From Clostridiaceae bacterium BL-3 (lineage in GTDB: Bacteria; Bacillota; Clostridia; Clostridiales; Clostridiaceae), in NCBI GenBank assembly GCA_902809985.1, contig CADDXC010000001.1, positions 124,001-188,000 of the forward strand: a stretch of DNA of 64,000 nucleotides. The letters run 5' to 3'. Below are positions 1 through 64,000 of this stretch, piece by piece; positions within the stretch are counted from its first letter, which is position 1; every line of letters begins with the position of its first letter. The notes below the pieces were generated by a model. That model saw only the letters and a list, made by a program, of their open reading frames with translations. It made no database searches and was not told where the DNA came from. A program made the translations under genes and the position numbers.

Positions 1-2
1 AA

Positions 3-494
3 TTGGTTAGAAAGGTTTTAAATCAGGATAGCAAAACCGGCCAATATTCTATAAATAAAACTTTTGTTGGCAAAAGTGCTAAATATCTTCTTGATAGCAT
101 AGGTGAAAGAGCTTCGGATGAAACGGAATGTTTGATTTACAGAACTGAAAATCGTCATCCATTTGTACAGTTGGAATTGATGATGCCTATACTGCCAATA
201 GTTAAAACAAAAGATTTTAAAGAGGCATTAAAACTGGCCGTAGAAGATGAGCATGGTAACAGACATACCGCTATAATGCATTCCAAGAATATAGATAATT
301 TGACTGAAATGGCAAGAAAAATAGATACTACCATATTTGTTAAAAATGCACCTTCTTATGCAGGCATAGGTTTTGGAGGAGAGGGTTATACAACTTATAC
401 TATAGCAGGACCTACAGGTGAGGGGCTTACGAATGCTGTTTCCTTTACTAGAATAAGAAGATGCTCTATGGTGGATTCATTTAGAATAGTTTAA
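3..494 (+). CDS. CoA-acylating aldehyde dehydrogenase, C-terminal part (PduP/EutE family)
   Basis: Partial gene: the reading frame enters from the left edge, so its true start and catalytic cysteine lie outside the window. The visible 163 residues carry the C-terminal signatures of BMC-associated acylating aldehyde dehydrogenases: a Gly-rich AGIGFGGEGYTTYTIAGPTG stretch, then GEGLTNA and the terminal RRCSMVDSFRIV, which resembles the end of PduP. The family oxidises an aldehyde to acyl-CoA with NAD+ inside a microcompartment. It is followed 40 bp later by pduS- and pduT-like genes, consistent with a propanediol/ethanol-type BMC operon. PduP versus EutE cannot be settled without the N-terminal encapsulation peptide. 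Confidence 0.85.
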   Translation: MVRKVLNQDSKTGQYSINKTFVGKSAKYLLDSIGERASDETECLIYRTENRHPFVQLELMMPILPIVKTKDFKEALKLAVEDEHGNRHTAIMHSKNIDNLTEMARKIDTTIFVKNAPSYAGIGFGGEGYTTYTIAGPTGEGLTNAVSFTRIRRCSMVDSFRIV

Positions 495-534
495 ATAAGT
501 CTATATTAGGATCCTTGGGGGAAAGAGAGGTGTA

Positions 535-1884
535 ATGTTGGATTTATTAAATAAGATTAAAGAAGCAGGTATTATAGGTGCTGGAGGAGCAGGATTTCCA
601 ACTTATATCAAGCTAAATTGTAAAGTTGAGTATTTTATAATAAATGGTCTGGAATGTGAGCCACTTTTGCAATCAGATAAATATTTAATGAGAAATAAAA
701 GCGATGAGATAGTGAGTACAGCGGAGAAGATAGGTGATAAAATTGAAGCTGTACACATTGTAATAGGTTTAAAGGAAGAGTACTATGATGAAATCCGTGC
801 TCTTAGAGAATCCATAGAAAAGCTGAATTCTAAAGTAGAACTTCATTTAAGCAGTGCTTTTTATCCTGCAGGAGATGAACAGACGCTTGTTTATGAAGTA
901 ACGGGCAGAACAATACCTCCTGGAGGAATCCCTTTAAATGTAGGTGCAGTGGTATCAAACGTGGGAACGGTATTTAATATATTTGAAGCTATACAGGATA
1001 AACCAGTTATATATAAATTTGTAACTGTCATAGGAGAGGTATATAACCCTTCAATTATCAAAGTTCCAATAGGTACATCGGTTAAAGAGTGCATTGAAAA
1101 ATGCGGCGGAACTACCGTAGATGATTATGTGGTTATAATGGGCGGACCTATGATGGGAAAATTACTTTCAGAAGAATCATTCGAAAATAGGGTTATTACC
1201 AAAACAGATGGTGCAGTTCTTGTAATTCCAGCGGATCACTATTTAGCTCAGAGAGAAAAGATGACTATAAAACATATGAAAAATCAGGCTAAATCAGCTT
1301 GCATACAATGTCATTATTGTACTGATATGTGTCCTAGATTTTTAATTGGACATCCGATTCATCCTCATAAGATAATGAGAGCTGTTGCGTTGAGCGAGGA
1401 TAATGATGAATTGTTTAAGGAAGCACTCATATGTTGTGAATGCGGTATTTGCGAATTATATGCTTGTCCAATGGGACTGTCTCCTAAACGTATAAATGTA
1501 TACTTTAAGGGAAAGTTAAGAGAAAAAGGTATAAAATGGAAAAATGTTACGAATATATTTGAAGGACATGTTCTCAGAGATTACAGGAAAGTACCTACAA
1601 AAAGGTTGATATCAAGATTGGCATTGAACAAATATGTAGATCAGCAAATTGAAGAAGGGGAAGAAATAAGTCCCGAAGAAGTGAGTATTCCATTAAAGCA
1701 GGGAATAGGAGCACCGGCTTCTCCTGTGGTAAAAACGGGAGATAAGGTTGAAAAAGGACAGCTGATTGGAAAAATAGAAGAGGGTAAAATGGGTTCAAAC
1801 GTACATGCCAGCGTTGACGGTGAAGTTATTGAAGTAGGTCAAAATGTAGTCATAAAGACTATGCAAGTTGAGGTGATACCATGA
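535..1884 (+). CDS. pduS: PduS-like cobalamin reductase / RnfC-like Fe-S flavoprotein
   Basis: 449 aa. The N-terminus has the RnfC/Nqo1-type glycine motif GAGGAGFPT (residues about 15-23). Two CxxCxxCxxxCP ferredoxin motifs lie at about residues 256-267 and 300-311, each able to hold a [4Fe-4S] cluster. A sandwich-hybrid domain with repeated GDKVEKGQLIG-like turns ends the protein (about 382-445). In Pdu microcompartments PduS reduces cobalamin and moves electrons across or inside the shell. The gene follows an aldehyde dehydrogenase and overlaps the shell gene pduT by 4 bp, so it is translationally coupled to it. The start ATG is preceded by AGAGGTG. Function beyond electron transfer is inferred from family and context. 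Confidence 0.88.
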   Translation: MLDLLNKIKEAGIIGAGGAGFPTYIKLNCKVEYFIINGLECEPLLQSDKYLMRNKSDEIVSTAEKIGDKIEAVHIVIGLKEEYYDEIRALRESIEKLNSKVELHLSSAFYPAGDEQTLVYEVTGRTIPPGGIPLNVGAVVSNVGTVFNIFEAIQDKPVIYKFVTVIGEVYNPSIIKVPIGTSVKECIEKCGGTTVDDYVVIMGGPMMGKLLSEESFENRVITKTDGAVLVIPADHYLAQREKMTIKHMKNQAKSACIQCHYCTDMCPRFLIGHPIHPHKIMRAVALSEDNDELFKEALICCECGICELYACPMGLSPKRINVYFKGKLREKGIKWKNVTNIFEGHVLRDYRKVPTKRLISRLALNKYVDQQIEEGEEISPEEVSIPLKQGIGAPASPVVKTGDKVEKGQLIGKIEEGKMGSNVHASVDGEVIEVGQNVVIKTMQVEVIP

Positions 1885-2429
1885 TAAGAACTATAGGTTT
1901 AATAGAATTAAATAGTATAGCTAGGGGAATTGAGACGGCAGATGTGATGATTAAGAGTGGAGAGGTACAACTGCTTTTAGCAAAAACCATTTGCCCCGGA
2001 AAGTATATGATACTTATTACAGGAAATGTAGGAGCTGTGAAATCGGCAGTTCAAAGCGGGCAAAATATAGGGGCACAGTATGTGGTAGATAAATTGGTGC
2101 TTCCCAATGTACATCCCCAGGTGATTGCTGCAATTGGTGAGGCCACGGGAATTGACGAATTGAAGGATCTGGGAGTTATGGAATTTTTCGGAGTAGCTTC
2201 TGCTATTATAGCGGCAGATGCAGCGGCTAAATCTGCCAATGTAAAGCTCATAGAGGTAAGGCTGGGCATGGGTATAGGCGGGAAAGCTTTTGTAACCCTT
2301 ACAGGGGATGTAAGTGCAGTTAAAAATGCGGTTACAGTTGGATCAAATACAGCTCTGGAAAGTGGAATGCTGGTTAACAAAGCAGTTATATCAAGGCCAA
2401 GTAAGGAGCTTTTGCAATATCTTCTGTAA
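1881..2429 (+). CDS. pduT: Tandem-BMC-domain shell protein, PduT-like
   Basis: 182 aa with two consecutive BMC domains (about 1-90 and 95-180), the layout of PduT trimers that form pseudohexameric shell tiles. Motifs IGLIELNSIARGIE, KTICPGKY and the second-domain GIGGKAF match PduT. In enterobacterial PduT the residue after GIGGK is a cysteine (reported as Cys134) that ligates a [4Fe-4S] cluster at the trimer pore; here the codon is GCT, alanine 136. The gene overlaps pduS by 4 bp and ends the BMC operon. It probably still tiles the shell, but the pore cluster is doubtful. The other cysteine (C38 in CPGK) is in the first domain and is not the known ligand. Confidence 0.88.
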   Translation: MIRTIGLIELNSIARGIETADVMIKSGEVQLLLAKTICPGKYMILITGNVGAVKSAVQSGQNIGAQYVVDKLVLPNVHPQVIAAIGEATGIDELKDLGVMEFFGVASAIIAADAAAKSANVKLIEVRLGMGIGGKAFVTLTGDVSAVKNAVTVGSNTALESGMLVNKAVISRPSKELLQYLL

Positions 2430-2450
2430 AAAAGAGTAGATTATCTTATT

Positions 2451-2483
2451 AAATTCCAGTAAAGTATTTATTTGCTGGAATTT
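2451..2483 (+). terminator. Hairpin at the end of the BMC operon
   Basis: A perfect 9-bp inverted repeat, AAATTCCAG and CTGGAATTT, with a 15-nt loop. It is followed only by an AT-rich tail (ATAAATTTTAT), so it is a modest terminator candidate. Confidence 0.5.
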
Positions 2484-2557
2484 ATAAATTTTATCCGAAT
2501 CTAAGAATCACTTGATTTTTAGGGTTAATATTAATGGACAAAAAGGGGGATATTTAT

Positions 2558-3607
2558 ATGAGTATGAATAGTAAAGAAGAGTTATTTGAAGATGTAAACG
2601 ATGTCGAAATAGGAGATATAATAGATCTTGATTTTTTACAGAAGATTCAGGATAATTTTGCTAAAAGTGTAGGAGTAGCTGCTATAGCTTCAGATGATAC
2701 AGGTAAACCCGTAGTAAAAGAAAGTGAATTCACAGATTTTTGTATGAAGTTGACAAGGGGATGTAGAATTGGAAATGAAAGATGTCAGGAATGTGACAAG
2801 AATGGCGGCATGGAATCCTACAGAAAAGGAAGACCTGTTGTTTATCAGTGCCATGCTGGTCTTGTAGATTTTGCTGCCCCCATACTTTTGAAGGGAAGGG
2901 TTATTGGAAACATGCTGGGAGGACAGGTCCTGACTGAAAAACCTGATGAAAATAAATTTAAAAAAATAGCTGAGGAGATAGGCGTTGATCCGGAAGAATA
3001 TATAAAAGCCCTTAGAAAAGTTAAAATTGTAGAAAGAGATAAAGTAGAAGCTGCGGCAAATGTACTCTATATGATTTCAAACATCCTTTCAAAACTTGGA
3101 TATAATCAATATCAGTTAAAGAACCTAAGTCAAAATATAAATGAAAATCTAGAACAGATAGCTGCAGCTGTGGAGGAACTTTCCTCATCTGCTTCAAGTG
3201 TGTCAGAGGATCAGCAATCTTTAAATAGAGAAGTACAAAATATAAAGGAACTTTCGGAAGAGATACACAAAATTATAAACTATATAAAGAGCATTGCAGA
3301 TCAGACAAATATGCTTGGACTTAATGCAGCTATTGAAGCTGCTAGAGCGGGGGAATATGGAAAGGGCTTTGGTGTAGTAGCAGATGAAATAAGAAAGCTT
3401 TCAGATAGTTCCAAAGAGACAGCCTTGAATATTGTAAAACTTAATTCCAGTATTCAGGATTCAGTTTCAAAAACAGTTAAAGTTTCAGATCATACTCTAA
3501 AGGCAAACGAAAATCAGGCATCAGCTGCTGAGCAGATCAGCGCAAGTTTGCAGGAGGTACTGTCACTGGTTTCCAATATGAATGAACTGGCACAGAGCTT
3601 TAAATAA
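2558..3607 (+). CDS. Soluble PocR-domain methyl-accepting chemotaxis-like protein
   Basis: 349 aa from the ATG at 2558, chosen because it follows AAAGGGGGAT; an in-frame ATG at 2534 has no such site. Residues about 20-170 form a PocR ligand-binding domain, with the Cys-rich [12 protein letters not shown] and a downstream [14 protein letters not shown]. After a helical linker comes the methyl-accepting signalling hairpin with the conserved tip [27 protein letters not shown]. No transmembrane segment is visible, so it is a cytoplasmic receptor. PocR domains are named for the propanediol regulator and are thought to bind small hydrocarbon derivatives. Its place just after a BMC operon suggests it senses the BMC substrate or a product; that is inference. 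Confidence 0.85.
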
Positions 3608-3896
3608 TATTAAATTTTTCGAATATTAGTACAGAAAATTTTATATTATATACCTGCAATTTTTTACTCTAATTGTCCACGAAGTATTTTAAATTGTTTA
3701 AATATATGAATATTTAAATAAGATGAAGTATAAATTAAAAAAATATATAGAATATAAAATATTTACAGGTAGATTGTCCAATTCTATTTAAAATAGTCTT
3801 AAAATCTTAAAAAGAAAGCTGTCATAAAAGTGAATAATAATATATAATCATTCCATACTAAAGTTAAAGTAAAATTTACTTTTAGAGGTGCAAAAA

Positions 3897-5741
3897 ATGG
3901 TATCTAAATTGGGAAGATTATTAATTGGTAAAAGCTTAAAAACCAATGAATTGAAATCCGAGAAATTCAATGTATTTTGGGGACTACCAGTACTGTCCAG
4001 CGATGCGATATCCTCAGTCGCATATGCAGGTGAAGAGATACTCTGGGTACTAATACCTGTTTTAGGTATAATGTCATATAAATACATGTTTTATTCAGCA
4101 CTTTGCATTGTGTTTTTAATGATTTTGGTCACACTTTCATATAGACAAACTATAGATGCTTATCCTCAAGGAGGGGGGTCTTATATTGTTGCAAAAGACA
4201 ATCTTGGAACAATCCCTGGACTTGTAGCAGGAGCATCTTTAACTATTGGCTATGTTTTGACCGTAGCAGTAAGTACATCTGCAGGTACAGCAGCTATAAT
4301 CTCTGCAGTGCCTGTACTATTACCTTATAGGGTTACTATAACCCTATTATTTATATTTATTATAACCATAGGTAATTTAAGGGGGATAAGGGAATCTGCA
4401 AAGGCATTCGGTACCCCCACTTATTTATTTATGATTGTGATATTGTCTATGATATTTTTTGGAATATTTAAAGTGAAGGTGTTGGGATACGTACCTGAGC
4501 CCATGTATAAAATACCGACAGCAGTTTCTAATATAACTGTGTTTTTGTTTTTAAGGGCTTTTTCTTCAGGATGCACGGCACTTACTGGAATAGAAGCAGT
4601 GAGCAATGGTATTCCCAGCTTTAAGGAACCTTCACAGAAAAATGCCAAGAGAGTTTTAGAACTTTTGGCATTGGTGGTGCTTGTAATATTTGGAGGAGTG
4701 TCTTATCTTGCCACTCTCTACCATGCAGTACCTAATTCAGATGTAACTGTAGTTGCCCAAATCGCCCATCAGGTATTTGGCGGCAATATTATGTTTTATT
4801 TGGTCCAAGTGACTACTGCCATTATACTCATAATGGCCAGCAATACTGCCTTTGCAGGACTTCCGCTTTTGCTGGCTTTTATAGCTAAGGATGGATTTGC
4901 TCCAAGGCAGTTTGCCAAGAGGGGAAAAAGACTTGGATATTCAAATGGAATCATAACCCTTGGATTGGTTTCAGCCATGCTGGTTGTTATGTTTCAAGGA
5001 GATACTCACTATTTGATGCCACTGTATGCAGTGGGAGTTTTTATATCCTTTACATTGTCCCAGGCGGGAATGTTTAAAAGATGGATAAGGCTCAAAAGTA
5101 AAGGCTGGATCCGCAGGGCTGCCATAAATGGTATAGGTACGCTTGTTACCTTTGCCACAGCTGTTATACTGGGGATAACTAGATTTTTAAATGGAGCATG
5201 GATTGTATTCATACTTATACCTGCATTGGTTTATCTTATGATAGCTGTTAGGAGACATTATTCTGAAGTGGCCAGACAGTTGAAACTTACGTTAAATGAG
5301 AGACCCAAGGAAAAAGTGGATATATCTAAACAAAAGCGATATGTAATAGTACCTATAGATACTTTGAATAAGTCTTTTTTAAAAGCCTTAAATTACGCCA
5401 GAACAATATCAGACAATATAATAATTTTTCACGTGTCAGTAGATGATGAGGCTACAAAAAAGCTTTTAAAAAAATGGCACGAGTATAATGTAGATATACC
5501 CATAGTGGTGAAAAGATCCCCTTATAGAAGTATATTGGGGCCTTTGGTCAAATTTATAGAGTCGGAAGAATATGCAGCGGGACCTAAAGATACTGTGACA
5601 GTGGTTCTGGCCCAGCTTGTGGTTACAAAATGGTGGGGGAATATACTTCACAATCAAACTGCATTGTTTATCAGAACCATGCTTCTTAGAAGAAGAAATA
5701 TAGCTGTAGTTACAGTTCCGTATATAATATTTGAGGATTAA
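3897..5741 (+). CDS. kimA: KimA-type high-affinity potassium importer (APC superfamily)
   Basis: 614 aa from the ATG at 3897, which has AGAGGTG six bases upstream; a GTG at 3888 lies too close to that site. About twelve hydrophobic segments span residues 20-450, beginning with the family motif FWGLPVLSSDAISSVAYA. A cytosolic domain of about 150 residues follows, as in Bacillus KimA (formerly YdaO). KimA is a proton/potassium symporter that is inhibited by c-di-AMP. In Bacillus its mRNA carries a c-di-AMP riboswitch, but the 289 bp of AT-rich DNA upstream here (3608-3896) shows no such structure, so control is probably at protein level or elsewhere. It is monocistronic and ends at a strong terminator. 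Confidence 0.85.
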   Translation: MVSKLGRLLIGKSLKTNELKSEKFNVFWGLPVLSSDAISSVAYAGEEILWVLIPVLGIMSYKYMFYSALCIVFLMILVTLSYRQTIDAYPQGGGSYIVAKDNLGTIPGLVAGASLTIGYVLTVAVSTSAGTAAIISAVPVLLPYRVTITLLFIFIITIGNLRGIRESAKAFGTPTYLFMIVILSMIFFGIFKVKVLGYVPEPMYKIPTAVSNITVFLFLRAFSSGCTALTGIEAVSNGIPSFKEPSQKNAKRVLELLALVVLVIFGGVSYLATLYHAVPNSDVTVVAQIAHQVFGGNIMFYLVQVTTAIILIMASNTAFAGLPLLLAFIAKDGFAPRQFAKRGKRLGYSNGIITLGLVSAMLVVMFQGDTHYLMPLYAVGVFISFTLSQAGMFKRWIRLKSKGWIRRAAINGIGTLVTFATAVILGITRFLNGAWIVFILIPALVYLMIAVRRHYSEVARQLKLTLNERPKEKVDISKQKRYVIVPIDTLNKSFLKALNYARTISDNIIIFHVSVDDEATKKLLKKWHEYNVDIPIVVKRSPYRSILGPLVKFIESEEYAAGPKDTVTVVLAQLVVTKWWGNILHNQTALFIRTMLLRRRNIAVVTVPYIIFED

Positions 5742-5779
5742 ATATAAAAATGGCAAAATGCCATTTTTATATTTTACAA
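5741..5779 (+). terminator. Rho-independent terminator of kimA
   Basis: A perfect 15-bp stem, AATATAAAAATGGCA (5741-5755) with its complement at 5759-5773, a 3-nt loop and a short T-rich end. It overlaps the stop codon of kimA. Confidence 0.85.
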
Positions 5780-5886
5780 AATTTTTTTATGAAAATTGTT
5801 GATTATTTATGTAAATTGTGATATTATAATTTACATATTCAAGTGAAGTACATGTGTATTTTATTTGCGAACAAGGACGGGATTTT

Positions 5887-6324
5887 ATGAATGCTAAGTT
5901 TCTCATAATTGATACTAGAATACTTCCTGATGTATTTACTAAGGTGGTAAAAGTGAAGGAACTCTTGAGAACTAAAGAGGTAAAAGATATATCAGAAGGA
6001 GTAAAGAAAGTTGGTATAAGCAGGAGCACTTATTATAAATATAAGGATGCAGTTTTTACATTATCTGAAGGCATAATTGGTCACAAGATAACTATTGGAT
6101 TGATTTTAGCCCATAAAGCAGGTACTTTGTCTAAGATACTTGATATAATAGCTCAAAAAAAAGGTAACATACTCACTATAAATCAGGACATACCTATCAA
6201 TAATGCTGCTACTGTATCTATAACTTTTGATGCTTCTAAATTAGAAGTAGAGGTCAACGAATTGTTGGAAGATATAAGGAATTTAAAGAACGTTATAAAA
6301 GTTAATTTGGCCGCAGTAGAATAG
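5887..6324 (+). CDS. pheB: ACT-domain protein, PheB/YszB family
   Basis: 145 aa from the ATG at 5887, preceded by AAGGACGGGA; this length matches PheB of Bacillus (about 147 aa), whereas an upstream ATG at 5854 adds an unmatched N-terminus. The N-terminal half has a helix-turn-helix-like stretch, ISEGVKKVGISRSTYYKYKD. The C-terminal half (about 70-143) is an ACT domain, the usual small-molecule (amino-acid) sensor. The gene sits directly before the T-box leader of hom-thrB, as pheB often sits near hom/thr genes in Firmicutes. A regulatory role in amino-acid biosynthesis is likely, but the ligand and target are not known. Confidence 0.85.
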   Translation: MNAKFLIIDTRILPDVFTKVVKVKELLRTKEVKDISEGVKKVGISRSTYYKYKDAVFTLSEGIIGHKITIGLILAHKAGTLSKILDIIAQKKGNILTINQDIPINNAATVSITFDASKLEVEVNELLEDIRNLKNVIKVNLAAVE

Positions 6325-6370
6325 AAATATAATTGTGTTTAATTATACATATAGTATTTAATTTCAAATA

Positions 6371-6690
6371 AAAAAGCTATGACAAGGAAGAGTAAACAAT
6401 CAACTGTTTTTAGAGAGGGGAATTCATAGGCTGAAATATTCCTCAAGCGAGAGTTGTTGAAAACCACCTTTGAGTTGTATATTGAAGCTTAAACAGTAGA
6501 TATTTCCGCAGGTCTGCGTTAAGGATTTTAGAGATGGCAGTAATTTAATTGTATCATGTATTTACAGTTATTATTGATGTATGTAACATATATAGAGGGG
6601 AATGTATGTTCTGCATTCTTTTGACATTGCTGCTAATTTGGGTGGAAACACGATAAAACTCGTCCCATAAAGGGGATGGGTTTTTATTTT
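6371..6690 (+). promoter_or_regulatory. T-box riboswitch, threonine-specific, for hom-thrB
   Basis: A leader of about 320 nt with the T-box layout. The Stem I S-turn motif GGAAGAGTA is at 6386-6394. The distal Stem I arm contains AGAGAGGGGAA...GGCTGAAA...TTCCTC. The specifier loop reads GAAA-ACC-ACC, giving the threonine codon ACC at 6463-6465 (or 6466-6468). The T-box sequence TGGGTGGAAACACG is at 6638-6651, followed by the antiterminator partner CTCGTCCC. The competing terminator pairs CCCAT (6664-6668) with ATGGG (6676-6680) before a T run. Uncharged tRNA-Thr should stabilise the antiterminator and switch on homoserine and threonine synthesis. It fills the 426-bp gap before hom. Confidence 0.9.
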
Positions 6691-6750
6691 TTTAGCTATA
6701 ATTTGATACTTTAGCAATTTAGATTATTAAAATAAAAGGGAGGCTGTTAA

Positions 6751-7995
6751 ATGATAAATATAGCAATGCTGGGATATGGAGTAGTAGGCAGCGGTGTAGC
6801 TGAATTGATATTGAGAAATAAGGATAAATTTAAAACTGAATTAAACGAAGAACTTGTATTGTCAAAAATTTTGGTCAGAAATCTTGAAAGACATGCAAAT
6901 AATAAGAACAGGGAACTCTTAACGGAAAATATAGATGATATTTTTAAAGAAAAAGTAGATATTGTAGTAGAAGCCATGGGTGGACTTGATCCATCCTACG
7001 AATATGTGAAAAGGGCCTTAAATATGAAAAAACATGTTGTTACAGCCAACAAGGATTTAATTGCAGAATATGGATATGAACTTCTGAGGCTGGCCAGGGA
7101 AAATGGAGTTACAATTCACTTTGAAGCAAGTGTAGGAGGGGGAATACCCATACTGAAGTCGATAAATGAGTGCCTTGTAGGAAACCAAATAAAAAGTATA
7201 AAATCCATATTAAATGGTACTACGAATTTTATACTATCCAAAATGAACCATAATGGGATGAGCTATGAAAATGCACTAGAACTTGCACAGAAACTGGGCT
7301 TTGCAGAGGCAAATCCTGAATCAGATGTAAAAGGTTATGATGCTGCAAGAAAGCTCTCTATTTTGTCCACTATTGCCTATAATATAAGGGTGAGTTGGAA
7401 AGATATAAATATTGAAGGAATTACAGAAATTGACAGCGATGATTTTAGGTATGCAAAGTTAAAAAAATGTAATATAAAGCTTCTGGGTATCAGTAAGGTT
7501 TTCAATGATCATGTATATGCATCTGTTATGCCTGTCATGGTGAAAGAGGATTCGGTACTTGGAAAAATAGAGGATGAGTACAATGCAATTTTAGTAGAAG
7601 GTGATGCTGTAGGAGATGTGATGTTTTCAGGAAAGGGTGCTGGAATGTTTCCAACGGCCAGTGCAGTTTTTGGAGACATAGCAGATATAATTGAACACAA
7701 GAACGAAAAATCTATTGTATTCGGTAAAGAAAAAGCAAAGATAAATGGAAGCTGGGGGCTGAAGGGTAAATGGTTTATGCGAATAAAGACAGATAACAGG
7801 ATGAATGTTATAGAGAGCTTACCTGTAAATTTCAAAAAATGCTATATTTTATCTAATGATTTTTCAGGAAATAAAAATGAGGTGGTAGCTTTTGTAATCT
7901 CAGATAATGAAAATGCTGTGAATAATTATATTGAAAAAATAAGAGATAAAAAATGCGTTAAATCAGTAAAAAAAATTTTGGTTCTAGATAAATAG
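6751..7995 (+). CDS. hom: Homoserine dehydrogenase
   Basis: 414 aa. Reduces aspartate semialdehyde to homoserine with NAD(P)H, the branch point to threonine and methionine. The N-terminal Rossmann motif is GYGVVGSGVAE (residues about 8-18). The substrate/catalytic signature around ESDVKGYDAARKLSIL is at about 190-205, and a C-terminal extension of about 75 residues resembles an ACT-type regulatory tail. The start ATG has GGGAGG nine bases upstream. It is the first gene after the threonine T-box and precedes thrB by 53 bp. Homoserine made here would also feed the MetY-type sulfhydrylase at 43273. Confidence 0.95.
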   Translation: MINIAMLGYGVVGSGVAELILRNKDKFKTELNEELVLSKILVRNLERHANNKNRELLTENIDDIFKEKVDIVVEAMGGLDPSYEYVKRALNMKKHVVTANKDLIAEYGYELLRLARENGVTIHFEASVGGGIPILKSINECLVGNQIKSIKSILNGTTNFILSKMNHNGMSYENALELAQKLGFAEANPESDVKGYDAARKLSILSTIAYNIRVSWKDINIEGITEIDSDDFRYAKLKKCNIKLLGISKVFNDHVYASVMPVMVKEDSVLGKIEDEYNAILVEGDAVGDVMFSGKGAGMFPTASAVFGDIADIIEHKNEKSIVFGKEKAKINGSWGLKGKWFMRIKTDNRMNVIESLPVNFKKCYILSNDFSGNKNEVVAFVISDNENAVNNYIEKIRDKKCVKSVKKILVLDK

Positions 7996-8048
7996 TAGAT
8001 TGTATTTCTCAAAATAATAAATTTTTATAGATAGGAGTGATATAAGAA

Positions 8049-8948
8049 ATGGCTAAGGTAAGAGTTAGAATACCTGCAACTACTGCTAACATGGGACCTG
8101 GATTTGATACTTTAGGTATGGCTTTAAAGTTATATAATGAAATTGAAGTCGAGGAAATAGACAGACCCACAGAAATATACAACAATGATTTGAAATTAGA
8201 GAAGGATTTTAAAGATAATCTCATATATAAAAGTATAGCGGAAACTATGAATAGACAAAAATATCCCTACGAGGGGTTTAAAATAAACGTAATTAAATGT
8301 GATATACCTATTTGTAGAGGCCTGGGAAGTAGTTCTGCCTGTATAGTTGGTGGAATATCGGCTGCTAATGCAATTATGGGAAACAAGATGAGTTTGGAGA
8401 ATATAATTGATCTGGCCACAGAAATAGAGGGTCATCCGGATAATGTAGTGCCGGCTACTCTGGGGGGAATGGTTATATCTCTTAGGGTAGGGGAGAAGAT
8501 AAAGTATTCTAAGGTGACCATTCCAAGTAAATTGAAATTTGTTGCTATGATACCATCTTTTCAAGTTAGTACAGCTCTCTCAAGAGAAGTGCTGCCAGCT
8601 ACTTATTTAAAAGAAGATTGCATATTCAATATATCGAGATCTGCTATGCTTATAAGTGCTCTTTATAACAGTGAATTTGATAAATTGAGGATATGTTTTG
8701 GGGATAGGGTGCATCAGCCTTATAGAAAAAATTTAATAAAACATTCCGAGGCCATATTTAAAAGATCAAAAGAACTGGGATCTATAGGTGAATTTATAAG
8801 TGGTTCAGGATCTACACTTATGGCTGTGCTGGATGAAAATGTAGATGAATTTATGAAGTCAATGAAGAATTTTTTAGATAAGTTAGAAGATAATTGGAGT
8901 ATAATGCTACTTGAACCGGATTTAGAGGGAGCTAAGATTGCCAGTTGA
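8049..8948 (+). CDS. thrB: Homoserine kinase
   Basis: 299 aa, normal length. GHMP-family kinase that phosphorylates homoserine with ATP. The family's ATP-binding loop, CRGLGSSSACIVGG, lies at about residues 91-104; the N-terminus VRIPATTANMGPGFDTLG is typical, and FISGSGSTLMAVL near the end is the third GHMP motif. It forms an operon with hom under the threonine T-box. No threonine synthase is adjacent; the only homologue in the window (52226) sits in the sulfur island and has a divergent active-site motif. Confidence 0.95.
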   Translation: MAKVRVRIPATTANMGPGFDTLGMALKLYNEIEVEEIDRPTEIYNNDLKLEKDFKDNLIYKSIAETMNRQKYPYEGFKINVIKCDIPICRGLGSSSACIVGGISAANAIMGNKMSLENIIDLATEIEGHPDNVVPATLGGMVISLRVGEKIKYSKVTIPSKLKFVAMIPSFQVSTALSREVLPATYLKEDCIFNISRSAMLISALYNSEFDKLRICFGDRVHQPYRKNLIKHSEAIFKRSKELGSIGEFISGSGSTLMAVLDENVDEFMKSMKNFLDKLEDNWSIMLLEPDLEGAKIAS

Positions 8949-8964
8949 TGGTTAACGTGCGGAT

Positions 8965-8984
8965 CAAATGGAACATTTGTATTT
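8965..8984 (+). terminator. Weak hairpin after thrB
   Basis: A 6-bp stem, CAAATG/CATTTG, with a 3-nt loop followed by TATTTTTG. Short, so only a tentative terminator. Confidence 0.35.
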
Positions 8985-9099
8985 TTGTATATTGCTTATT
9001 GATTAGTGCTATAGAAGATAAGAATATGAAATAAAGGAGTTTTGATTGCTTGTATAGAATTCTAAAATTGATAATTTAATATACAAAAGAGGTGAAGCT

Positions 9100-9603
9100 A
9101 TGCTTGATGTTGAAATGATGCTTAGAGATGATATAGAAATTTCTAATGTGCATCATCGGGATTTAATCGAGATAAAAAAATGGATGGAGATGAAAAATGC
9201 TTTTGCCAGAGAGGAGACAGATTTAGATAAACTTACAGAAAGATTTTTGGAAAGCTATATAAGTGAATGTGAATTTTTTTTGAAGATAAAAAAAAATAAC
9301 AAATTAGTAGGTATATTGAAGGGAAGGGTTGAGTTCAAAGTTGAAAATGAACTCTGGATATGGTTTTTCTATCTGGATAAAATATACGATGATTTGAGGG
9401 ACTTTATAATAATTGAACTTATGAATTATTTTTCAAAAGAATACAATGCGACTGTTTTCTTTACGAGAGTAATTAAAAACGAAATTGAAAATTTGAATTT
9501 TTGGAAGCAAATGGGATTTAAAACAATTAGAATGGTAAAAAATTTTTACAATGTAAATGATAGATATATGGATATGATAATTATGGGAAAAGTTAATGGC
9601 TAA
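9100..9603 (+). CDS. GNAT-like N-acetyltransferase
   Basis: 167 aa with AGAGGTG upstream of the ATG. The pattern fits a GNAT fold: an N-terminal region with LDKLTERFLESY, a central strand pair KKNNKLVGILKGRVEF, then LWIWFFYLDKIYDDLRDFIIIELMNYF in the place of the acetyl-CoA loop and helix, and NLNFWKQMGFK, the common C-terminal GNAT phrase. The canonical Q/RxxGxG/A pyrophosphate loop is not clear, so activity is uncertain. The substrate cannot be named. It stands alone between thrB and the SPOR-domain gene. Confidence 0.6.
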   Translation: MLDVEMMLRDDIEISNVHHRDLIEIKKWMEMKNAFAREETDLDKLTERFLESYISECEFFLKIKKNNKLVGILKGRVEFKVENELWIWFFYLDKIYDDLRDFIIIELMNYFSKEYNATVFFTRVIKNEIENLNFWKQMGFKTIRMVKNFYNVNDRYMDMIIMGKVNG

Positions 9604-9666
9604 AGGTAATATTTTTTTTTACACCCTAATAATATATATAAATAGCATAAAGTAGGGGTGAAAAAA

Positions 9667-10377
9667 ATGAAGTACACACGATACGATTTAAAAAAGGATA
9701 ATAGTACTAAAACTTTTGTGATTTTTATATTTATAATACTTTTGTCAGCATTTATATTGGGAACTTTTATATTCCAGATTATAGTAAAGAACCCGGTTAA
9801 CCTGGGTTATACCAATACATCCCAAAATAAGACAGAAAGTGAATATGAAAGTAATTCAGTTTTAAAAAATGAAGATGTAAAATTTGTAGCTGTTCAGGGC
9901 GGTATTTACAAGGATAGAAATAATGTGGAGAAAGAAAAAGAAGTGCTTTCTAAACATGGAATACCATTTTGTATCACGGAATCGGGTAAAACAAGAGTAT
10001 TTTTAGGAATTTTTTCAGAAGATGATGCGGATAAAATTATGAAATCTCTTAGAGAACAAAATATTGAAACTTCCCCAAAGGTGTTTACGATAAAACAGGA
10101 TGATATATGTGATACTGAGATAATTCAGATAATAGATGCAAACTTGAAGATACTGAATAAACTTTCCTCAGAAGATGTAAAATCAATACAGACTGTAGAA
10201 TTAAAAAGATGGTGCTCTTCTATTGAAAAAGGAGAAGCAGGAAATTATAGGAATAAATCGATCTTAAAAGAATTGAAGGAATATATAAATAAACTTCCTA
10301 AGGAAATAACAAAGGATAATAATGATGAGAATTATGTTTATTTATTTAACGAGTTGAATAAAATAGGCTCTAATTAA
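9667..10377 (+). CDS. Membrane-anchored SPOR-domain protein
   Basis: 236 aa from the ATG at 9667, which has AGGGGTG at the right distance; a GTG at 9658 does not. A single membrane segment (about residues 16-40) is preceded by a short Lys/Arg-rich cytoplasmic tail. A SPOR-like domain (about 75-145) begins VKFVAVQGGIYKDRNNVEKEKEVL and continues GIPFCITESGKTRVFLGIFSEDDADKIM. SPOR domains bind denuded peptidoglycan glycans at division or remodelling sites. The rest is helical with no recognised domain. The location just upstream of the shape and division cluster fits an envelope role. Confidence 0.7.
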   Translation: MKYTRYDLKKDNSTKTFVIFIFIILLSAFILGTFIFQIIVKNPVNLGYTNTSQNKTESEYESNSVLKNEDVKFVAVQGGIYKDRNNVEKEKEVLSKHGIPFCITESGKTRVFLGIFSEDDADKIMKSLREQNIETSPKVFTIKQDDICDTEIIQIIDANLKILNKLSSEDVKSIQTVELKRWCSSIEKGEAGNYRNKSILKELKEYINKLPKEITKDNNDENYVYLFNELNKIGSN

Positions 10378-10411
10378 GTTTAAAATATTCTAAATATGGT
10401 TATTATCGGCA

Positions 10412-10458
10412 ATGGCTAGTAAGGGTATATTTATACCAGTACCTGCCATTTTTATATT
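10412..10458 (+). terminator. Terminator-like hairpin
   Basis: An interrupted stem pairing AATGGC...GGTATA with TATACC...GCCATT, followed by a short T run. It lies between the SPOR-domain gene and the DUF4321 gene. Confidence 0.6.
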
Positions 10459-10557
10459 AAATTTAAAAAATTTTTTTAACAATAATATATTTACTTGTTT
10501 ATGTATTTATTAAATGATAAACTATATAAGATATATCATTAAGGTAGGGGATTTTAT

Positions 10558-10818
10558 GTGAAAGAAGCAGGGAAAAAAAGAGGACTTTTATGGCTTTTTA
10601 TATTTCTGGGAGCTATATTGGGCAGTGTTCTTGGAGATGCAATTGGAAATAATTTGGACTTTCTAAGCCTTCTTAAAGACTCTTATTCGGTTGGAATGCC
10701 TAAACCACTGGTATTAAATCTTAAAGTTTTGGCAGTGACTTTTGGTGTAGATTTTAAAATAAATATTATGACTATAGTAGGAATAATTATGGCTATAATA
10801 TTATATAGAAGGTATTAG
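10558..10818 (+). CDS. DUF4321 small membrane protein
   Basis: 86 aa, GTG start with TAGGGGAT upstream. Two hydrophobic segments, [21 protein letters not shown] (about 9-29) and [16 protein letters not shown] (about 68-83), flank a middle region. The layout and length match the DUF4321 family that accompanies maf-radC-mreB in clostridia. No function is established. It ends 11 bp before maf and is probably cotranscribed. Confidence 0.7.
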
Positions 10819-10829
10819 GAAGTGATAAC

Positions 10830-11408
10830 TTGAAAATTGTATTGGCTTCAGCCTCTAGCAGGAGAAAAGAGCTTTTAAAAAGATTAGTAAAGAGCTTTCA
10901 AGTAATAGTAAGTGATTTTAATGAAAGTTCTATTGTATTTCATAAAGACTGTGCTTCATATGTTATGAAATTAGCTGAGGGCAAGGCGGAAAATGTATGT
11001 GATAAATGTACAGATAGGGATTTAATTATAATAGGGTGTGATACAGTAGTATTTTTTAATGGAAAGATAATGGGGAAACCCAGCAGCGGCGAAGAGGCTT
11101 TTTATATGTTAAAATCCTTAAGTGGAAATGAACACAGAGTATATTCAGGGATATCGGTTATAGACAAGAGTTCAAATAAAATCTATAACGATTTTGTATG
11201 TACTACTGTAAAATTTTCTGAAATAGATGATAGGCAAATAGAAAAATATTTAAAAACTGGAGAGTACATAGATAAGGCAGGATCCTATGGCATACAGGGT
11301 TATGGAGGAATTTTCGTAGAGGAAATTTGTGGATGTTATTATAATGTGGTAGGATTACCTTTAAATAAGTTGTATAATATGTTAAGTAGGATGGGGGTAA
11401 ATTTATAA
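10830..11408 (+). CDS. maf: Maf family nucleoside triphosphate pyrophosphatase
   Basis: 192 aa. Hydrolyses non-canonical or selected nucleoside triphosphates to monophosphates; Bacillus Maf also links to septum formation. The N-terminal signature [14 protein letters not shown] (residues 5-18), the middle [16 protein letters not shown] and the C-terminal [10 protein letters not shown] and [11 protein letters not shown] are all present. The start is TTG with GGAAGTGAT upstream. It leads the maf-radC-mreBCD block. Confidence 0.92.
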
Positions 11409-11422
11409 TAGGGAGTTTTTAA

Positions 11423-12115
11423 ATGAAAGACATGTTAAAAATTATGGATTTACCAGAAAATGAAAGACCACGGGAAAGATTATTCAGATATGGCTCAGAA
11501 GTGCTGTCCAATGCAGAGCTTTTAGCTATAATACTTGGATGTGGATCCAAGAAAGAAAATATAATATCCTTGAGTAATAGAATTATAAGAAACAGCGGGG
11601 GACTAAATGGGATTCTCAATTCTACAACGGAAGATCTCACAGATACTTGTGGTATTGGAAGAGCGAAAGCTGCTAAGATAATGGCGGTGGTGGAACTGTC
11701 AAAGAGATTTAGATCCTATAGGGGCGGCAGTGATTATAAAATATGCAGTCCTGAGGATGCAGCAATGTTGGTTATGGAAGAGATGAAAGAATTGAAGCAG
11801 GAATATCTCAAAGTCATGATATTAAACACCAAGAATGTAGTTATGGGAATTAAGAATGTATTTGTTGGAAGTTTAAATTCTTCCATAGTCCATCCAAGAG
11901 AAGTGTTTTTTTATGCCATAAAAAAGAATGCTGCTTCTATAATAGTTTGTCATAATCATCCCTCTGGGGATCCATCACCCAGCAGTGAAGATATAAATGT
12001 AACTTATAGATTAAAAGAATGTGGTGAACTTTTAGGTATAAAGTTAATTGACCATTTGATAATAGGCGGGGGAATATACGTGAGTTTAAAAGAAAAAGGA
12101 ATTTTGAGTGATTGA
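11423..12115 (+). CDS. radC: RadC family JAB-domain protein
   Basis: 230 aa. An N-terminal helix-hairpin-helix region (about residues 20-100, with ILGCGSKKENI and DTCGIGRAKAAKIMAVVEL) is joined to a JAB/MPN+ metalloprotease-like domain. That domain carries HNHPSGDPSPSSED, the metal-binding HxHP...S...D motif. The historical DNA-repair role is disputed, and the biochemical function remains open. It sits between maf and mreB, a position conserved in Firmicutes. Confidence 0.93.
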   Translation: MKDMLKIMDLPENERPRERLFRYGSEVLSNAELLAIILGCGSKKENIISLSNRIIRNSGGLNGILNSTTEDLTDTCGIGRAKAAKIMAVVELSKRFRSYRGGSDYKICSPEDAAMLVMEEMKELKQEYLKVMILNTKNVVMGIKNVFVGSLNSSIVHPREVFFYAIKKNAASIIVCHNHPSGDPSPSSEDINVTYRLKECGELLGIKLIDHLIIGGGIYVSLKEKGILSD

Positions 12116-12130
12116 AAGGAGAAAATATAA

Positions 12131-13141
12131 ATGGGATTTTTTGGAATGTCAAGAGATATGGGAATTGACCTTGGAACAGCTAATACTTTAATATATGTTA
12201 AAGGAAAGGGAATAGTACTTAGGGAACCTTCTGTAGTAGCTATAAACAGTGACGTTAAGAAGGTCATGGCAATAGGCAATGAAGCCAAGGATATGATAGG
12301 AAGAACGCCGGGAAATATAGTGGCTATAAGACCTCTTAAAGATGGAGTTATTGCCGATTTTGATGTTACACATGCTATGCTGAGAAAATTTATAGAAAAA
12401 GTAAGCCCTAAATCTGCATTTGCAGGTCCTAGAATTTTTGTGTGTTTTCCCTCAGGAGTTACTGAAGTGGAAAAAAGGGCTATAGAAGAAGCCACAAAAC
12501 ATGCAGGTGCTAGAGACGTGCTCCTTATGGAAGAGCCTATGGCGGCTGCTATTGGAGCTGGCCTGCCTGTAAACGAACCAACGGGAAGCATGATTGTGGA
12601 TATAGGAGGAGGAACTACAGAAGTTGCCATAATATCATTGGGAGGAATTGTAACGAGCAAGTCTTTGAGGATTGCAGGAGATGAATTAGATCAAGCTATA
12701 ATAAGCTATATAAAAAAGGAATATAACCTGATGATAGGAGAGAGGACGGCAGAAAACGTAAAAATTGAATTGGGTTCGGCTTTTGATATGGATGAGAATA
12801 AATCCATGGAGATAAGGGGCAGAGATTTGATTTCAGGATTGCCTAAGGTCATAAATATAACTGAAACTGAAGTCAGGGAAGCCTTAAAAGAACCTATAAT
12901 AGCCATAATTGATGCTATAAAGACTACACTTGAAAAGACACCTCCAGAACTTGCATCGGATATAATGGACAAAGGAATTATGCTGGCGGGAGGAGGAGCT
13001 ATGCTGAGAGGACTGGATTTACTGATAAATCAGGAGACCCATATGCCTGTTCATATAGCTGAGTCACCTCTTGACTGTGTTGCGCTTGGTGCAGGGAAAG
13101 CTCTAGATACTATTGATAAGATAGTAGCCAGTAGAAAATAG
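12131..13141 (+). CDS. mreB: Rod shape-determining protein MreB
   Basis: 336 aa, full length. Actin-like ATPase that forms membrane-bound filaments guiding the cell-wall elongation machinery. Phosphate-binding loops [17 protein letters not shown] (residues about 11-27) and [13 protein letters not shown] (about 157-169), and the adenosine motif [10 protein letters not shown] near the end, are intact. It starts the mreBCD-pbp2 run with 9 bp to mreC. Confidence 0.97.
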
Positions 13142-13150
13142 TGATAGGTT

Positions 13151-14014
13151 ATGAGATTTTTAAAAAATAAGTTGATAGTAACTATAATAATACTTTCGAT
13201 TGTATTTTTATTTCTAATTCCTTTTAGTATCAAGGGCGGCAGTGGATCGGTTTTAAGAAATGGAATAGGTGTTACTTTTAGTTCAGTTCAGGGAGGTTTG
13301 TATAAGTTTAATGGTGGGCTGAAAAATTTCATAAGCTTTCTCATAAATTTTTCTGAAGTAAAGAGTGAAAATGAGGAATTAAGTAAGGAAAACAGCTCAT
13401 TAAAAAATAAACTGGTAGAATATAATACCTTGAAAAGTGAGAATTCACAGCTTAGAAAGGAACTTAATTTCAAAAAACAAAGGGCAGAATATGACTATAT
13501 AGGCTGTGACATAGTAGGCAAGAGCAGTGATGGAATTCTAGACGAACTTGTAATAAATAGAGGAAGTGCAGATGGTATAGAAAAGCAAATGGTGGCTGTT
13601 ACCGCAGAAGGTCTTGTAGGTCAGGTTGTTCATGTAGAAAAGAGTTGGTCTATAGTTCAATGTTTGACTAACGAAAATTTGGCGGTAGGGGGTACTATTG
13701 CAAGAGCAACGGCGGATACAAATGGAGTAGTAAACAGCGGCATTGTAAAGGGATATAAGGGCAGTGAAGATAAATATTTAGCTAAGCTTTACTACTTACC
13801 TCAGGAATCCACTATTAAAAAAGGCGATGAAATTTTAACTTCAGGAATTGACAATTCATATCCTCAGGGAATAAGAATTGGATCCGTAATAAGCGTAGAA
13901 GATGATAAGGGAAAGGTAATGAAAAATGCTGTGATAAAACCTTATGTGAATTTTGATAAAATTCAGGAGCTGTTAATAGTGGTTCCTAAGAATAAAATAG
14001 ATATTAAATACTAG
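13151..14014 (+). CDS. mreC: Rod shape-determining protein MreC
   Basis: 287 aa bitopic protein. A membrane anchor lies at residues about 8-27, then a coiled coil (about 65-105, with SENEELSKENSSLKNK), then the two beta-domains of MreC, which include VINRGSADGIEKQMVAV and GDEILTSGIDNSYPQGIRIG. It links MreB to the periplasmic-side synthases. The gene lies between mreB and mreD. Confidence 0.95.
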   Translation: MRFLKNKLIVTIIILSIVFLFLIPFSIKGGSGSVLRNGIGVTFSSVQGGLYKFNGGLKNFISFLINFSEVKSENEELSKENSSLKNKLVEYNTLKSENSQLRKELNFKKQRAEYDYIGCDIVGKSSDGILDELVINRGSADGIEKQMVAVTAEGLVGQVVHVEKSWSIVQCLTNENLAVGGTIARATADTNGVVNSGIVKGYKGSEDKYLAKLYYLPQESTIKKGDEILTSGIDNSYPQGIRIGSVISVEDDKGKVMKNAVIKPYVNFDKIQELLIVVPKNKIDIKY

Positions 14015-14025
14015 GGTGAGATAAA

Positions 14026-14517
14026 ATGAAAAAAATATTAGTTCTTGTTCTCTTATCAATTTTATTATTTATTTTAGACAATGTATTGATGCCTTTTTTT
14101 GCTGTAAAAACATTTTATCCAAGTTTATTGTTGATTTTTATAATTTGCTATTCTATTGTAAATGGAAAATGGGAAGGATTATGGTTGGGAATATTTGCAG
14201 GAATCCTTCAGGATATATATTTTTCCCAGGGAATTGGAATAAATTCTTTTACCAATATGATAGTGTGTATTATGGCGGGAGCAATAGGAAATAGTATATT
14301 TAAAGAAAAGAGAATCATCCCCATTATTTCTTGCTTTTCGCTAATCCTTTTTAAAGGAATTTTAATATGGAGTATTCTCTACTTAAGTAAAGTATATGTA
14401 AATATGTCAAATGTATTTTTCTCTGCTATTTATGATATGATTCTGTGTGTTTTTATATATAAACCAGTTTATAATTTTTGTAGAAAAGATTATATGCAGG
14501 TTAAATGGAAATTTTAA
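14026..14517 (+). CDS. mreD: Rod shape-determining protein MreD
   Basis: 163 aa, almost entirely hydrophobic, with about five predicted membrane segments and the family phrase YPSLLLIFIICYSIVNGKWEGLWLGIFAGILQDIYF. It is an integral-membrane component of the elongasome. It follows mreC by 11 bp with GGGTGAG upstream of the ATG. Confidence 0.9.
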   Translation: MKKILVLVLLSILLFILDNVLMPFFAVKTFYPSLLLIFIICYSIVNGKWEGLWLGIFAGILQDIYFSQGIGINSFTNMIVCIMAGAIGNSIFKEKRIIPIISCFSLILFKGILIWSILYLSKVYVNMSNVFFSAIYDMILCVFIYKPVYNFCRKDYMQVKWKF

Positions 14518-14556
14518 AATAAGGAGAAAAATTTATAAAAGTGGAGGTGGTACCTT

Positions 14557-17223
14557 GTGAGGGAAAAAATGCACTCTAGTATGACAAGATACACTGCGCT
14601 CATTATAATTATGTCAGTTGTCTTTACTACTATAGCGGGAAGGCTTTTCTTTCTTCAGGTAGTAAAGGGACAGGAGTATAAAGAACAATCTAATAATAAA
14701 TCCATAAGAGAAATTCCAGATATAGCTCCAAGAGGAAAGATTTTGGACAGTAAAGGCAAGATTTTGGCTACTAGTACTCAGGGATATATGCTGGTGTATA
14801 ACCAGACAGATGACAATGATGAAGTTTTTTTCACTACTATGAGCAGGGTGTTTAAAATATTGGATGACAGCGGTGAAAGTCAGCAGGATGATTTTGAGCT
14901 CAAGATAAATCCCTTTAAATTTGAATTCAGAAGTGACGATGAGGAAACTAGGAAAAATCTTGAAATTAAATTTAAAAGGGACAGGGGATTAAATGAGGAT
15001 ATCGAGAAAAGCATTAAAAACAAGAATAAAAATATTTCTGATGATGAGCTAAAAGTTTTAGTCAACAAAGAACTTCTGAAGATATCTCCGGAAGATACTT
15101 TTAAAAAACTTGTAAAACAGTACAACATCAGCAGTGCCTATTCACTTGAGCAGCAGAGAAGGTTTATGATTGTAAAGGATACTTTGAAAATGCAGAGCTT
15201 TTCCGGATATAAGCCTGTGACAGTGGCCAGCAATATAAAAAAGGAAACCGCTTTTAAGTTTTTACAGATGTTAAATGAACTTCCGGGAATAGATGTAACT
15301 ACCCAGCCTATAAGGTCTTATCCCAACGGTAATTTGGGATCCAACTTTATAGGATATATATCGAAGATATCTTCTGACTATGAAAAGTATACGGAAAAAG
15401 GATATGACGTGAGCAGTGATTATGTAGGTCAGGCAGGAATTGAAGGAGCTCTTGAAGATAGACTGAAAGGTTCAAAAGGTGGAAGAATAGTAAAACTCAA
15501 TAAAAATGGAAGGATAACTGAAGAACTTGGAAAAAGGGAGCCCTATCCGGGTCAGACGGTACAGCTTACAGTAAATAAGGATGTTCAAAAGGCAGCAGAG
15601 GCTTCTCTTGAAAATACCCTGGCAAGTCTTAGAGCTAATCCATATCAGATGAGGCGTTCCAACACTTCAAACGCTACGAGGGGCACTGCAGTGGTAGTTA
15701 ATGTGAATACGGGAGCTATAGTGGCAATGGCACAGGTGCCTCGGTATAATCCAAATGATTTTGCTGTTCCAGGAAGATTGACTTCGGAAATGTACAGCCA
15801 GTACTTCAACCCTGATCTAGAACAATTTGGTAAAAATTATATTGAATCACGGGGTATTACAGGTAATTATCCAGGGGAAAGTGAGGATGAAGTGCTGAAC
15901 ACCCTTTTCCCGGTAGACAAAAGTATAAAAAACAACACCACTATAAGAAAAGATGTCTATGATATATATCCAAAGCCATTTTACAATTATGCCACACAGT
16001 CTCTTATACCTCCAGGATCCACTTTCAAGCCCATGACGGCTATTGCAGGACTTGAAACCGGTGTTATAACTCCTGATTTTACCGTAGATGACGAGGGCTA
16101 TTTCTATCAGGGAAGTAAAAAGGTAAATTTTGAATTGGATGGTCCCAATGGAGTTGTAAATCTCATAACTGCCATACAGAAATCCAGTAACCCCTACTTT
16201 ATGACGGTGGCGGAAAAACTCAGAAATGCCTTCGGAGACGATATTCTGGCCAAATATGCATGGAAATTTGGACTTGGTGCAGATCCAAACAGCAGTATTA
16301 AACCAACTACGGGAATAGAGATACCGGAAAAGTTTGGACAAGTATATAATACTGTTTCAAATAAAAACACCTATGCCAATACCTATCTCTGGAAAACCAT
16401 GTCCATACTTAAAAACGGACAGGATGACTACGGCCACAAGGTTGTTACTGTAGATTTATATGACAACAGCGGTGATTCAAAACAGACTACTTCAATTAAA
16501 AACAGCATTAAAACACTCATAAAGGATTCTATAAAAAGTGGGAAAAAATCTTTTGACAGGTCAAAATATAAGGAATTGTTTTCGCAGCTTGCACTAGAAG
16601 ATCCCAACAATAAAAAAGATATCAGCAGCAGCCAAATGGACAATTTAATAAATGTGATATACAGTATAACTATTTCGGATGCCAATGCCCAGCTGAAGGT
16701 TCCTGCCAACATAGAAAATGCAGCCATAGGTCAAGGACTGAATCAGTTCACACCTCTCCAAATGGCAAATTATGTTGCTACTATTGCCAACGGCGGAACC
16801 AGGTATAAACTGCATCTTGTGGATCAGTATTTGGATGCGGATGGAAAAGTTATTGAAAAAGTTAATCCAGAGATTATAGAAAAAACTGGAGTTAGTTCTG
16901 CTAATTTGGAGACTGTTAAAGCGGGGATGAGTGCTGTTAATGAAAAAGGTACGGCAGCAGCCGTATTCAGCGGATTTCCTATAAGTACTGCAGGTAAAAC
17001 AGGTACTGCCAGCTTTGCTAATCAAGAGCAGGTGGGAAGGACCGACTATGCTGAGTACGTTGGATTTGCCCCAATCGACAAACCTCAGATAGCTGTATGT
17101 GTGGTCTTGTTTGACGGTGGTCAGGGAGGAGTGGGAGCAGCCTCTGTAGCTAGAGATATCTATTCTGCATATTTTACTTCAAATGGTACTATAAGCGGCT
17201 CCACTACTACTGGAACAAAATAG
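14557..17223 (+). CDS. mrdA: Class B penicillin-binding protein 2 (elongasome transpeptidase)
   Basis: 888 aa from a GTG with GGAGGTGG upstream. A membrane anchor at about residues 11-32 is followed by the PBP dimerisation region beginning IAPRGKILDSKGKILA. The transpeptidase motifs are S488-TFK, S543-S-N545 and K814-TG. It cross-links peptidoglycan in side-wall growth, partnered with RodA (21764). It is longer than enterobacterial PBP2 (about 630 aa) because of a Lys/Asp-rich segment at about 90-190 and another before the SxN-KTG interval, as is common in clostridial homologues. The gene closes the mre operon and ends in a strong hairpin. Confidence 0.93.
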   Translation: MREKMHSSMTRYTALIIIMSVVFTTIAGRLFFLQVVKGQEYKEQSNNKSIREIPDIAPRGKILDSKGKILATSTQGYMLVYNQTDDNDEVFFTTMSRVFKILDDSGESQQDDFELKINPFKFEFRSDDEETRKNLEIKFKRDRGLNEDIEKSIKNKNKNISDDELKVLVNKELLKISPEDTFKKLVKQYNISSAYSLEQQRRFMIVKDTLKMQSFSGYKPVTVASNIKKETAFKFLQMLNELPGIDVTTQPIRSYPNGNLGSNFIGYISKISSDYEKYTEKGYDVSSDYVGQAGIEGALEDRLKGSKGGRIVKLNKNGRITEELGKREPYPGQTVQLTVNKDVQKAAEASLENTLASLRANPYQMRRSNTSNATRGTAVVVNVNTGAIVAMAQVPRYNPNDFAVPGRLTSEMYSQYFNPDLEQFGKNYIESRGITGNYPGESEDEVLNTLFPVDKSIKNNTTIRKDVYDIYPKPFYNYATQSLIPPGSTFKPMTAIAGLETGVITPDFTVDDEGYFYQGSKKVNFELDGPNGVVNLITAIQKSSNPYFMTVAEKLRNAFGDDILAKYAWKFGLGADPNSSIKPTTGIEIPEKFGQVYNTVSNKNTYANTYLWKTMSILKNGQDDYGHKVVTVDLYDNSGDSKQTTSIKNSIKTLIKDSIKSGKKSFDRSKYKELFSQLALEDPNNKKDISSSQMDNLINVIYSITISDANAQLKVPANIENAAIGQGLNQFTPLQMANYVATIANGGTRYKLHLVDQYLDADGKVIEKVNPEIIEKTGVSSANLETVKAGMSAVNEKGTAAAVFSGFPISTAGKTGTASFANQEQVGRTDYAEYVGFAPIDKPQIAVCVVLFDGGQGGVGAASVARDIYSAYFTSNGTISGSTTTGTK

Positions 17224-17234
17224 TGAATAAAAGT

Positions 17235-17270
17235 AATTTGCGAATAGACTGATCTATTCGCAAATTTTAT
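17235..17270 (+). terminator. Terminator after PBP2
   Basis: A perfect 14-bp stem, AATTTGCGAATAGA (17235-17248) with its complement at 17253-17266, a 4-nt loop, and a TTAT tail. Confidence 0.8.
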
Positions 17271-17369
17271 GTCATAATAGCTTGATACCAAGTGGTATTT
17301 AAAAAATAAAGACGGAATTTAAGAAGGAATTATACAAAAAGTGTTGAATTACTATTTTAGAGGTGACTT

Positions 17370-18014
17370 ATGGAGGCTGGTATGATAGATAATAATATAA
17401 TGGTTAAAGGCAACCGAGATGGAATAAATATAATAATAAATATGAATAAATTTAAGGATTTTGAAGAGATGCTGGAATCTTTAGTTAAAAGACTTTCTGT
17501 TGGAAGTATGTTTTACAAAGGATGTACTATTAAAATAACTACGGAATTGGAGTACATAAATCAAAGACAGTTTGCTAAATTGAAAGATGTATTATTTGAA
17601 AAATTCTTGGTGAAAGATTGTATATTTGAAGACAGCAATGAAAAACCCAATAAAATATTTTCAGGAATTTATGAGGGAAGGACTAAGTTTCTAAGAAAAA
17701 CTGTAAGAAGTGGACAAGTTATAAATTATTCGGGAAATATAGTGGTAATTGGGGATGTGAATGCTGGCTCAGAAATATATGCAGGTGGAAACGTAATAGT
17801 CTTCGGATCACTGAGAGGATATGTTCATGCTGGATTTGGGGGCAACTCTAAAGCCATAGTTGCATCGATTTGCCTTCAACCGGAAATGCTTCAGATTTCA
17901 AATATAGTTACAAGATCTCCCGAGGATAATATTAAGCCTGAATATCCTGAAGTAGCCAGAATAAGGGGAAATACGATTGTAGTGGAACCGTATCTTCCCA
18001 ATAAATATGTCTAA
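17370..18014 (+). CDS. minC: Septum site-determining protein MinC
   Basis: 214 aa. Inhibits FtsZ assembly away from midcell with MinD. The N-terminal domain (about 1-100) is variable, and the C-terminal right-handed beta-helix (about 112-205) carries the typical [20 protein letters not shown] and [25 protein letters not shown] precedes the ATG. Its partners minD and minE begin 2.6 kb downstream, not directly after it as in most Firmicutes, because a small leftward gene, an RNA candidate, a GntR regulator and an AEC transporter intervene. Confidence 0.93.
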
Positions 18015-18046
18015 AATTAATAAAACTGATGAATACAGTCAATAAA

Positions 18047-18076
18047 AATACACAGATAGGCTGCTATCCGTGTATT
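18047..18076. terminator. Bidirectional terminator between minC and a convergent small gene
   Basis: A 13-bp stem with one mismatch: AATACACAGATAG (18047-18059) pairs with CTATCCGTGTATT (18064-18076) around a 4-nt loop. It lies in the convergent gap, so it can serve both strands. Confidence 0.75.
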
Positions 18077-18083
18077 ATAATCA

Positions 18084-18317
18084 TCATTTTAAGTCTTTGA
18101 TTTGATTTTTAAGATTTTTAATTTGGTCTTGTTTTTCCTTTAAGGATTCAAGATTCTGTTGTTGTGCTGCAATAGTAAGTATATTAGCTGCAACGGCAGT
18201 TAAAAAATTACCTAATACGTTATTATCGTCAGATGATTTTCCTTCTGTAAGTTGGAATGCAACCAAATTTGCTAGGAGAGATAATTCTTCAGGTGTTATT
18301 GAGCCAAAAGTTGACAT
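18084..18317 (-). CDS. Small hypothetical protein with C-terminal coiled coil
   Basis: 77 aa, read leftward, with GAGGTGAATT just upstream of the ATG, which supports it as a real gene. The N-terminus FGSITPEELSLLANLVAFQL is helical and amphipathic. A middle hydrophobic helix, NFLTAVAANILTIAAQQQ, is followed by a Lys/Gln/Glu coiled coil (about 55-77). No signal peptide and no recognised domain are visible. It is convergent with minC and shares its terminator. Function unknown. Confidence 0.65.
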   Translation of the reverse strand: MSTFGSITPEELSLLANLVAFQLTEGKSSDDNNVLGNFLTAVAANILTIAAQQQNLESLKEKQDQIKNLKNQIKDLK

Positions 18318-18483
18318 TATAATTCACCTCAAAATTATTATATTAAAGTATTCACGATAGGTACATTTAATATCAAGAAGAACTCAAGAGCAAACCTATG
18401 AAAAGGATATTGAATATATAAAGATAATTTAGAAAAAATTTAGCTTTTAATTGGATATATTTTAATAATTTAGAAATTAGTAC

Positions 18484-18512
18484 TTGAAATACTAATAATT
18501 TACATGTATAAT
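18484..18512 (+). promoter_or_regulatory. Sigma-A-type promoter of the ncRNA candidate
   Basis: TTGAAA (18484-18489), a 17-bp spacer, and TATAAT (18507-18512). It points at DNA with no open reading frame but two strong hairpins. Confidence 0.65.
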
Positions 18513-18518
18513 AATGTT

Positions 18519-18680
18519 AGTTGAATTTCCAACTTTTTTAAATTCAATCTATGATTAGTGTCTGTGGTTGCAGGGCACGGTAAATTTAAATGCAACCACC
18601 AATGGACTCTTTATAAAATTGGGTTTCCTTTAATTGTATTGTAAAATAAGCATCTGTCATTTAGGGTGCTTATTTTACGT
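18519..18680 (+). ncRNA. Candidate structured non-coding RNA or attenuated leader
   Basis: Starts just downstream of a good promoter and contains no credible ORF. A perfect 9-bp stem joins GTGGTTGCA (18564-18572) to TGCAACCAC (18591-18599). An outer helix can form between about 18528-18541 and 18611-18625. A perfect 12-bp stem, GTAAAATAAGCA (18641-18652) with TGCTTATTTTAC (18667-18678), closes the transcript like a terminator. It could be an independent small RNA, or the leader of the GntR/AEC operon that begins 110 bp later. It does not match a riboswitch class I can name. The rest of the gap (18318-18483 and 18681-18790) holds nothing clear except a TGTCGACA palindrome near 18749, a possible GntR operator. 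Confidence 0.5.
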
Positions 18681-18790
18681 ATGATTTTTAATTGCTTTTA
18701 CAATCAGCAGCTTGATTTATCTGTGCTTGAAGCATATACTAAAATAATGTCGACAGTATACCGTAGATTTTATTGCTAAAGGAGGAAATA

Positions 18791-19459
18791 ATGGATACTT
18801 ACAAAATAAAACAACCAGTTTCATATTACAATCAGGTTTATAAAAATATAAAAGAAATGATTTTTGATGGTATTTTTAAACCAGGGGAAAGAATTTATGA
18901 GTCGAAACTTGCAGCTGAATTTCAAGTCAGCAGAAGTCCTGTAAGAGAAGCCATACGTTCTCTGGAAAAAGACGGACTTTTATGCATTGATAATAAATCT
19001 AGAATTACAGTATACAAGCCAACTATAAGAGATATTGAAGATATTTATGAATGCCGCCGTGCTTTAGAATCAATGGCCGCCAGATTAACTACAGTTAGAG
19101 CAAGCCAGGATGATCTGGATAAGATTGAAGATGTGTTGATGAGGACTGAGGAAAATATAAGGCGTTTTCATGATACCGACGAAAAAACCATTGTTTTGCT
19201 CAATTCTAAATTTCATAATTTAATTCTCTGCTTTAGCCAAAATAGCAGACTTCAAAAGCAGAGTGATGATTTAAAATCCCTTATTTACTTTTACAGATTT
19301 ATAGATGTATATGGATATAAGCGTAGAATGGATATTTATAAATATCACCTTGAAATATTCAACTTTATTAAACAAAGAGATGAATCAATGGCTGCTCAGG
19401 TTATGGATGAACATCTGGCTAATGATTTAGAACATCTAAAAAAAGTTTTGGCTATTTAA
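18791..19459 (+). CDS. GntR-family regulator with FCD domain
   Basis: 222 aa from the ATG at 18791, preceded by AAAGGAGGAAATA; an upstream in-frame TTG at 18773 lacks a site. The N-terminal winged helix (about 10-75) has the GntR phrase PGERIYESKLAAEFQVSRSPVREAI. The C-terminal FCD domain (about 85-215) is all-helical with the metal-ligand histidines of this family in FHNLIL and DEHLAND. FCD regulators sense carboxylates or sugar acids. It lies 21 bp before an AEC-type permease and probably controls it. Confidence 0.88.
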   Translation: MDTYKIKQPVSYYNQVYKNIKEMIFDGIFKPGERIYESKLAAEFQVSRSPVREAIRSLEKDGLLCIDNKSRITVYKPTIRDIEDIYECRRALESMAARLTTVRASQDDLDKIEDVLMRTEENIRRFHDTDEKTIVLLNSKFHNLILCFSQNSRLQKQSDDLKSLIYFYRFIDVYGYKRRMDIYKYHLEIFNFIKQRDESMAAQVMDEHLANDLEHLKKVLAI

Positions 19460-19480
19460 TATTGACAAGGAGAGTATAAA

Positions 19481-20419
19481 ATGATAATTTTAACTGCATT
19501 GGAAAGTGTATTGAGTATAGTTTTAATGGTTTCTACAGGGTATTTTTTATGTCGTAAGAAATGGCTTGATCAAAAAGTTTCGAAGACTTTTTCAAAATTG
19601 GTCTGCAATTTAGCTATTCCATGTCTCATGATATCCCAATTTGAGGAAAATTTTAATAAAGATAAATTGATTACCATGGCAAAAGGATTGTATATCCCAT
19701 TTGTCTCTATGGCAATTTGTTATGTAATTGCAGTGATAATTTCTAAAGTCATCAAAGTTAAAAAAGGCAGAATTGGCACCTTTAGATCTATGTTCTTTGT
19801 ATCCAATTCCATATTCATTGGCCTGCCGGTGAACATGGCCTTGTTTGGGACAAAGAGTATACCTGATGTTTTACTGTATTATATAGCTAATACTGCATTT
19901 TTTTGGACAATCGGTGCCTATGAAATAAGCAGAGATGGACAAGATGGTACTGCTAAGATATTTTCAGTTAATACACTGAAGAGGATCATGTCGGCACCAC
20001 TGATAAGTTTCATATTGGCAGCTGTATTGGTGTTGCTGAACATTCGTCTTCCCAAATTCCTCATGGATACGTGTAAATATTTTGGAAATTTAACTACTCC
20101 TTTAGCCATGATATTTATAGGTATAACTATTTATTTTGTCAATTTTAAAGAGTTAAAACTAGGGAAAGATGTGCTGGCGATAATTGTTGGAAGGTTTTTT
20201 GTTTGTCCGGTGGTAATGCTTTTATTATGTCACGGCTCAACTGTCCCCATGCTTATGAAAAATGTATTTGTGATTCAGGCTGCTATGCCCGTTATGACAA
20301 ATACGGCCATAGTCTCAAGAAGCTATAATGCAGATTACAAGTATGCTACAGTGAATACGGTTATAACAACTATTGCGAGCTTGCTAGTTATCCCCACATA
20401 CATGTTAATATTAAATTAA
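19481..20419 (+). CDS. AEC-family (auxin efflux carrier-like) permease
   Basis: 312 aa with about ten membrane segments and the AEC halves: N-terminal TGYFLCRKKWLDQKVSKTFSKLVCNLAIPCLMISQF and C-terminal IQAAMPVMTNTAIVSRSY. Bacterial members include malate and other carboxylate permeases. The adjacent FCD-type regulator fits a carboxylate substrate, but none can be named. GGAGAG precedes the ATG. Together with the GntR gene it forms the insert that splits minC from minDE. Confidence 0.85.
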   Translation: MIILTALESVLSIVLMVSTGYFLCRKKWLDQKVSKTFSKLVCNLAIPCLMISQFEENFNKDKLITMAKGLYIPFVSMAICYVIAVIISKVIKVKKGRIGTFRSMFFVSNSIFIGLPVNMALFGTKSIPDVLLYYIANTAFFWTIGAYEISRDGQDGTAKIFSVNTLKRIMSAPLISFILAAVLVLLNIRLPKFLMDTCKYFGNLTTPLAMIFIGITIYFVNFKELKLGKDVLAIIVGRFFVCPVVMLLLCHGSTVPMLMKNVFVIQAAMPVMTNTAIVSRSYNADYKYATVNTVITTIASLLVIPTYMLILN

Positions 20420-20610
20420 GTAAATTGTGTGATTTATAACAAATAGGTACTTATTTTGGAAAGCGAAAGTTCGATAAATATTATAGATTATTTTTACTAC
20501 ATTTAGTATAATGTTTTATAAAGAGTTTTATTGCTTGGTTATTTACAAAGGATTATTTGTTTATATAAATCGATATTCAGTTGATTGAGTGATTTAAAGG
20601 AGGCAGTGTA

Positions 20611-21408
20611 ATGGGAGAAGCAATTGTAGTAACATCAGGTAAGGGCGGGGTAGGTAAAACTACTACTACGGCTAATATAGGTACTGGACTAGCTGCTTTG
20701 GGGAAAAGTGTTGTAGTAGTAGATGGAGATACGGGACTCAGGAATTTAGATGTGCTCATGGGTCTTGAAAATAGAATTGTATTTACTCTATTGGATGTAG
20801 TTGAAAATAAATGTAAATTAAAACAGGCTCTTATAAGAGATAAGAGATTGACAAACCTTTATCTTCTGCCTACAGCACAGACCAGGGATAAGGAGGATGT
20901 GAGTCCTCAGCAGATGATGAACTTGATCTATGAATTGAAAAAAGAATATGACTATGTGATAATAGATTGTCCAGCTGGAATTGAACATGGTTTTGAAAAT
21001 GCCATAATAGGCGCAGATAGGGCACTTATCGTAGTGAATCCTGAAGTGACTTCTGTCAGAGATTCTGATAGGGTCATAGGGAAACTTGATTCTAAAGGAT
21101 TGGAAGATCATCAGCTTATAATAAACAGACTGAATTATAAGATGACAAAAAGTGGGGATATGCTGGATGTAGATGATATATTAGATAGTTTGGCTATAAA
21201 ACTCATAGGAGTAGTACCAGATGATAGAAATATAACAGTTTCAACCAACAGAGGAGAGCCGATAGTACTAAATGATAAAGCTATATCAGGACAAGCTTTT
21301 AGAAATATATCCAGAAGAATTACAGGAGAAAAAGTACCTATGATGGATTTGAGTGTTGGACAAGAAAGTCTTTTTTCATCTATAAAAAAATTATTTGGTA
21401 TTAAATAG
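20611..21408 (+). CDS. minD: Septum site-determining ATPase MinD
   Basis: 265 aa. Deviant Walker A motif KGGVGKTTTTANIG (residues about 11-24), the DGDTGLRNLD switch, and a C-terminal amphipathic membrane-targeting helix (SLFSSIKKLFGIK). With ATP it binds the membrane and recruits MinC or MinE. AAAGGAGG precedes the ATG. It is followed by minE after 12 bp. Confidence 0.96.
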   Translation: MGEAIVVTSGKGGVGKTTTTANIGTGLAALGKSVVVVDGDTGLRNLDVLMGLENRIVFTLLDVVENKCKLKQALIRDKRLTNLYLLPTAQTRDKEDVSPQQMMNLIYELKKEYDYVIIDCPAGIEHGFENAIIGADRALIVVNPEVTSVRDSDRVIGKLDSKGLEDHQLIINRLNYKMTKSGDMLDVDDILDSLAIKLIGVVPDDRNITVSTNRGEPIVLNDKAISGQAFRNISRRITGEKVPMMDLSVGQESLFSSIKKLFGIK

Positions 21409-21420
21409 GGAGGTAAGACA

Positions 21421-21687
21421 ATGGACTTATTTAAAATATTCTCCAGATCGTCTTCTAAGAATGTAGCCAAGGAAAGACTGAGATTAATATTGATACATGA
21501 CAGGTGTTATATGTCTGAAGAAGTACTTAAAAGCATAAAAGAGGATATATTAAAAGTGCTCTCAAAATATATGGAAATAGATTGCTCGGAAATAGATGTG
21601 AAGATGACAACCCCAGAGGAAATAAAGGGGAATTCAGCTGCTTTAGTGGCTAGTATACCTATAAAAAAGGTTAAAAATAACAGATAA
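21421..21687 (+). CDS. minE: Cell division topological specificity factor MinE
   Basis: 88 aa, usual length. The N-terminal membrane/MinD-binding region KNVAKERLRLILIHDR (about 14-29) is followed by the beta-rich topological specificity domain with EEVLKSIKEDILKVLSKYMEID. It stimulates MinD ATPase and drives oscillation. Its presence with MinC and MinD means this Clostridium uses the oscillating system rather than only DivIVA/MinJ anchoring. Confidence 0.94.
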   Translation: MDLFKIFSRSSSKNVAKERLRLILIHDRCYMSEEVLKSIKEDILKVLSKYMEIDCSEIDVKMTTPEEIKGNSAALVASIPIKKVKNNR

Positions 21688-21763
21688 CTATTGATAATTT
21701 ATACATAGTTTTTTTATTTCCCTGTGGTATAATCATTATAGTTATACTGGAGGGATATATAAA

Positions 21764-22885
21764 ATGCTTGAAAAATTTACCATAAGCAGAAGACTTTTAA
21801 AAGAACTTGATTTTCCTATAATTACTACTGTTATAATTATATGTTTATTTGGCAGCTTGAATATCTACAGCGCATCTCATGTAAGCTATGGTTCATATTA
21901 TTTGAAGACACAGCTTATCTGGATAGCCGTAGGACTTATTTTAGTTTATTTGTTGCTTTTAATAGATTATTCTGTTATAAAAGATCTTGCTCCTTTAATC
22001 TACTGGTTTGGTGTATTTCTGCTTGTACTTAATTGTATCCCGTTTTTTAAATACACTGTAAATGGAGCATCTTCATGGATTAGGATTGGGAGCATTTCCA
22101 TGCAGCCTTCTGAGTTTGCTAAAGTTGGAATTATATTGATGCTGGCAAAACAGCTGGATGACATGGAAGGAAAAATTAATAATTTTAAAAATATTACTAA
22201 ACTTACAATATATGCCCTTATTCCCGTGGTTTTGATTATAAGCCAGCCTGACATGGGAATGACTATGGTGTGTTTTTTTGCCGTTCTTGGGATATATTTT
22301 ATAGCGGGATTGAATTTTAAAGTTATATTGGGAGGATTTTTGGGACTCTTTACTCTGGGAACAATTGCCTGGAAGTCATCGCTTATAGAGTATTATCAAA
22401 AGATGAGAATAGTATCTTTATTTAATCCTGAGAAATATCAGCAATCTTTTTCGCTTCAGGTTACACAGTCAAAGATAGGAATTGGCTCAGGGGGGATTTT
22501 GGGAAAGGGTTTTTTGAAAGGTACTCAGATTTCAGGGGGGTATGTTCCGGAATCCCATACTGATTTTATATTTGCTGTAGTAGGGGAAGAATGGGGCCTT
22601 ATAGGATGTCTGGCGCTGATAATATTTTACATAATTATAGTGTACAGGGCTATAAAAATAGCTAAAGAATCCAAGGATATTTTTGGAACTATGGTGTGTA
22701 TAGGAATAATATCTACCATTCTGTTCTCAATTTTTCAAAACATAGGTATGACAGTTGGCTTGCTGCCTATAACCGGTATTACTCTTCCCTTTATGAGTTA
22801 TGGAGGTAGTTCCATTCTATCAGCTTTTATAGAATTGTCTTTGATCTTAAATATAGGTATGAGAAGAAAGAAAATTAATTTTTAG
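21764..22885 (+). CDS. rodA: RodA/FtsW-family peptidoglycan glycosyltransferase
   Basis: 373 aa SEDS polymerase with about ten membrane segments. Family motifs include NGASSWIRIGSISMQPSEFAKVG (about 99-121), the extracellular loop QSKIGIGSGGILGKGFLKGTQ, and PESHTDFIFAVVGEEWG. It polymerises glycan strands with a class B PBP, most likely the PBP2 at 14557. A consensus TATAAT lies at 21728-21733, so it may start its own transcript after minE. Confidence 0.92.
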   Translation: MLEKFTISRRLLKELDFPIITTVIIICLFGSLNIYSASHVSYGSYYLKTQLIWIAVGLILVYLLLLIDYSVIKDLAPLIYWFGVFLLVLNCIPFFKYTVNGASSWIRIGSISMQPSEFAKVGIILMLAKQLDDMEGKINNFKNITKLTIYALIPVVLIISQPDMGMTMVCFFAVLGIYFIAGLNFKVILGGFLGLFTLGTIAWKSSLIEYYQKMRIVSLFNPEKYQQSFSLQVTQSKIGIGSGGILGKGFLKGTQISGGYVPESHTDFIFAVVGEEWGLIGCLALIIFYIIIVYRAIKIAKESKDIFGTMVCIGIISTILFSIFQNIGMTVGLLPITGITLPFMSYGGSSILSAFIELSLILNIGMRRKKINF

Positions 22886-22900
22886 GGAGATAAGTATATT

Positions 22901-23266
22901 ATGAAAATTGCTTTTATAGCGCATGACAAGAAAAAAGATGATATTGTGGATTTTGTAAAAAGATATAAAGATGTATTTAAAGATCACGAAATTTTTGCTA
23001 CAGGAACTACTGGAAAATTGATAAGTGAAATGACTGGTTTAAAGGTACATAGATTCCTTTCAGGTCCTATGGGCGGGGATCAGCAGATAGGTTCGAGAGT
23101 GGCCCAGGGAGAAATGGATATAGTTATATTTCTAAGGGATCCGCTTACTGCTCAACCGCATGAACCGGATATTTCGGCACTGCTTAGGATCTGTGATGTC
23201 CACTGTGTACCACTGGCCACTAACTTGGGATCAGCAGAGGTATTTGTAAAAGCTTTAAAAAGGTAA
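22901..23266 (+). CDS. mgsA: Methylglyoxal synthase
   Basis: 121 aa. Converts dihydroxyacetone phosphate to methylglyoxal and phosphate. Family motifs [38 protein letters not shown] and [15 protein letters not shown] are intact, including the two catalytic aspartates of the GGDQ and RDPL motifs. It follows rodA by 15 bp and ends at a terminator. Confidence 0.96.
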
Positions 23267-23270
23267 AGTT

Positions 23271-23318
23271 GGATTTAATACTGAAACTCTTTGGTTTTGG
23301 TGTTAAATCCTTTTATTT
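23271..23318 (+). terminator. Terminator of the minDE-rodA-mgsA unit
   Basis: GGATTTAATAC (23271-23281) pairs with GTGTTAAATCC (23300-23310) with inner pairing of GAAAC and GTTTT, then TTTTATTTT. Confidence 0.8.
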
Positions 23319-23425
23319 TGTTGAAATTATAGGGAAGTTAATAGATGAGTAAAGTGGATGTAGTCATAATTGAGACTATATTTAAATATATATTAAATAT
23401 GTGTATTTCAAAAGGGGGTTTTAAG

Positions 23426-23788
23426 ATGGGGCATTATGATTCAGAATATGAAAAGTATTATAATTCCCTGAAAGGGAAATTGAATTATTCGCCTTATCGC
23501 AGCAGACTGTATGATAGAGGTAATTCCCGTACTAAGAGAACAAATTATTTAACTAAAAGAATTATAAGGGATTTAGCTGGGGTATTAATTTTATTTGTAT
23601 TTATTACAACCTGTAAACTGCTTTCGAATTCTCAAAGTAAAAATGTATACAATTATTCTAAAAAGATTGTCAATGAAAATTATGATTATAGTAAATTGAA
23701 AGCTCAGCTGAAAAATATAAATGTGAATTATATTGGAGATAGAGTTAAAGATGTAGTTGAACAACTTAGAATAGATGAAAAAGATTAA
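23426..23788 (+). CDS. Small bitopic membrane protein at the spoIVFA position
   Basis: 120 aa from the ATG at 23426, which has AAAGGGGG upstream; a longer frame from 23345 has no ribosome site. An N-terminal cytoplasmic part of about 48 residues rich in Tyr, Arg and Lys is followed by one membrane span (about 49-66) and an outer tail of about 55 residues. There is no LytM/M23 domain. It lies 18 bp before the SpoIVFB-type protease, and the two occupy the min-to-rplU slot where Bacillus has spoIVFA-spoIVFB. It is therefore a candidate minimal SpoIVFA-like regulator of the protease; sequence similarity alone is too weak to prove this. Confidence 0.6.
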   Translation: MGHYDSEYEKYYNSLKGKLNYSPYRSRLYDRGNSRTKRTNYLTKRIIRDLAGVLILFVFITTCKLLSNSQSKNVYNYSKKIVNENYDYSKLKAQLKNINVNYIGDRVKDVVEQLRIDEKD

Positions 23789-23806
23789 GTTTTAAGAGGT
23801 ATTTCT

Positions 23807-24664
23807 GTGATTAGGATGAGTAAATATTTTATTCCCTATGTAGTGTTTTTAATTATCATAGGTTATAAAGGACAGCTTATTTATACATTTATAGTAGTTT
23901 TTTTCCATGAGATGGTTCACTATTTTACAGCTAGATATTATAAATTCTCGGGATTTGACATAGAATTTATAGCTGTGGGAGCGGTTGTAAGGCTTAAGGA
24001 TATAGATGAGGCATTTCCGAAAGAGGACTTGATAATTTCAGCTTCCGGACCAATTGCCAATCTGATCTTAAGTATATTTTTTTATTATATATATCAAATT
24101 TTTAACTCAAGCCTGTGGTATATGCTTTTTTCTATAAATCTAGTCATAGGCTTATTTAATTTGATCCCGGCTTTTCCTCTGGATGGAGGAAGAATACTTA
24201 GAAGTATATTGAATTTAAAAATAACCTATAAAAAGGCAAATAAGATAATGATGGTTTCAAGTGTATTTATAGGAATAGTACTTATGTTTTTTTATATATT
24301 ATTATTTCTCAACGGGAATAGTAATTTTAATATTGGAATAATAGGGGTACTTATAGTAATGTCATCTTTAAAAGAAAGTGAGAGGGTGTCATATATAATA
24401 ATGGGAGACATTGTAAAGAAAAAATATAAATTTATAAAGAGGGGTTACATTGAAAACAGGAATATATCCATATACCATAAGCAGGACCTGCTTACTGCAA
24501 TGGGTCTGTTTGATAAAAGCAAATACAATATATTTATGGTGTTGGATGAAGAGATGAATGTAGTGGATGTAATCTATGAAGAGGAAATAATAGAAGCTTT
24601 GAAGTCATATGGAAACATGACTATAGAGGAATTTATCAAAATAAGTGAAACGGATGATTCCTAA
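23807..24664 (+). CDS. spoIVFB: SpoIVFB-type site-2 protease (M50)
   Basis: 285 aa, GTG start with AAGAGGT upstream. A membrane metalloprotease: zinc motif H34-E-M-V-H38 in the first core helix, and NLIPAFPLDGG (about 118-128) supplying the third ligand, aspartate. Several more membrane spans follow, and the C-terminal cytoplasmic part (about 200-285) is CBS-like in place. In sporulation SpoIVFB cleaves pro-sigma-K in the mother cell. The position between min genes and rplU matches Bacillus. A general S2P role cannot be excluded, because the pro-sigma-K substrate is not in this window. Confidence 0.85.
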   Translation: MIRMSKYFIPYVVFLIIIGYKGQLIYTFIVVFFHEMVHYFTARYYKFSGFDIEFIAVGAVVRLKDIDEAFPKEDLIISASGPIANLILSIFFYYIYQIFNSSLWYMLFSINLVIGLFNLIPAFPLDGGRILRSILNLKITYKKANKIMMVSSVFIGIVLMFFYILLFLNGNSNFNIGIIGVLIVMSSLKESERVSYIIMGDIVKKKYKFIKRGYIENRNISIYHKQDLLTAMGLFDKSKYNIFMVLDEEMNVVDVIYEEEIIEALKSYGNMTIEEFIKISETDDS

Positions 24665-24676
24665 GACAGACATATT

Positions 24677-24737
24677 CAAAGTTCAGAGTTCGAACTTAAT
24701 TTAGATATTAGAGTTTGAACTTTGGACTTTGTTTTTA
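24677..24737 (+). terminator. Terminator after spoIVFB
   Basis: A long interrupted stem from CAAAGTTCAGAGTTC (24677 on) to GAACTTTGGACTTTG (ending about 24731), followed by TTTTTATTT. Confidence 0.8.
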
Positions 24738-24806
24738 TTTCCTGGGTTTTAAATTGTGTATGCTTATGCTAAAATATAGGGATGATATCTAAGAGGAGGA
24801 TTATTC

Positions 24807-26660
24807 ATGAATAGAATTTCTGACGACATATTGTTTAAAGTGGAAAAACCTGCCCGTTATACTGGCGGGGAAATAAATTCCTATATAAAGGACAAAAATG
24901 AGGTGGATATCCGATTTGCGTTTTGCTTTCCCGATGTCTATGAAGTAGGAATGTCCCACCTTGGGATGAAGATACTCTATTACATATTAAATGAAAGAAA
25001 TGACACTTATTGTGAGAGGGTTTTTGCACCCTGGCCTGATATGGAAGAACTTATGAGAAAAAATAATATACCTTTATACGGTCTGGAAAGTAAAGATTCA
25101 ATATCAAGTTTTGATTTTATAGGATTTACCCTTCAATATGAAATGAGTTATACAAATGTTTTAAATATGCTTGATCTTGCAGGATTGTCTATCAGGGCCT
25201 CTGAAAGAGGTGAAAATGACCCAATAGTTATATGCGGTGGACCTTGTGCATATAATCCAGAACCTCTTTGGGATATAGCGGATTTATTTGCCATAGGTGA
25301 ATCGGAAGAACAGATAAATGAAATTATGGATTTCTATAAAAAATATAAGGGCAGTAAATTGAAGTTTTTAAGGGAAGTATGTCATATAGGCGGAGTTTAT
25401 GTCCCATCACTTTATAATGTAAGTTATAATGAGGATGGTACTATAAAGGGCTTTGAACCCGTTTATAAAGATGTACCTGCTAAAGTAACTAAGAGGATAG
25501 TGGAGAACCTCAATGAAGCAGATTATCCAGACAAACTTGTAGTACCATTTACTGACATAGTACATGACAGGATAGTTCTGGAAACCTTTAGAGGATGTAC
25601 AAGAGGATGTAGATTTTGTCAGGCTGGCATGATATACAGACCTGTAAGAGAAAAAAGTGCTCCTAAATTATTGGAACAGGTGGATAAACTTATAAAGAGC
25701 ACAGGCTATTCAGAAGTTTCGCTTACATCCTTGAGTATATGTGATTATTCAGATTTGAAAAATCTCATCTATAATTTTATTGAGAAATATTCAGAAAATA
25801 GGATTGGAGTTTCACTGCCTTCCCTCAGAATAGATTCTTTTTCTGTGGAACTTATAAATGAAATACAAAAAGTCAGAAAAACCGGACTTACTTTTGCACC
25901 TGAAGCAGGAAGTCAGAGAATGAGAGATATAATAAATAAAGGAGTTACGGAAAAAAATTTGATGGAGTGTGTGAGCAGCGCCTTTAAATCTGGCTGGTCT
26001 ACTATAAAGTTGTATTTTATGATAGGGCTTCCTTATGAAACCATGGAGGATATAAAGGGAATAGCATATTTATCCGAAAAGGTGGTAGAAGAATATTATA
26101 GGATTCCAAGAGGGATGAGGAAAAAGGGACTTAAAGTAAATGTGAGTACATCTATATTTGTACCTAAGCCATTTACACCCTTTCAATGGGTACACCAAAT
26201 ATCCATGAAGGATGTAAAGGAGGAAATAAAAACGATAAGGACATCTATAAGGAGTAAGCACATAGTGTATAATTGGCATGAAACCCCTCTCAGCTATTTA
26301 GAAGCTGTGTTTGCCAGGGGAGATAGAAGAGTGTGTAATGTATTGATAAAAGCCTATGAAAAGGGAGCTAAATTTGATAGCTGGTCGGAGTATTTTAATT
26401 TTCATATATGGGAGAAGGCCTTCGAAGAATGTGGTGTAGATGGGGATTTCTATGCTTATAGAGATAGAAGTTATGAGGAAATACTTCCCTGGGATTTTAT
26501 AGATACAGGAGTTGATAAAAGTTTTTTAATAGAGGAAAATGAAAAAGCCAAAAATGCACGTGTAACTCCAGATTGTAGACTTGGATGTAAAAACTGCGGT
26601 GTCAGCGTTAATTTGGGAGGGAAATGTTTTGAGGGAGCAGTATTTAATAAAATTCAGTAA
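24807..26660 (+). CDS. B12-binding-type radical SAM protein (TIGR03960 family)
   Basis: 617 aa. The N-terminal half resembles a cobalamin-binding-like domain (DVYEVGMSHLGMKILYYILN, VICGGPCAYNPEP). The radical SAM cluster motif CTRGCRFCQAG (CxxxCxxC) lies at about residue 269, followed by TFAPEAGSQRMRDIINKG. A Cys-rich C-terminus, CRLGCKNCGVSVNLGGKC, may bind a further metal or cluster. Its substrate is not known. It is nearly always paired with the DUF2344 gene that follows, here overlapping by 32 bp. Confidence 0.9.
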   Translation: MNRISDDILFKVEKPARYTGGEINSYIKDKNEVDIRFAFCFPDVYEVGMSHLGMKILYYILNERNDTYCERVFAPWPDMEELMRKNNIPLYGLESKDSISSFDFIGFTLQYEMSYTNVLNMLDLAGLSIRASERGENDPIVICGGPCAYNPEPLWDIADLFAIGESEEQINEIMDFYKKYKGSKLKFLREVCHIGGVYVPSLYNVSYNEDGTIKGFEPVYKDVPAKVTKRIVENLNEADYPDKLVVPFTDIVHDRIVLETFRGCTRGCRFCQAGMIYRPVREKSAPKLLEQVDKLIKSTGYSEVSLTSLSICDYSDLKNLIYNFIEKYSENRIGVSLPSLRIDSFSVELINEIQKVRKTGLTFAPEAGSQRMRDIINKGVTEKNLMECVSSAFKSGWSTIKLYFMIGLPYETMEDIKGIAYLSEKVVEEYYRIPRGMRKKGLKVNVSTSIFVPKPFTPFQWVHQISMKDVKEEIKTIRTSIRSKHIVYNWHETPLSYLEAVFARGDRRVCNVLIKAYEKGAKFDSWSEYFNFHIWEKAFEECGVDGDFYAYRDRSYEEILPWDFIDTGVDKSFLIEENEKAKNARVTPDCRLGCKNCGVSVNLGGKCFEGAVFNKIQ

Positions 26661-27342
26661 AGGTGAAGATATAAAATTTATAGGCCACCTGGATTTAATG
26701 AGGGCCCTGCAGAGAATGATAAGAAGATCCGGAATACCTGCAGAATATTCAAAGGGATTTAATCCCCATATAAATATGTCCATAGCACAGCCTCTTTCAG
26801 TGGGAATTTATTCTACTGGAGAATATATGGATTTGTATCTGGAAAGGGAGATTTCAGTAGACGAGATTATGAAAAAGTTAAATGACAGTGCACCTAGAGG
26901 AGTAGAAATACTGGAGGTCAATAAAGTAAAAAGGGCTGAAAATAAAAAGGTGTTCAAATCCATGGCACAAATAAGTGCAGCTGAGTATCTGATAAATATG
27001 GGATATAACAATACTGACAGATTGGAAAAAAATATGGATGATTTAATGGACATGGATCACTGGTATGATTTAAAGAGGACCAAAAGAGGAGAAGGCAGGG
27101 TTGATATTAGAAAATTTGTAAAAAGTATGGAGTATACTGTCCAGGGCAATAGATTGCTTCTTCATGTCTTGATTTCCTGTGGAAGTATGGAAAATTTATC
27201 TCCACAGCTTTTAGTTCATTTCATACAGCATAATACAGAAAATGCAAATATGGAGCATTTTGTCAGCATAATTAGAAAAGAAATGTATGGAAAAATAAAG
27301 GAGGACCTTATTCCTCTTTATGAATATGTAAAACATATATGA
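26629..27342 (+). CDS. Radical SAM-associated DUF2344 protein (TIGR03936 family)
   Basis: 237 aa from a TTG at 26629 with GGGAGGG seven bases upstream; the frame is open further up but only inside the preceding gene. The N-terminus YLIKFSKGEDIKFIGHLDLMRALQRMIRRSG and the following FNPHINMSIAQPLSVGIYS are the family hallmarks. It overlaps the radical SAM gene, so the two are translationally coupled and probably act together, possibly in RNA or ribosome modification given the ribosomal neighbours. That role is inference. Confidence 0.88.
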   Translation: MREQYLIKFSKGEDIKFIGHLDLMRALQRMIRRSGIPAEYSKGFNPHINMSIAQPLSVGIYSTGEYMDLYLEREISVDEIMKKLNDSAPRGVEILEVNKVKRAENKKVFKSMAQISAAEYLINMGYNNTDRLEKNMDDLMDMDHWYDLKRTKRGEGRVDIRKFVKSMEYTVQGNRLLLHVLISCGSMENLSPQLLVHFIQHNTENANMEHFVSIIRKEMYGKIKEDLIPLYEYVKHI

Positions 27343-27373
27343 TAGAGAATAATTTTAAAAGGGAGGATTATGG

Positions 27374-28813
27374 TTGAGGGAAATATTTATTGAAAGGAGT
27401 GTAGAGCTCCTGAGAATTATTATAAGAGAAGAGGGAATTTTGAAAGAATGTCTTATGGAGGAGCAAAATGGCGGTGCCTACCCCGGAAATATATATAACG
27501 GTGTAGTGAAGAACATAATTTCTGCTATAAAGTGTGCTTTTATAGATATAGGATGTGGTAAAAATGCTTATATGTACATGGATAGTAAGTTTAAGAATCT
27601 CAATTTGAAAAAAGGACAGAAAATTATGGTTCAGGTTGTCAAAGAAAGCTATGGGAAAAAGGGAGCTAAGGTTGTAAAAGACATAGGTATACCGGGCAAA
27701 TATTGTGTTCTATATAATTATGGAAATAGTATACGATTTTCCAAAAAAATAAATGATGCGGATTTTAAAAAGAGAATAGAAAAAAATGTTAAACTGCCTG
27801 AAAATATAGGTCTCATGATAAGAACCGATGCCCAAAATGTGAAATTAGATGTTATAAACGATGAGATAAATAATTTGTACAAATGTTATGGTGATGTAAA
27901 AAAGAAAGGTATGTATTTCTTGAAGCCAGGACTGATATTTGAAAGTGGTGGAATACTTGGGGAAACCCTAAGAGATAAGTTAGATGACAGCAGACTTAAA
28001 ATATACTTAAATGAGGAAGAGGACTACTCTTATACAGAAGAATTTTTAAAATATGTAAGTAATGTGGATGCAGAGATGATTTTGTATGACGGTAAAATGA
28101 ATTTATTTTCAGCTTATAATCTGGAAAAAGAAATACTCAAATTGATAAACAGCAGGGTAGAATTAAATTGCGGCGGCTACATAATCATAAATAGAACAGA
28201 AGCTATGTTCGTAATAGATGTCAATTCTGGCAAAAATGTAAAGGGCAGTGCTATGGCCAAAACCGTGTTAGTTACAAATTTGCAGGCTGCGGAGGAAATT
28301 GCTAGGCAGGTAATACTTAGAAATTTAAATGGTATAATTTTAATAGATTTTATAGATATGGATGAAGAGTATAATAGAAAAAAAGTGTTGAATAAGCTGG
28401 AGAGTGGATTTCTAGATGATAAGAATAAAACTGTAATATATGGTTTCACGGAATTGAATTTGGTGCAAATAGCTAGAAAAAGAAAAGGAAAGCCAATATA
28501 TGATTATATAGAGGAAAATTGTGTATGCTGCAGTGGGACTGGCAAAAAGCTAAAATTGTCCTATATCACTTTACTCATTAGAGATGAAATTTTGAATTTG
28601 AATGAGGGGAAAGGTGTAAAAAATATTCATATTCAAATTGGTTCATATTATAGAGATTCTGTAGAAAAAGATATCAGTGGGTTTGTGAAAAATATAGGTG
28701 CCGAGAGAATGGGAGTATATATTACTTATGATGATAAAGCATCCTATTATAGATTGGAACCACTTGTATTTGACAGTCAGCTGAATAAATTTAGAATGTT
28801 TAAGGTGAATTAA
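27374..28813 (+). CDS. rng: Ribonuclease G/E family endoribonuclease
   Basis: 479 aa from a TTG with GGGAGG upstream. An S1-type RNA-binding domain spans about residues 35-110. The catalytic metal site is formed by the aspartates in VIDVNSGK and ILIDFIDMD (about 280-325). The zinc-link motif CVCCSGTGK (about 379-387) would join two protomers. It cuts single-stranded AU-rich RNA and trims rRNA. It lies directly before rplU, as in many clostridia. Confidence 0.93.
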   Translation: MREIFIERSVELLRIIIREEGILKECLMEEQNGGAYPGNIYNGVVKNIISAIKCAFIDIGCGKNAYMYMDSKFKNLNLKKGQKIMVQVVKESYGKKGAKVVKDIGIPGKYCVLYNYGNSIRFSKKINDADFKKRIEKNVKLPENIGLMIRTDAQNVKLDVINDEINNLYKCYGDVKKKGMYFLKPGLIFESGGILGETLRDKLDDSRLKIYLNEEEDYSYTEEFLKYVSNVDAEMILYDGKMNLFSAYNLEKEILKLINSRVELNCGGYIIINRTEAMFVIDVNSGKNVKGSAMAKTVLVTNLQAAEEIARQVILRNLNGIILIDFIDMDEEYNRKKVLNKLESGFLDDKNKTVIYGFTELNLVQIARKRKGKPIYDYIEENCVCCSGTGKKLKLSYITLLIRDEILNLNEGKGVKNIHIQIGSYYRDSVEKDISGFVKNIGAERMGVYITYDDKASYYRLEPLVFDSQLNKFRMFKVN

Positions 28814-28830
28814 AAACCAATCTAAAAAAC

Positions 28831-28859
28831 TTTACAAAAAAATATATATGTGTTAAAAT
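28831..28859 (+). promoter_or_regulatory. Promoter of the rplU operon
   Basis: TTTACA (28831-28836), a 17-bp spacer and TAAAAT (28854-28859), just after the rng stop codon. Confidence 0.6.
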
Positions 28860-28861
28860 GA

Positions 28862-28945
28862 CACCTGTAGACCGCTCAAAAAAGGTTTTATAAACTATGT
28901 AGGTGAATATTTTACATATACCTTTTAGGCGAGACTGGATTGAGG
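28862..28945 (+). promoter_or_regulatory. Ribosomal protein L21 leader
   Basis: The mRNA leader before rplU. It folds through AAAAGGT pairing with ACCTTTT and an inner TATGTA with TACATA, flanked by ACCGCTC and GGCGAGACTGG. Position, size and flanking sequences resemble the L21 leader described for Firmicutes, where excess ribosomal protein represses the operon. The class is assigned from memory of its pattern. Confidence 0.55.
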
Positions 28946-28956
28946 AGGTGTTTTAA

Positions 28957-29271
28957 ATGTATGCAGTTGTAGCAACTGGAGGAAAACAGTATAAAGTTTC
29001 AGAAGGAGACGTTGTTTACGTTGAAAAATTAGATGGTGAAGTGGATTCAACTGTTGAACTTGACAAAGTGCTTATTGTAAATAAGGATGATGCAGGAGTG
29101 GTTATTGGGAAACCTGTAGTTGAGGGAGCCAAAGTGAGCGCTAAAATTTTGGCACAGGGAAAATCCAAGAAGATAATAGTATTCAAGTATAAGGCCAAGA
29201 AAGATTACAGAAGAAAGCAGGGGCATAGACAGCCTTATACAAAATTACAGATTGAAAAGATCGATGCATAA
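28957..29271 (+). CDS. rplU: 50S ribosomal protein L21
   Basis: 104 aa, normal length. The start [25 protein letters not shown] and the conserved end [19 protein letters not shown] identify bL21, which binds 23S rRNA near L20. GAGGAGGTG precedes the ATG. It is first of rplU-prp-rpmA. Confidence 0.98.
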
Positions 29272-29274
29272 ATT

Positions 29275-29601
29275 ATGATTAAGGCAGTATTTGAAAAAAA
29301 ATCTGGCAATTTAGTTTCAGTTTCACTTCAGGGTCATGCAGGGTGGCCAAAACAAGGATATGATCTGGTTTGCAGTGCTGTTTCTGCCATATCACAAGGT
29401 ACTGTAATTGGAATAACGGAAGTATTGAAATTAGAGCTTGATTATTCCATGGAGGAAGGATTTCTAAGTTTTTCACTGGAGGGTATGAAAAAAGAGGACC
29501 TCATAAAATGTCAGGTACTCGTGGAAACTATGTTGCTTGCTTTAAAAAGTATAGAAATTAAGTTTAGTAAATATATAAGTGTAAAAGTTAAGGAGGTGTA
29601 G
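29275..29601 (+). CDS. prp: Ribosomal-processing cysteine protease Prp (YsxB)
   Basis: 108 aa. The GHAGWP (His at about 21) and [10 protein letters not shown] (Cys at about 33) motifs form the His-Cys catalytic pair of the Prp family. In Staphylococcus Prp removes the N-terminal extension of ribosomal protein L27. The next gene encodes an L27 with exactly such an extension. The ATG overlaps the end of rplU by position (3-bp gap), so translation is coupled. Confidence 0.93.
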
Positions 29602-29605
29602 TTGT

Positions 29606-29908
29606 ATGTTGATTATGAACCTTCAGCTGTTTGCCCATAAAAAAGGAGTGGGCAGCTCAAGAAACGGTAGGGACAGTGAATCCAAAAGACTTGGAGTTAA
29701 ATCTGCAGATGGACAGTTCGTTTTGGCCGGCAATATATTGGTGAGGCAGAGAGGAACTAAGATTCATCCGGGAAATAATGTGGGCAGAGGATCTGATGAT
29801 ACACTGTTTTCGAAAATTGATGGTGTAGTTAGATATGAGAGAATGGGAAAGACTAAAAAGAAAGCAAGTGTATACCCTGTAGAGGTAGAGGAATTGGTAG
29901 CTGAATAG
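29606..29908 (+). CDS. rpmA: 50S ribosomal protein L27 with cleavable N-terminal extension
   Basis: 100 aa. The precursor begins [10 protein letters not shown] before [20 protein letters not shown], which is the normal start of mature bL27. The NLQxFA sequence before HKKG is the Prp cleavage motif of Firmicutes. Mature L27 reaches the peptidyl-transferase centre with its N-terminus, so uncut protein would interfere. AGGAGGTG precedes the ATG. Confidence 0.98.
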
Positions 29909-29918
29909 TGTTTTATTA

Positions 29919-29946
29919 AGGCATCCTGGCAAAGGATGCTTTTTTA
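29919..29946 (+). terminator. Terminator after rpmA
   Basis: GCATCC (29921-29926) pairs with GGATGC (29934-29939), extended by AA/TT, then a run of T. Confidence 0.85.
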
Positions 29947-29991
29947 AAACTCGCAGGTATAAATATAAGTACAGAAGGGAAGTGAATTGAA

Positions 29992-31266
29992 ATGTTTGTG
30001 GATACAGCTAAAATATTTGTAAGATCTGGCGATGGTGGAGACGGAGCCGTATCTTTTAGAAGAGAAAAATATGTTCCCCTTGGAGGTCCAGATGGTGGTG
30101 ACGGTGGAAAAGGTGGAAATGTTGTACTTATAGTGGATACTAATATGACTACACTGCTGGATTTTGCATATAGAAAAAAATATGCGGCTGAAAAAGGTGG
30201 AAATGGTTCTGGTTCAAAGTGCTCTGGAAAAAACGGAGAAGATCTTTATATAAAAGTTCCTCTGGGCACGGTTGTAAAAGATGTGAGTAGCAACAAAATA
30301 ATGGCTGATTTATCTCATGCCGGTGACAGGTGTTTAGTGGCAAGAGGCGGAAAAGGCGGCAGAGGAAATGTAAGATTTACTACTTCCATAAGACAGGCAC
30401 CAAATTTTGCTGAGCCGGGAATGCCGGGTGAGGAAAGATATATAGGTCTTGAATTGAAAATATTAGCTGATGTAGGTCTTGTAGGCTTTCCAAATGTAGG
30501 TAAATCCACTCTTTTGTCAGTAGTTACTAAAGCAACACCTAAGATTGCCAATTATCATTTTACAACGTTATCACCTAATCTTGGGGTGGTTGATGTACCG
30601 GGAATTAAAAGTTTTGTAATGGCCGATATACCAGGTATAATTGAAGGGGCAGCAGAAGGTGTAGGACTTGGAACAGAATTTTTGAGACATATTGAAAGAA
30701 CCAGGGTTCTCATACATGTAGTTGATATATCTGGGATAGAAGGAAGAAATCCCGTTGATGATTTTGTTAAAATAAATGATGAGTTGAAAAAATATGATGT
30801 AAAACTTTGGGATAGACCTCAGATAATTGCTGCAAATAAAGCGGATATGTTATATGATGATAAGTCCTTTGAGAATTTTAAAAATGAACTTAAAAAACTT
30901 GGATATACTAAAGTTTTTAAGATATCCTGTGCTACAATGAGTGGGATAAAAGAGCTTATGCAGGAAACAGCAAAGATGCTTGTTTCTATACCTGTTGTAG
31001 ATATAGAAATAAATGAAGAGGATAGATTTGTACCGGAGGAAAAGAAATTTACTTATAACGTACGGAAAGAGGGAAATGTCTATATAGTTGAGGGAAGTTT
31101 TGTTGACAGGCTGCTTGATAGTGTAAACGTAAATGATCCTGATGAATTGAGATATTTCTACAAGGTATTGAAAAATAAAGGAGTTATTGAGGAGTTAGAG
31201 AATAAAGGAATTAAAGACGGAGATGTAGTAAGACTCAATGATTTTGAATTTGATTATGTCATGTAA
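29992..31266 (+). CDS. obg: GTPase Obg/CgtA
   Basis: 424 aa. A glycine-rich Obg domain (about 1-158, with [22 protein letters not shown]), a G domain with [12 protein letters not shown] (P-loop), [12 protein letters not shown] (switch II) and NKAD, and a C-terminal OCT domain (about 345-424). It acts in 50S assembly and (p)ppGpp-linked growth and sporulation control. The position after rpmA is conserved. Confidence 0.97.
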
Positions 31267-31291
31267 TTTATAAACAAATGGGGAGAGACAT

Positions 31292-31903
31292 ATGATTAAA
31301 AAAGCTATTTTTGGAGGAACCTTTGATCCAATACACATTGGACATATACACATAGCCTATGAGGCACTTTACAGGCTCAAGCTGGATAGGATAGTATTTA
31401 TGCCAACGGGTAATCCACCTCATAAATTAAAAAAAGATATAACGGATGCTTTATTAAGGTACAATATGGTAAAAGATGCCATTAAATCAGAAAGTAAATT
31501 TACTGTAAGTGATTATGAAATAAATAGGCCAAATTTAAGCTATACCTATAATACATTAGAATATTTTAATAACCTGGAAAAACATACTCAATGGTATTTT
31601 CTTACCGGTATGGACTGTTTGATGGATATTCAAAATTGGAATAAAGTAGAAGACATATTTAAGCTGTGCCAATTTATTGTATTTAATAGACCGAACTTTC
31701 CAGCCTTTACTATGGAGAGTATAAGAAAACAAAAGAAAAAGATTGAAGACAGATATTCTACTGAAGTCATATATCTGGATGCACCTCTTTTGGATATCTC
31801 GTCTACTAATATAAGAAACAGCATAAGAGAGGGAAGAAGAGTGGATTATCTTTTGCCGGAAAATGTTTCTGATATTATTGAAAAATTTGGACTTTATAAG
31901 TAA
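31292..31903 (+). CDS. nadD: Nicotinate-nucleotide adenylyltransferase
   Basis: 203 aa. Joins NaMN and ATP to form deamido-NAD. The nucleotidyltransferase motif [15 protein letters not shown] (about 8-22), the substrate loop MPTGNPPHK and the C-terminal [13 protein letters not shown] are present. It precedes yqeK by 32 bp. Confidence 0.96.
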
Positions 31904-31935
31904 TGTTTATAATTTTAATTTTGGAGTGATAAGTG

Positions 31936-32511
31936 ATGTGGAATGAGGAACAGATTATAGAGTATTTAAGAGAAAAACTTAAAAAAAGCAGATTTGATCA
32001 CAGTCTGAGTGTAAGAGATACAGCTGTAAAGATGGCAAAAATCTATAATGCCGATGTTGAAAAGGCAAGAATGGCAGGGCTTGTTCATGATTGTGCCAAA
32101 TACATGTCAAATGAAGAGATATTGAATATAGCAGATCAAAATAATATATGTATAGATGAAATAACAAGAGCTAATCCTCAGCTTCTACACGGCAGTATTG
32201 CTGCCATAATAGCAAAAAATATTATGGGGATTTATGATGAAGAAGTGTTAAATGCCATAAAATATCATACTACAGGTAAGAAGAATATGAATCTTTTGGA
32301 AAAGATAATATATATTTCGGATTATATAGAGCCTCTAAGAGATTTTCCAGGAGTGGATAAACTTAGGGAAAAAGCTCTTGTGGATTTAAATGCTGCCATG
32401 CTGGATGCCTTTAACAATACTATAGAAGTTGTTATAGCAAGGAATCAGCTGCTACATATAGACACAATTGAAGGAAGAAATTATTTAATTTACAGAACTT
32501 TGCATAAATAA
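31936..32511 (+). CDS. yqeK: HD-domain Ap4A hydrolase YqeK
   Basis: 191 aa from the ATG at 31936, better spaced from GGAGTGAT than the GTG at 31933. The HD-family metal ligands appear as RFDHSLSVRDTA, GLVHDCAKYM and LLHGSIAA...YHTTGKKNM. YqeK proteins hydrolyse diadenosine tetraphosphate symmetrically. In many clostridia lytR and rsfS follow; here a ridA gene with its own promoter follows, so that tail is missing or moved. Confidence 0.92.
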   Translation: MWNEEQIIEYLREKLKKSRFDHSLSVRDTAVKMAKIYNADVEKARMAGLVHDCAKYMSNEEILNIADQNNICIDEITRANPQLLHGSIAAIIAKNIMGIYDEEVLNAIKYHTTGKKNMNLLEKIIYISDYIEPLRDFPGVDKLREKALVDLNAAMLDAFNNTIEVVIARNQLLHIDTIEGRNYLIYRTLHK

Positions 32512-32539
32512 ATTCGTAAATGTAATTTTATAAAAATAT

Positions 32540-32569
32540 TTAACACAGAGGACAAAAATTTGATATAAT
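32540..32569 (+). promoter_or_regulatory. Promoter of ridA
   Basis: TTAACA (32540-32545), an 18-bp spacer and a perfect TATAAT (32564-32569), about 67 bp before the ridA start. Confidence 0.6.
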
Positions 32570-32636
32570 AGTGTTGTTGTATTGAAGAACATTATTTTTG
32601 ATATATTTTATTAATTAGATTTTAGGAGGTTTTATT

Positions 32637-33017
32637 ATGAAGAAGAACATAATAAGTACAAAAAAGGCACCTGGAGCTGTGGGTCCATATTCACAGGCTG
32701 TTAAGGTTGGGAACTTTTTATTTACATCGGGACAAATTCCATTGGATCCTGCAACAGGAGAGTTGGTTTCAGGGGATGTAAAAAAAGCTACTGAAAGATC
32801 ACTTGAAAATATAAAAGCTCTACTTAAAGAAGCGGGAACATCCTTTGACAAGGTTGTGAAGACTACTGTATATGTAAAGAACATGTCAGACTTTGCAGCT
32901 GTAAATGAGGTTTATGCAAAATATTTTCAGAAAGATATGCCAGCAAGATCTTGTGTGGAAGTGAAACTTCCAAAGGATGCATTAGTTGAAGTCGAAGTAA
33001 TAGCATTGGTAGATTAA
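32637..33017 (+). CDS. ridA: RidA-family enamine/imine deaminase
   Basis: 126 aa, full length. The signature [26 protein letters not shown] (about 16-41), the catalytic arginine in [19 protein letters not shown] and the acidic end are intact. It hydrolyses reactive enamine/imine intermediates such as 2-aminoacrylate released by PLP enzymes. TTTAGGAGG precedes the ATG. It is monocistronic, with a promoter before and a terminator after. Confidence 0.93.
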
Positions 33018-33036
33018 ATAGAACATATTTGAAGAG

Positions 33037-33066
33037 AGAGTGAACTTTTAAAAGTTCACTCTTTGA
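33037..33066 (+). terminator. Terminator of ridA
   Basis: A perfect 26-bp palindrome: AGAGTGAACTTTT (33037-33049) and its complement (33050-33062), then TTTG. It may work on both strands. Confidence 0.8.
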
Positions 33067-33120
33067 ATATTAAATTTCATTTTGTATCAAGGCAGCATCA
33101 ATGTAGAAAGGAATATTATA

Positions 33121-34020
33121 GTGGACGAAAATAAAATAGTATTTAAAGTAAAAACGGGAGAAGAGGGATTGAAATTAAGAGCATATTTAAAAAAGGTGCA
33201 AAAGCTTTCCAGCAGGCTTATAAAGGGGGCGGCTTTGGGTGGAAGACTGGAAATAGATAATAGAAGAGTAAAGTTAAATCATATAGTGAAGGTAGGAGAA
33301 AACATATCACTGAATCTTATAAAAGAAGAATCCCAAAATATATCACCCGAAAAAATGGATATACAGGTGGTATATGAGGATAAGGACATAATAGTTGTGA
33401 ACAAACCACCCGGTATAGTAGTTCATCCTACCAGGAACTATCCCAATGGTACTCTGGCTAATGGGATTGTTTACTATTTTAGAGAGAAAGGTGAAAATTG
33501 TATAGTTAGATTGGTGAGCAGGTTGGATATGGGTACTTCAGGCCTTATAATAGTTGGAAAAAATCAATTTGCGCATATGTGTCTGGCAAGAGATATGAAG
33601 TGCAAAGATTTTGAAAAAAGCTATATAGCTGTTATCCATGGAAAAATGGAAGATGATGAAGGAATTATAGATTTACCTATATACAGGGATGAAAAAACTG
33701 GCATAAAGAGAGTGGTAGATGAAAGAGGGCAGAGAAGTATAACCCGTTACAAGGTAATAGATAATTTTAAAAATGATCAATTGCTGAGGATTACTTTAGA
33801 AACTGGCAGAACCCATCAAATCAGAGTTCATCTGAGTTATTTAGGCCATCCACTGTATGGAGATACACTGTACGGTACAGAAGATGATAGTCAGTATATA
33901 AAAAGACAGGCACTTCACGCCTATAGGCTCAAATTCCCGCATCCAAGGGGGAACAGGATAATGGAACTGGAATCTGATATACCCCGGGATATCATGAATT
34001 TGATAGAAAAAATAAGTTGA
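33121..34020 (+). CDS. RluA-family pseudouridine synthase
   Basis: 299 aa from a GTG at 33121 with GAAAGGA eight bases upstream; the frame is open to 33082 but unsupported there. An S4-like N-terminal region (about 15-80) precedes the catalytic domain. The catalytic aspartate lies in SRLDMGTSGLIIV, with NKPPGIVVHPT before it and TGRTHQIRVHLSYLGHPLYGD after it. It isomerises uridine in rRNA or tRNA; the exact site (RluC/RluD type) cannot be told. Confidence 0.9.
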   Translation: MDENKIVFKVKTGEEGLKLRAYLKKVQKLSSRLIKGAALGGRLEIDNRRVKLNHIVKVGENISLNLIKEESQNISPEKMDIQVVYEDKDIIVVNKPPGIVVHPTRNYPNGTLANGIVYYFREKGENCIVRLVSRLDMGTSGLIIVGKNQFAHMCLARDMKCKDFEKSYIAVIHGKMEDDEGIIDLPIYRDEKTGIKRVVDERGQRSITRYKVIDNFKNDQLLRITLETGRTHQIRVHLSYLGHPLYGDTLYGTEDDSQYIKRQALHAYRLKFPHPRGNRIMELESDIPRDIMNLIEKIS

Positions 34021-34142
34021 AGCTTTTAGCTATTTTTAAACATTTAAACTTCAACTTATCGTATATAATATAATGCTTTATTTTCTGCATATTTTTCATA
34101 AGTAAATTCCATTTGAATTCACAAATAATCTGATATAAAAAA

Positions 34143-35366
34143 TCATTTACTTAGAGTATATATTTTTTTTACAGTAAAGATAGCTATTACGACTAACAGT
34201 GCTATTACAACTGGAATTGCATATTTATTCCTTATTATTATGTTTTCAATAATATCTGAATTCAATATCTGTTTTTCATCATGGCTGATGCCGCTTGAAA
34301 GGTTTAACTTTCCTATATTTTTTCCTTTAAAGTAGATATCAGCACTACTTACTACATCCCCTACCTTAAAAAGTTTAAAGGACAGATTTTCATTTTTAAT
34401 ACTTAAATGGGGAAGGGCTTTATCACCTTTTTCCTTTACATAATAAAAATTAGAATCTGCAATTAGAGGGACAGAAAGTTTATTTTTGTTATAGGTTGTA
34501 ACTAAATCTCCCTTTGAATACAGTTTTACCAATTGAAAGTTGTTGAATCCAAAATTAAATAAAGATATTGAATCTGGAAAAAAAGTTTTATTTTTATCGT
34601 GAACTAAAGCTACGATTAGTGTTTCGCCATTTCTTGTAGCTACCGCAGTATATGAGTGGAGTGATTGAATTGTGTAACCTGTTTTACCGCCCTGGCACCC
34701 ACTGTAGTAATACATAGATTGTTTTTGCACAAGCTTATTTTCGTTCCACACAGTTCTTGGCTTGCTGGACTTATTAGTAGGTGGAATGGTATAGGATATA
34801 GAGGTGGCAATTTTTGAGTATTCAGGATTTTTATGTAACTCCCTCATTATAAGAGATAGATCTCTTGCAGAAGTTTTGTGTTTTTCATTGAACAATCCAG
34901 TGGGATTTATGAAATTGGTGTTTTTTGCTCCTAACTCTTTTGCCCTGGTGTTCATTTTTGCTGCAAATTTGTGCAGTGAGCCGCTGATGTGTTCTGCTAG
35001 TGCTTCAGCACAATCGTTATCAGAGGCCAATAACAATCCATATAGTAGATCCCTGACGGTCAACTCTTCACCCGGAAAAAGGCCCAATCTGGTTCCCTCT
35101 ACAGCCGGTGGGTTGTTACCGATTACTACTTTGTCATCTAAGTTTGTATTTTCCAATGTCAATAGAGCAGTCATTATTTTGGTGGTAGATGCCGGTGGAT
35201 AAGCAGAATCGGGATTTTTAGCATACAGAATTTCACCGGTTGCTGCATCTAATACAACTGCGCTGTCAGCAGAAACAGAAGGAGGTGTTTCTTTAGCATA
35301 AACATTATATGAGCTGCCTGAACAGATAAGCAAAAACAGTAATATAAATGTAATTGTTTTTTTCAT
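34143..35366 (-). CDS. D-alanyl-D-alanine carboxypeptidase (DacF/PBP5 type)
   Basis: 407 aa from the ATG at 35366, preceded by AAAGGAGG; longer upstream frame is untranslated. A signal peptide (about 1-24, ending VYA) leads to a class C/S11 serine peptidase with S60-TTK63, S115-D-N117 and K228-TG. A PBP5 C-terminal beta domain (about 275-365) and a C-terminal membrane anchor (about 382-402) follow. It trims the terminal D-Ala of stem peptides. It is read leftward, convergent with rluA and divergent from comEA. Confidence 0.93.
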   Translation of the reverse strand: MKKTITFILLFLLICSGSSYNVYAKETPPSVSADSAVVLDAATGEILYAKNPDSAYPPASTTKIMTALLTLENTNLDDKVVIGNNPPAVEGTRLGLFPGEELTVRDLLYGLLLASDNDCAEALAEHISGSLHKFAAKMNTRAKELGAKNTNFINPTGLFNEKHKTSARDLSLIMRELHKNPEYSKIATSISYTIPPTNKSSKPRTVWNENKLVQKQSMYYYSGCQGGKTGYTIQSLHSYTAVATRNGETLIVALVHDKNKTFFPDSISLFNFGFNNFQLVKLYSKGDLVTTYNKNKLSVPLIADSNFYYVKEKGDKALPHLSIKNENLSFKLFKVGDVVSSADIYFKGKNIGKLNLSSGISHDEKQILNSDIIENIIIRNKYAIPVVIALLVVIAIFTVKKIYTLSK

Positions 35367-35545
35367 TTTTTCCTCCTTTGAAATTGTCTTTAGACAGTAT
35401 ACAAAAAAATAATATAAGTGACAAAAATTTTTTGAAACTGTCAATAATCTAAATTATAAACTTAAATATATTTTAATGCAAATTACAGCTGCTTTAAGAG
35501 TACAATGAGTTTTAAGTTTGATATTGGAGGAGGAGATATAATAAG

Positions 35546-36163
35546 ATGAAAAATAAGAAAAAGATAATAGGCTCCGTTGTGATTTTGGCTGTATTTTTTG
35601 TATTCCTCATAGTGGGATACATCAATTCTAGACCAGTAAAAATCGATGAGAACAGCAGGGATATATTTGAAGAGGGAGCTACTTCTAAGGATTCCAATGA
35701 AACTGGGGATGACAATTATTCCAAAGAGATAACTGTTTATATAAATGGACAGGTTAAGAATCCAGGAGTGTATAAGCTGAAAGACAATAGTAGAGTGGAA
35801 AGCCTGGTAAAGGCAGCAGGTGGTTTTACAGATAAAGCTGACAGCTGTAGGTTAAATTTGGCTAAAAAATTAAAAGACGAGGATTATATATATGTAGATA
35901 GTAAAATAGGCAATACCTCTGGAGGCCCTAATTCTTCAGCACTATCTGAAAGTCAAATAGGCAGTGATGGTAAAATAAATATAAACAGGGCATCTAAAGA
36001 GGAACTTAAAACCATACCCGGTGTAGGGGACATAACTGCACAAAAAATAATGGATTACAGAGAACAGAATGGAGATTTTGCTTCTGTGGAAGATTTGAAG
36101 AAAATAGATAGAATAGGTGACAAAACTCTTGATAAAATGAGAGATAAAATAGATGTAAGATAG
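35546..36163 (+). CDS. comEA: ComEA-type helix-hairpin-helix DNA-binding protein
   Basis: 205 aa. One membrane anchor (about 7-25), an acidic linker, an SLBB domain (about 60-112, YINGQVKNPGVYKLKDNSRVESL), and two helix-hairpin-helix motifs (about 140-203, INRASKEELKTIPGVGDITAQKI). ComEA binds incoming double-stranded DNA at the cell surface for transformation. comEC and comEB are not adjacent. GGAGGAGGAG precedes the ATG. Confidence 0.92.
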   Translation: MKNKKKIIGSVVILAVFFVFLIVGYINSRPVKIDENSRDIFEEGATSKDSNETGDDNYSKEITVYINGQVKNPGVYKLKDNSRVESLVKAAGGFTDKADSCRLNLAKKLKDEDYIYVDSKIGNTSGGPNSSALSESQIGSDGKININRASKEELKTIPGVGDITAQKIMDYREQNGDFASVEDLKKIDRIGDKTLDKMRDKIDVR

Positions 36164-36226
36164 ATTGTTTATTCAAAAATATTGTAAGATATTATATAAT
36201 TGTAGTGGAGAATGGAGGTGGCGAGT

Positions 36227-37258
36227 GTGGCTAAAAGATTGACTGAGCTTACGAGGACTTCAGGATGAGCTGCAAAAATAGAGCCGGGGACTCTTTCGAG
36301 TATATTAGGTAAACTACCTAAAATGGAAGATAAAGATTTAATAGTTGGAATAGAGACTTCAGATGATGCCGCAGTATATAAATTAAATCAGGAAACAGCA
36401 GTAATTCAAACTCTTGATTTTTTTACTCCAGTGGTGGATGATCCCTATACTTTTGGACAAATTGCTGCAGCAAATTCTCTCAGTGATATATATGCCATGG
36501 GCGGTAAGCCTAAAGTGGCGCTTAACATAGTCTGTTTCCCTTCCTGTCTTTCAGTGGATGTACTGGGGGAAATATTAAAGGGAGGGGCAGATAAGGTTAT
36601 TGAAGCTGGAGCTGTTGTAATAGGGGGTCATACGGTAGATGACAATGAACCTAAATTTGGACTGTCAGTTATGGGGCTGGTGCATCCCGATAAAATACTC
36701 AGAAATTATGGGTGTAAAGTAGGAGATAAGGTAATATTGACCAAACCCGTTGGTACGGGCATAATAAATACCGCCATAAAAGGTGGAATTGTATCCGATA
36801 ATGCTTATGATAAGGCAGTTAAAATAATGTCCACGTTGAATAAATATGCAGGAGAGATAATAACAAAATATAATATAACCGCCTGCACGGATATAACTGG
36901 TTTTGGACTTATGGGCCATGGCTATGAAATGGCATCTGCGTCTGATGTAACCTTGAAACTTTATGGGAATAAAATTCCGTATATAAGTGAAGCTAAAGGA
37001 TATGCGGAGATGGGAATTGTTCCTGCAGGTGCATATAAAAACAGGAAATATATAGAAGGCAAATACAGTATAAAAAATATTCCAGGATGGATGGAAGATA
37101 TACTATTTGATCCGCAAACTTCAGGAGGCCTCCTCTTTACGTGTTCTGAAAGTGAAGCTTATAAAATCATGAATGAAACATGTGGGCTGGAGATAAAGCC
37201 TTCCATAATAGGTGAAATTGTACCTTTGCAAGGCAAGAAATATATAATTGTAGAGTAA
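36227..37258 (+). CDS. selD: Selenophosphate synthase SelD, a selenoprotein (TGA = Sec)
   Basis: 343 aa if the TGA at 36266-36268 is read as selenocysteine (residue 14). The frame upstream of that TGA, from a GTG at 36227 with GGAGGTGG five bases before it, reads LTELTRTSG, then U, then AAKIEPGTL. This is the canonical SelD active-site phrase in which the residue is Cys or Sec. Past the TGA the frame is open to the end and carries the ATP-binding GGHTVDDNEPKFGL and the C-terminal FDPQTSGGLL. It makes selenophosphate from selenide and ATP. selA, selB and tRNA-Sec follow directly. Conventional calling would wrongly start it at 36323 and lose the active site. Confidence 0.95.
36266..36306 (+). 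promoter_or_regulatory. Candidate bacterial SECIS element in selD
   Basis: Starts at the Sec TGA codon. A short stem GAG...CTC encloses the G-rich loop CCGGGGA about 15 nt downstream of the TGA, with an overlapping alternative ACTC/GAGT. Spacing and a G-rich apical loop fit bacterial SECIS rules, but the stem is short. Confidence 0.5.
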
Positions 37259-37286
37259 AATTGGAGTTGTATAAGGAGGTTGTAAT

Positions 37287-38669
37287 TTGGAGAAAAATAA
37301 GCTGTTGAGAAAGCTTCCTAAAATTGATGAACTTCTGGATCATGAAGTTGTAAAAGTTGAGTTGGCTGATACTATGAGAATACTTGTGATGAATTCACTC
37401 AGGGAGTCCATAGATTTTTACAGGAATCTCATTTTACAGGAAAAGATAGAGGATTTCTCAGAAGAAGAAATACTTGAAAAATTTAAAAGAATAGTTGATA
37501 AAAAAAAGGAATCGAATTTTAAGGGACTGATAAATGCTACGGGGGTTATTATACATACTAATTTAGGCAGGTCTCTTTTATGTGAAAATGCTTTAAAAAA
37601 TGTAATTAATGTATCTAGCAGTTACAGCAATTTAGAATATAATCTGGAAAGCGGCACCAGAGGTTCAAGGTATAAACACGTGGAAGAAATAATTAAAAGG
37701 GTTACAGGTGCAGAGAGCTCATTGGTCGTCAATAATAATGCTGCTGCAGTACTGCTGGTTCTAAATACCATGTGTAATGGAAAGGAAGCTGTAGTATCTA
37801 GAGGACAGCTTGTGGAAATTGGAGGTTCTTTTAGAATACCGGAAGTTATGAAATTTAGTGGCTCCATTATTGTGGAAGTGGGAACTACCAACAGGACACA
37901 TATTCAAGATTATGAAAATGCCATAAATGAGAATACAGGCGTATTTATGAAGGTGCATACCTCTAATTTTAAAGTAATTGGATTTTCGGCAGAAGTATCT
38001 TCAGAGGATCTGTCTGAGCTTGCAGCAGAAAAGGGAATTCCAGTTATTGAAGATATAGGCAGCGGCACTCTTATAGACTTTTCCAAATATGGTTTTAGCC
38101 ATGAACCTACAGTGCAGGAAAGTATAAAGAGCGGTATAGATGTAGTTACCTTCAGCGGCGATAAAATGCTGGGAGGACCTCAGGCGGGTATAATTGTGGG
38201 GAAAAAGAAGTATATAGACAAGATGAAAAAAAATCAGCTTTTAAGAGCTTTAAGAGTGGATAAGATGACTCTTGCCGCTCTTGAAGCTACTCTTAATTAT
38301 TATGTAGATGAAAAAGAAGCTGTAAGAAATATTCCCACTCTGTACATGATGCTCAGCAGCAGTGAGAATCAGAAAAGCAGGGCTCAGATCTTAAAAGAAA
38401 AGTTGGAGCAGAGAGTGCCTGATTTCAAATTCACTGTGGATAGTGACTATTCAATGGTAGGCGGTGGTTCCATGCCTGAAGAAAAGATACCAACTTATGT
38501 AATCAGGACCAGAAGTAATAGAATATCTCCCGAGGAAGTAGATAGGAAATTGAGAAGGGCTGATATTCCCGTAATTGTACGTATAGCTAATGACGAAGTT
38601 GTAATGGATTTAAGAACTATATTAGACAAAGATTTTGATACTTTGGTAAATGAATTCGCAGATTTGTAA
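37287..38669 (+). CDS. selA: L-seryl-tRNA(Sec) selenium transferase
   Basis: 460 aa, full length, TTG start with AAGGAGG upstream. PLP enzyme that converts Ser-tRNA(Sec) to Sec-tRNA(Sec) with selenophosphate. The PLP lysine is K293 in [29 protein letters not shown] and [12 protein letters not shown] are typical. It follows selD by 28 bp in one operon. Confidence 0.97.
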
Positions 38670-38714
38670 AACTCTTGTATTGTGTTTATCGGTTTAAGTT
38701 TGGAGGGAATTTGT

Positions 38715-40622
38715 ATGAAGCACATTATAATAGGAACAGCAGGTCACATAGATCATGGTAAAACTACACTCATAAGGGCTCTCACGGGGAGAGAAACCGA
38801 TACCTTGAAAGAAGAAAAAGAAAGAGGGATATCCATAAACCTTGGATTTACTTTTTTTGACTTGCCCTCCGGGAAGAGAGCTGGAATTATAGATGTACCG
38901 GGCCATGAAAAGTTTATAAAAAATATGCTGGCAGGAGTAAGTGGAATAGATCTAGTGCTTATGGTCATTGCAGCAGATGAAGGAGTAATGCCCCAAACTA
39001 GAGAGCATTTTGAAATACTTCAGCTGTTAAATGTAAATAAGGGCATTATAGTAATTACTAAAATTGATTTAGTTGACAAGGACTGGCTGGAAATGGTAGT
39101 GGAAGATGTAAAAAATGAATTTAAAGGAACTTTTCTGGAGGACGTTCCCATTCATAAAGTTTCCTCGAAAACAAAAGAGGGATTGGATTCTCTAATAGAG
39201 GATATAGATAGGCTTACAGATGTTGTACCTGCCAGAGATACTGTCGGTCATTTCAGGCTTCCTGTAGACAGGGTATTTTCAGTGAGCGGATTTGGAACTG
39301 TTGTAACGGGAACTATAATTAGTGGAAAAATTAAAGAAGGGGAAAACGTACAAATATATCCCTTAAAAATAAAATCCAAGGTAAGGGGAATACAAGTCCA
39401 TGGACAGCAGGTGAGAGAAGCAGAAGCAGGTGAAAGGTGTGCAATAAACGTAGCAAATGTTAAAACCTCTGATATAGACAGGGGAGATGTGGTGTCTGTA
39501 GAAAATTTTATGGAACCTTCCCTTATGGTGGATTGTAAATTATACTATCTTAAAAGTGCTTCAAGACCTTTGGAAAATAGACAGAGGGTGCGATTGTATC
39601 ATGGTACCAGTGAAATTATATGCAGAGTGGTAATACTTGACCGTGAGAAAGTAAATCCAGGTGAGGAAGCTTATGTCCAGCTCAGACTGGAAAAACAGCT
39701 TACATCCCAGAGAAATGACAGATTTGTAATAAGAAGCTACTCCCCAATGTATACCATAGGTGGAGGTACTATAATAGAGCCAGTGGCCAGAAAAGCCAAG
39801 AGATTCAATATGGATTATGTAGAAGAATTGAAATTAAAGGAAAGTGGGAAAACTGAAAGCATACTTGAAAATACAATTAAAAATTTAAGCAGCACTTATC
39901 CCGGAAAAGAGGAAATATTGAAGGCTATTGGGAAAAAGGATGATAATATTCAGGAGGAACTGAAAAAACTTATGGAAAATGAGTCCATAGCAGTGCTGAA
40001 CAAAGGCGATAAACCAGTATATATTCACAGGGACTTTTTAGATAAAAAGGTTGAAATGCTGCAGGGCATTTTAAAGGATTTTCACAGTAAAAATCCTTTA
40101 AAAAGGGGTATGTCTAAAGAAGAGATTAAAAACAGGGTATTTGGAAATAAAATAAAGCAGAAAATATATGACTATATAATAGAATTGCTGAAGGGTAGAA
40201 ATGAAATAAAACTTTATGGAAATTTCATATCCCTAGAGAATTTCAAGGTGGAATATACTCCGGCACAGAATAAAATTAGAGAAAATATACTATTTCAATT
40301 CAATAAAAGTGGATTTATTCCGCCTAAATATCTGGAATTGGAAGCTGGCTGCGGTGACAAGAGAAATTTCGAGATGGTATTTGAATCCCTGGTGGAGGAT
40401 GGGGACATAGTAAAAGTTGGAGAAAATTGTTGGTTTTTATCTAAAGACTATGAATTGGCTAAAAATGTCGTAATAAATTTTATAAAGACCCGGGGAAGTA
40501 TGTCCCTTGCCCAACTGAGGGATGAATTAAATACTAGCAGAAAATATGCCACAATACTTATGGAACATTTTGATGGCATAAAACTTACGAAAAGAGTGGA
40601 TGACGAGAGAATTCTTTACTAA
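38715..40622 (+). CDS. selB: Selenocysteine-specific elongation factor SelB
   Basis: 635 aa from the ATG at 38715 with GGAGGGA upstream; the frame above it is not supported. An N-terminal EF-Tu-like GTPase with [21 protein letters not shown] and TKID, beta-barrel domains II-III, and four C-terminal winged helices (from about 380 on) that bind the SECIS hairpin. It delivers Sec-tRNA(Sec) to recoded UGA codons. It closes the selDAB operon and precedes selC. Confidence 0.97.
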
Positions 40623-40741
40623 TATCCGGAAAATGCTGTATGTAATTAATACATTGAGGTTATAGTAAAGATGAAAGCACTTATATAAAATATTTATGAA
40701 ATGTATAAAATTATTTTATAGATTACTATTTCATTAATTTG

Positions 40742-40771
40742 TTGACATTATAACAGCATTTCACCTATAAT
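40742..40771 (+). promoter_or_regulatory. Promoter of tRNA-Sec
   Basis: Consensus TTGACA (40742-40747), an 18-bp spacer and TATAAT (40766-40771), 18 bp before the tRNA. selC therefore has its own strong promoter. Confidence 0.8.
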
Positions 40772-40789
40772 AATACTTGTGCTTTCAAT

Positions 40790-40886
40790 GGGAGTAGATA
40801 GGTGCTGGTGTGCCTGCCGGTCTTCAAAACCGTGTTGCCGTGCTAAGACCACGACGGGTGGGTTCGATTCCCACATATTCCCGCCA
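40790..40886 (+). tRNA. selC: Selenocysteine tRNA, anticodon UCA
   Basis: 97 nt, unusually long as tRNA-Sec is, with encoded CCA. The anticodon loop CTTCAAA contains TCA, which reads UGA, between GGT and ACC stem ends. A long variable arm (GTTGCCGTGCTAAGACCACGACGG region), the T stem-loop GTGGGTTCGATTCCCAC and an 8-bp acceptor arm beginning GGGAGTA fit selC. It lies directly after selDAB. Confidence 0.95.
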
Positions 40887-40944
40887 GCTTATACTACTAA
40901 AACCATTGAATTTACTTGATTTGATTATATATTTATGGGGATTT

Positions 40945-40989
40945 AAAAGGATACTTTTACAATGGAAATATTGTGAAAGTATCCTTTTT
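40945..40989 (+). terminator. Terminator of tRNA-Sec
   Basis: A stem of about 18 bp pairs AAAAGGATACTTT...ACAA (40945 on) with TTGT...AAAGTATCCTTTT (to 40988), then T. Confidence 0.85.
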
Positions 40990-41001
40990 GTACTTCGAAT
41001 G

Positions 41002-41223
41002 CCATTTAGATACCAGTGAAAGTGCTAACGAACGCATAAGGCTGACAATAGCTCCCTTTGTAGCTGAATAATCGATGAGTAAATTGTGGCCTTGGTGCCT
41101 TGGTAAGCTACAATTGAAGCTGTATTTATAATCGAATCTCCACATATATTCAAGACCAGGTTGAACAGATTGATGATGAGGTGGAAAAGCTATTGGGGTT
41201 TTTCTACATTGAGTTTTGTAACC
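41002..41223 (-). pseudogene. Decayed short-chain dehydrogenase (YhdF/YdaD-like) with internal deletion
   Basis: On the minus strand a short open stretch joins two separate pieces of a general-stress type SDR. First comes an N-terminal piece with IAFPPHHQSVQPGLEYMW, like the PPQHQxxQPGxE start of these enzymes. Then, after about 12 unrelated residues, comes LLIDYSATKGAIVSLMRSLALSLV, which holds the catalytic YxxxK region. The Rossmann fold, normally more than 100 residues between them, and the C-terminus are missing. It has no function as it stands. It fills most of the gap between selC and the DMT permease. Confidence 0.8.
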
Positions 41224-41282
41224 TAAATATGGATATGGGCAGAGACAGAGGTAATGCAGCATAAAAATCGGGAATAAGTAGC

Positions 41283-42149
41283 TCAATTTTTTATAATTTC
41301 ACCTAAAAATGTTGAGCCTAAAATAAGGAGACCTCCTATTATTTGAATAAGTGTCATAGTTTCACCTAAAAATATGGCAGAAATAAATACAGCTGAAATT
41401 GGATCTATGTAGCTTAAGATGGCTATAGATTGTCCATCTAATTTTTTTATAGAGGTAAAATAAAGTAAATAGGCTATGCCTGTATGTAAAATACCTACTA
41501 TAAATATAAAAACCAAGGCCTTATGACTTATCTCGCCAATATGGATGTTGTTTCTATAAAGTATACTGATCAGCAGTACTACAGCTGCTGTTATAAGCTG
41601 GATCAGCGTGGTTTCAAAACCTGATAAATTTTTAATAAATTTATTCATTAAAATCACACTGGCATAGAGGACTGCACCCAAAATTCCGTAAGATATTCCT
41701 TTTAAATGATTATAGGATCCTGCTGCTGCGGCATTATTGCCAGTATTGAGAATTAAAAATAGTCCTACAAGTGCCATAATAACGCATCCGGTTTTGAGCG
41801 GTGTAAGCTTTTCCCTGAGAATCAGGGGAGATAATATTATTACAAACACAGGAGCAAAATAATAGCTGAGAGTTGCAATGGATACTGTGGTGTACTTGTA
41901 AGCCTGAAACAGCGAAATCCAGTTTAATCCGAGGGCTGTTCCTGATATCAGAAGAAGCAGGAGATTTTGCTTTATTGATTGAAAGGAGATTTTTTTCTTT
42001 GTGAGATAACACACGCAGACTAAAAATAAGCTTCCAATAAAAGATCTGAAAAAGGCGAGTTCTGCAGAGGGTAAGTTTATATTTTTTACAAATACACCAA
42101 TACTTCCAAATATAAGCATGGATGTGATAATATTGAGTTTAGCGTTCAT
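41283..42149 (-). CDS. EamA/DMT-family permease
   Basis: 288 aa, leftward, with AGGGGGAAA upstream of the ATG. Ten membrane segments arranged as two EamA repeats (about 3-130 and 145-285). Motifs such as AELAFFRSFIGSLFLV, YYFAPVFVIILSPLILREKLT and ISAVFISAIFLGETMTLIQIIGGLLILGS are typical of drug/metabolite exporters. The substrate is unknown. It ends beside the SDR remnant. Confidence 0.88.
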   Translation of the reverse strand: MNAKLNIITSMLIFGSIGVFVKNINLPSAELAFFRSFIGSLFLVCVCYLTKKKISFQSIKQNLLLLLISGTALGLNWISLFQAYKYTTVSIATLSYYFAPVFVIILSPLILREKLTPLKTGCVIMALVGLFLILNTGNNAAAAGSYNHLKGISYGILGAVLYASVILMNKFIKNLSGFETTLIQLITAAVVLLISILYRNNIHIGEISHKALVFIFIVGILHTGIAYLLYFTSIKKLDGQSIAILSYIDPISAVFISAIFLGETMTLIQIIGGLLILGSTFLGEIIKN

Positions 42150-42332
42150 TTCCGTTTCCCCCTAAAAAGTTTTATTTTTAAAATGTCTACAGACTAATTA
42201 TAAAATAAATATCTCTATATAAAAATATATTTTATAGCTTTCTGAGTTTATTGATGTTATAATTTTTACATTGATGAAAAACTGTAATTTGCAAAGAATT
42301 TTATTAAAATGCTATAAAAGAGGTGGACTGGG

Positions 42333-42353
42333 CTTTAGTAAAGTTTACTAAAG
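42333..42353. promoter_or_regulatory. 21-bp perfect palindrome before the MBL-fold gene
   Basis: CTTTAGTAAA, a central G, and TTTACTAAAG. It ends 7 bp before the ATG of the MBL gene, between an AGAGGTGG site (42319-42326) and the start codon. It may be an operator or an mRNA hairpin that adjusts ribosome-site spacing. Confidence 0.5.
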
Positions 42354-42360
42354 ATAAATT

Positions 42361-43266
42361 ATGAAAGTAAAAAGAGTAAAAGACAATACGTTTTGCATTG
42401 ATACGGGAATGACTTATATACCTTTTTATAAAATCAGTGATAAGGAGATTATCATGTTGGATACAGGATGGGCAGAGGGAGAGAGAAAGGGAATAGATGG
42501 AATCCTTCAGGAGAACGGCTTTAAGGTTAAGGGAATAATATGCACCCACGCACATATAGATCATGTGGGGAATAATTCGTATCTTAAGGAGAAATATGGA
42601 TGTGTTATTGCCATGCCAGCTTACGAGGGTCTTATCTGTAGTTCTGCAATAAATTTGAAACTTTATTACAACAGCCAGACGCTGTCAGAAGTCAAAGAGC
42701 ATTTTGGCAGTATGATCTGTAAAACTGATATTTTGATTTTAAATGATGAGGACAGAATAAATGTAGGTGGTATTGAATTTAAGCTTATTCATACACCAGG
42801 ACACAGCCCTGCACATATGTGCATTGTAACTCCCGACAATGTTGCATATCTTGGAGATGCTCTCATAAGCTATGAAGTTATGAAGGGAGCCAAGATGCCT
42901 TATGCCTATATACTTACAGAGGATTTAAAGAGCAAAAAAAAGCTCTATGATTTAAGCTGTAGTAAGTATATAGTGGCTCATAAAGGTATTTTTGATGATA
43001 TTACAAAACTTATAACAGATAATATACATTTTTATAGAAATAGAGCAAGAAAGATATATAATGCCATAGAGGACTCTATGACGATGGAAAACATAATGAA
43101 TGCTGTTATAAAAGAATTTACACTGCATGTAAACAGTAAATACAAATATGCTATTATGAAGAAAATGCTTGAGTCCTATGTAGAGTATTTAAATGAAACG
43201 GGAGCTATAAAATTGAACATAGATAGTGGGTTCCTTAAATATTCAAAAGTACATTCTCCTGATTAA
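42361..43266 (+). CDS. MBL-fold metallo-hydrolase
   Basis: 301 aa. The di-metal motif is H63-A-H65-I-D67-H68 in ICTHAHIDHVGN, with further ligands in HTPGHSPAHM and YLGDALIS. The C-terminal third is helical, as in glyoxalase II-like and YflN-type hydrolases. The substrate cannot be named. An in-frame stop lies directly upstream, so the ATG at 42361 is the first possible start even though the best ribosome site is 34 bp away. It is convergent with the MetY-type gene with 6 bp between stops. Confidence 0.85.
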   Translation: MKVKRVKDNTFCIDTGMTYIPFYKISDKEIIMLDTGWAEGERKGIDGILQENGFKVKGIICTHAHIDHVGNNSYLKEKYGCVIAMPAYEGLICSSAINLKLYYNSQTLSEVKEHFGSMICKTDILILNDEDRINVGGIEFKLIHTPGHSPAHMCIVTPDNVAYLGDALISYEVMKGAKMPYAYILTEDLKSKKKLYDLSCSKYIVAHKGIFDDITKLITDNIHFYRNRARKIYNAIEDSMTMENIMNAVIKEFTLHVNSKYKYAIMKKMLESYVEYLNETGAIKLNIDSGFLKYSKVHSPD

Positions 43267-43272
43267 AACTTT

Positions 43273-44502
43273 TCAGACATTTTCTAGAGCCTGCTCCATA
43301 TCTTCTATTATGTCTTCCACATCCTCTATTCCCACGGATAATCTTAGCAGATCATCATATATCCCCATTTGTATTTTTTCTTCTTCTGTATTATTGGAAC
43401 ATATAGTGGAAGAAGGATGAATTATTATGGATTTGGTGTCGCCTATATTTGTAAGGTTTAATATGAGTTTCAGGCTGTTTAAGAAATTAAAAGCCTTCTT
43501 TTTGGTTCCCAGTCTGAAAGTTAAAATACCACCAGCTCCGTTTTTATAATATTTTCTAATCAGGTCATGGTATTTGGAGCTTTCCAGGCCGGGATAGTTT
43601 ACTTCTGAAACTTTTTTGTTAGAGTCCAGATACTTGGCCACTGTAAGTGCACTTTTACAGTGTTCTTTCATTCTGAGAGCCAGTGTCTCCACCCCTGTAA
43701 GATTTAAAAATGCGTTAAAGGGTGACATGGCAGGACCTATATCTCTTCCTATTGTATCTTTGAGTTTGGCTGTAAAGGACATATTGCCGAATTTCTTTAT
43801 ATAAGGCTCAAAATTGTTATATTTTGAGTCAGAATATTTGCTGCTTCCACCATCTATTATAATTCCACCTATGGAGTTGGAGGTTCCGTTTATGTATTTG
43901 GATGTGGAGTGTATTACCACATCTGCTCCATGCTGCAGAGGTTTTATGAGATATGGAGTTGTCATGGTTGAATCAATCATCAGAATAATATTGTGCAGCT
44001 TGCAGATCTTTGAAACAGGGTCTATGTCAAGAACATTCAGCTTGGGATTCCCTATAGTCTCTGCAAAAACCAATCTGGTATTTTCATTTATGGCCAGTTC
44101 CAGGGATTCTTTGTTTAATTCTTCTAAAAATTTTATCTTTATTCCAAAGGATTTTAAATTTCTTATCAAGGTATAGCTGCCGCCATAGAGACCACAGGAA
44201 GCAATTATCTCGTTTCCGGGTTCCAATACGTTCATAATTGCAAGGTAGATGGCGCTCATGCCCGATGCTGCAGATGTTGCACTCAGTCCGTCTTCTATGC
44301 TGGCCATTCTTCTTTCAAAAGATATGACGGTAGGGTTGGATATCCTGGTGTAGGCATAGCCCATGGATTTTCCAGTGAATATATCCTCTAGATTTTCTGC
44401 ACTTTTATGAGCATATGCATTTGAAAGGTAGATGGGGGTATTGGTGGCTCCAGTATAATCTATATTAAAATTTCCATGTATGAGTTTTGTATTGAATTTC
44501 AT
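43273..44502 (-). CDS. metY: MetY-type O-acetylhomoserine sulfhydrylase
   Basis: 409 aa PLP enzyme of the Cys/Met-metabolism family. The PLP lysine is K202 in IHSTSKYINGTSN; YTRISNPTVISFERRMA, ATSAASGMSAIYLA and PFNAFLNLTGVETLALRM are more like MetY/OAH sulfhydrylase than cystathionine gamma-synthase. It would form homocysteine from O-acetylhomoserine and a sulfur donor. As last gene of the SAM-riboswitch operon, after carrier, E1, JAMM peptidase and sulfite reductase, it probably takes sulfur from the carrier's thiocarboxylate. Cystathionine or methionine lyase activity is a less likely alternative. Confidence 0.85.
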   Translation of the reverse strand: MKFNTKLIHGNFNIDYTGATNTPIYLSNAYAHKSAENLEDIFTGKSMGYAYTRISNPTVISFERRMASIEDGLSATSAASGMSAIYLAIMNVLEPGNEIIASCGLYGGSYTLIRNLKSFGIKIKFLEELNKESLELAINENTRLVFAETIGNPKLNVLDIDPVSKICKLHNIILMIDSTMTTPYLIKPLQHGADVVIHSTSKYINGTSNSIGGIIIDGGSSKYSDSKYNNFEPYIKKFGNMSFTAKLKDTIGRDIGPAMSPFNAFLNLTGVETLALRMKEHCKSALTVAKYLDSNKKVSEVNYPGLESSKYHDLIRKYYKNGAGGILTFRLGTKKKAFNFLNSLKLILNLTNIGDTKSIIIHPSSTICSNNTEEEKIQMGIYDDLLRLSVGIEDVEDIIEDMEQALENV

Positions 44503-44571
44503 TGTTTCACTCCCAGTAATTTATTTGAAGGATGGTGTGTGACAAGCATACCACCCTCCATTGACTTCATG

Positions 44572-46905
44572 TTATTTTTTTTGTATCACCAATAAATTGT
44601 AACCGTCATAGTTTGTATCTTTAAAGATTACCTTGTGTCCCTCGTTTTTTACACTTTGGGGAACATTGTTTATAGGATCGCCGTCATCCAAATAAAATCC
44701 CAGCTTTTGCCCGGATTTTACTTTAGAAAGTTCTATTTTCACCTTTACAAAATTTATAGGGCATTTTACTCCTCTTAAATCCACAATTTTAAGGTCTCCA
44801 ATTTTATCATGGTCGTTCACTTCACCATTGTCTTCATTATAGGATTTTGACTGCGTATTCTCTTCTTTTGGAAGGGTTATTTCCAATTTTCCGTTTAAGG
44901 ATCTATACATTGCATCCACTTTGTTGTACAGGTATTCTACTTCTGAAGCTTTGCTGGATATATCATTTGTACCGTCTATTTTGTAGTCTATGAGATCTCC
45001 AAAAAGCTTTTTAATTGAGGGTTTTACATAACCTGTCTCTACAAAATTCTTGTTGAATTCCTCAAATATCTCTCTGTCTTTGTTTGAATCCACTCCTCTG
45101 AGTACCAGAAGGGTTCTTGCCGAGGACAGTGCAGAGGAATACAGATCGGAATTTTGTTTTGTGTCTTTGTACTTCTCAAGTGAGGATTTGGCATTTGACA
45201 AATCCAGTTTTATAACATCCATTACACCGGAACTGCATTCTCCAGGCCCTCTGCCCTTTAATGAAAATCTCTCGCAGGCTCCAAAATCAAAGTAAATATC
45301 GGGATCTTCTACAAATTTATCCACATCGGTGTACTTGCTCATAAGAGTTTTTATATCCGATGACCTGTTATCCAGAAAATCATAAAAATCTTCATATCCG
45401 GAATTAATTTTTAGTTCTGCAAGTTCATGGATGAACAGGGGAACTTTCTTTGCAGGTACATCTCCATAGGTATCTCCCATTCTGGCTACATTTGATCCTA
45501 TTTTTCCTCCAAAGGATATGGAGTACATTGGAACCAGGCCGTTTTTTGTTCGTCTGGCTCTGCCGTGAAGGCCAAGGGCTCCTTTTTCGTGCTGAGCACA
45601 GGAATTTGGGCATCCTGATATAAACAGTCTTGGAAGGGCAGCTTTTATTTCAGGTGATGTACCTTCAAATTCTTTCTTTATGGCTTTTAACAGATTTTGT
45701 GAAAGACATAATCCAAGCTGGCAAGTGGAAGCACCCACGCAGGTTACAGAGTTATCTATGTTGTATATGGAAGTAAAGCTGCCTGTTATTTCTATAAGAG
45801 CTTCAGCATCTTTTTTCTTTAAATCTCTTATAAAAAATCCCTGGGTGTTTGTAACCCTGATGGATGTTTTATAATTCAAATTTTCTATGAAAGCAAGTAC
45901 TTTATTTAAGCTTTCAACTTTTAAATTTCCGCTTTGAGGATGAACATAGACGGAATAGTAGCCTTCCTGTTTTTGCGGAAACAGTACATTTTTAGGCTTT
46001 TCATCCACATTTACGTCCCGGACAATCTTGGCATCAGGGTGTAGTATAAATTCATTTTCATCCACCTGTATGTTGAGACCGCCTTTTTCCTTTAGTTTGT
46101 TTATCTCTGAACTTAATTCTTCAACAAATTTTTTTTCACCCAGTCTCATGAGTATGAACCTTATTCTGGCCTTATTTTTATTGGTTCTGTCTCCTTCGAC
46201 TTCAAATACATTTTTAAGGCCCTGTATATAGTATAGTATTTCATCTGCTGGTATGAAATCCTTAAGCTTTAAAGCAACTCTCGGACTTCCGCCAAATCCT
46301 CCGGCCCCATATACCTCAAAGCCCCTCCTGCCATCTACTATTTTTGCAATGAATCCCAGATCGGATATGGTTGCATTGCCTGTATCTTCTGGACTATTGG
46401 AGAAGGCTATCTTGTATTTTCTGGGCATGTTCATGGTGGTTGGATCTTTTATGAGGTAATTGGTGGCTGCTTTTACATAGGGGGTTACGTCAAAGACGTC
46501 GTCTGTTGAAACACCTGAAAGAGGGGAACACTCCACATTTCGAACGGTATTTCCACCAGTGCCCTTTGTTATTATGCCTACTTCTATCAAAGAATTTATT
46601 ATTGGATAGGCATCTTTCAAATCAACACTTTGAAATTGAATGTCCTGTCTGGAGGTGAATTTCAATTTGCCTTTTGCATATTTTTCTGCAAGTTCACTTA
46701 TACGTTTGAATTGTTCTAAAGTTATGACTCCTCCGGGTATTCTAGTTCTCACCATGTAGGTTTCCTTTTTTCTCTGCTCGTATACACCCATGGAAACCCT
46801 AAAAGCTTTAAATCTCACAGGATCTATTGCATTGTTTAAATACTGCTGTGATTTTTCTTTTATGTCTTCTATGGATTTATAATGATCTTCACTTATATTT
46901 ATCAT
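44572..46905 (-). CDS. Sulfite reductase fused to a TusA-like sulfur-carrier domain
   Basis: 777 aa. Residues about 30-500 are a ferredoxin-type nitrite/sulfite reductase with the siroheme-[4Fe-4S] ligands C389, C395, C432 and C436 (CVGASTC and GCPNSC). Residues about 500-670 are a helical region with FGACERFSLKGRGPGECSSG. Residues about 703-777 are a TusA domain with the active-site cysteine C715 in DLRGVKCPIN. A low-complexity linker (680-700) separates the last two. It would reduce sulfite to sulfide and hand sulfur to the fused TusA cysteine. The fusion and the neighbours imply direct channelling to the sulfur carrier. Confidence 0.9.
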   Translation of the reverse strand: MINISEDHYKSIEDIKEKSQQYLNNAIDPVRFKAFRVSMGVYEQRKKETYMVRTRIPGGVITLEQFKRISELAEKYAKGKLKFTSRQDIQFQSVDLKDAYPIINSLIEVGIITKGTGGNTVRNVECSPLSGVSTDDVFDVTPYVKAATNYLIKDPTTMNMPRKYKIAFSNSPEDTGNATISDLGFIAKIVDGRRGFEVYGAGGFGGSPRVALKLKDFIPADEILYYIQGLKNVFEVEGDRTNKNKARIRFILMRLGEKKFVEELSSEINKLKEKGGLNIQVDENEFILHPDAKIVRDVNVDEKPKNVLFPQKQEGYYSVYVHPQSGNLKVESLNKVLAFIENLNYKTSIRVTNTQGFFIRDLKKKDAEALIEITGSFTSIYNIDNSVTCVGASTCQLGLCLSQNLLKAIKKEFEGTSPEIKAALPRLFISGCPNSCAQHEKGALGLHGRARRTKNGLVPMYSISFGGKIGSNVARMGDTYGDVPAKKVPLFIHELAELKINSGYEDFYDFLDNRSSDIKTLMSKYTDVDKFVEDPDIYFDFGACERFSLKGRGPGECSSGVMDVIKLDLSNAKSSLEKYKDTKQNSDLYSSALSSARTLLVLRGVDSNKDREIFEEFNKNFVETGYVKPSIKKLFGDLIDYKIDGTNDISSKASEVEYLYNKVDAMYRSLNGKLEITLPKEENTQSKSYNEDNGEVNDHDKIGDLKIVDLRGVKCPINFVKVKIELSKVKSGQKLGFYLDDGDPINNVPQSVKNEGHKVIFKDTNYDGYNLLVIQKK

Positions 46906-46922
46906 AATATCTCACTCCTTTT

Positions 46923-47333
46923 TTAAACTATTTCATACTCAAGCTTTTCAACATTTTTGTCTTTGTCGATTTTAAACAAATTAAATACTGGTTTCTTTTT
47001 TTCAAGAGATAAAATTCCGTACAATATTTTGTCATCAAAAGCAAGCCTTTTATCCTCTTCAGATGGCCTGGAAGGTGAATAAGGATGAGAATGATAATTG
47101 CCAATCATATTAAATTTTTCACTTCTCATGAGCTTTACAGCTTTGAATTGTTCGGCAGGATCCATGGAAAAATGTTCGCTGCTGTGATCTGTATTGGTCA
47201 AGGAGTATATTTTTTTAATAAAAATATCTTTTCCAGAATCCAGTCCTCCAAGATAACCACAGCATTCATCGGGAAATTCATCCCTGGCCTGTTTTAAAAT
47301 TTTTTCATATTGCAATTTGTCTATATATATCAT
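46923..47333 (-). CDS. JAMM/MPN+ metallopeptidase, HcyD-like
   Basis: 136 aa from the ATG at 47333, with AGGTGAT upstream; a longer frame begins at 47384 inside the preceding gene. The JAMM zinc motif is complete: E23 (PDECCGYLGG), H81-S-H83-P, S91 and D94. Such peptidases cut after the Gly-Gly of ubiquitin-like sulfur carriers (Mec+ for CysO, QbsD for QbsE, HcyD for HcyS). The carrier two genes upstream ends GGG plus NSGF, exactly the kind of tail that needs removal before activation. Confidence 0.88.
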   Translation of the reverse strand: MIYIDKLQYEKILKQARDEFPDECCGYLGGLDSGKDIFIKKIYSLTNTDHSSEHFSMDPAEQFKAVKLMRSEKFNMIGNYHSHPYSPSRPSEEDKRLAFDDKILYGILSLEKKKPVFNLFKIDKDKNVEKLEYEIV

Positions 47334-47346
47334 AAATATCACCTGC

Positions 47347-48168
47347 TTAATTTGCTGTTTTGAGATCACAGGCTGTCTGTTCATAGTCTATCAGCTTTTT
47401 TATTGTAGGGTGCTCACCGCATATGCCGCAGTTCTTGTTCTTGGATACCTTTATTTTTCTGAATTCCATTGTCATTGCGTTGTAAGTCAAAAGATATCCT
47501 GCAAGGGTACTGCCGATTTTAAGTATATACTTGAGGGCTTCTGTTGCCTGAAGTGATCCTATAATTCCTCCCATTACACCTAGAACACCTGCTTCCTTGC
47601 AGGTTGGTACAACACCTGCAGGAGGTGGTGATTGAAAAATACATCTGTAGCAGGGAGTACCGTTGTCAGGTATATAAGTTGTGAGCTGCCCTTGAAATCT
47701 TATTATTCCTCCATGTGAAAATGGTTTTTTGGAAATTACACAGGCATCGTTTATTAAAAATTTGGCGGGAAAATTATCTGTACCGTCTATTATAAAATCA
47801 TAATCCTGGTCCTTTATGATATCCAAGATATTGCTGGAGTCTACAAGTTCCCTATAAGTTATTACATTTACGTCTGGATTCAATTCATTTATGGTTTCTT
47901 TTCCGGACTGAACTTTAGCCTTTCCCACGTCCTTTGTGCGATGGATTATCTGTCTTTGAAGGTTTGAAAGATCCACTATGTCTCCATCTACAAGGCCTAT
48001 AGTTCCTATCCCTGCAGCAGCCAGATACATGGCAGCAGGTGCTCCCAGACCGCCCGTACCTATAATGAGGATTTTGGAGTTTAAAAGTTTTTCCTGACCT
48101 TCCACACCTACTTCGGACAGGATAATGTGTCTTGAATACCTTTCTATCTGATCCTCACTAAAATCCAC
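47347..48168 (-). CDS. ThiF/MoeB/HesA-family E1-like adenylyltransferase, HcyF-like
   Basis: 273 aa from a GTG at 48168, eight bases after a GGGGGG run; the start MDFSEDQIERYSRHIIL matches MoeB/ThiF proteins. The ATP-binding motif is GTGGLGAPAAMYLAAAG (about 37-53), with DLSNLQRQ after it. Two CxxC pairs (CYRC at about 173, CGIC at about 247) bind zinc, and C190 in VPTCKEAG is the candidate catalytic cysteine. It adenylates the carrier's C-terminal glycine for thiocarboxylate formation. It overlaps the carrier gene by 11 bp. Confidence 0.92.
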   Translation of the reverse strand: MDFSEDQIERYSRHIILSEVGVEGQEKLLNSKILIIGTGGLGAPAAMYLAAAGIGTIGLVDGDIVDLSNLQRQIIHRTKDVGKAKVQSGKETINELNPDVNVITYRELVDSSNILDIIKDQDYDFIIDGTDNFPAKFLINDACVISKKPFSHGGIIRFQGQLTTYIPDNGTPCYRCIFQSPPPAGVVPTCKEAGVLGVMGGIIGSLQATEALKYILKIGSTLAGYLLTYNAMTMEFRKIKVSKNKNCGICGEHPTIKKLIDYEQTACDLKTAN

Positions 48169-48373
48169 TATTTCCACCCCCCATGAAGTATAGAAAATCA
48201 ATTTTGTCATTTTCTTTTAGAACGGTGCTGTTAAAATTGGCTCTATCTATGAATTCGTCATTTAACTGAACAGAAACCATGTCTGGCATTTCTACATTTT
48301 CTATTTTTAAAATTTTTGTTACAGTGACTCCCTCCTTTATATCTTTAATTTTACCATTAATTGTTACTTTCAT
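48158..48373 (-). CDS. ThiS/MoaD-like sulfur carrier with capped C-terminus, HcyS-like
   Basis: 71 aa from the ATG at 48373, preceded by GAGGAGGG. A beta-grasp fold pattern MKVTINGKIKDIKEGVTV...VSVQLNDEFI...LKENDKIDFLYFMGGG matches ThiS. The chain does not stop at Gly-Gly: four residues, NSGF, follow. Plain ThiS and MoaD end at GG, while CysO-, QbsE- and HcyS-type carriers are made with extra residues that a JAMM peptidase trims. The first gene after the SAM-I riboswitch, it leads the operon. Frame and length are certain; the role is inferred from operon partners. Confidence 0.88.
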   Translation of the reverse strand: MKVTINGKIKDIKEGVTVTKILKIENVEMPDMVSVQLNDEFIDRANFNSTVLKENDKIDFLYFMGGGNSGF

Positions 48374-48462
48374 GATACCCTCCTCGTTGTTCATTTAACA
48401 TTTTTATCTTCTAACCATTTTGGAAAAAAGAATTTACACTTAATTTAAACTGTGACAAAATA

Positions 48463-48616
48463 AAAAACTTTCCTGTTATAATTTACAAGAAAGTCATTTT
48501 TATAATTAATTTTCTCATCTTTCAGGCAAATTATATAACCCGCTGGAATTGGCACCTTTGAAAATAATCGGGTTGCCGGGCATCATAGGGCCAGTCCCTC
48601 TGCCTCTCTTGATAAG
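48463..48616 (-). promoter_or_regulatory. SAM-I riboswitch with terminator, controlling the hcy-like operon
   Basis: Read leftward. The aptamer (48616 down to about 48513) has CTTATCAAGAG, GAGGGACTGGCCCTATGA, GCCCGGCAACC, AAGGTGCCAATTCC and GAAAGATGAGA, the S-box landmarks. Downstream, a terminator pairs ACTTTC...TGT with ACA...GAAAGT before TTTTTT (48463-48495). High SAM should terminate transcription of the carrier-E1-JAMM-sulfite reductase-metY operon. Confidence 0.95.
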
Positions 48617-48639
48617 AATTCAATGTTTAATTTATTAAA

Positions 48640-48668
48640 TACTAACACATTTAAAATAAATTTGTCAA
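48640..48668 (-). promoter_or_regulatory. Promoter of the SAM-I/hcy-like operon
   Basis: On the minus strand, TTGACA (48668-48663), a 17-bp spacer and TTAGTA (48645-48640), about 25 bp before the aptamer. It is back to back with a rightward promoter. Confidence 0.6.
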
Positions 48669-48687
48669 TAAATTTATTTTTGTCGTA

Positions 48688-48717
48688 TTGACACCTGCCT
48701 CCCTTTCGTACTATATT
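48688..48717 (+). promoter_or_regulatory. Promoter reading toward the ROK regulator
   Basis: TTGACA (48688-48693), an 18-bp spacer and TATATT (48712-48717). It would give a leader of about 170 nt containing a hairpin (48798-48822). Confidence 0.65.
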
Positions 48718-48773
48718 TTTATTAGGCTCTTGGATGCGGAGGGAGTTTGATTGCAAAGAATACTTTTCTCAAT

Positions 48774-48862
48774 AAGAATTAAGAATTCAATTTTGGTAGA
48801 TTTTCGATTTATCCGAAAATCTTCATAATTGTGCATTGTAAAATGTGAATTGTACATTGACT
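48774..48862 (+). repeat. Candidate intergenic repeat with hairpin and ATTGTGCATTGT-type units
   Basis: AATAAGAATTAAGAATTCAA, then a perfect 9-bp hairpin AGATTTTCG (48798-48806) / CGAAAATCT (48814-48822), then ATTGTGCATTGT and GTGAATTGTACATTG with near-repeats. The composition resembles a short interspersed element of clostridial intergenic DNA. Only one copy is in this window, so this is tentative. The remainder of the 48374-48895 gap holds the riboswitch and two promoters. Confidence 0.35.
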
Positions 48863-48895
48863 AAAGTATACAATAATGATAAAAGGTATGATGTT

Positions 48896-49939
48896 ATGAT
48901 AGACAATTACAGATTATTTAGAGATCTAGCTTCAGAAGAAAAAGAAATATTCAATTTAATACAAAAAAATGGTGTTATGACCAAGAATGAAATCTTATTT
49001 AAAACAGGTATGAAATTGACTACGCTGAATCGAGTTATGAACCCACTTGAAAAAAAATCCATTTTGGTTCAAAAATGTATGGGCGAATCTACAGGCGGAA
49101 GGAAACCTGTGCTGTATGATGTAAATGTGTGCAGGTTTTATATTATGGGCATAAGTATATGCAGCACTCATGTGCAGGTATCTATAGTGAACTTGAGAAT
49201 GGAAATTTTTTATAAAAAGGGCTTTTATATCGATTATTGCAATTCTTGTGATGAAGTCATAGAAGAAATTCTCTATATTATAAAGAGTGCCTATGAGGAA
49301 TTAAATCTAAAACTTCTCCAGCTTGTGGGAATTGGGCTTGCAGTTGAAACGGGGTTTTGGGATAATGAGCGCATAAGTAGAATACTTGAAGAAAAGTTGG
49401 GGTGCAGTGTAACCAGCGGTAATTGTGCAGACTCAGCTGTTACTGCGGAGTATTTTTATGGAGCAGGAAGGAATTTTGAAAATATGGCTTATTTTGATTG
49501 TGGTGCTAGACTGAAGCAGGCGGCAGTCATACAGGGGAGGATTATGAGATCATCCGGAGATAATGAGTATGCCTTTGAACATATGATTGAAAACATTTAT
49601 GGTTATATTGATTTTAATGAAGTATATTCAAGGAGTATGAAAAATTGTGGAACATCTGAAAAATTTATTTTAGATGCCGCATCAAAACTGGGAAAAAGCA
49701 TTGAATCCTATACAAATTTATTGAACATTGAATGTATTGTATTAAGCGGATTTCTGATTGATTTTGATACGTTTTATGAAACCTGTATAAAATATATTCC
49801 TGAAAGAGTATCCGTAAAAAGATACGGATATTTTAAAGAAGACTCGGTTTCAGTAGGTGCAGCGGCTCTTTTTCTTGAAAGGTGTATTGATAATAAAAAT
49901 TCAAAATATAAAAAAATTGTTGTTGACAAAGTATTTTAA
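48896..49939 (+). CDS. ROK-family transcriptional regulator
   Basis: 347 aa from the ATG at 48896, which has AAAAGG nine bases upstream; a frame from 48845 is open but lacks a site. An N-terminal winged helix (about 10-70: IFNLIQKNGVMTKNEILFKTGMKLTTLNRVMN) with GRKPVLYDVN, followed by a degenerate ROK sugar-kinase fold with GIGLAVETG and CADSAVTAEYFYGAG. The usual ATP and zinc motifs of active ROK kinases are weak, so it is a regulator. It lies between two divergent SAM-controlled operons and may regulate one of them; its ligand is unknown. Confidence 0.8.
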   Translation: MIDNYRLFRDLASEEKEIFNLIQKNGVMTKNEILFKTGMKLTTLNRVMNPLEKKSILVQKCMGESTGGRKPVLYDVNVCRFYIMGISICSTHVQVSIVNLRMEIFYKKGFYIDYCNSCDEVIEEILYIIKSAYEELNLKLLQLVGIGLAVETGFWDNERISRILEEKLGCSVTSGNCADSAVTAEYFYGAGRNFENMAYFDCGARLKQAAVIQGRIMRSSGDNEYAFEHMIENIYGYIDFNEVYSRSMKNCGTSEKFILDAASKLGKSIESYTNLLNIECIVLSGFLIDFDTFYETCIKYIPERVSVKRYGYFKEDSVSVGAAALFLERCIDNKNSKYKKIVVDKVF

Positions 49940-49983
49940 AAGTTATATCATATACGTAAATTAAAAATGAATAATGAATAACT

Positions 49984-50136
49984 TCTTATCAAGAGTGATG
50001 GAGGGACTGGCCCTATGATATCCGGCAACCTGAATAGATTTTGTATTCAATGGTGCTAATTCCAGCAGGTATACCCTGAAAGATGAGAGACAAGAGGATA
50101 TGACTTCCTGTGGTTTCTCCACAGGAAGTTTTTTTA
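49984..50136 (+). promoter_or_regulatory. SAM-I riboswitch with terminator, before the sulfonate-type ABC operon
   Basis: Aptamer 49984-50089: CTTATCAAGAG, GAGGGACTGGCCCTATGA, TCCGGCAACC, ATGGTGCTAATTCCAGC and GAAAGATGAGA. The terminator follows with a perfect 11-bp stem ACTTCCTGTGG (50103-50113) / CCACAGGAAGT (50119-50129) and a long T run. It makes the downstream transporter genes SAM-repressed, like the divergent operon. Confidence 0.95.
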
Positions 50137-50142
50137 TTGGAC

Positions 50143-50230
50143 TGACTAGAAAAACTAGAGGTCAAGTTGAACTTATTATAGAGATGGATTATATAATCTC
50201 TACTTAGTAAGTTATACTTGGCCTTTTATT
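50143..50230 (+). promoter_or_regulatory. Attenuator-like element, copy 1 (22-bp motif plus terminator)
   Basis: The motif TGACTAGAAAAACTAGAGGTCA (50143-50164, split for reading as TGACTAG-AAAAA-CTAGAGGTCA) can fold on itself. Its last part, AGGTCAAGT (50159-50167), also pairs with ACTTGGCCT (50216-50224) in a long three-part terminator stem followed by TTTTATT. The two folds exclude each other. The rest of the gap to 50444 shows nothing clear. Confidence 0.6.
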
Positions 50231-50444
50231 GTGTATTAGTGTATCTACTTGATAAAATAAATGGAGGTTAGGATGTGATATGAAGATTTAAAATATAGAA
50301 TAGAGAAATTTCAAATACTTTTTACCAAAATAGTAAAAAGGGTGTAAATAAATGAATTGAATTCTGTAGTGATTCTAAATTATGACAATTTCAATGTTTA
50401 CATATTTAAAATAATATGAGTTGAATTATAAGGAGAAAATAAAG

Positions 50445-51248
50445 ATGAAGGCAGCAAATATAAAAATTAACTCTTATAAAGAATTAAAAATTTTAGGGAA
50501 TGTAATTATTGCATTGATAGTCCCAGTAATGTTATTGATATTATGGCAGGTGTTAAGTAGTAAGGGGTTGATTAAACAGTCAGTTCTTCCTTCTCCATCC
50601 AAAATATTCTTAACTTTGATTGACATGATTAAAAGTGGAGAACTTCTTAGAAATTTATATGTAAGTGTAGTTAGAGTTATAAAAGGATATTGTATAGGTG
50701 CAGCCTTAGGAATAATTTTTGGAATATTTATTGGGTTATTTAGAATAGCAGAGAGAGCCATAGATTTACTGATACAATTTTTAAGACCAATTCCTATTGT
50801 TGCATGGGTACCAGTTCTTATTTTGTGGATGGGTATTGATGAGGCATCTAAAATAACTGTAATAGTAATTGGCAGCTTTTGGCCAATATTAATAAATACA
50901 ATTTATGGTATAAAAAGTACTGATAAAAAATATTTAGAGATTTCCGAAATATTGGAAAAAAATGAATTTGAAAAACTAATAAAGATAGTTTTTCCTTCTG
51001 CACTTCCGTCAATTTTTACAGGACTTCGCATCGGAATCGGAAGTGCATGGATGAGTGTTATTACAGCAGAAATAATAGCTGCTACTTCTGGAATAGGCTA
51101 TGCAATATCTTATGCAAGGGAGTTATCACAGCCTGATGTAATGCTGGTTGGAGTTTTCTCAATAGGGGTAATTGGATTTTTGATAGATTATTTCATAAAA
51201 AAATTACAGTATGTAATTGTAAAATGGGATGTTAATAATGGAAATTAG
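50445..51248 (+). CDS. ssuC: ABC transporter permease, sulfonate/taurine type
   Basis: 267 aa from the ATG at 50445 with AAGGAGAAA upstream. About six membrane segments and the permease EAA-like loop SEILEKNEFEKLIKIVFPSALPSIFTGLRIGIGSAWMSVITAE, in the style of SsuC/TauC/NrtB. It would form the membrane channel with the ATPase that follows and the lipoprotein at 53442. It is downstream of a SAM-I riboswitch, so a sulfur-containing substrate is likely; which one is not shown. Confidence 0.88.
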   Translation: MKAANIKINSYKELKILGNVIIALIVPVMLLILWQVLSSKGLIKQSVLPSPSKIFLTLIDMIKSGELLRNLYVSVVRVIKGYCIGAALGIIFGIFIGLFRIAERAIDLLIQFLRPIPIVAWVPVLILWMGIDEASKITVIVIGSFWPILINTIYGIKSTDKKYLEISEILEKNEFEKLIKIVFPSALPSIFTGLRIGIGSAWMSVITAEIIAATSGIGYAISYARELSQPDVMLVGVFSIGVIGFLIDYFIKKLQYVIVKWDVNNGN

Positions 51249-51266
51249 GAAGGGAGTATAAATATT

Positions 51267-52055
51267 TTGAATAAACAAGAAAATTGTAATGCTATTGAGA
51301 TAAAAAATTTAAATAAAAATTTCAAATTAGATGGCGGAAACCTTAATGTGTTAGAAGATATAAACCTGTCAGTCAAAAAAGGAGAATTTTTAAGTATTGT
51401 AGGAGCAAGTGGATGTGGAAAAAGCACGTTGCTGAGAATAATAGTCGGATTGGATAAAGATTATAGCGGAGCTATTTTTTCTTATGGTAAACCTGTTAAT
51501 GGACCAGGAATAGATAGGGGAATGGTATTTCAGGAAGCAAGACTTTTTCCATGGCTTACAGTAGAAAAAAATGTAGAATTTGGGATAAGTGAGAAAATGT
51601 CGAGTGAAGAAAAAAGAGAATTAGTTTATAAACAACTTGAATTAGTCGAACTGACTGGCTTTGCAAGATCATATCCAAATCAGCTTTCAGGAGGGATGAA
51701 ACAAAGAATAAGTATTGCAAGGGCACTTATAAATAAACCAAAACTGCTATTGCTTGACGAACCATTTGGAGCGCTTGATGCTATGACACGTATTAATATG
51801 CAACAGGAGATTCTAAAAATATGGGAAAAGGAAAATACAACCATGATACTTGTAACCCATGATATAGATGAAGCAATTTATCTTGGAGATAGGGTTGTAG
51901 TATTATCAAAGAGGCCTGGAAAAATTAAAAAAATAATACATGTAAATTTGACGAGACCTAGGGATAGAGGTAATTATGATTTTACGCAGATTAAAAGTGA
52001 AATATATGATGAGTTTTTTACGAAAGTTGATAATCCATTTTCATGTAGTATGTAG
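51267..52055 (+). CDS. ssuB: ABC transporter ATP-binding protein, sulfonate/taurine type
   Basis: 262 aa from a TTG, with GGAAGGGAG upstream. Walker A GASGCGKST (about 47-55), Q-loop VFQEARLFPWLTV, signature LSGGMKQRISIARAL, Walker B LLLLDEPFGALD and the switch histidine in VTHDIDEA are intact. The Q-loop phrase is typical of SsuB/TauB/NrtD. It is paired with the permease 18 bp upstream. Confidence 0.92.
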   Translation: MNKQENCNAIEIKNLNKNFKLDGGNLNVLEDINLSVKKGEFLSIVGASGCGKSTLLRIIVGLDKDYSGAIFSYGKPVNGPGIDRGMVFQEARLFPWLTVEKNVEFGISEKMSSEEKRELVYKQLELVELTGFARSYPNQLSGGMKQRISIARALINKPKLLLLDEPFGALDAMTRINMQQEILKIWEKENTTMILVTHDIDEAIYLGDRVVVLSKRPGKIKKIIHVNLTRPRDRGNYDFTQIKSEIYDEFFTKVDNPFSCSM

Positions 52056-52148
52056 ATTTAAAATATAATGGGAGAGAGAAGTAAATTAGCTAATATATTT
52101 ATTTGGAATATTCATAATAATGGTAAGATTATACTTTTAATTGGATTG

Positions 52149-52180
52149 AAAAATCTCAATTTAATCACTGAGATTTTTTT
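52149..52180 (+). terminator. Terminator or attenuator between ssuB and the PLP-enzyme gene
   Basis: AAATCTCA (52151-52158) and TGAGATTT (52169-52176), extended by A/T pairs, then T7. It splits the transporter pair from the next three genes, though all probably share a purpose. Confidence 0.75.
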
Positions 52181-52225
52181 ATAACTAAAATTAATGAAAA
52201 TATTTAAATAAAGGAGACTTAATAA

Positions 52226-53425
52226 ATGAGCTATTATAGTTATTTGGAATGTTCAAAATGTGGTAAAAAGTACTCAAAGGATGAACCTCATAATCTGTGT
52301 GAATGTGGCGGACCACTGCTGGTTAGGTATGATTTTGATGAGATTAAAAAAAATGTGGACAAAAATATTTTTAAGACAAGAAAGAAGGGGCTATTTAGAT
52401 TTAAAGAACTACTTCCAATAGATGATGAGAATAATATAGTAACCCTTGGAGAAGGTGATACCCCTATAACTGAGGCTAGAACCTTGGGAAGAAGAATAGG
52501 ATTTGAAAATCTGTATATAAAAGATGAGGGGCTTAATCCGACAGGAACGTTTAAAGCAAGAGGTGCTGCAGTTGGTGTGTCGAAGGCGAAAGAATTGGGC
52601 ATAAAAACAATAGCTATGCCTACTGCGGGAAATGCGGGGGGAGCGTGGTCGGCATACTCGGCTAAAGCTGGCATTAAGCTTGTAGTTGCTATGCCGCAAG
52701 ATGCTCCTGAGCTTGCTAAGAAAGAAGCATATATATATGGAGCAAAGACTTATCTTGTAAAAGGTTTGATATCTGATGCAGGTAAAATAATATCGAGAGG
52801 TGTAAAAAAGCATGGCTGGTTTGATGCTGCGACTTTAAAAGAACCCTATAGAATCGAGGGTAAAAAAACTATGGGAATTGAAATAGCAGAATATTTTGAC
52901 TGGGAATTTCCTGATGCCATACTTTATCCTACAGGAGGAGGTGTTGGAATAATTGGTATATGGAAGGCATTCAATGAGTTAAGGCAACTGGGATGGATAA
53001 AAGATAAAATACCAAAACTTATTTCTGTTCAGGCAGAAGGTTGTAATCCTATAGTTAAAGCTTTTAATAAGAAAAAGGATGTTTCTGAATTCTGCAGTGG
53101 AGCAAATACTATTGCAGGTGGTATACGTGTTCCCAAAGCACTGGGAGATTTTATAGTATTAGATGCCATAAAAAAGAGCGGAGGTACGGCAGTTCAGGTA
53201 AAAGACTCAGAAATTTTAGATTCTATAAATTTGATTGCTAGAACTGAGGGGCTATTTATATGCCCAGAAGGAGCGGCACTTGTTGCAGCAGTTGAAAAGC
53301 TTAGAAAAAGTAATTTCTTAAAATCCAATGAAAAAATTGTGCTTTTAAATACTGGGAGTGGATTGAAATATCCTAATTTGGTTAGTGAAAAACTTCCTGT
53401 AATTGAAATTGACAATGATATTTAA
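52226..53425 (+). CDS. Threonine-synthase-like PLP enzyme with zinc ribbon
   Basis: 399 aa. An N-terminal zinc ribbon (C9, C12, C25, C27) as in archaeal-type threonine synthases, then a fold-II PLP domain. The PLP lysine is K110 in NPTGTFKARG; true threonine synthases normally read FKDRG, so the Asp is replaced by Ala. PTAGNAGGAWSAYSAKAGI and PTGGGVGIIGI bind the cofactor phosphate. Methanogen cysteate synthase evolved from this family, and cysteate-splitting enzymes share the fold. In this sulfur island, between transporter genes, a beta-elimination or replacement on a sulfur amino acid is plausible. Threonine synthase for the hom-thrB pathway remains possible. Confidence 0.8.
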   Translation: MSYYSYLECSKCGKKYSKDEPHNLCECGGPLLVRYDFDEIKKNVDKNIFKTRKKGLFRFKELLPIDDENNIVTLGEGDTPITEARTLGRRIGFENLYIKDEGLNPTGTFKARGAAVGVSKAKELGIKTIAMPTAGNAGGAWSAYSAKAGIKLVVAMPQDAPELAKKEAYIYGAKTYLVKGLISDAGKIISRGVKKHGWFDAATLKEPYRIEGKKTMGIEIAEYFDWEFPDAILYPTGGGVGIIGIWKAFNELRQLGWIKDKIPKLISVQAEGCNPIVKAFNKKKDVSEFCSGANTIAGGIRVPKALGDFIVLDAIKKSGGTAVQVKDSEILDSINLIARTEGLFICPEGAALVAAVEKLRKSNFLKSNEKIVLLNTGSGLKYPNLVSEKLPVIEIDNDI

Positions 53426-53441
53426 AAAGGAGATGGTTGTT

Positions 53442-54443
53442 GTGAAAAAAATATTTTCCATAGTTGCAATACTACTTATAAGTATATTCGCATTTTCAGG
53501 CTGCGGACAGACAAATAACACTTCAAGCAGTAAAAAACAAAGTGATTCAAAACCTAAAGAGATAAATATAGGATTTCAGCCGGGAATAAATCATTCACTT
53601 TTGATTATTGCTAAAAATAAAGGATGGTTTGATGAAGAATTTAAAAAGGATAATATCAAAATAAAATTTCAAAGTTTTGTTTCAGGGCCTCCTATGATTG
53701 AAGCATTTGCGGGAGGAAAGCTTGATGTAGGAGAAGTTGGTGATCAACCTTCAATTCAGGCTAGGGCAAATAATATTGACATTAAAGCAGTAGGAGTTTA
53801 CGCAGCAGGGTATAAATTGAATTCAATATTGGCAGCTACTGTTTCAAACATAAAATCTGCTAAAGATCTTAAGGGAAAAAAAGTTGCAGTTACAGTTGGG
53901 TCATCTGCACACATCCTTCTCGTAAGATATCTGGCATCTGCTGGACTTAAGGAAAGTGACATAAAACTTGTCAATTTGCAGCCGCCCGATATAAAGACAG
54001 CTTTTACATCCAAGGATATTGATGCTGCAGTTGTTTGGGATCCCTATGCGTCCTCTATTGAATACGAAAAAACAGCAAAATTGATAGGTGATGGAACAAA
54101 TCTAAAATATGATATTAATTTTATTATAGTAGACAATGATTTTGCAAAAAAGAACCCTGATATAGTAAAGAGATTACTGAAGGTATATAAAAAGACTGAA
54201 GATTGGGTTAAAGCAAATCCCGATGAAGCAACAAATATTATGGCTAAAGAGCTTAAATTAAATAAAGTCGTTGTTCAAAAAGGTCTTTCTAGAGAAGATT
54301 TTGACATAAGGTTGACAGATGAGGTTACGAATTCACTTTCATCTACAATTAAAACTTTAAGGCAAAATAAAACTATAAGAAAAGATGTAAAGGTTGATGA
54401 ACTTGTAGATAAAACCTATTTGAATGCTGCAGGAATAAAATGA
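53442..54443 (+). CDS. ssuA: ABC transporter substrate-binding lipoprotein, SsuA/TauA type
   Basis: 333 aa from the GTG at 53442 with AAAGGAGAT eight bases upstream. A lipoprotein signal peptide ends in the lipobox FSGC (Cys at about 21). The mature part matches SsuA/NrtA-type receptors: NIGFQPGINHSLLIIAKNKGWFDEEF, AFAGGKLDVGEVGDQPSIQARA, KGKKVAVTVGSSAHILLVRYL and DAAVVWDPYAS. It delivers the ligand to the SsuC/SsuB pair. It sits between the PLP enzyme and the LarA-like gene. Confidence 0.9.
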   Translation: MKKIFSIVAILLISIFAFSGCGQTNNTSSSKKQSDSKPKEINIGFQPGINHSLLIIAKNKGWFDEEFKKDNIKIKFQSFVSGPPMIEAFAGGKLDVGEVGDQPSIQARANNIDIKAVGVYAAGYKLNSILAATVSNIKSAKDLKGKKVAVTVGSSAHILLVRYLASAGLKESDIKLVNLQPPDIKTAFTSKDIDAAVVWDPYASSIEYEKTAKLIGDGTNLKYDINFIIVDNDFAKKNPDIVKRLLKVYKKTEDWVKANPDEATNIMAKELKLNKVVVQKGLSREDFDIRLTDEVTNSLSSTIKTLRQNKTIRKDVKVDELVDKTYLNAAGIK

Positions 54444-54461
54444 TCATAAGAAGGTATTCAT

Positions 54462-55733
54462 ATGGAGTCACTTGATTTAAATAGTTTTTCAGAAATAAGG
54501 CTGCCGAAATTTTTCAAGATAAGACAAAAATTTAAAAAAGATAAAATCGAAAATATATCATATAAAATAAGAGGACGTATTAAACCATATATAATTAATT
54601 TAAGGAATAAAAGAATTGCTGTAGGAGTAGGCAGCAGGGGAATAGCCAATATAAATATAATAACAAGAACTGTCGTAGATTCATTGAAAGAAGAAGGAGC
54701 TGTACCATTCATAGTACCAGCAATGGGAAGCCATGGAGGATCAACGGAAAGTGGACAAAAGGAAATATTGGCTTCTTATGGTATTACGGAAAAATCAATG
54801 GGTGTTTCTATAAATGCATCAATGGATGTGCAAGTTATAGGAGAGTATGAACCAGGGCTACCTGTATATATTTCGAAAAGTGCCATTTCTGCTGATGGGA
54901 TAGTTATAATACCAAGAATAAAGCCACATACGGGATTCAGGGGAAAAGTTGAAAGCGGTATTTGTAAAATGCTATCGATAGGACTTGGAAAACAGATGGG
55001 AGCAGATTCGATACACAGCAAAGGCTTCGGAAGATTCTCTGAATTAATACCAGGCATTGGGTGCATGGTGGCTGAAAAAACTAATCTACTATTTGCACTG
55101 GCTTTAGTTGAAAATGCCTATGATGAAACTTGTAAAATAGAATTTGTGACTAAAGATGAAATAATCAATTTAAAAAAAGAGGAAATGCTGCTTGAAGAAA
55201 GTAGAAGACTTATGGGTAGGATACTCATACCTAAGTTTGATGTGCTTGTGATAAGTGAAATAGGAAAAAATATAAGCGGTAATGGGCAGGATCCTAATGT
55301 GACTGGGTTATATTTCACAAAGTATGCCAATGGAGGCCCGAAATTCAAAAAATGTGTAATACTTGACTTAACTGAAGAATCTCATGGGAATGCCAATGGT
55401 GTAGGAGTATCCGATGTTATTACCAGAAAGTTATTTGATAAAATAGATTTTAAGACAATGTATACTAATTGTTTTACAAGTACCTATGTTGAGCCAGCTA
55501 AAGTGCCTATGGTAGCATCAAATTCAGAAGATGCAATAAAAATGGCAGTAAAAATTTGTAATGGTATAAAAAATGAAGATACAAAAATTGTTTGGATCAA
55601 AAATACGATGAAGTTGGAGAATATCTTAGTAAGCGAACCTCTTTTGAAGGAAGTGCAGCTTAATTCAAGTTTAGATATTTTGACTGAACCAAGGGATTTG
55701 AAATTTTATAAAGGGGAGCCTGAGTTTTTATAA
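54462..55733 (+). CDS. LarA-like (DUF2088) putative hydroxyacid racemase
   Basis: 423 aa. Contains the DUF2088/LarA N-domain with GVGSRGIANINIITRTVVDSL and PAMGSHGGST (H91), then PRIKPHTGFRGKVESGICKM (H156 and K162) and GLGKQMGADSIH (H185). These resemble the nickel-pincer histidines and lysine of LarA, but the His-to-Lys spacing is 6 rather than 10 residues, so cofactor binding is uncertain. LarA homologues interconvert 2-hydroxyacid stereoisomers. Beside a sulfonate-type importer a sulfolactate-like substrate is an attractive guess only. Confidence 0.7.
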   Translation: MESLDLNSFSEIRLPKFFKIRQKFKKDKIENISYKIRGRIKPYIINLRNKRIAVGVGSRGIANINIITRTVVDSLKEEGAVPFIVPAMGSHGGSTESGQKEILASYGITEKSMGVSINASMDVQVIGEYEPGLPVYISKSAISADGIVIIPRIKPHTGFRGKVESGICKMLSIGLGKQMGADSIHSKGFGRFSELIPGIGCMVAEKTNLLFALALVENAYDETCKIEFVTKDEIINLKKEEMLLEESRRLMGRILIPKFDVLVISEIGKNISGNGQDPNVTGLYFTKYANGGPKFKKCVILDLTEESHGNANGVGVSDVITRKLFDKIDFKTMYTNCFTSTYVEPAKVPMVASNSEDAIKMAVKICNGIKNEDTKIVWIKNTMKLENILVSEPLLKEVQLNSSLDILTEPRDLKFYKGEPEFL

Positions 55734-55779
55734 GATAAAATTATTATAAGCTAACAGAAATTTTTTACTTTTACTTGAT

Positions 55780-55838
55780 TGACTAGAAAAACTAGAGATC
55801 AGGTTTTATTGATATACCAATAAAATCTGATCTTTTTA
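55780..55838 (+). promoter_or_regulatory. Attenuator-like element, copy 2 (22-bp motif plus terminator)
   Basis: TGACTAG-AAAAA-CTAGAGATCA (55780-55801) differs from copy 1 by one base. Its 3' part begins a 16-bp terminator stem, AGATCAGGTTTTATTG (55796-55811) with CAATAAAATCTGATCT (55818-55833), then T4. Motif refolding and terminator are mutually exclusive, as in copy 1. It lies 47 bp after the LarA-like gene and, ignoring the insertion sequence, before yeiH. Confidence 0.6.
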
Positions 55839-55878
55839 TAACTTTAAAAAATATAGTGGAATGTGAGGTGTTGTAATT

Positions 55879-55908
55879 ATGAGCAGCAGTTGCAGCAATA
55901 TTAATTGA
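55879..55908 (+). CDS. Nine-codon Ser/Cys-rich ORF, possible leader peptide
   Basis: ATG at 55879 with GAGGTG eight bases upstream. It encodes M-S-S-S-C-S-N-I-N and then TGA. It follows attenuator copy 2 and, before the insertion event, would have lain about 60 bp upstream of yeiH. Four serines and a cysteine in nine codons suggest a leader peptide that senses sulfur amino acid supply by ribosome pausing. It could also be a chance ORF or a remnant. Confidence 0.45.
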   Translation: MSSSCSNIN

Positions 55909-55937
55909 ACAGTATTTAATATTTTAGCTCTGAACTT

Positions 55938-55949
55938 TTGATATTTGAA
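55938..55949 (+). repeat. Target-site duplication, left copy
   Basis: TTGATATTTGAA directly left of the element; the identical 12-mer is at 57724-57735. Before insertion the site was a single copy in the yeiH leader. Confidence 0.85.
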
Positions 55950-57723
55950 TAGGTAATTGCGAAACTCACTGATAAAAATGAATTGATAATGGGAAGAAGT
56001 TTCAAAAAAAGGTACTTAGAAGATTAGAGGTAATTCTTGTAATTTATAATAGCTAAACAGAAAAAAAGGGCATAAGAAATAAAGCCATGATTAATTCTAA
56101 AATTTTAAAATAGCTGGTATTTATGCAATTAATGGTTTTAGACTTTTGATATATTCATGCCTGTGTATTTTATTGGCTATGACAGCTGTTATCAGCTGAG
56201 TTATACCAGCAAGAAGCAAGTCAGCATGAAGGGTTTTTTCATTTTGTGTCCTGCGCTCTGCAATACAGCAGCTGTGTTTAAAATTTTCGATACTTTTTTC
56301 TATAGCAGAACGAATTTTATAGGTGCAGTTCCATTCCTGAGAACCACGAACGGTTCCGGGATATGCACGCAGGTTCTTTTCAGGATAAATGTAAAACATC
56401 CTGCCGCAGGATGATTTAGTACAGGGATCTTCACAAAAAGTTTTTCGTTTACTCTTTTTCGTTTCTTTATTGTAGACCCATTTCATTTTAGGGCAAACGA
56501 ATTTCATTGTAGGAATTCCTGAACGCAAATGTGATTTGCTGCTTTCCCGTTTCATGGGCAGTGAATGGTCATGGGGACAGCAGGGAACAGCATCTTCATT
56601 CAAAGGACAATCAGATTCTTCTGATACGATTTTAGTTTTTAGTGGTATGTATGCTTTTTCAAACTTTAATTCCTGTAAAAGACAGCTGTAAATTTCAATG
56701 CTGTCAAAGGCAGCATCGCCTAAAAATATTTTAGGGTTTATCATGGGATGTTTTTTTAAAAAATCCTTAAGAACAGGTATAAGAGCTTTAGCATCAGCAA
56801 GAGATTTATCCTCATCAGGTGAGTTGGACTTTTTTTCAACAACAATGTCTGGATGAGCTTTAAGGAAATTTTTATTGTAAAATGAAATGTTTCTTACAAT
56901 GCCAAGACCGTTGGTAACAAGACCAAATTTAAAAGCATAGCAAAAATGTCCATTAATATACATCTGCTGGACAGCAGGATTGGCATTAGCATGGGAAGGC
57001 ATGGCACCATAAGCAGCTTTATAAGGATCATAGGAATCACCTAAACCATTTAACTTCTTAAAAGTTTTAAGCTGTTTTATAATGCGGTTGGCATATTTAG
57101 GATTGTTTTCAGTTACGAAAGCTTCAATACCAGAAGTATCGAAGATGGTCATGGATGCAAGTTTCTTATTAATTTGTTGGCATATTGGTTCAGTAATATC
57201 AACTAGATTATCAAACATCAATTGTAAGTCCAGAATAAAATCCTGTTTAAAGCGTGTGAATTTAGAGGCATCAGGAACTTTAAGAAAGCCGCAGAAATCC
57301 CTTAATTCCTGAGAATACTTAAGGAAGATAATCAGAAGGGAATCTTTAGGAATAGAAAAAATACGCTGCAAGATTAAAGCACGAAGCATAGCGTAAAGCT
57401 TATATTTACGAGGTCTTCCGGTGGGCGCATAAAAATGATTTATGAAAGAAATGGGAACTAAATCATCAAGATTAATAGTGTTTTCAAGTAAAGAAAGAAA
57501 CTGGGGCTTGTTGTTTTGAAATTTTTCTTTGCAGTCAGAAAATATATCTGCCAAAGAAAGCTGTTTATATGTTATCATAAATATGTAACTCCTTTCTGAG
57601 GTATAATGGTGATTTTGTTTTTTGATTCAATTCAATTTTACCATAAATCAGTGAGGAGTTATTTTATTTTGCAGCAAGAAATATACCGCATTTATGCGGA
57701 TTACAGCGTTTCGCAAACGCCTA
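55950..57723. mobile_element. IS1182-like insertion sequence, complete, 1,774 bp
   Basis: Bounded by imperfect inverted repeats: left TAGGTAATTGCGAAAC and, reading inward, right TAGGCGTTTGCGAAAC (13 of 16 identical). A 12-bp direct target duplication flanks it. It holds one intact transposase gene on the minus strand. Variable-length target duplications fit the IS1182 family. The stretch 55950-56120 inside the left end holds no other gene. Confidence 0.85.
56121..57578 (-). CDS. IS1182-family transposase
   Basis: 485 aa, intact. The N-terminal part FINHFYAPTGRPRKYKLYAMLRALILQRIFSIPKD (about 45-80) resembles the DUF772 transposase N-domain. The DDE-type catalytic region has TIFDTSGIEAFV (about 148), then KIFLGDAAFDS (about 285), and a Cys-rich stretch (CPHDHS, CEDPCTKSSCG) before CTYKIRSAIEKSIENFKHSC, whose glutamate is the likely third acid. 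Upstream on its strand, AAAGGAG precedes the ATG. Confidence 0.85.
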   Translation of the reverse strand: MITYKQLSLADIFSDCKEKFQNNKPQFLSLLENTINLDDLVPISFINHFYAPTGRPRKYKLYAMLRALILQRIFSIPKDSLLIIFLKYSQELRDFCGFLKVPDASKFTRFKQDFILDLQLMFDNLVDITEPICQQINKKLASMTIFDTSGIEAFVTENNPKYANRIIKQLKTFKKLNGLGDSYDPYKAAYGAMPSHANANPAVQQMYINGHFCYAFKFGLVTNGLGIVRNISFYNKNFLKAHPDIVVEKKSNSPDEDKSLADAKALIPVLKDFLKKHPMINPKIFLGDAAFDSIEIYSCLLQELKFEKAYIPLKTKIVSEESDCPLNEDAVPCCPHDHSLPMKRESSKSHLRSGIPTMKFVCPKMKWVYNKETKKSKRKTFCEDPCTKSSCGRMFYIYPEKNLRAYPGTVRGSQEWNCTYKIRSAIEKSIENFKHSCCIAERRTQNEKTLHADLLLAGITQLITAVIANKIHRHEYIKSLKPLIA

Positions 57724-57735
57724 TTGATATTTGAA
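57724..57735 (+). repeat. Target-site duplication, right copy
   Basis: TTGATATTTGAA directly right of the element, identical to 55938-55949, and followed after 5 bp by the ribosome site of yeiH. Confidence 0.85.
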
Positions 57736-57754
57736 TTATGAAAGGAGTGTTCAT

Positions 57755-59089
57755 ATGTCTGAAAAGAAATTTAACTCAAAGGAAAATGGCTGGAGCGATC
57801 TTGTAAAAAAGGAAGATTGGTGGGCAGTATGGATAGGATTGATTCTGGTGGTGGCAGCAGTTATTCTCTGGTCTTTAGGAAGTTCAATAAAATTTATTAC
57901 CGCCAAAATTCCAAAATGGACAAATATAGGCGTTCTTTTCTCCGCACTGGGAAATAACATCTGGTCCATTGTACTTCTGTTCGTTGTATTTTTAATTTTA
58001 TTTTCTATTGCAAATTTATTTTTACACTACAGATTTAAGGACTTTTTTATAGGATTTTTACTTCTATTTATTTTAAGTGTTATAATCAATTCTTTTAGTT
58101 CCTGGGGGTGGGCGCAAAAGTATAATTTGGAAGCGCCTCTTGTTGCACTGTTCATAGGACTTATAATCAGCAATTTGTTTTCTATTCCAAAATGGTTTGA
58201 AACAGCGCTCAGGACAGAATTATATGTAAAAGTGGGTATTGTGCTTTTAGGTGCTACGCTTCCCTTCACACTGATTGTAAAAGCTGGTCCTGTTGCATTC
58301 TTACAGGCAACTGTAATTGCTGTATCTACATTTTTGATAATTTATTTTGTAGGTACGAAATGGCTGGGATTGGATAAGAGGTTTGCTGCCACTTTAGGAG
58401 CGGGTGGTTCTATCTGCGGAGTTTCAGCATCCATAGCTGTAGGAAGTGCTATACAGACAAAAAAAGAACATGTGTCTGTGGCCATCTCTCTGGTAGTGGC
58501 TTGGGCAGTGGTGATGATTTTTGCACTCTCCATATTTATAAAAGTCACAGGCATATCTGCAGGAGCGGCAGGAGCATGGATTGGAACGTCTGAATTTGCA
58601 GATGCCGCAGGAGTTACAGCAGCCAGTTCTTTTGGAGATAAGGCCATAACTACGTTTACTCTTATGAAGGTTGTAGGTCGTGATATGTTTATTGGAATCT
58701 GGTGCTTTATTTTGGCTATAATCTCCATTACAAAATGGGAGGATAAAGAAACTGGAGTAAAAGCCAACGCTTCTGATATCTGGCATAGATTTCCCAAATT
58801 TGTAATTGGATTTTTTGTGGGCTCAATATTTCTCACCATTTTGCTTTCAAGTGTTTCTCCTGCTGCAGCAGTAACTGTCAATTCCAATGTAATTGCTCCA
58901 ATTAAGGAGATCAGAACCTGGGCATTTACTTTCTGTTTTCTGTCCATTGGACTTACCACCCGATTTAAACAGCTTACAGCTGTCGGCTGGAAGCCTTTTG
59001 CCGCATTTTCAACCGGTGCAGTTATAAATGTAATACTTGGATATTTAGTTTCTGTAGTAATTCTGGGATCCTATTGGTCAAGCTTATAG
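57755..59089 (+). CDS. YeiH/TauZ-family (UPF0324) putative sulfate/sulfite exporter
   Basis: 444 aa from the ATG at 57755 with AAAGGAGTG upstream. About ten to eleven membrane segments and the family signatures GAGGSICGVSASIAVGSAI, TELYVKVGIVLLGATLPF and WAFTFCFLSIGLTTRF. Members occur in taurine and sulfonate degradation clusters as suspected sulfite/sulfate exporters. Its original leader has been cut by the insertion sequence 32 bp before the ATG, so present expression may depend on promoters inside the element. It ends at a strong terminator. Confidence 0.82.
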   Translation: MSEKKFNSKENGWSDLVKKEDWWAVWIGLILVVAAVILWSLGSSIKFITAKIPKWTNIGVLFSALGNNIWSIVLLFVVFLILFSIANLFLHYRFKDFFIGFLLLFILSVIINSFSSWGWAQKYNLEAPLVALFIGLIISNLFSIPKWFETALRTELYVKVGIVLLGATLPFTLIVKAGPVAFLQATVIAVSTFLIIYFVGTKWLGLDKRFAATLGAGGSICGVSASIAVGSAIQTKKEHVSVAISLVVAWAVVMIFALSIFIKVTGISAGAAGAWIGTSEFADAAGVTAASSFGDKAITTFTLMKVVGRDMFIGIWCFILAIISITKWEDKETGVKANASDIWHRFPKFVIGFFVGSIFLTILLSSVSPAAAVTVNSNVIAPIKEIRTWAFTFCFLSIGLTTRFKQLTAVGWKPFAAFSTGAVINVILGYLVSVVILGSYWSSL

Positions 59090-59112
59090 GTTGAAATTCG
59101 AATTTGAGGAGA

Positions 59113-59148
59113 GAGGGGATATCCTTATTCAGGATGTCCTCTTTTTTT
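59113..59148 (+). terminator. Terminator after the YeiH-family gene
   Basis: GAGGGGATATCC (59113-59124) pairs with GGATGTCCTC (59132-59141), followed by a run of seven T. Confidence 0.85.
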
Positions 59149-59168
59149 GCATGAGAAAAACTATTAAG

Positions 59169-59513
59169 CTAAAGCATTCCCCATTTTCTCTCGTATTCTA
59201 CTTTCAGAATGTATTCCTCATCTTTGAATCCATTCTCTGTTAACATTTTAACTGCATAGTTGAAGTCAAAGGTTTCGGTTTCCATGATTATTCTGTCTTT
59301 CTTAGAAGTTATTTTCCAGTCATTGTGAGCTGATTTTAAAATTTCCACCATAGAGGCGATTCTCGAAAAACGTTGTTCAAGCAAATGACCTAGATTCCTC
59401 AGTGATTCAACAACTGTTTCCATGTCTTCCAATTTAGAAGCTTCCGGGAAGGGTTGAAAAAATTTAAAGATTATACGGACGTTTTGTATACATGTGATTT
59501 GATCTTTATCCAC
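59169..59513 (-). CDS. Hypothetical protein
   Basis: 114 aa, leftward, GTG start with GAGAGGAAGTG upstream. Mostly helical (LEDMETVVESLRNLGHLLEQRFSRIASMVEILKSAH), then a beta-like stretch WKITSKKDRIIMETETFDF and YAVKMLTENGFKDEEYILKVEYERKWGML. No signal peptide, membrane segment or recognised domain. It lies just downstream of the HTH gene on the same strand, 33 bp away, and may be cotranscribed with it. Confidence 0.55.
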   Translation of the reverse strand: MDKDQITCIQNVRIIFKFFQPFPEASKLEDMETVVESLRNLGHLLEQRFSRIASMVEILKSAHNDWKITSKKDRIIMETETFDFNYAVKMLTENGFKDEEYILKVEYERKWGML

Positions 59514-59546
59514 TATTAAACACTTCCTCTCTTAAATGTTCTAATT

Positions 59547-59744
59547 CTATTTAAATATAAATAATTTTTCTATTGGAGTATTAAGGGCTTTTGAAATATC
59601 ATATGCAAGCTTTAAGGATGGATTATAACGGCCTTTTTCTAATCTTTGTATAGTTTCTCTTCTAACATTGACCATTTTTGCCAATTGTTCTTGAGTAATA
59701 TTATTTAATTTTCTGTACTGTTTAATTGTTGTTATTAATTTCAT
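59547..59744 (-). CDS. Small Cro/C1-type HTH regulator
   Basis: 65 aa from the ATG at 59744 with GAGAGGAAC upstream. A single helix-turn-helix, LNNITQEQLAKMVNVRRETIQRLEKGRYNPSLKLAYDISKAL, with no other domain, as in YgzD/YozG-like regulators paired with membrane proteins. It starts one base after the stop of the membrane-protein gene at 59746 and is surely cotranscribed with it. Confidence 0.88.
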   Translation of the reverse strand: MKLITTIKQYRKLNNITQEQLAKMVNVRRETIQRLEKGRYNPSLKLAYDISKALNTPIEKLFIFK

Positions 59745-59745
59745 C

Positions 59746-60144
59746 TTAGTTCCTCTCAAAATAAAAAAATGAGAAAATAAAAATTGCTATAATTGAAAAA
59801 TAAAAAATTAATAAAACTACTAGAAAATTAGGTATAATATTTAACGACAATACTGATATCATTATGATGATACCAATAATACAACTTATAAAACCTACCA
59901 TAGAAGCCTTTAATACATTTAATTTGAATAATTCATCTTTAATTTTAGGGAATAATTTAAAAACAGCAATGAATATTATTAAAAGGGAAATTAAACCTAT
60001 AATTAATAATATTGCAGGGTTGATTTCTCCTGAGTTAGGTTTATGGCTGTAAGTGTTGTACCAGTTCATAGTTGCAAAGAACATAGGTATAATGGTACAA
60101 ACAATAAAAAATATTGCGGTAAGTATTTTATTGTTTTCATTCAT
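59746..60144 (-). CDS. Four-span hypothetical membrane protein
   Basis: 132 aa, leftward. Four hydrophobic segments (about 8-25, 44-65, 80-101 and 106-127) with short charged loops, ending FFYFERN. The gene is coupled to the HTH regulator that follows. Such membrane/HTH pairs are common in Firmicutes, and some resemble self-regulated immunity or sensing modules. The ribosome site (GGATGTG) is weak. Function unknown. Confidence 0.7.
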   Translation of the reverse strand: MNENNKILTAIFFIVCTIIPMFFATMNWYNTYSHKPNSGEINPAILLIIGLISLLIIFIAVFKLFPKIKDELFKLNVLKASMVGFISCIIGIIIMISVLSLNIIPNFLVVLLIFYFSIIAIFIFSFFYFERN

Positions 60145-60320
60145 TACAAATCACATCCATTTCTTCATTATGATACAAATATATCACATTTGTATTTATA
60201 AATCAATTGATTTTTGCTGCAGCTATTTCTAATCTTATGTTAATCTTTCGCTAATTTTTGTCTAATGTTTTCCCTTTAATATAGAAGTAACAAATAAATT
60301 TGGAGGAGAATGAGAATAAT

Positions 60321-60782
60321 ATGTCTATTACAATTGAACAAATTGATCTATTGAGGAAGAGAGCAGATGTAGGTTATAAGGAGGCAAAAGAAGCGCTGGA
60401 GAGATGCAATGGGGATATAGTGGAGGCACTTTCGTATCTGGAAGATGAAAATAAGATAAAGCCCGAAAAGGATGTTTTTAAAGATTCTTCTTTTATAAAA
60501 AAAATTAAGAGTATTATTTCAAAGGGAAACAAAATAAGAATTGTTATATCAAGAAATGAAAAGACCATATTGAACTTGCCGCTGACATTGGCAGTGGTGT
60601 TTACCGTAATTGCATTTCCAGCTGTTATAGCTGCTGTAGTCATTGCATTAATCGCGAATTGTAGGATAAGGTTTCACAAAGACAGTGGAGAGGAGTGCAG
60701 TATTAACCACAAAATAGAAAAAGTAACTTCCACTGTAAACAATGCTAAAGATAAAATAGTAGAAGATTTCAAGAATGCCTAG
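60321..60782 (+). CDS. DUF4342 protein with UBA-like N-terminus
   Basis: 153 aa from the ATG at 60321, after GGAGGAGA; the frame is open to a TTG at 60300. The first 40 residues, IDLLRKRADVGYKEAKEALERCNGDIVEALSYLE, match the UBA-like fold of elongation factor Ts. The middle has a DUF4342 strand pair (KIRIVISRNEKTILNLPLTLAV) and a hydrophobic segment (about 95-115) that may be membrane-associated. It is found beside two-component or envelope-stress genes in clostridia. Function unknown. Confidence 0.75.
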   Translation: MSITIEQIDLLRKRADVGYKEAKEALERCNGDIVEALSYLEDENKIKPEKDVFKDSSFIKKIKSIISKGNKIRIVISRNEKTILNLPLTLAVVFTVIAFPAVIAAVVIALIANCRIRFHKDSGEECSINHKIEKVTSTVNNAKDKIVEDFKNA

Positions 60783-60785
60783 GAA

Positions 60786-60832
60786 AGGGGCTGCTGTACA
60801 AACTTAGTTGTGCAACAGCCTCTAAATTTTTA
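60786..60832 (+). terminator. Terminator after the DUF4342 gene
   Basis: GGGGCTG...TGTACAA pairs with TTGTGCA...CAGCCTC, one bulge, then AAATTTTTAT. Confidence 0.7.
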
Positions 60833-60936
60833 TCTGACTGAACCTAAGGATCATTTGATGGATATTTGGCTGTTAAGATGAGATAAAAAAGGTATAATAA
60901 AGTTAATATGATGAATTTAAAGAGAGGGAGGATAAT

Positions 60937-61620
60937 ATGGCCGGTAAAAAAATTCTAATTATAGAAGATGAGTCGAAAATTGCAAGGTTCGTTCAATTGG
61001 AACTCCAGCATGAGGGATATGAGGTAGACTGTTGTGAAGATGGAAGAAAAGGGCTGGGAAAAGCCTTGAACGAAAAATTTGACCTTATAATACTGGATGT
61101 TATGCTTCCTTCTATAAATGGCATGGAGGTTTTGAGGAGGCTTAGGAAGGTATCTCATGTTCCGGTAATCATGCTTACAGCTAAAGATGAGGTCATAGAT
61201 AAAGTTATGGCACTGGATGTGGGGGCTGAAGATTATGTAACAAAGCCTTTTGCAATAGAAGAACTTCTGGCACGTATAAGAGTTATATTCAAATATAAGA
61301 CTAATGTGAAAGTCAACGATAATGTGATAATTATAGGGAAATTGAAGATGGACAGAAATAAGCATATTGTAGCTTATGATGATAATTTAATAGAACTTAC
61401 CAAAAAGGAATTCGATCTTCTTGGATATCTTATGATAAATAAAAATATAGCTCTTTCCAGAGAGAATATTTTGGAAAATGTTTGGCAATATGACTATATG
61501 GGTGATACAAATGTAGTAGATGTGTATATTCGTTATTTAAGAAGCAAAATTGATGACAGGTTCCATATAAAGCTCATCTATACTATTCGTGGAGTGGGGT
61601 ATCAATTGAAATATGAATAG
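60937..61620 (+). CDS. OmpR/PhoB-family response regulator
   Basis: 227 aa. Receiver domain with the acidic pocket E10-D11, phosphoacceptor D54 (LIILDVMLPS) and switch K in VTKPF. C-terminal winged helix (about 130-225) with LTKKEFDLLGYLMINKNIALSRENILENVW and VDVYIRYLRSKID. It resembles ArlR/CiaR types. It overlaps the kinase gene by 8 bp. Signal and targets are unknown. Confidence 0.94.
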   Translation: MAGKKILIIEDESKIARFVQLELQHEGYEVDCCEDGRKGLGKALNEKFDLIILDVMLPSINGMEVLRRLRKVSHVPVIMLTAKDEVIDKVMALDVGAEDYVTKPFAIEELLARIRVIFKYKTNVKVNDNVIIIGKLKMDRNKHIVAYDDNLIELTKKEFDLLGYLMINKNIALSRENILENVWQYDYMGDTNVVDVYIRYLRSKIDDRFHIKLIYTIRGVGYQLKYE

Positions 61621-62770
61621 GTCGAAATCAATTTTTAGAATTACATATCGTATAATCAGGTATATTTTAGCTTTTTTGTACGACATAATCTGCAAACTTA
61701 TGGAAAGTATACTGGAAAGACTTAGATTTTCCATAAGTTTTAAAATTACTGTAATTTATGGCTGCATATTTTTTGGAGTTCTTGTGTTTATGATTACAAG
61801 CAGTTTGTTTGCGCTCCAATACTATGTTGAAAATATAGGAAAAAATCAATATATTCAATTTTTAACTGCAGTTATGCTGCTTACAGGTGTAATTGGCTTT
61901 ATTATTATAATATTTCTTGGATTAAAGGCAAGTAAAAAATTTCTTTTGCCTGTTAAGGAGATGACCGATACTGTAAATAAAATATCCATAGAGGATCTGG
62001 ATACGCGCATTGATGTAAAGGGATCAAAAAATGAATTGAAAGATCTGGCAAAAACCTTCAATGAAATGCTGGAAAGAATACAGAATTCTGTAGAACAGCA
62101 GAACAGATTTGTATCAGATGCCTCGCACGAACTCAGGACTCCTATTGCCGTAATTCAAGGATATGCCAATCTTCTGGCAAGGTGGGGAAAAGATGACAAA
62201 AAAGTTCTTGAGGAGTCAATTGAATCCATTAGAAGTGAAGCGGAAAATATGAAGGGGCTTGTGGAACAACTTTTGTTTCTGGCAAGGGGGGACAAAAACA
62301 CTCAGAAAGTGAATAAAGCTAAAATCAAACTTGATGAAATTATAGACGAGATCATAAGAGAGACAAAACTTATAGATAAGGAACACAACCTAGAAAGTAA
62401 ATACAATGATAAAATCAGCATATATGGAGACAGGGAGCTTATCAAGGAAGCATTGAGAATATTTGTGGATAACAGTATTAAATATACTCAGAAAGGTGGA
62501 ACTATAACTGTTGATTCCTATGTAAAGGAAAATTCAGCTGTTATAGTTATAGCCGATACCGGAGTGGGAATTTCAAAAGAGGATATTCCTCATATATTTG
62601 AAAGATTTTACAGGGTGGATAAATCAAGAACAAAATCCAGTGGTGGAACAGGCCTTGGACTTTCTATAGCAAAGTGGATAATTGACAAGCATTATGGGAA
62701 AATAGATGTGTGGAGTGAGCTTCAGATTGGCACCATAATGAAAATAACATTTCCCCTTTTTCATGTTTAA
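61613..62770 (+). CDS. HAMP-domain sensor histidine kinase
   Basis: 385 aa. Two membrane segments (about 45-68 and 84-104) with only a short outer loop, then a HAMP domain (about 105-157), the HisKA site H172 in SDASHELRTP, and an HATPase domain with VDNSIKYTQKG, DTGVGISKED and GTGLGLSIAKWI. The small loop suggests it senses membrane or envelope state rather than a soluble ligand. It is the partner of the response regulator before it. Confidence 0.94.
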   Translation: MNRSKSIFRITYRIIRYILAFLYDIICKLMESILERLRFSISFKITVIYGCIFFGVLVFMITSSLFALQYYVENIGKNQYIQFLTAVMLLTGVIGFIIIIFLGLKASKKFLLPVKEMTDTVNKISIEDLDTRIDVKGSKNELKDLAKTFNEMLERIQNSVEQQNRFVSDASHELRTPIAVIQGYANLLARWGKDDKKVLEESIESIRSEAENMKGLVEQLLFLARGDKNTQKVNKAKIKLDEIIDEIIRETKLIDKEHNLESKYNDKISIYGDRELIKEALRIFVDNSIKYTQKGGTITVDSYVKENSAVIVIADTGVGISKEDIPHIFERFYRVDKSRTKSSGGTGLGLSIAKWIIDKHYGKIDVWSELQIGTIMKITFPLFHV

Positions 62771-62929
62771 AGAGTAAAAAGACTGCATCCTCAATTGTAA
62801 ATCGAATTGCAGCCCTTGAGCTGTATTAAGTTATAAAAATATCGATAAACAATAAAAAATTGTTGATTTTCAATTAAAAATATTGTATAATCCAATTAAA
62901 AGTAAATTTTCTGTTTTGGGGGTATATAT

Positions 62930-63403
62930 ATGTTTGATAAAGACCGTAGTTCCATTGTAACTTTTTTATATGTATTTCTTAATATTCTTTTCGTAATGGC
63001 AATAATAGTGTTGATTTTCATTCCGGCATTGTTTTTTAATTTTGATTATACTAATCATGTAGTAAGACATATTGCCATTGCAGAAATAAATTCTATTGTA
63101 ATATTGCTTGTAATTTATGAGCTCAAGGGTATAACCGGGAGAATTGAAGAAAGAAAGGTTTTCACACAGGACAATGCAGTGAGTTTTAAAAGAGTATCTA
63201 TTTATACGTTCCTGTTGGGCATTTTTTATATGGTAAATGATATGTTGAATGGTGAATTTCATATATTATTTGCGTTTAATAAAGACGGTTCTATGAAAAT
63301 AGATGTAGTTGTATTTATAGTACTTGGATGTGTATTTTTGGTGATTTCTCAGGTTTTGGCTAAGGCTGTTGAGATAAAAAGTGAAAATGATCTTACTATA
63401 TAA
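62930..63403 (+). CDS. DUF2975 membrane protein
   Basis: 157 aa with four membrane segments (about 12-37, 46-66, 92-112, 125-147) and the conserved loop ERKVFTQDNAVSFKRVSIYTF of DUF2975. GGGGGTAT precedes the ATG. The family is almost always followed by a small YozG-type HTH regulator, as here. Role unknown. Confidence 0.85.
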   Translation: MFDKDRSSIVTFLYVFLNILFVMAIIVLIFIPALFFNFDYTNHVVRHIAIAEINSIVILLVIYELKGITGRIEERKVFTQDNAVSFKRVSIYTFLLGIFYMVNDMLNGEFHILFAFNKDGSMKIDVVVFIVLGCVFLVISQVLAKAVEIKSENDLTI

Positions 63404-63417
63404 AGGTGGTGTTGAAG

Positions 63418-63624
63418 GTGGCTATTGTGGTAAATCTGGATGTGATGATGGCGAAGAGAAAAATATCTCTTTCCGAACTTGCGAAAAAGGTTGGAATCAC
63501 CAATGCCAATTTGTCTATATTGAAGAACAACAAGGCCAAGGCGGTGAGATTTTCCACACTTGGGGCAATATGCAGGGAGCTTCAATGCCAGCCTGGAGAT
63601 TTATTGGAGTATAGAGATGAATGA
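63418..63624 (+). CDS. YozG-type Cro/C1 HTH regulator
   Basis: 68 aa from the GTG at 63418, with AAAGGTGGTG upstream; the start MAIVVNLDVMMAKRKISL matches family members. It has an HTH, LSELAKKVGITNANLSILKNNKAKAVRFSTLGAICRELQCQPGDLLEY. It begins 14 bp after the DUF2975 gene and forms a pair with it. Confidence 0.9.
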   Translation: MAIVVNLDVMMAKRKISLSELAKKVGITNANLSILKNNKAKAVRFSTLGAICRELQCQPGDLLEYRDE

Positions 63625-63657
63625 TTTAAAGTCAAAAAAACTTCCCTTGACTTTAAA
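63625..63657. repeat. Inverted repeat after the YozG-type gene
   Basis: TTTAAAGTCA (63625-63634) and TGACTTTAAA (63648-63657), 10-bp arms with a 13-nt spacer. It could be a weak terminator or an operator, since it overlaps the -35 box of the next promoter. Confidence 0.5.
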
Positions 63658-63675
63658 TAATATAAAATATACAAT
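63647..63675 (+). promoter_or_regulatory. Promoter of a possibly leaderless GntR gene
   Basis: TTGACT (63647-63652), a 17-bp spacer and TACAAT (63670-63675). The expected start of transcription falls at the ATG (63682), which has no ribosome site. Confidence 0.5.
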
Positions 63676-63681
63676 TTAAAT

Positions 63682-64000
63682 ATGATTATTGATGAAAAAT
63701 TGTTGGAACAGCTAAAACACAGAAAAACTACTGCAGCCATAGCAGCGGATATATTGCGTACATCTATTTTGAAGGGACAGTTAAAGGCAGGTGAACAGCT
63801 TATACAGGCTGATATTGCAAGGGAGTTTGGAATGAGCAGGATTCCTGTGCGTGAAGCCTTGAAACAGCTTGAAGCGGAGGGACTTGTGAAGCAGTATCCT
63901 AATAAGGGTGCTGTTATTTCTGAATTAAATGCCAGTGAAGTTCAGGAGATATATGAAATAAGATCTTTTTTGGAAACAGGAGCTATAAAGCTTTCCATTA
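63682..64000 (+). CDS. GntR-family regulator with FCD domain, 5' part
   Basis: Partial: 106 codons before the window ends. The GntR winged helix (about 14-85) has LKAGEQLIQADIAREFGMSRIPVREALKQLEAEGL and PNKGAVISEL. The FCD domain begins with SEVQEIYEIRSFLETGAIKLS. It is a second FCD-type regulator in the window, different from that at 18791. The start lacks a ribosome site and may be leaderless. Target unknown. Confidence 0.88.
   Translation, partial: MIIDEKLLEQLKHRKTTAAIAADILRTSILKGQLKAGEQLIQADIAREFGMSRIPVREALKQLEAEGLVKQYPNKGAVISELNASEVQEIYEIRSFLETGAIKLSI

What the first reader, a model, noticed from the sequence alone, without database searches (positions are those of the whole stretch)
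43273..48616. SAM-controlled protein-thiocarboxylate pathway to homocysteine, with a fused sulfite reductase-TusA
Five leftward genes after one SAM-I riboswitch form a complete chain. A ThiS-like carrier is trimmed by a JAMM peptidase and adenylated by a ThiF-type E1. Sulfur comes from a sulfite reductase that carries its own TusA domain, and MetY accepts it to make homocysteine. The parts match the HcyS/HcyD/HcyF/MetY route of Wolinella. The Clostridium version has all steps in one operon, and the reductase-TusA fusion suggests sulfide is never free.
Basis: partly seen in the sequence, partly recalled or inferred. Interest (0 to 1): 0.75.

Follow-up and report, generated by a model that had tools for sequence, protein, structure and literature searches.

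The report
Reductase-fed sulfur carrier for methionine
A Clostridium operon encodes a known but seldom described route in which a small ubiquitin-like protein probably carries sulfur into methionine, and here the enzyme that makes the reduced sulfur is physically joined to a sulfur-handing domain, which makes an open question about that route testable.

Summary
In detail: behind one SAM-I riboswitch lie a ThiS-like carrier (ending MGGG-NSGF), a ThiF-type E1, a JAMM peptidase, a sulfite reductase with a C-terminal TusA domain, and MetY. It belongs to a known kind: operon class 4e of Iyer et al. 2006 and the Wolinella HcyS/HcyD/HcyF/MetY route (2011 paper not readable here). Added here: (1) the Sir-TusA fusion occurs in 15 of 398 sampled genomes of the phylum, beside carrier, E1 and JAMM in 14 of 15; (2) carrier clusters without the fusion have a separate TusA beside a different, shorter reductase subfamily in 16 of 17, so the fusion acts as a Rosetta stone; (3) cluster TusAs read CPx[N/T], the host's other two CPxP; (4) 31 of 31 linked MetYs, and Wolinella MetY, lack a loop motif present in 30 of 30 high-scoring canonical MetYs; (5) outside Clostridium the partner is often cysteine synthase. 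"Sulfide is never free" is not shown: the host also encodes two further AsrC-type sulfite reductases and a riboswitched canonical MetY. TusA as persulfide relay is the likeliest but untested role.

The parts
48639..48668 (-). sigma-70-like promoter TTGACA-18-TAGTAT
   Evidence: consensus scan, 10 of 12 matches; 39 such matches in the region against a shuffled mean of 28.2, so weak on its own
48512..48618 (-). SAM-I riboswitch aptamer
   Evidence: RF00162 91.4 bits; same element upstream in 10 of 11 Clostridium loci (none in L009)
48466..48495 (-). intrinsic-terminator-like hairpin, probable expression platform
   Evidence: 11 pairs followed by TTTTATTTTG; hairpin in the minimum-energy fold
48158..48373 (-). 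HcyS-like sulfur carrier, 71 aa, ends MGGG-NSGF
   Evidence: PF02597 and TIGR01683 above cut-off; tail of four after GGG in all 7 Clostridium carriers of A2
47347..48168 (-). HcyF-like E1 (ThiF/MoeB type, no rhodanese), two CxxC and the Cys of VPTCKEAGVLG
   Evidence: PF00899 alone; Cys in 36 of 37 aligned E1 rows, the exception being a second ThiF-family gene in L047
46923..47333 (-). HcyD-like JAMM peptidase
   Evidence: PF14464; H84-x-H86-x7-S94-x2-D97 invariant in 7
44572..46905 (-). sulfite reductase - helical linker stretch - TusA fusion, 777 aa
   Evidence: PF03460, PF01077, PF01206; R86, R122, K163, K165, C389, C395, C432, C436, C715 invariant in 23
43273..44502 (-). MetY, thiocarboxylate type (lacks the PDxSYHG loop), 409 aa
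   Evidence: PF01053; loop and tree
48845..49939 (+). ROK-family regulator, divergent here; a distant ROK relative (33-36% identity) lies on the operon strand just before the carrier in L006-L009
   Evidence: PF00480
49983..50089 (+). second SAM-I riboswitch, heading the divergent SsuABC-type operon
   Evidence: 89.9 bits
50421..54443 (+). SsuABC-like aliphatic sulfonate transporter genes with a threonine-synthase-family gene between them; possible sulfite source
   Evidence: permease and ATPase; SsuA_fam 254 bits, cut-off 163.5, and PRK08197 threonine synthase 601.5 bits, cut-off 303

Best explanation
This is a SAM-repressed operon for protein-thiocarboxylate-dependent homocysteine synthesis. 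Shown by sequence: the parts, motifs, riboswitch and family placement. Inferred: when SAM is low the operon is read. The JAMM peptidase trims the carrier's tail after the glycines, and the E1 adenylates the exposed glycine. The siroheme reductase reduces sulfite, and its TusA domain (Cys715) takes the sulfur while it is still bound, most likely as a persulfide after partial reduction, in the manner of DsrAB with DsrC. TusA then hands it to the E1 or the carrier adenylate to give carrier-COSH. MetY adds carrier-COSH to O-acetylhomoserine, and JAMM frees homocysteine from the carrier. My estimates: thiocarboxylate route to homocysteine 0.85; TusA as obligatory sulfur relay from the reductase 0.5; no free sulfide at all 0.2.
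For: Parts and motifs. Fusion with carrier, E1 and JAMM in the locus in 14 of 15 fusion genomes; at genome level JAMM in 14 of 15 fusion genomes against 52 of 383 others, Fisher p 4e-11, relatedness not corrected. Separate TusA beside a shorter reductase subfamily in 16 of 17 unfused carrier clusters, the 17th cut by a contig end. CPxNF in 25 of 25 fused TusAs and CPx[N/T] in 16 of 16 separate ones, CPxP in the host's two other TusAs. Linked MetYs lack the PDxSYHG loop in 31 of 31, as does Wolinella 3ri6, while 30 of 30 of the best-scoring canonical MetYs have it. Tree joins the linked MetYs with 3ri6 at 100/99. E. coli TusA persulfide is described as a sulfur donor for MoaD thiocarboxylate (PMC5372717, passages).
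Against: Genome G039 has the fusion, plus carrier, E1 and linked MetY on another contig, but no JAMM by two searches, although its carrier still ends MGGGN. L005 has no MetY in the operon. 3ri6 is a long branch; in the larger tree its group, which then holds the unlinked MetY L140, has only 80/90 support, and an AU test rejects the 31 linked rows plus 3ri6 without L140 as an exclusive clade (p 0.02). L140 and two MetY-like proteins with another insert (L141, L144) lack the loop motif without carrier genes nearby. The host has alternative routes. No structure model could be made. The E1 cysteine is also present in general MoeB/ThiF relatives (recalled), so it is not diagnostic.
Confidence: 0.68

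Rival explanations
1. Free-sulfide version: the reductase releases sulfide as usual and the sulfide attacks the carrier adenylate, as I recall being reported for Wolinella; TusA only raises local concentration or docks the reductase on the E1.
For: Siroheme reductases of this type normally release sulfide (recalled); the substrate-binding basic residues are kept; the host also encodes two AsrC-type reductases.
Against: Does not explain why a TusA with an invariant Cys-Pro is kept next to two different reductase subfamilies.
Confidence: 0.3
2. TusA works on the substrate side: it holds sulfite as a Cys-S-sulfonate and feeds it to the siroheme.
For: A TusA homologue is reported to form a Cys-S-thiosulfonate (PMC4175335, abstract in the search listing).
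Against: Gene linkage is with carrier, E1 and JAMM; the six reductase-only homologues looked at (L053, L056-L059, L105) have neither TusA nor carrier genes nearby.
Confidence: 0.12
3. The carrier mainly feeds cysteine synthase, and homocysteine is a side branch.
For: In the 15 fusion genomes a cysteine synthase gene is in the locus in 11 (all 11 above the cysK cut-off) and a MetY in 7; CysO/CysM of Mycobacterium is a known parallel (PMC12910592, passages).
Against: In Clostridium the operon holds MetY in 10 of 11 loci, with no CysK hit in the regions read, and a SAM riboswitch heads 10 of 11.
Confidence: 0.1
4. The carrier, E1 and JAMM act as a ubiquitin-like protein modifier and deconjugase, with sulfur genes only co-regulated.
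For: E1 and JAMM have sub-threshold hits to archaeal UbaA and desampylase models.
Against: Fusions join the parts to each other and to sulfur enzymes: Sir-TusA, JAMM-Sir (L142), carrier-E1 (L049, L050, L052).
Confidence: 0.05

Closest known systems
Wolinella succinogenes HcyS/HcyD/HcyF/MetY route (Krishnamoorthy and Begley 2011; only its citation seen, in PMC5764234; content recalled)
   Same: carrier with a C-terminal extension, JAMM protease, E1, sulfite reductase, MetY; MetY 3ri6 shares the loop loss
   Different: TusA fused to a NirA-like reductase here; SAM-I riboswitch; GGG-xxG(F/L) tail where I recall a single Ala in Wolinella
Iyer, Burroughs and Aravind 2006 operon class 4e (PMC1779556, passages)
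   Same: ThiS/MoaD-like, JAB, E1 without rhodanese, SirA, sulfite reductase, O-acetylhomoserine sulfhydrylase
   Different: the passages shown do not mention a reductase-SirA fusion, only ThiS fused to sulfite reductase in two actinobacteria; figures not seen
Mycobacterium CysO/CysM (PMC12910592, passages) with Mec+ (recalled)
   Same: thiocarboxylated carrier plus PLP enzyme and JAMM
   Different: product cysteine; no reductase or TusA in that operon (recalled)
E. coli IscS-TusA-MoeB-MoaD (PMC5372717, passages)
   Same: TusA persulfide as sulfur source for a carrier thiocarboxylate
   Different: sulfur comes from cysteine, not from sulfite
rDsrAB with DsrC (PMC7596348, passages; trisulfide chemistry recalled)
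   Same: a siroheme reductase that uses a protein thiol as co-substrate
   Different: dissimilatory enzyme, other carrier fold; a tusA-like gene in a dsr cluster is mentioned there only for two deltaproteobacterial isolates

Membership tests
HcyS/HcyD/HcyF/MetY pathway | ThiS-like carrier whose C-terminal glycines are followed by a tail | tested here: met
   MGGG-NSGF; every carrier found beside a cluster E1 has at least one residue, or a fused E1, after GGG. Not exclusive: ThiS-like proteins outside the cluster in L090 and L092 end GGGA
HcyS/HcyD/HcyF/MetY pathway | JAMM peptidase with metal-binding motif | tested here: met
   H-x-H-x7-S-x2-D, invariant in 7
HcyS/HcyD/HcyF/MetY pathway | ThiF-type E1 in the operon | tested here: met
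   PF00899 1.7e-84, no rhodanese match; two CxxC
HcyS/HcyD/HcyF/MetY pathway | MetY of the same subgroup as Wolinella MetY | tested here: met
   shared loop loss; 100/99 in the 39-row tree, 80/90 with L140 in the 69-row tree; the AU test rejects the group without L140
HcyS/HcyD/HcyF/MetY pathway | carrier thiocarboxylate is the sulfur donor to MetY | not testable with these tools
   needs enzymology
Operon class 4e (Iyer 2006) | carrier, JAB, E1 without rhodanese, SirA/TusA, sulfite reductase, MetY in one neighbourhood | tested here: met
   SirA/TusA is a domain rather than a gene
Canonical free-sulfide MetY (TIGR01326) | score above the curated cut-off and the PDxSYHG loop | tested here: not met
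   456.1 against 495.1 bits; loop absent
Canonical TusA | CPxP motif (recalled as defining) | tested here: not met
   CPINF; still matches PF01206 above cut-off
Siroheme sulfite reductase | C-x5-C...C-x3-C cluster ligands and R, R, K, K substrate pocket | tested here: met
   invariant in 23; the residue roles are recalled from E. coli SiR
CysO/CysM pathway | cysteine synthase partner in the operon | tested here: not met
   none in the window's operon or the Clostridium regions read; present in 11 of 15 fusion loci across the phylum

The most novel reading that the evidence does not exclude
The fusion is a closed sulfite-to-thiocarboxylate machine: an assimilatory-type siroheme reductase stops at the sulfane-sulfur level and loads it on its own dedicated CPxNF TusA domain, a DsrAB/DsrC-like hand-off outside dissimilation, so that sulfur passes from sulfite to methionine or cysteine without free sulfide. 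The same pairing with TusA would serve two distant reductase subfamilies.
Probability: 0.3. Interest if true: 0.78.

Novelty: new variant of a known kind. Interest (0 to 1): 0.5.

Why it matters
Who gives sulfur to the carrier in these pathways, free sulfide or a TusA-bound sulfur, is as far as I know open. A natural one-chain reductase-TusA, with its carrier, protease and E1 in the same operon, makes that directly testable with a single cysteine mutant. The MetY loop, the CPx[N/T] TusA motif and the Sir-TusA, JAMM-Sir and carrier-E1 fusions also give markers to annotate a route that PMC5764234 says was absent from MetaCyc and KEGG in November 2017 (passage).

Tried and rejected
Considered and rejected: (a) Fusion as a frameshift or assembly artefact: the frame is open in the window, in all 6 Clostridium relatives and in 13 other genomes of the phylum sample. 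(b) Plasmid spread: no plasmid record covers 80% of the protein (0 of 98 records with a match). (c) Sole homocysteine route of the host: rejected, since a canonical MetY with its own riboswitch exists. (d) SAM riboswitch as a general feature of the system: no SAM hit in L040-L055 or in the 10 unfused loci scanned (the others not scanned). (e) G039 as a clean test of JAMM against tail: it lacks JAMM yet its carrier keeps one residue after GGG, so it gives no support.

Limits: my first loop classification mislabelled rows because two long-insert sequences (L141, L144) widened the alignment; I replaced it by a motif count. The 30 canonical MetYs are the best-scoring matches, so they are chosen by score; 29 of them also have GGHG. 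L141 and L144 lack the PDxSYHG motif but keep GGHG; 5 non-MetY paralogues of the host lack both; L140 is a linked-type MetY without carrier genes nearby. I looked at 19 of the 52 JAMM-positive genomes without the fusion (20 loci), chosen mostly by JAMM score; 3 of the 20 loci (L089, L091, L100) lacked carrier and E1. L081, a second, fragmentary cluster of fusion genome G080, is left out of the counts (its TusA fragment reads CPINF). Literature searches with no paper; some searches gave listings, from which I read passages of five papers. On re-checking I tested the remaining 8 cysteine synthases and 10 more short reductases, and corrected 'unrelated' to 'different subfamily' for the two reductases, which share Pfam domains; the odds did not need changing.
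Full report
WHAT IS THERE. A SAM-I riboswitch (48512-48618, minus strand) with a terminator-like hairpin behind it (48466-48495) heads five leftward genes: carrier, E1, JAMM peptidase, sulfite reductase-TusA, and MetY. Gaps are short: carrier and E1 overlap, 13 bases lie between E1 and the likely JAMM start, 17 between JAMM and the reductase, and 69 before MetY (coordinates). Catalytic motifs are intact: the JAMM H-x-H-x7-S-x2-D, E1 nucleotide-binding glycines and zinc cysteines, reductase cluster cysteines and basic pocket, and TusA Cys715-Pro716. The window is from a Clostridium close to C. luticellarii: the reductase-TusA is 91% identical.

CONSERVATION IN CLOSTRIDIUM. Six relatives from a genome scan and four further genomes of the genus were read. 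MetY is in the operon in 10 of the 11 loci including the window (absent in L005). A SAM-I riboswitch lies upstream in 10 of 11; L009 has none even at E 0.1. In the window's genus 9 of 13 genomes hold the full fusion; one of them also has a reductase without TusA (L105).

CONSERVATION IN THE PHYLUM. In 398 genomes drawn from the phylum, 14 (the window's included) have the whole fusion in one frame and one more, G131, has it split over two contig ends. Carrier, E1 and JAMM genes are in the same locus in 14 of these 15, counting G131's two contigs together and L042, where the carrier lies 4 kb downstream beyond frames that look like transposase genes to me. JAMM is present in 14 of 15 fusion genomes and 52 of 383 others (E up to 1e-5; Fisher p 4e-11; relatedness not corrected for). 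The exception, G039, has carrier, E1 and linked MetY on another contig and no JAMM; its carrier ends MGGGN, which is against a strict need for the peptidase unless the assembly misses it.

THE NATURAL CONTROL. I fetched 20 JAMM loci from 19 of the 52 JAMM-positive genomes without the fusion. Seventeen hold carrier, E1 and JAMM with a sulfite reductase of a shorter subfamily. In the 14 of these 17 that I tested, the reductase has one NIR_SIR_ferr and one NIR_SIR domain with an inserted 4Fe-4S ferredoxin domain (L082, L087 and L090 not tested). It shares domains with the reductase of the window, so the two are distant relatives, not unrelated. TusA is a separate gene in the locus in 16 of 17; the 17th contig ends within the reductase. 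So TusA goes with the reductase whichever subfamily is used, and the fusion in the window joins what is otherwise a gene pair. In three fusion loci the carrier is fused to the N-terminus of E1 (L049, L050, L052), and in L142 the JAMM is fused to the short reductase. The six reductases without TusA that I looked at (L053, L056-L059, L105) have no carrier genes nearby.

A DEDICATED TUSA. All 25 fused TusA domains examined read CPxNF, and the 16 separate ones read CPxT (15) or CPxN (1); the next residue is F in all but L142 (Y). The two other TusA genes of the host read CPxP. CPxP as the usual TusA motif is recalled; I did not survey other TusAs.

A DEDICATED METY. Canonical MetY has a PDxSYHG-type loop: 30 of 30 best-scoring TIGR01326 proteins, the 427-aa paralogue of this genome, and PDB entries 7kb0, 8sf5 and 4kam. 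None of 31 carrier- or JAMM-linked MetYs has it, and neither has Wolinella MetY, PDB 3ri6 (species recalled). In a 39-row tree the linked MetYs and 3ri6 form one group at 100/99. In a 69-row tree that group, with the unlinked L140 inside, has 80/90, and 7kb0 joins it at 100/100; an AU test rejects the group without L140 (p 0.02). The linked set and a canonical set of 34 are separated at 100/100. This places the window's MetY with the enzyme for which thiocarboxylate use was reported (2011 paper; recalled, could not open it).

NOT ONLY METHIONINE. A cysteine synthase gene is in 11 of the 15 fusion loci (all 11 above the cysK cut-off; in L047 it lies about 2.4 kb before the carrier) and MetY in 7. 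The module therefore looks like a general thiocarboxylate supplier, close in logic to CysO/CysM. In Clostridium the partner is MetY and the control is by SAM.

MECHANISM. TusA persulfide is described as donor for a carrier thiocarboxylate in E. coli molybdenum cofactor synthesis (PMC5372717, passages). The cluster E1s keep the cysteine used by such enzymes (36 of 37 rows), which is not specific. A persulfide is sulfur two electrons above sulfide, so a reductase that fills TusA should stop after four electrons, as DsrAB with DsrC is thought to (DsrC as co-substrate: PMC7596348, passages; the rest recalled). This is inference. The free-sulfide version fits the Wolinella chemistry as I recall it and is the main rival. 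The cell is not sulfide-free by gene content: two AsrC-type reductases above the TIGR02912 cut-off, with AsrA- and AsrB-like neighbours by my reading, and a canonical MetY with a SAM riboswitch.

SULFITE SOURCE. PF01507 has no match in the genome although the same search rang in 14 of 14 control genomes; Sat- and Apr-type families were not searched in the host. The divergent, also SAM-riboswitched operon encodes an SsuABC-like transporter, so sulfonate-derived sulfite is plausible. Several relatives outside Clostridium have CysD- and AprAB-like genes in or near the cluster, by my own profiles and reading.

NOVELTY. The pathway and the operon class are known (PMC1779556 row 4e, passages; 2011 JACS paper, recalled). 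I saw no mention of a reductase-TusA fusion in those passages, and searches returned no paper; the library holds open-licence papers only, so this is weak evidence of absence. I file it as a new variant of a known kind.

Noticed in passing
window 49983-55733 (+): Divergent SAM-riboswitched operon: SsuABC-like sulfonate transporter, threonine-synthase-family protein (PRK08197) and a nickel-pincer-dependent isomerase of group 22. An odd set for a methionine-regulated operon; may process an imported organosulfur compound.
   Followed up: partly
L142:7514-8788 (-): JAMM peptidase fused to a short sulfite reductase, beside carrier, E1, TusA, MetY and AprA/AprB-like genes. JAMM frames of similar length (428-429 aa) in G087 and G122 suggest the same fusion there.
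   Followed up: partly
L049:15164-16186, L050:11208-12248, L052:6248-7300: Carrier fused to the N-terminus of its E1 through a GGG junction; a JAMM cut there would free the carrier from the E1.
   Followed up: partly
L042:14571-14834: Carrier with the tail CCQPKCC after GGG, separated from its cluster by frames that look like transposase genes.
   Followed up: no
L106:5036-5361: Two divergent SAM-I riboswitches between the host's canonical MetY and a gene that reads like methionine synthase MetH (gene name from my reading).
   Followed up: no
window 36323-40882: SelD-, SelA- and SelB-like genes (names from my reading) and tRNA-Sec: an ordinary selenocysteine locus.
   Followed up: no
window 44806-45348 (-): Conserved stretch between reductase and TusA (LKGRGPGEC...), residues of it invariant in all 23 fusions but without a Pfam hit; no match in the reductase-only homologues. 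Plasmid-borne reductases of Bacteroidota-type bacteria match the window protein up to residue 625-627, so part of it may exist without TusA.
   Followed up: no
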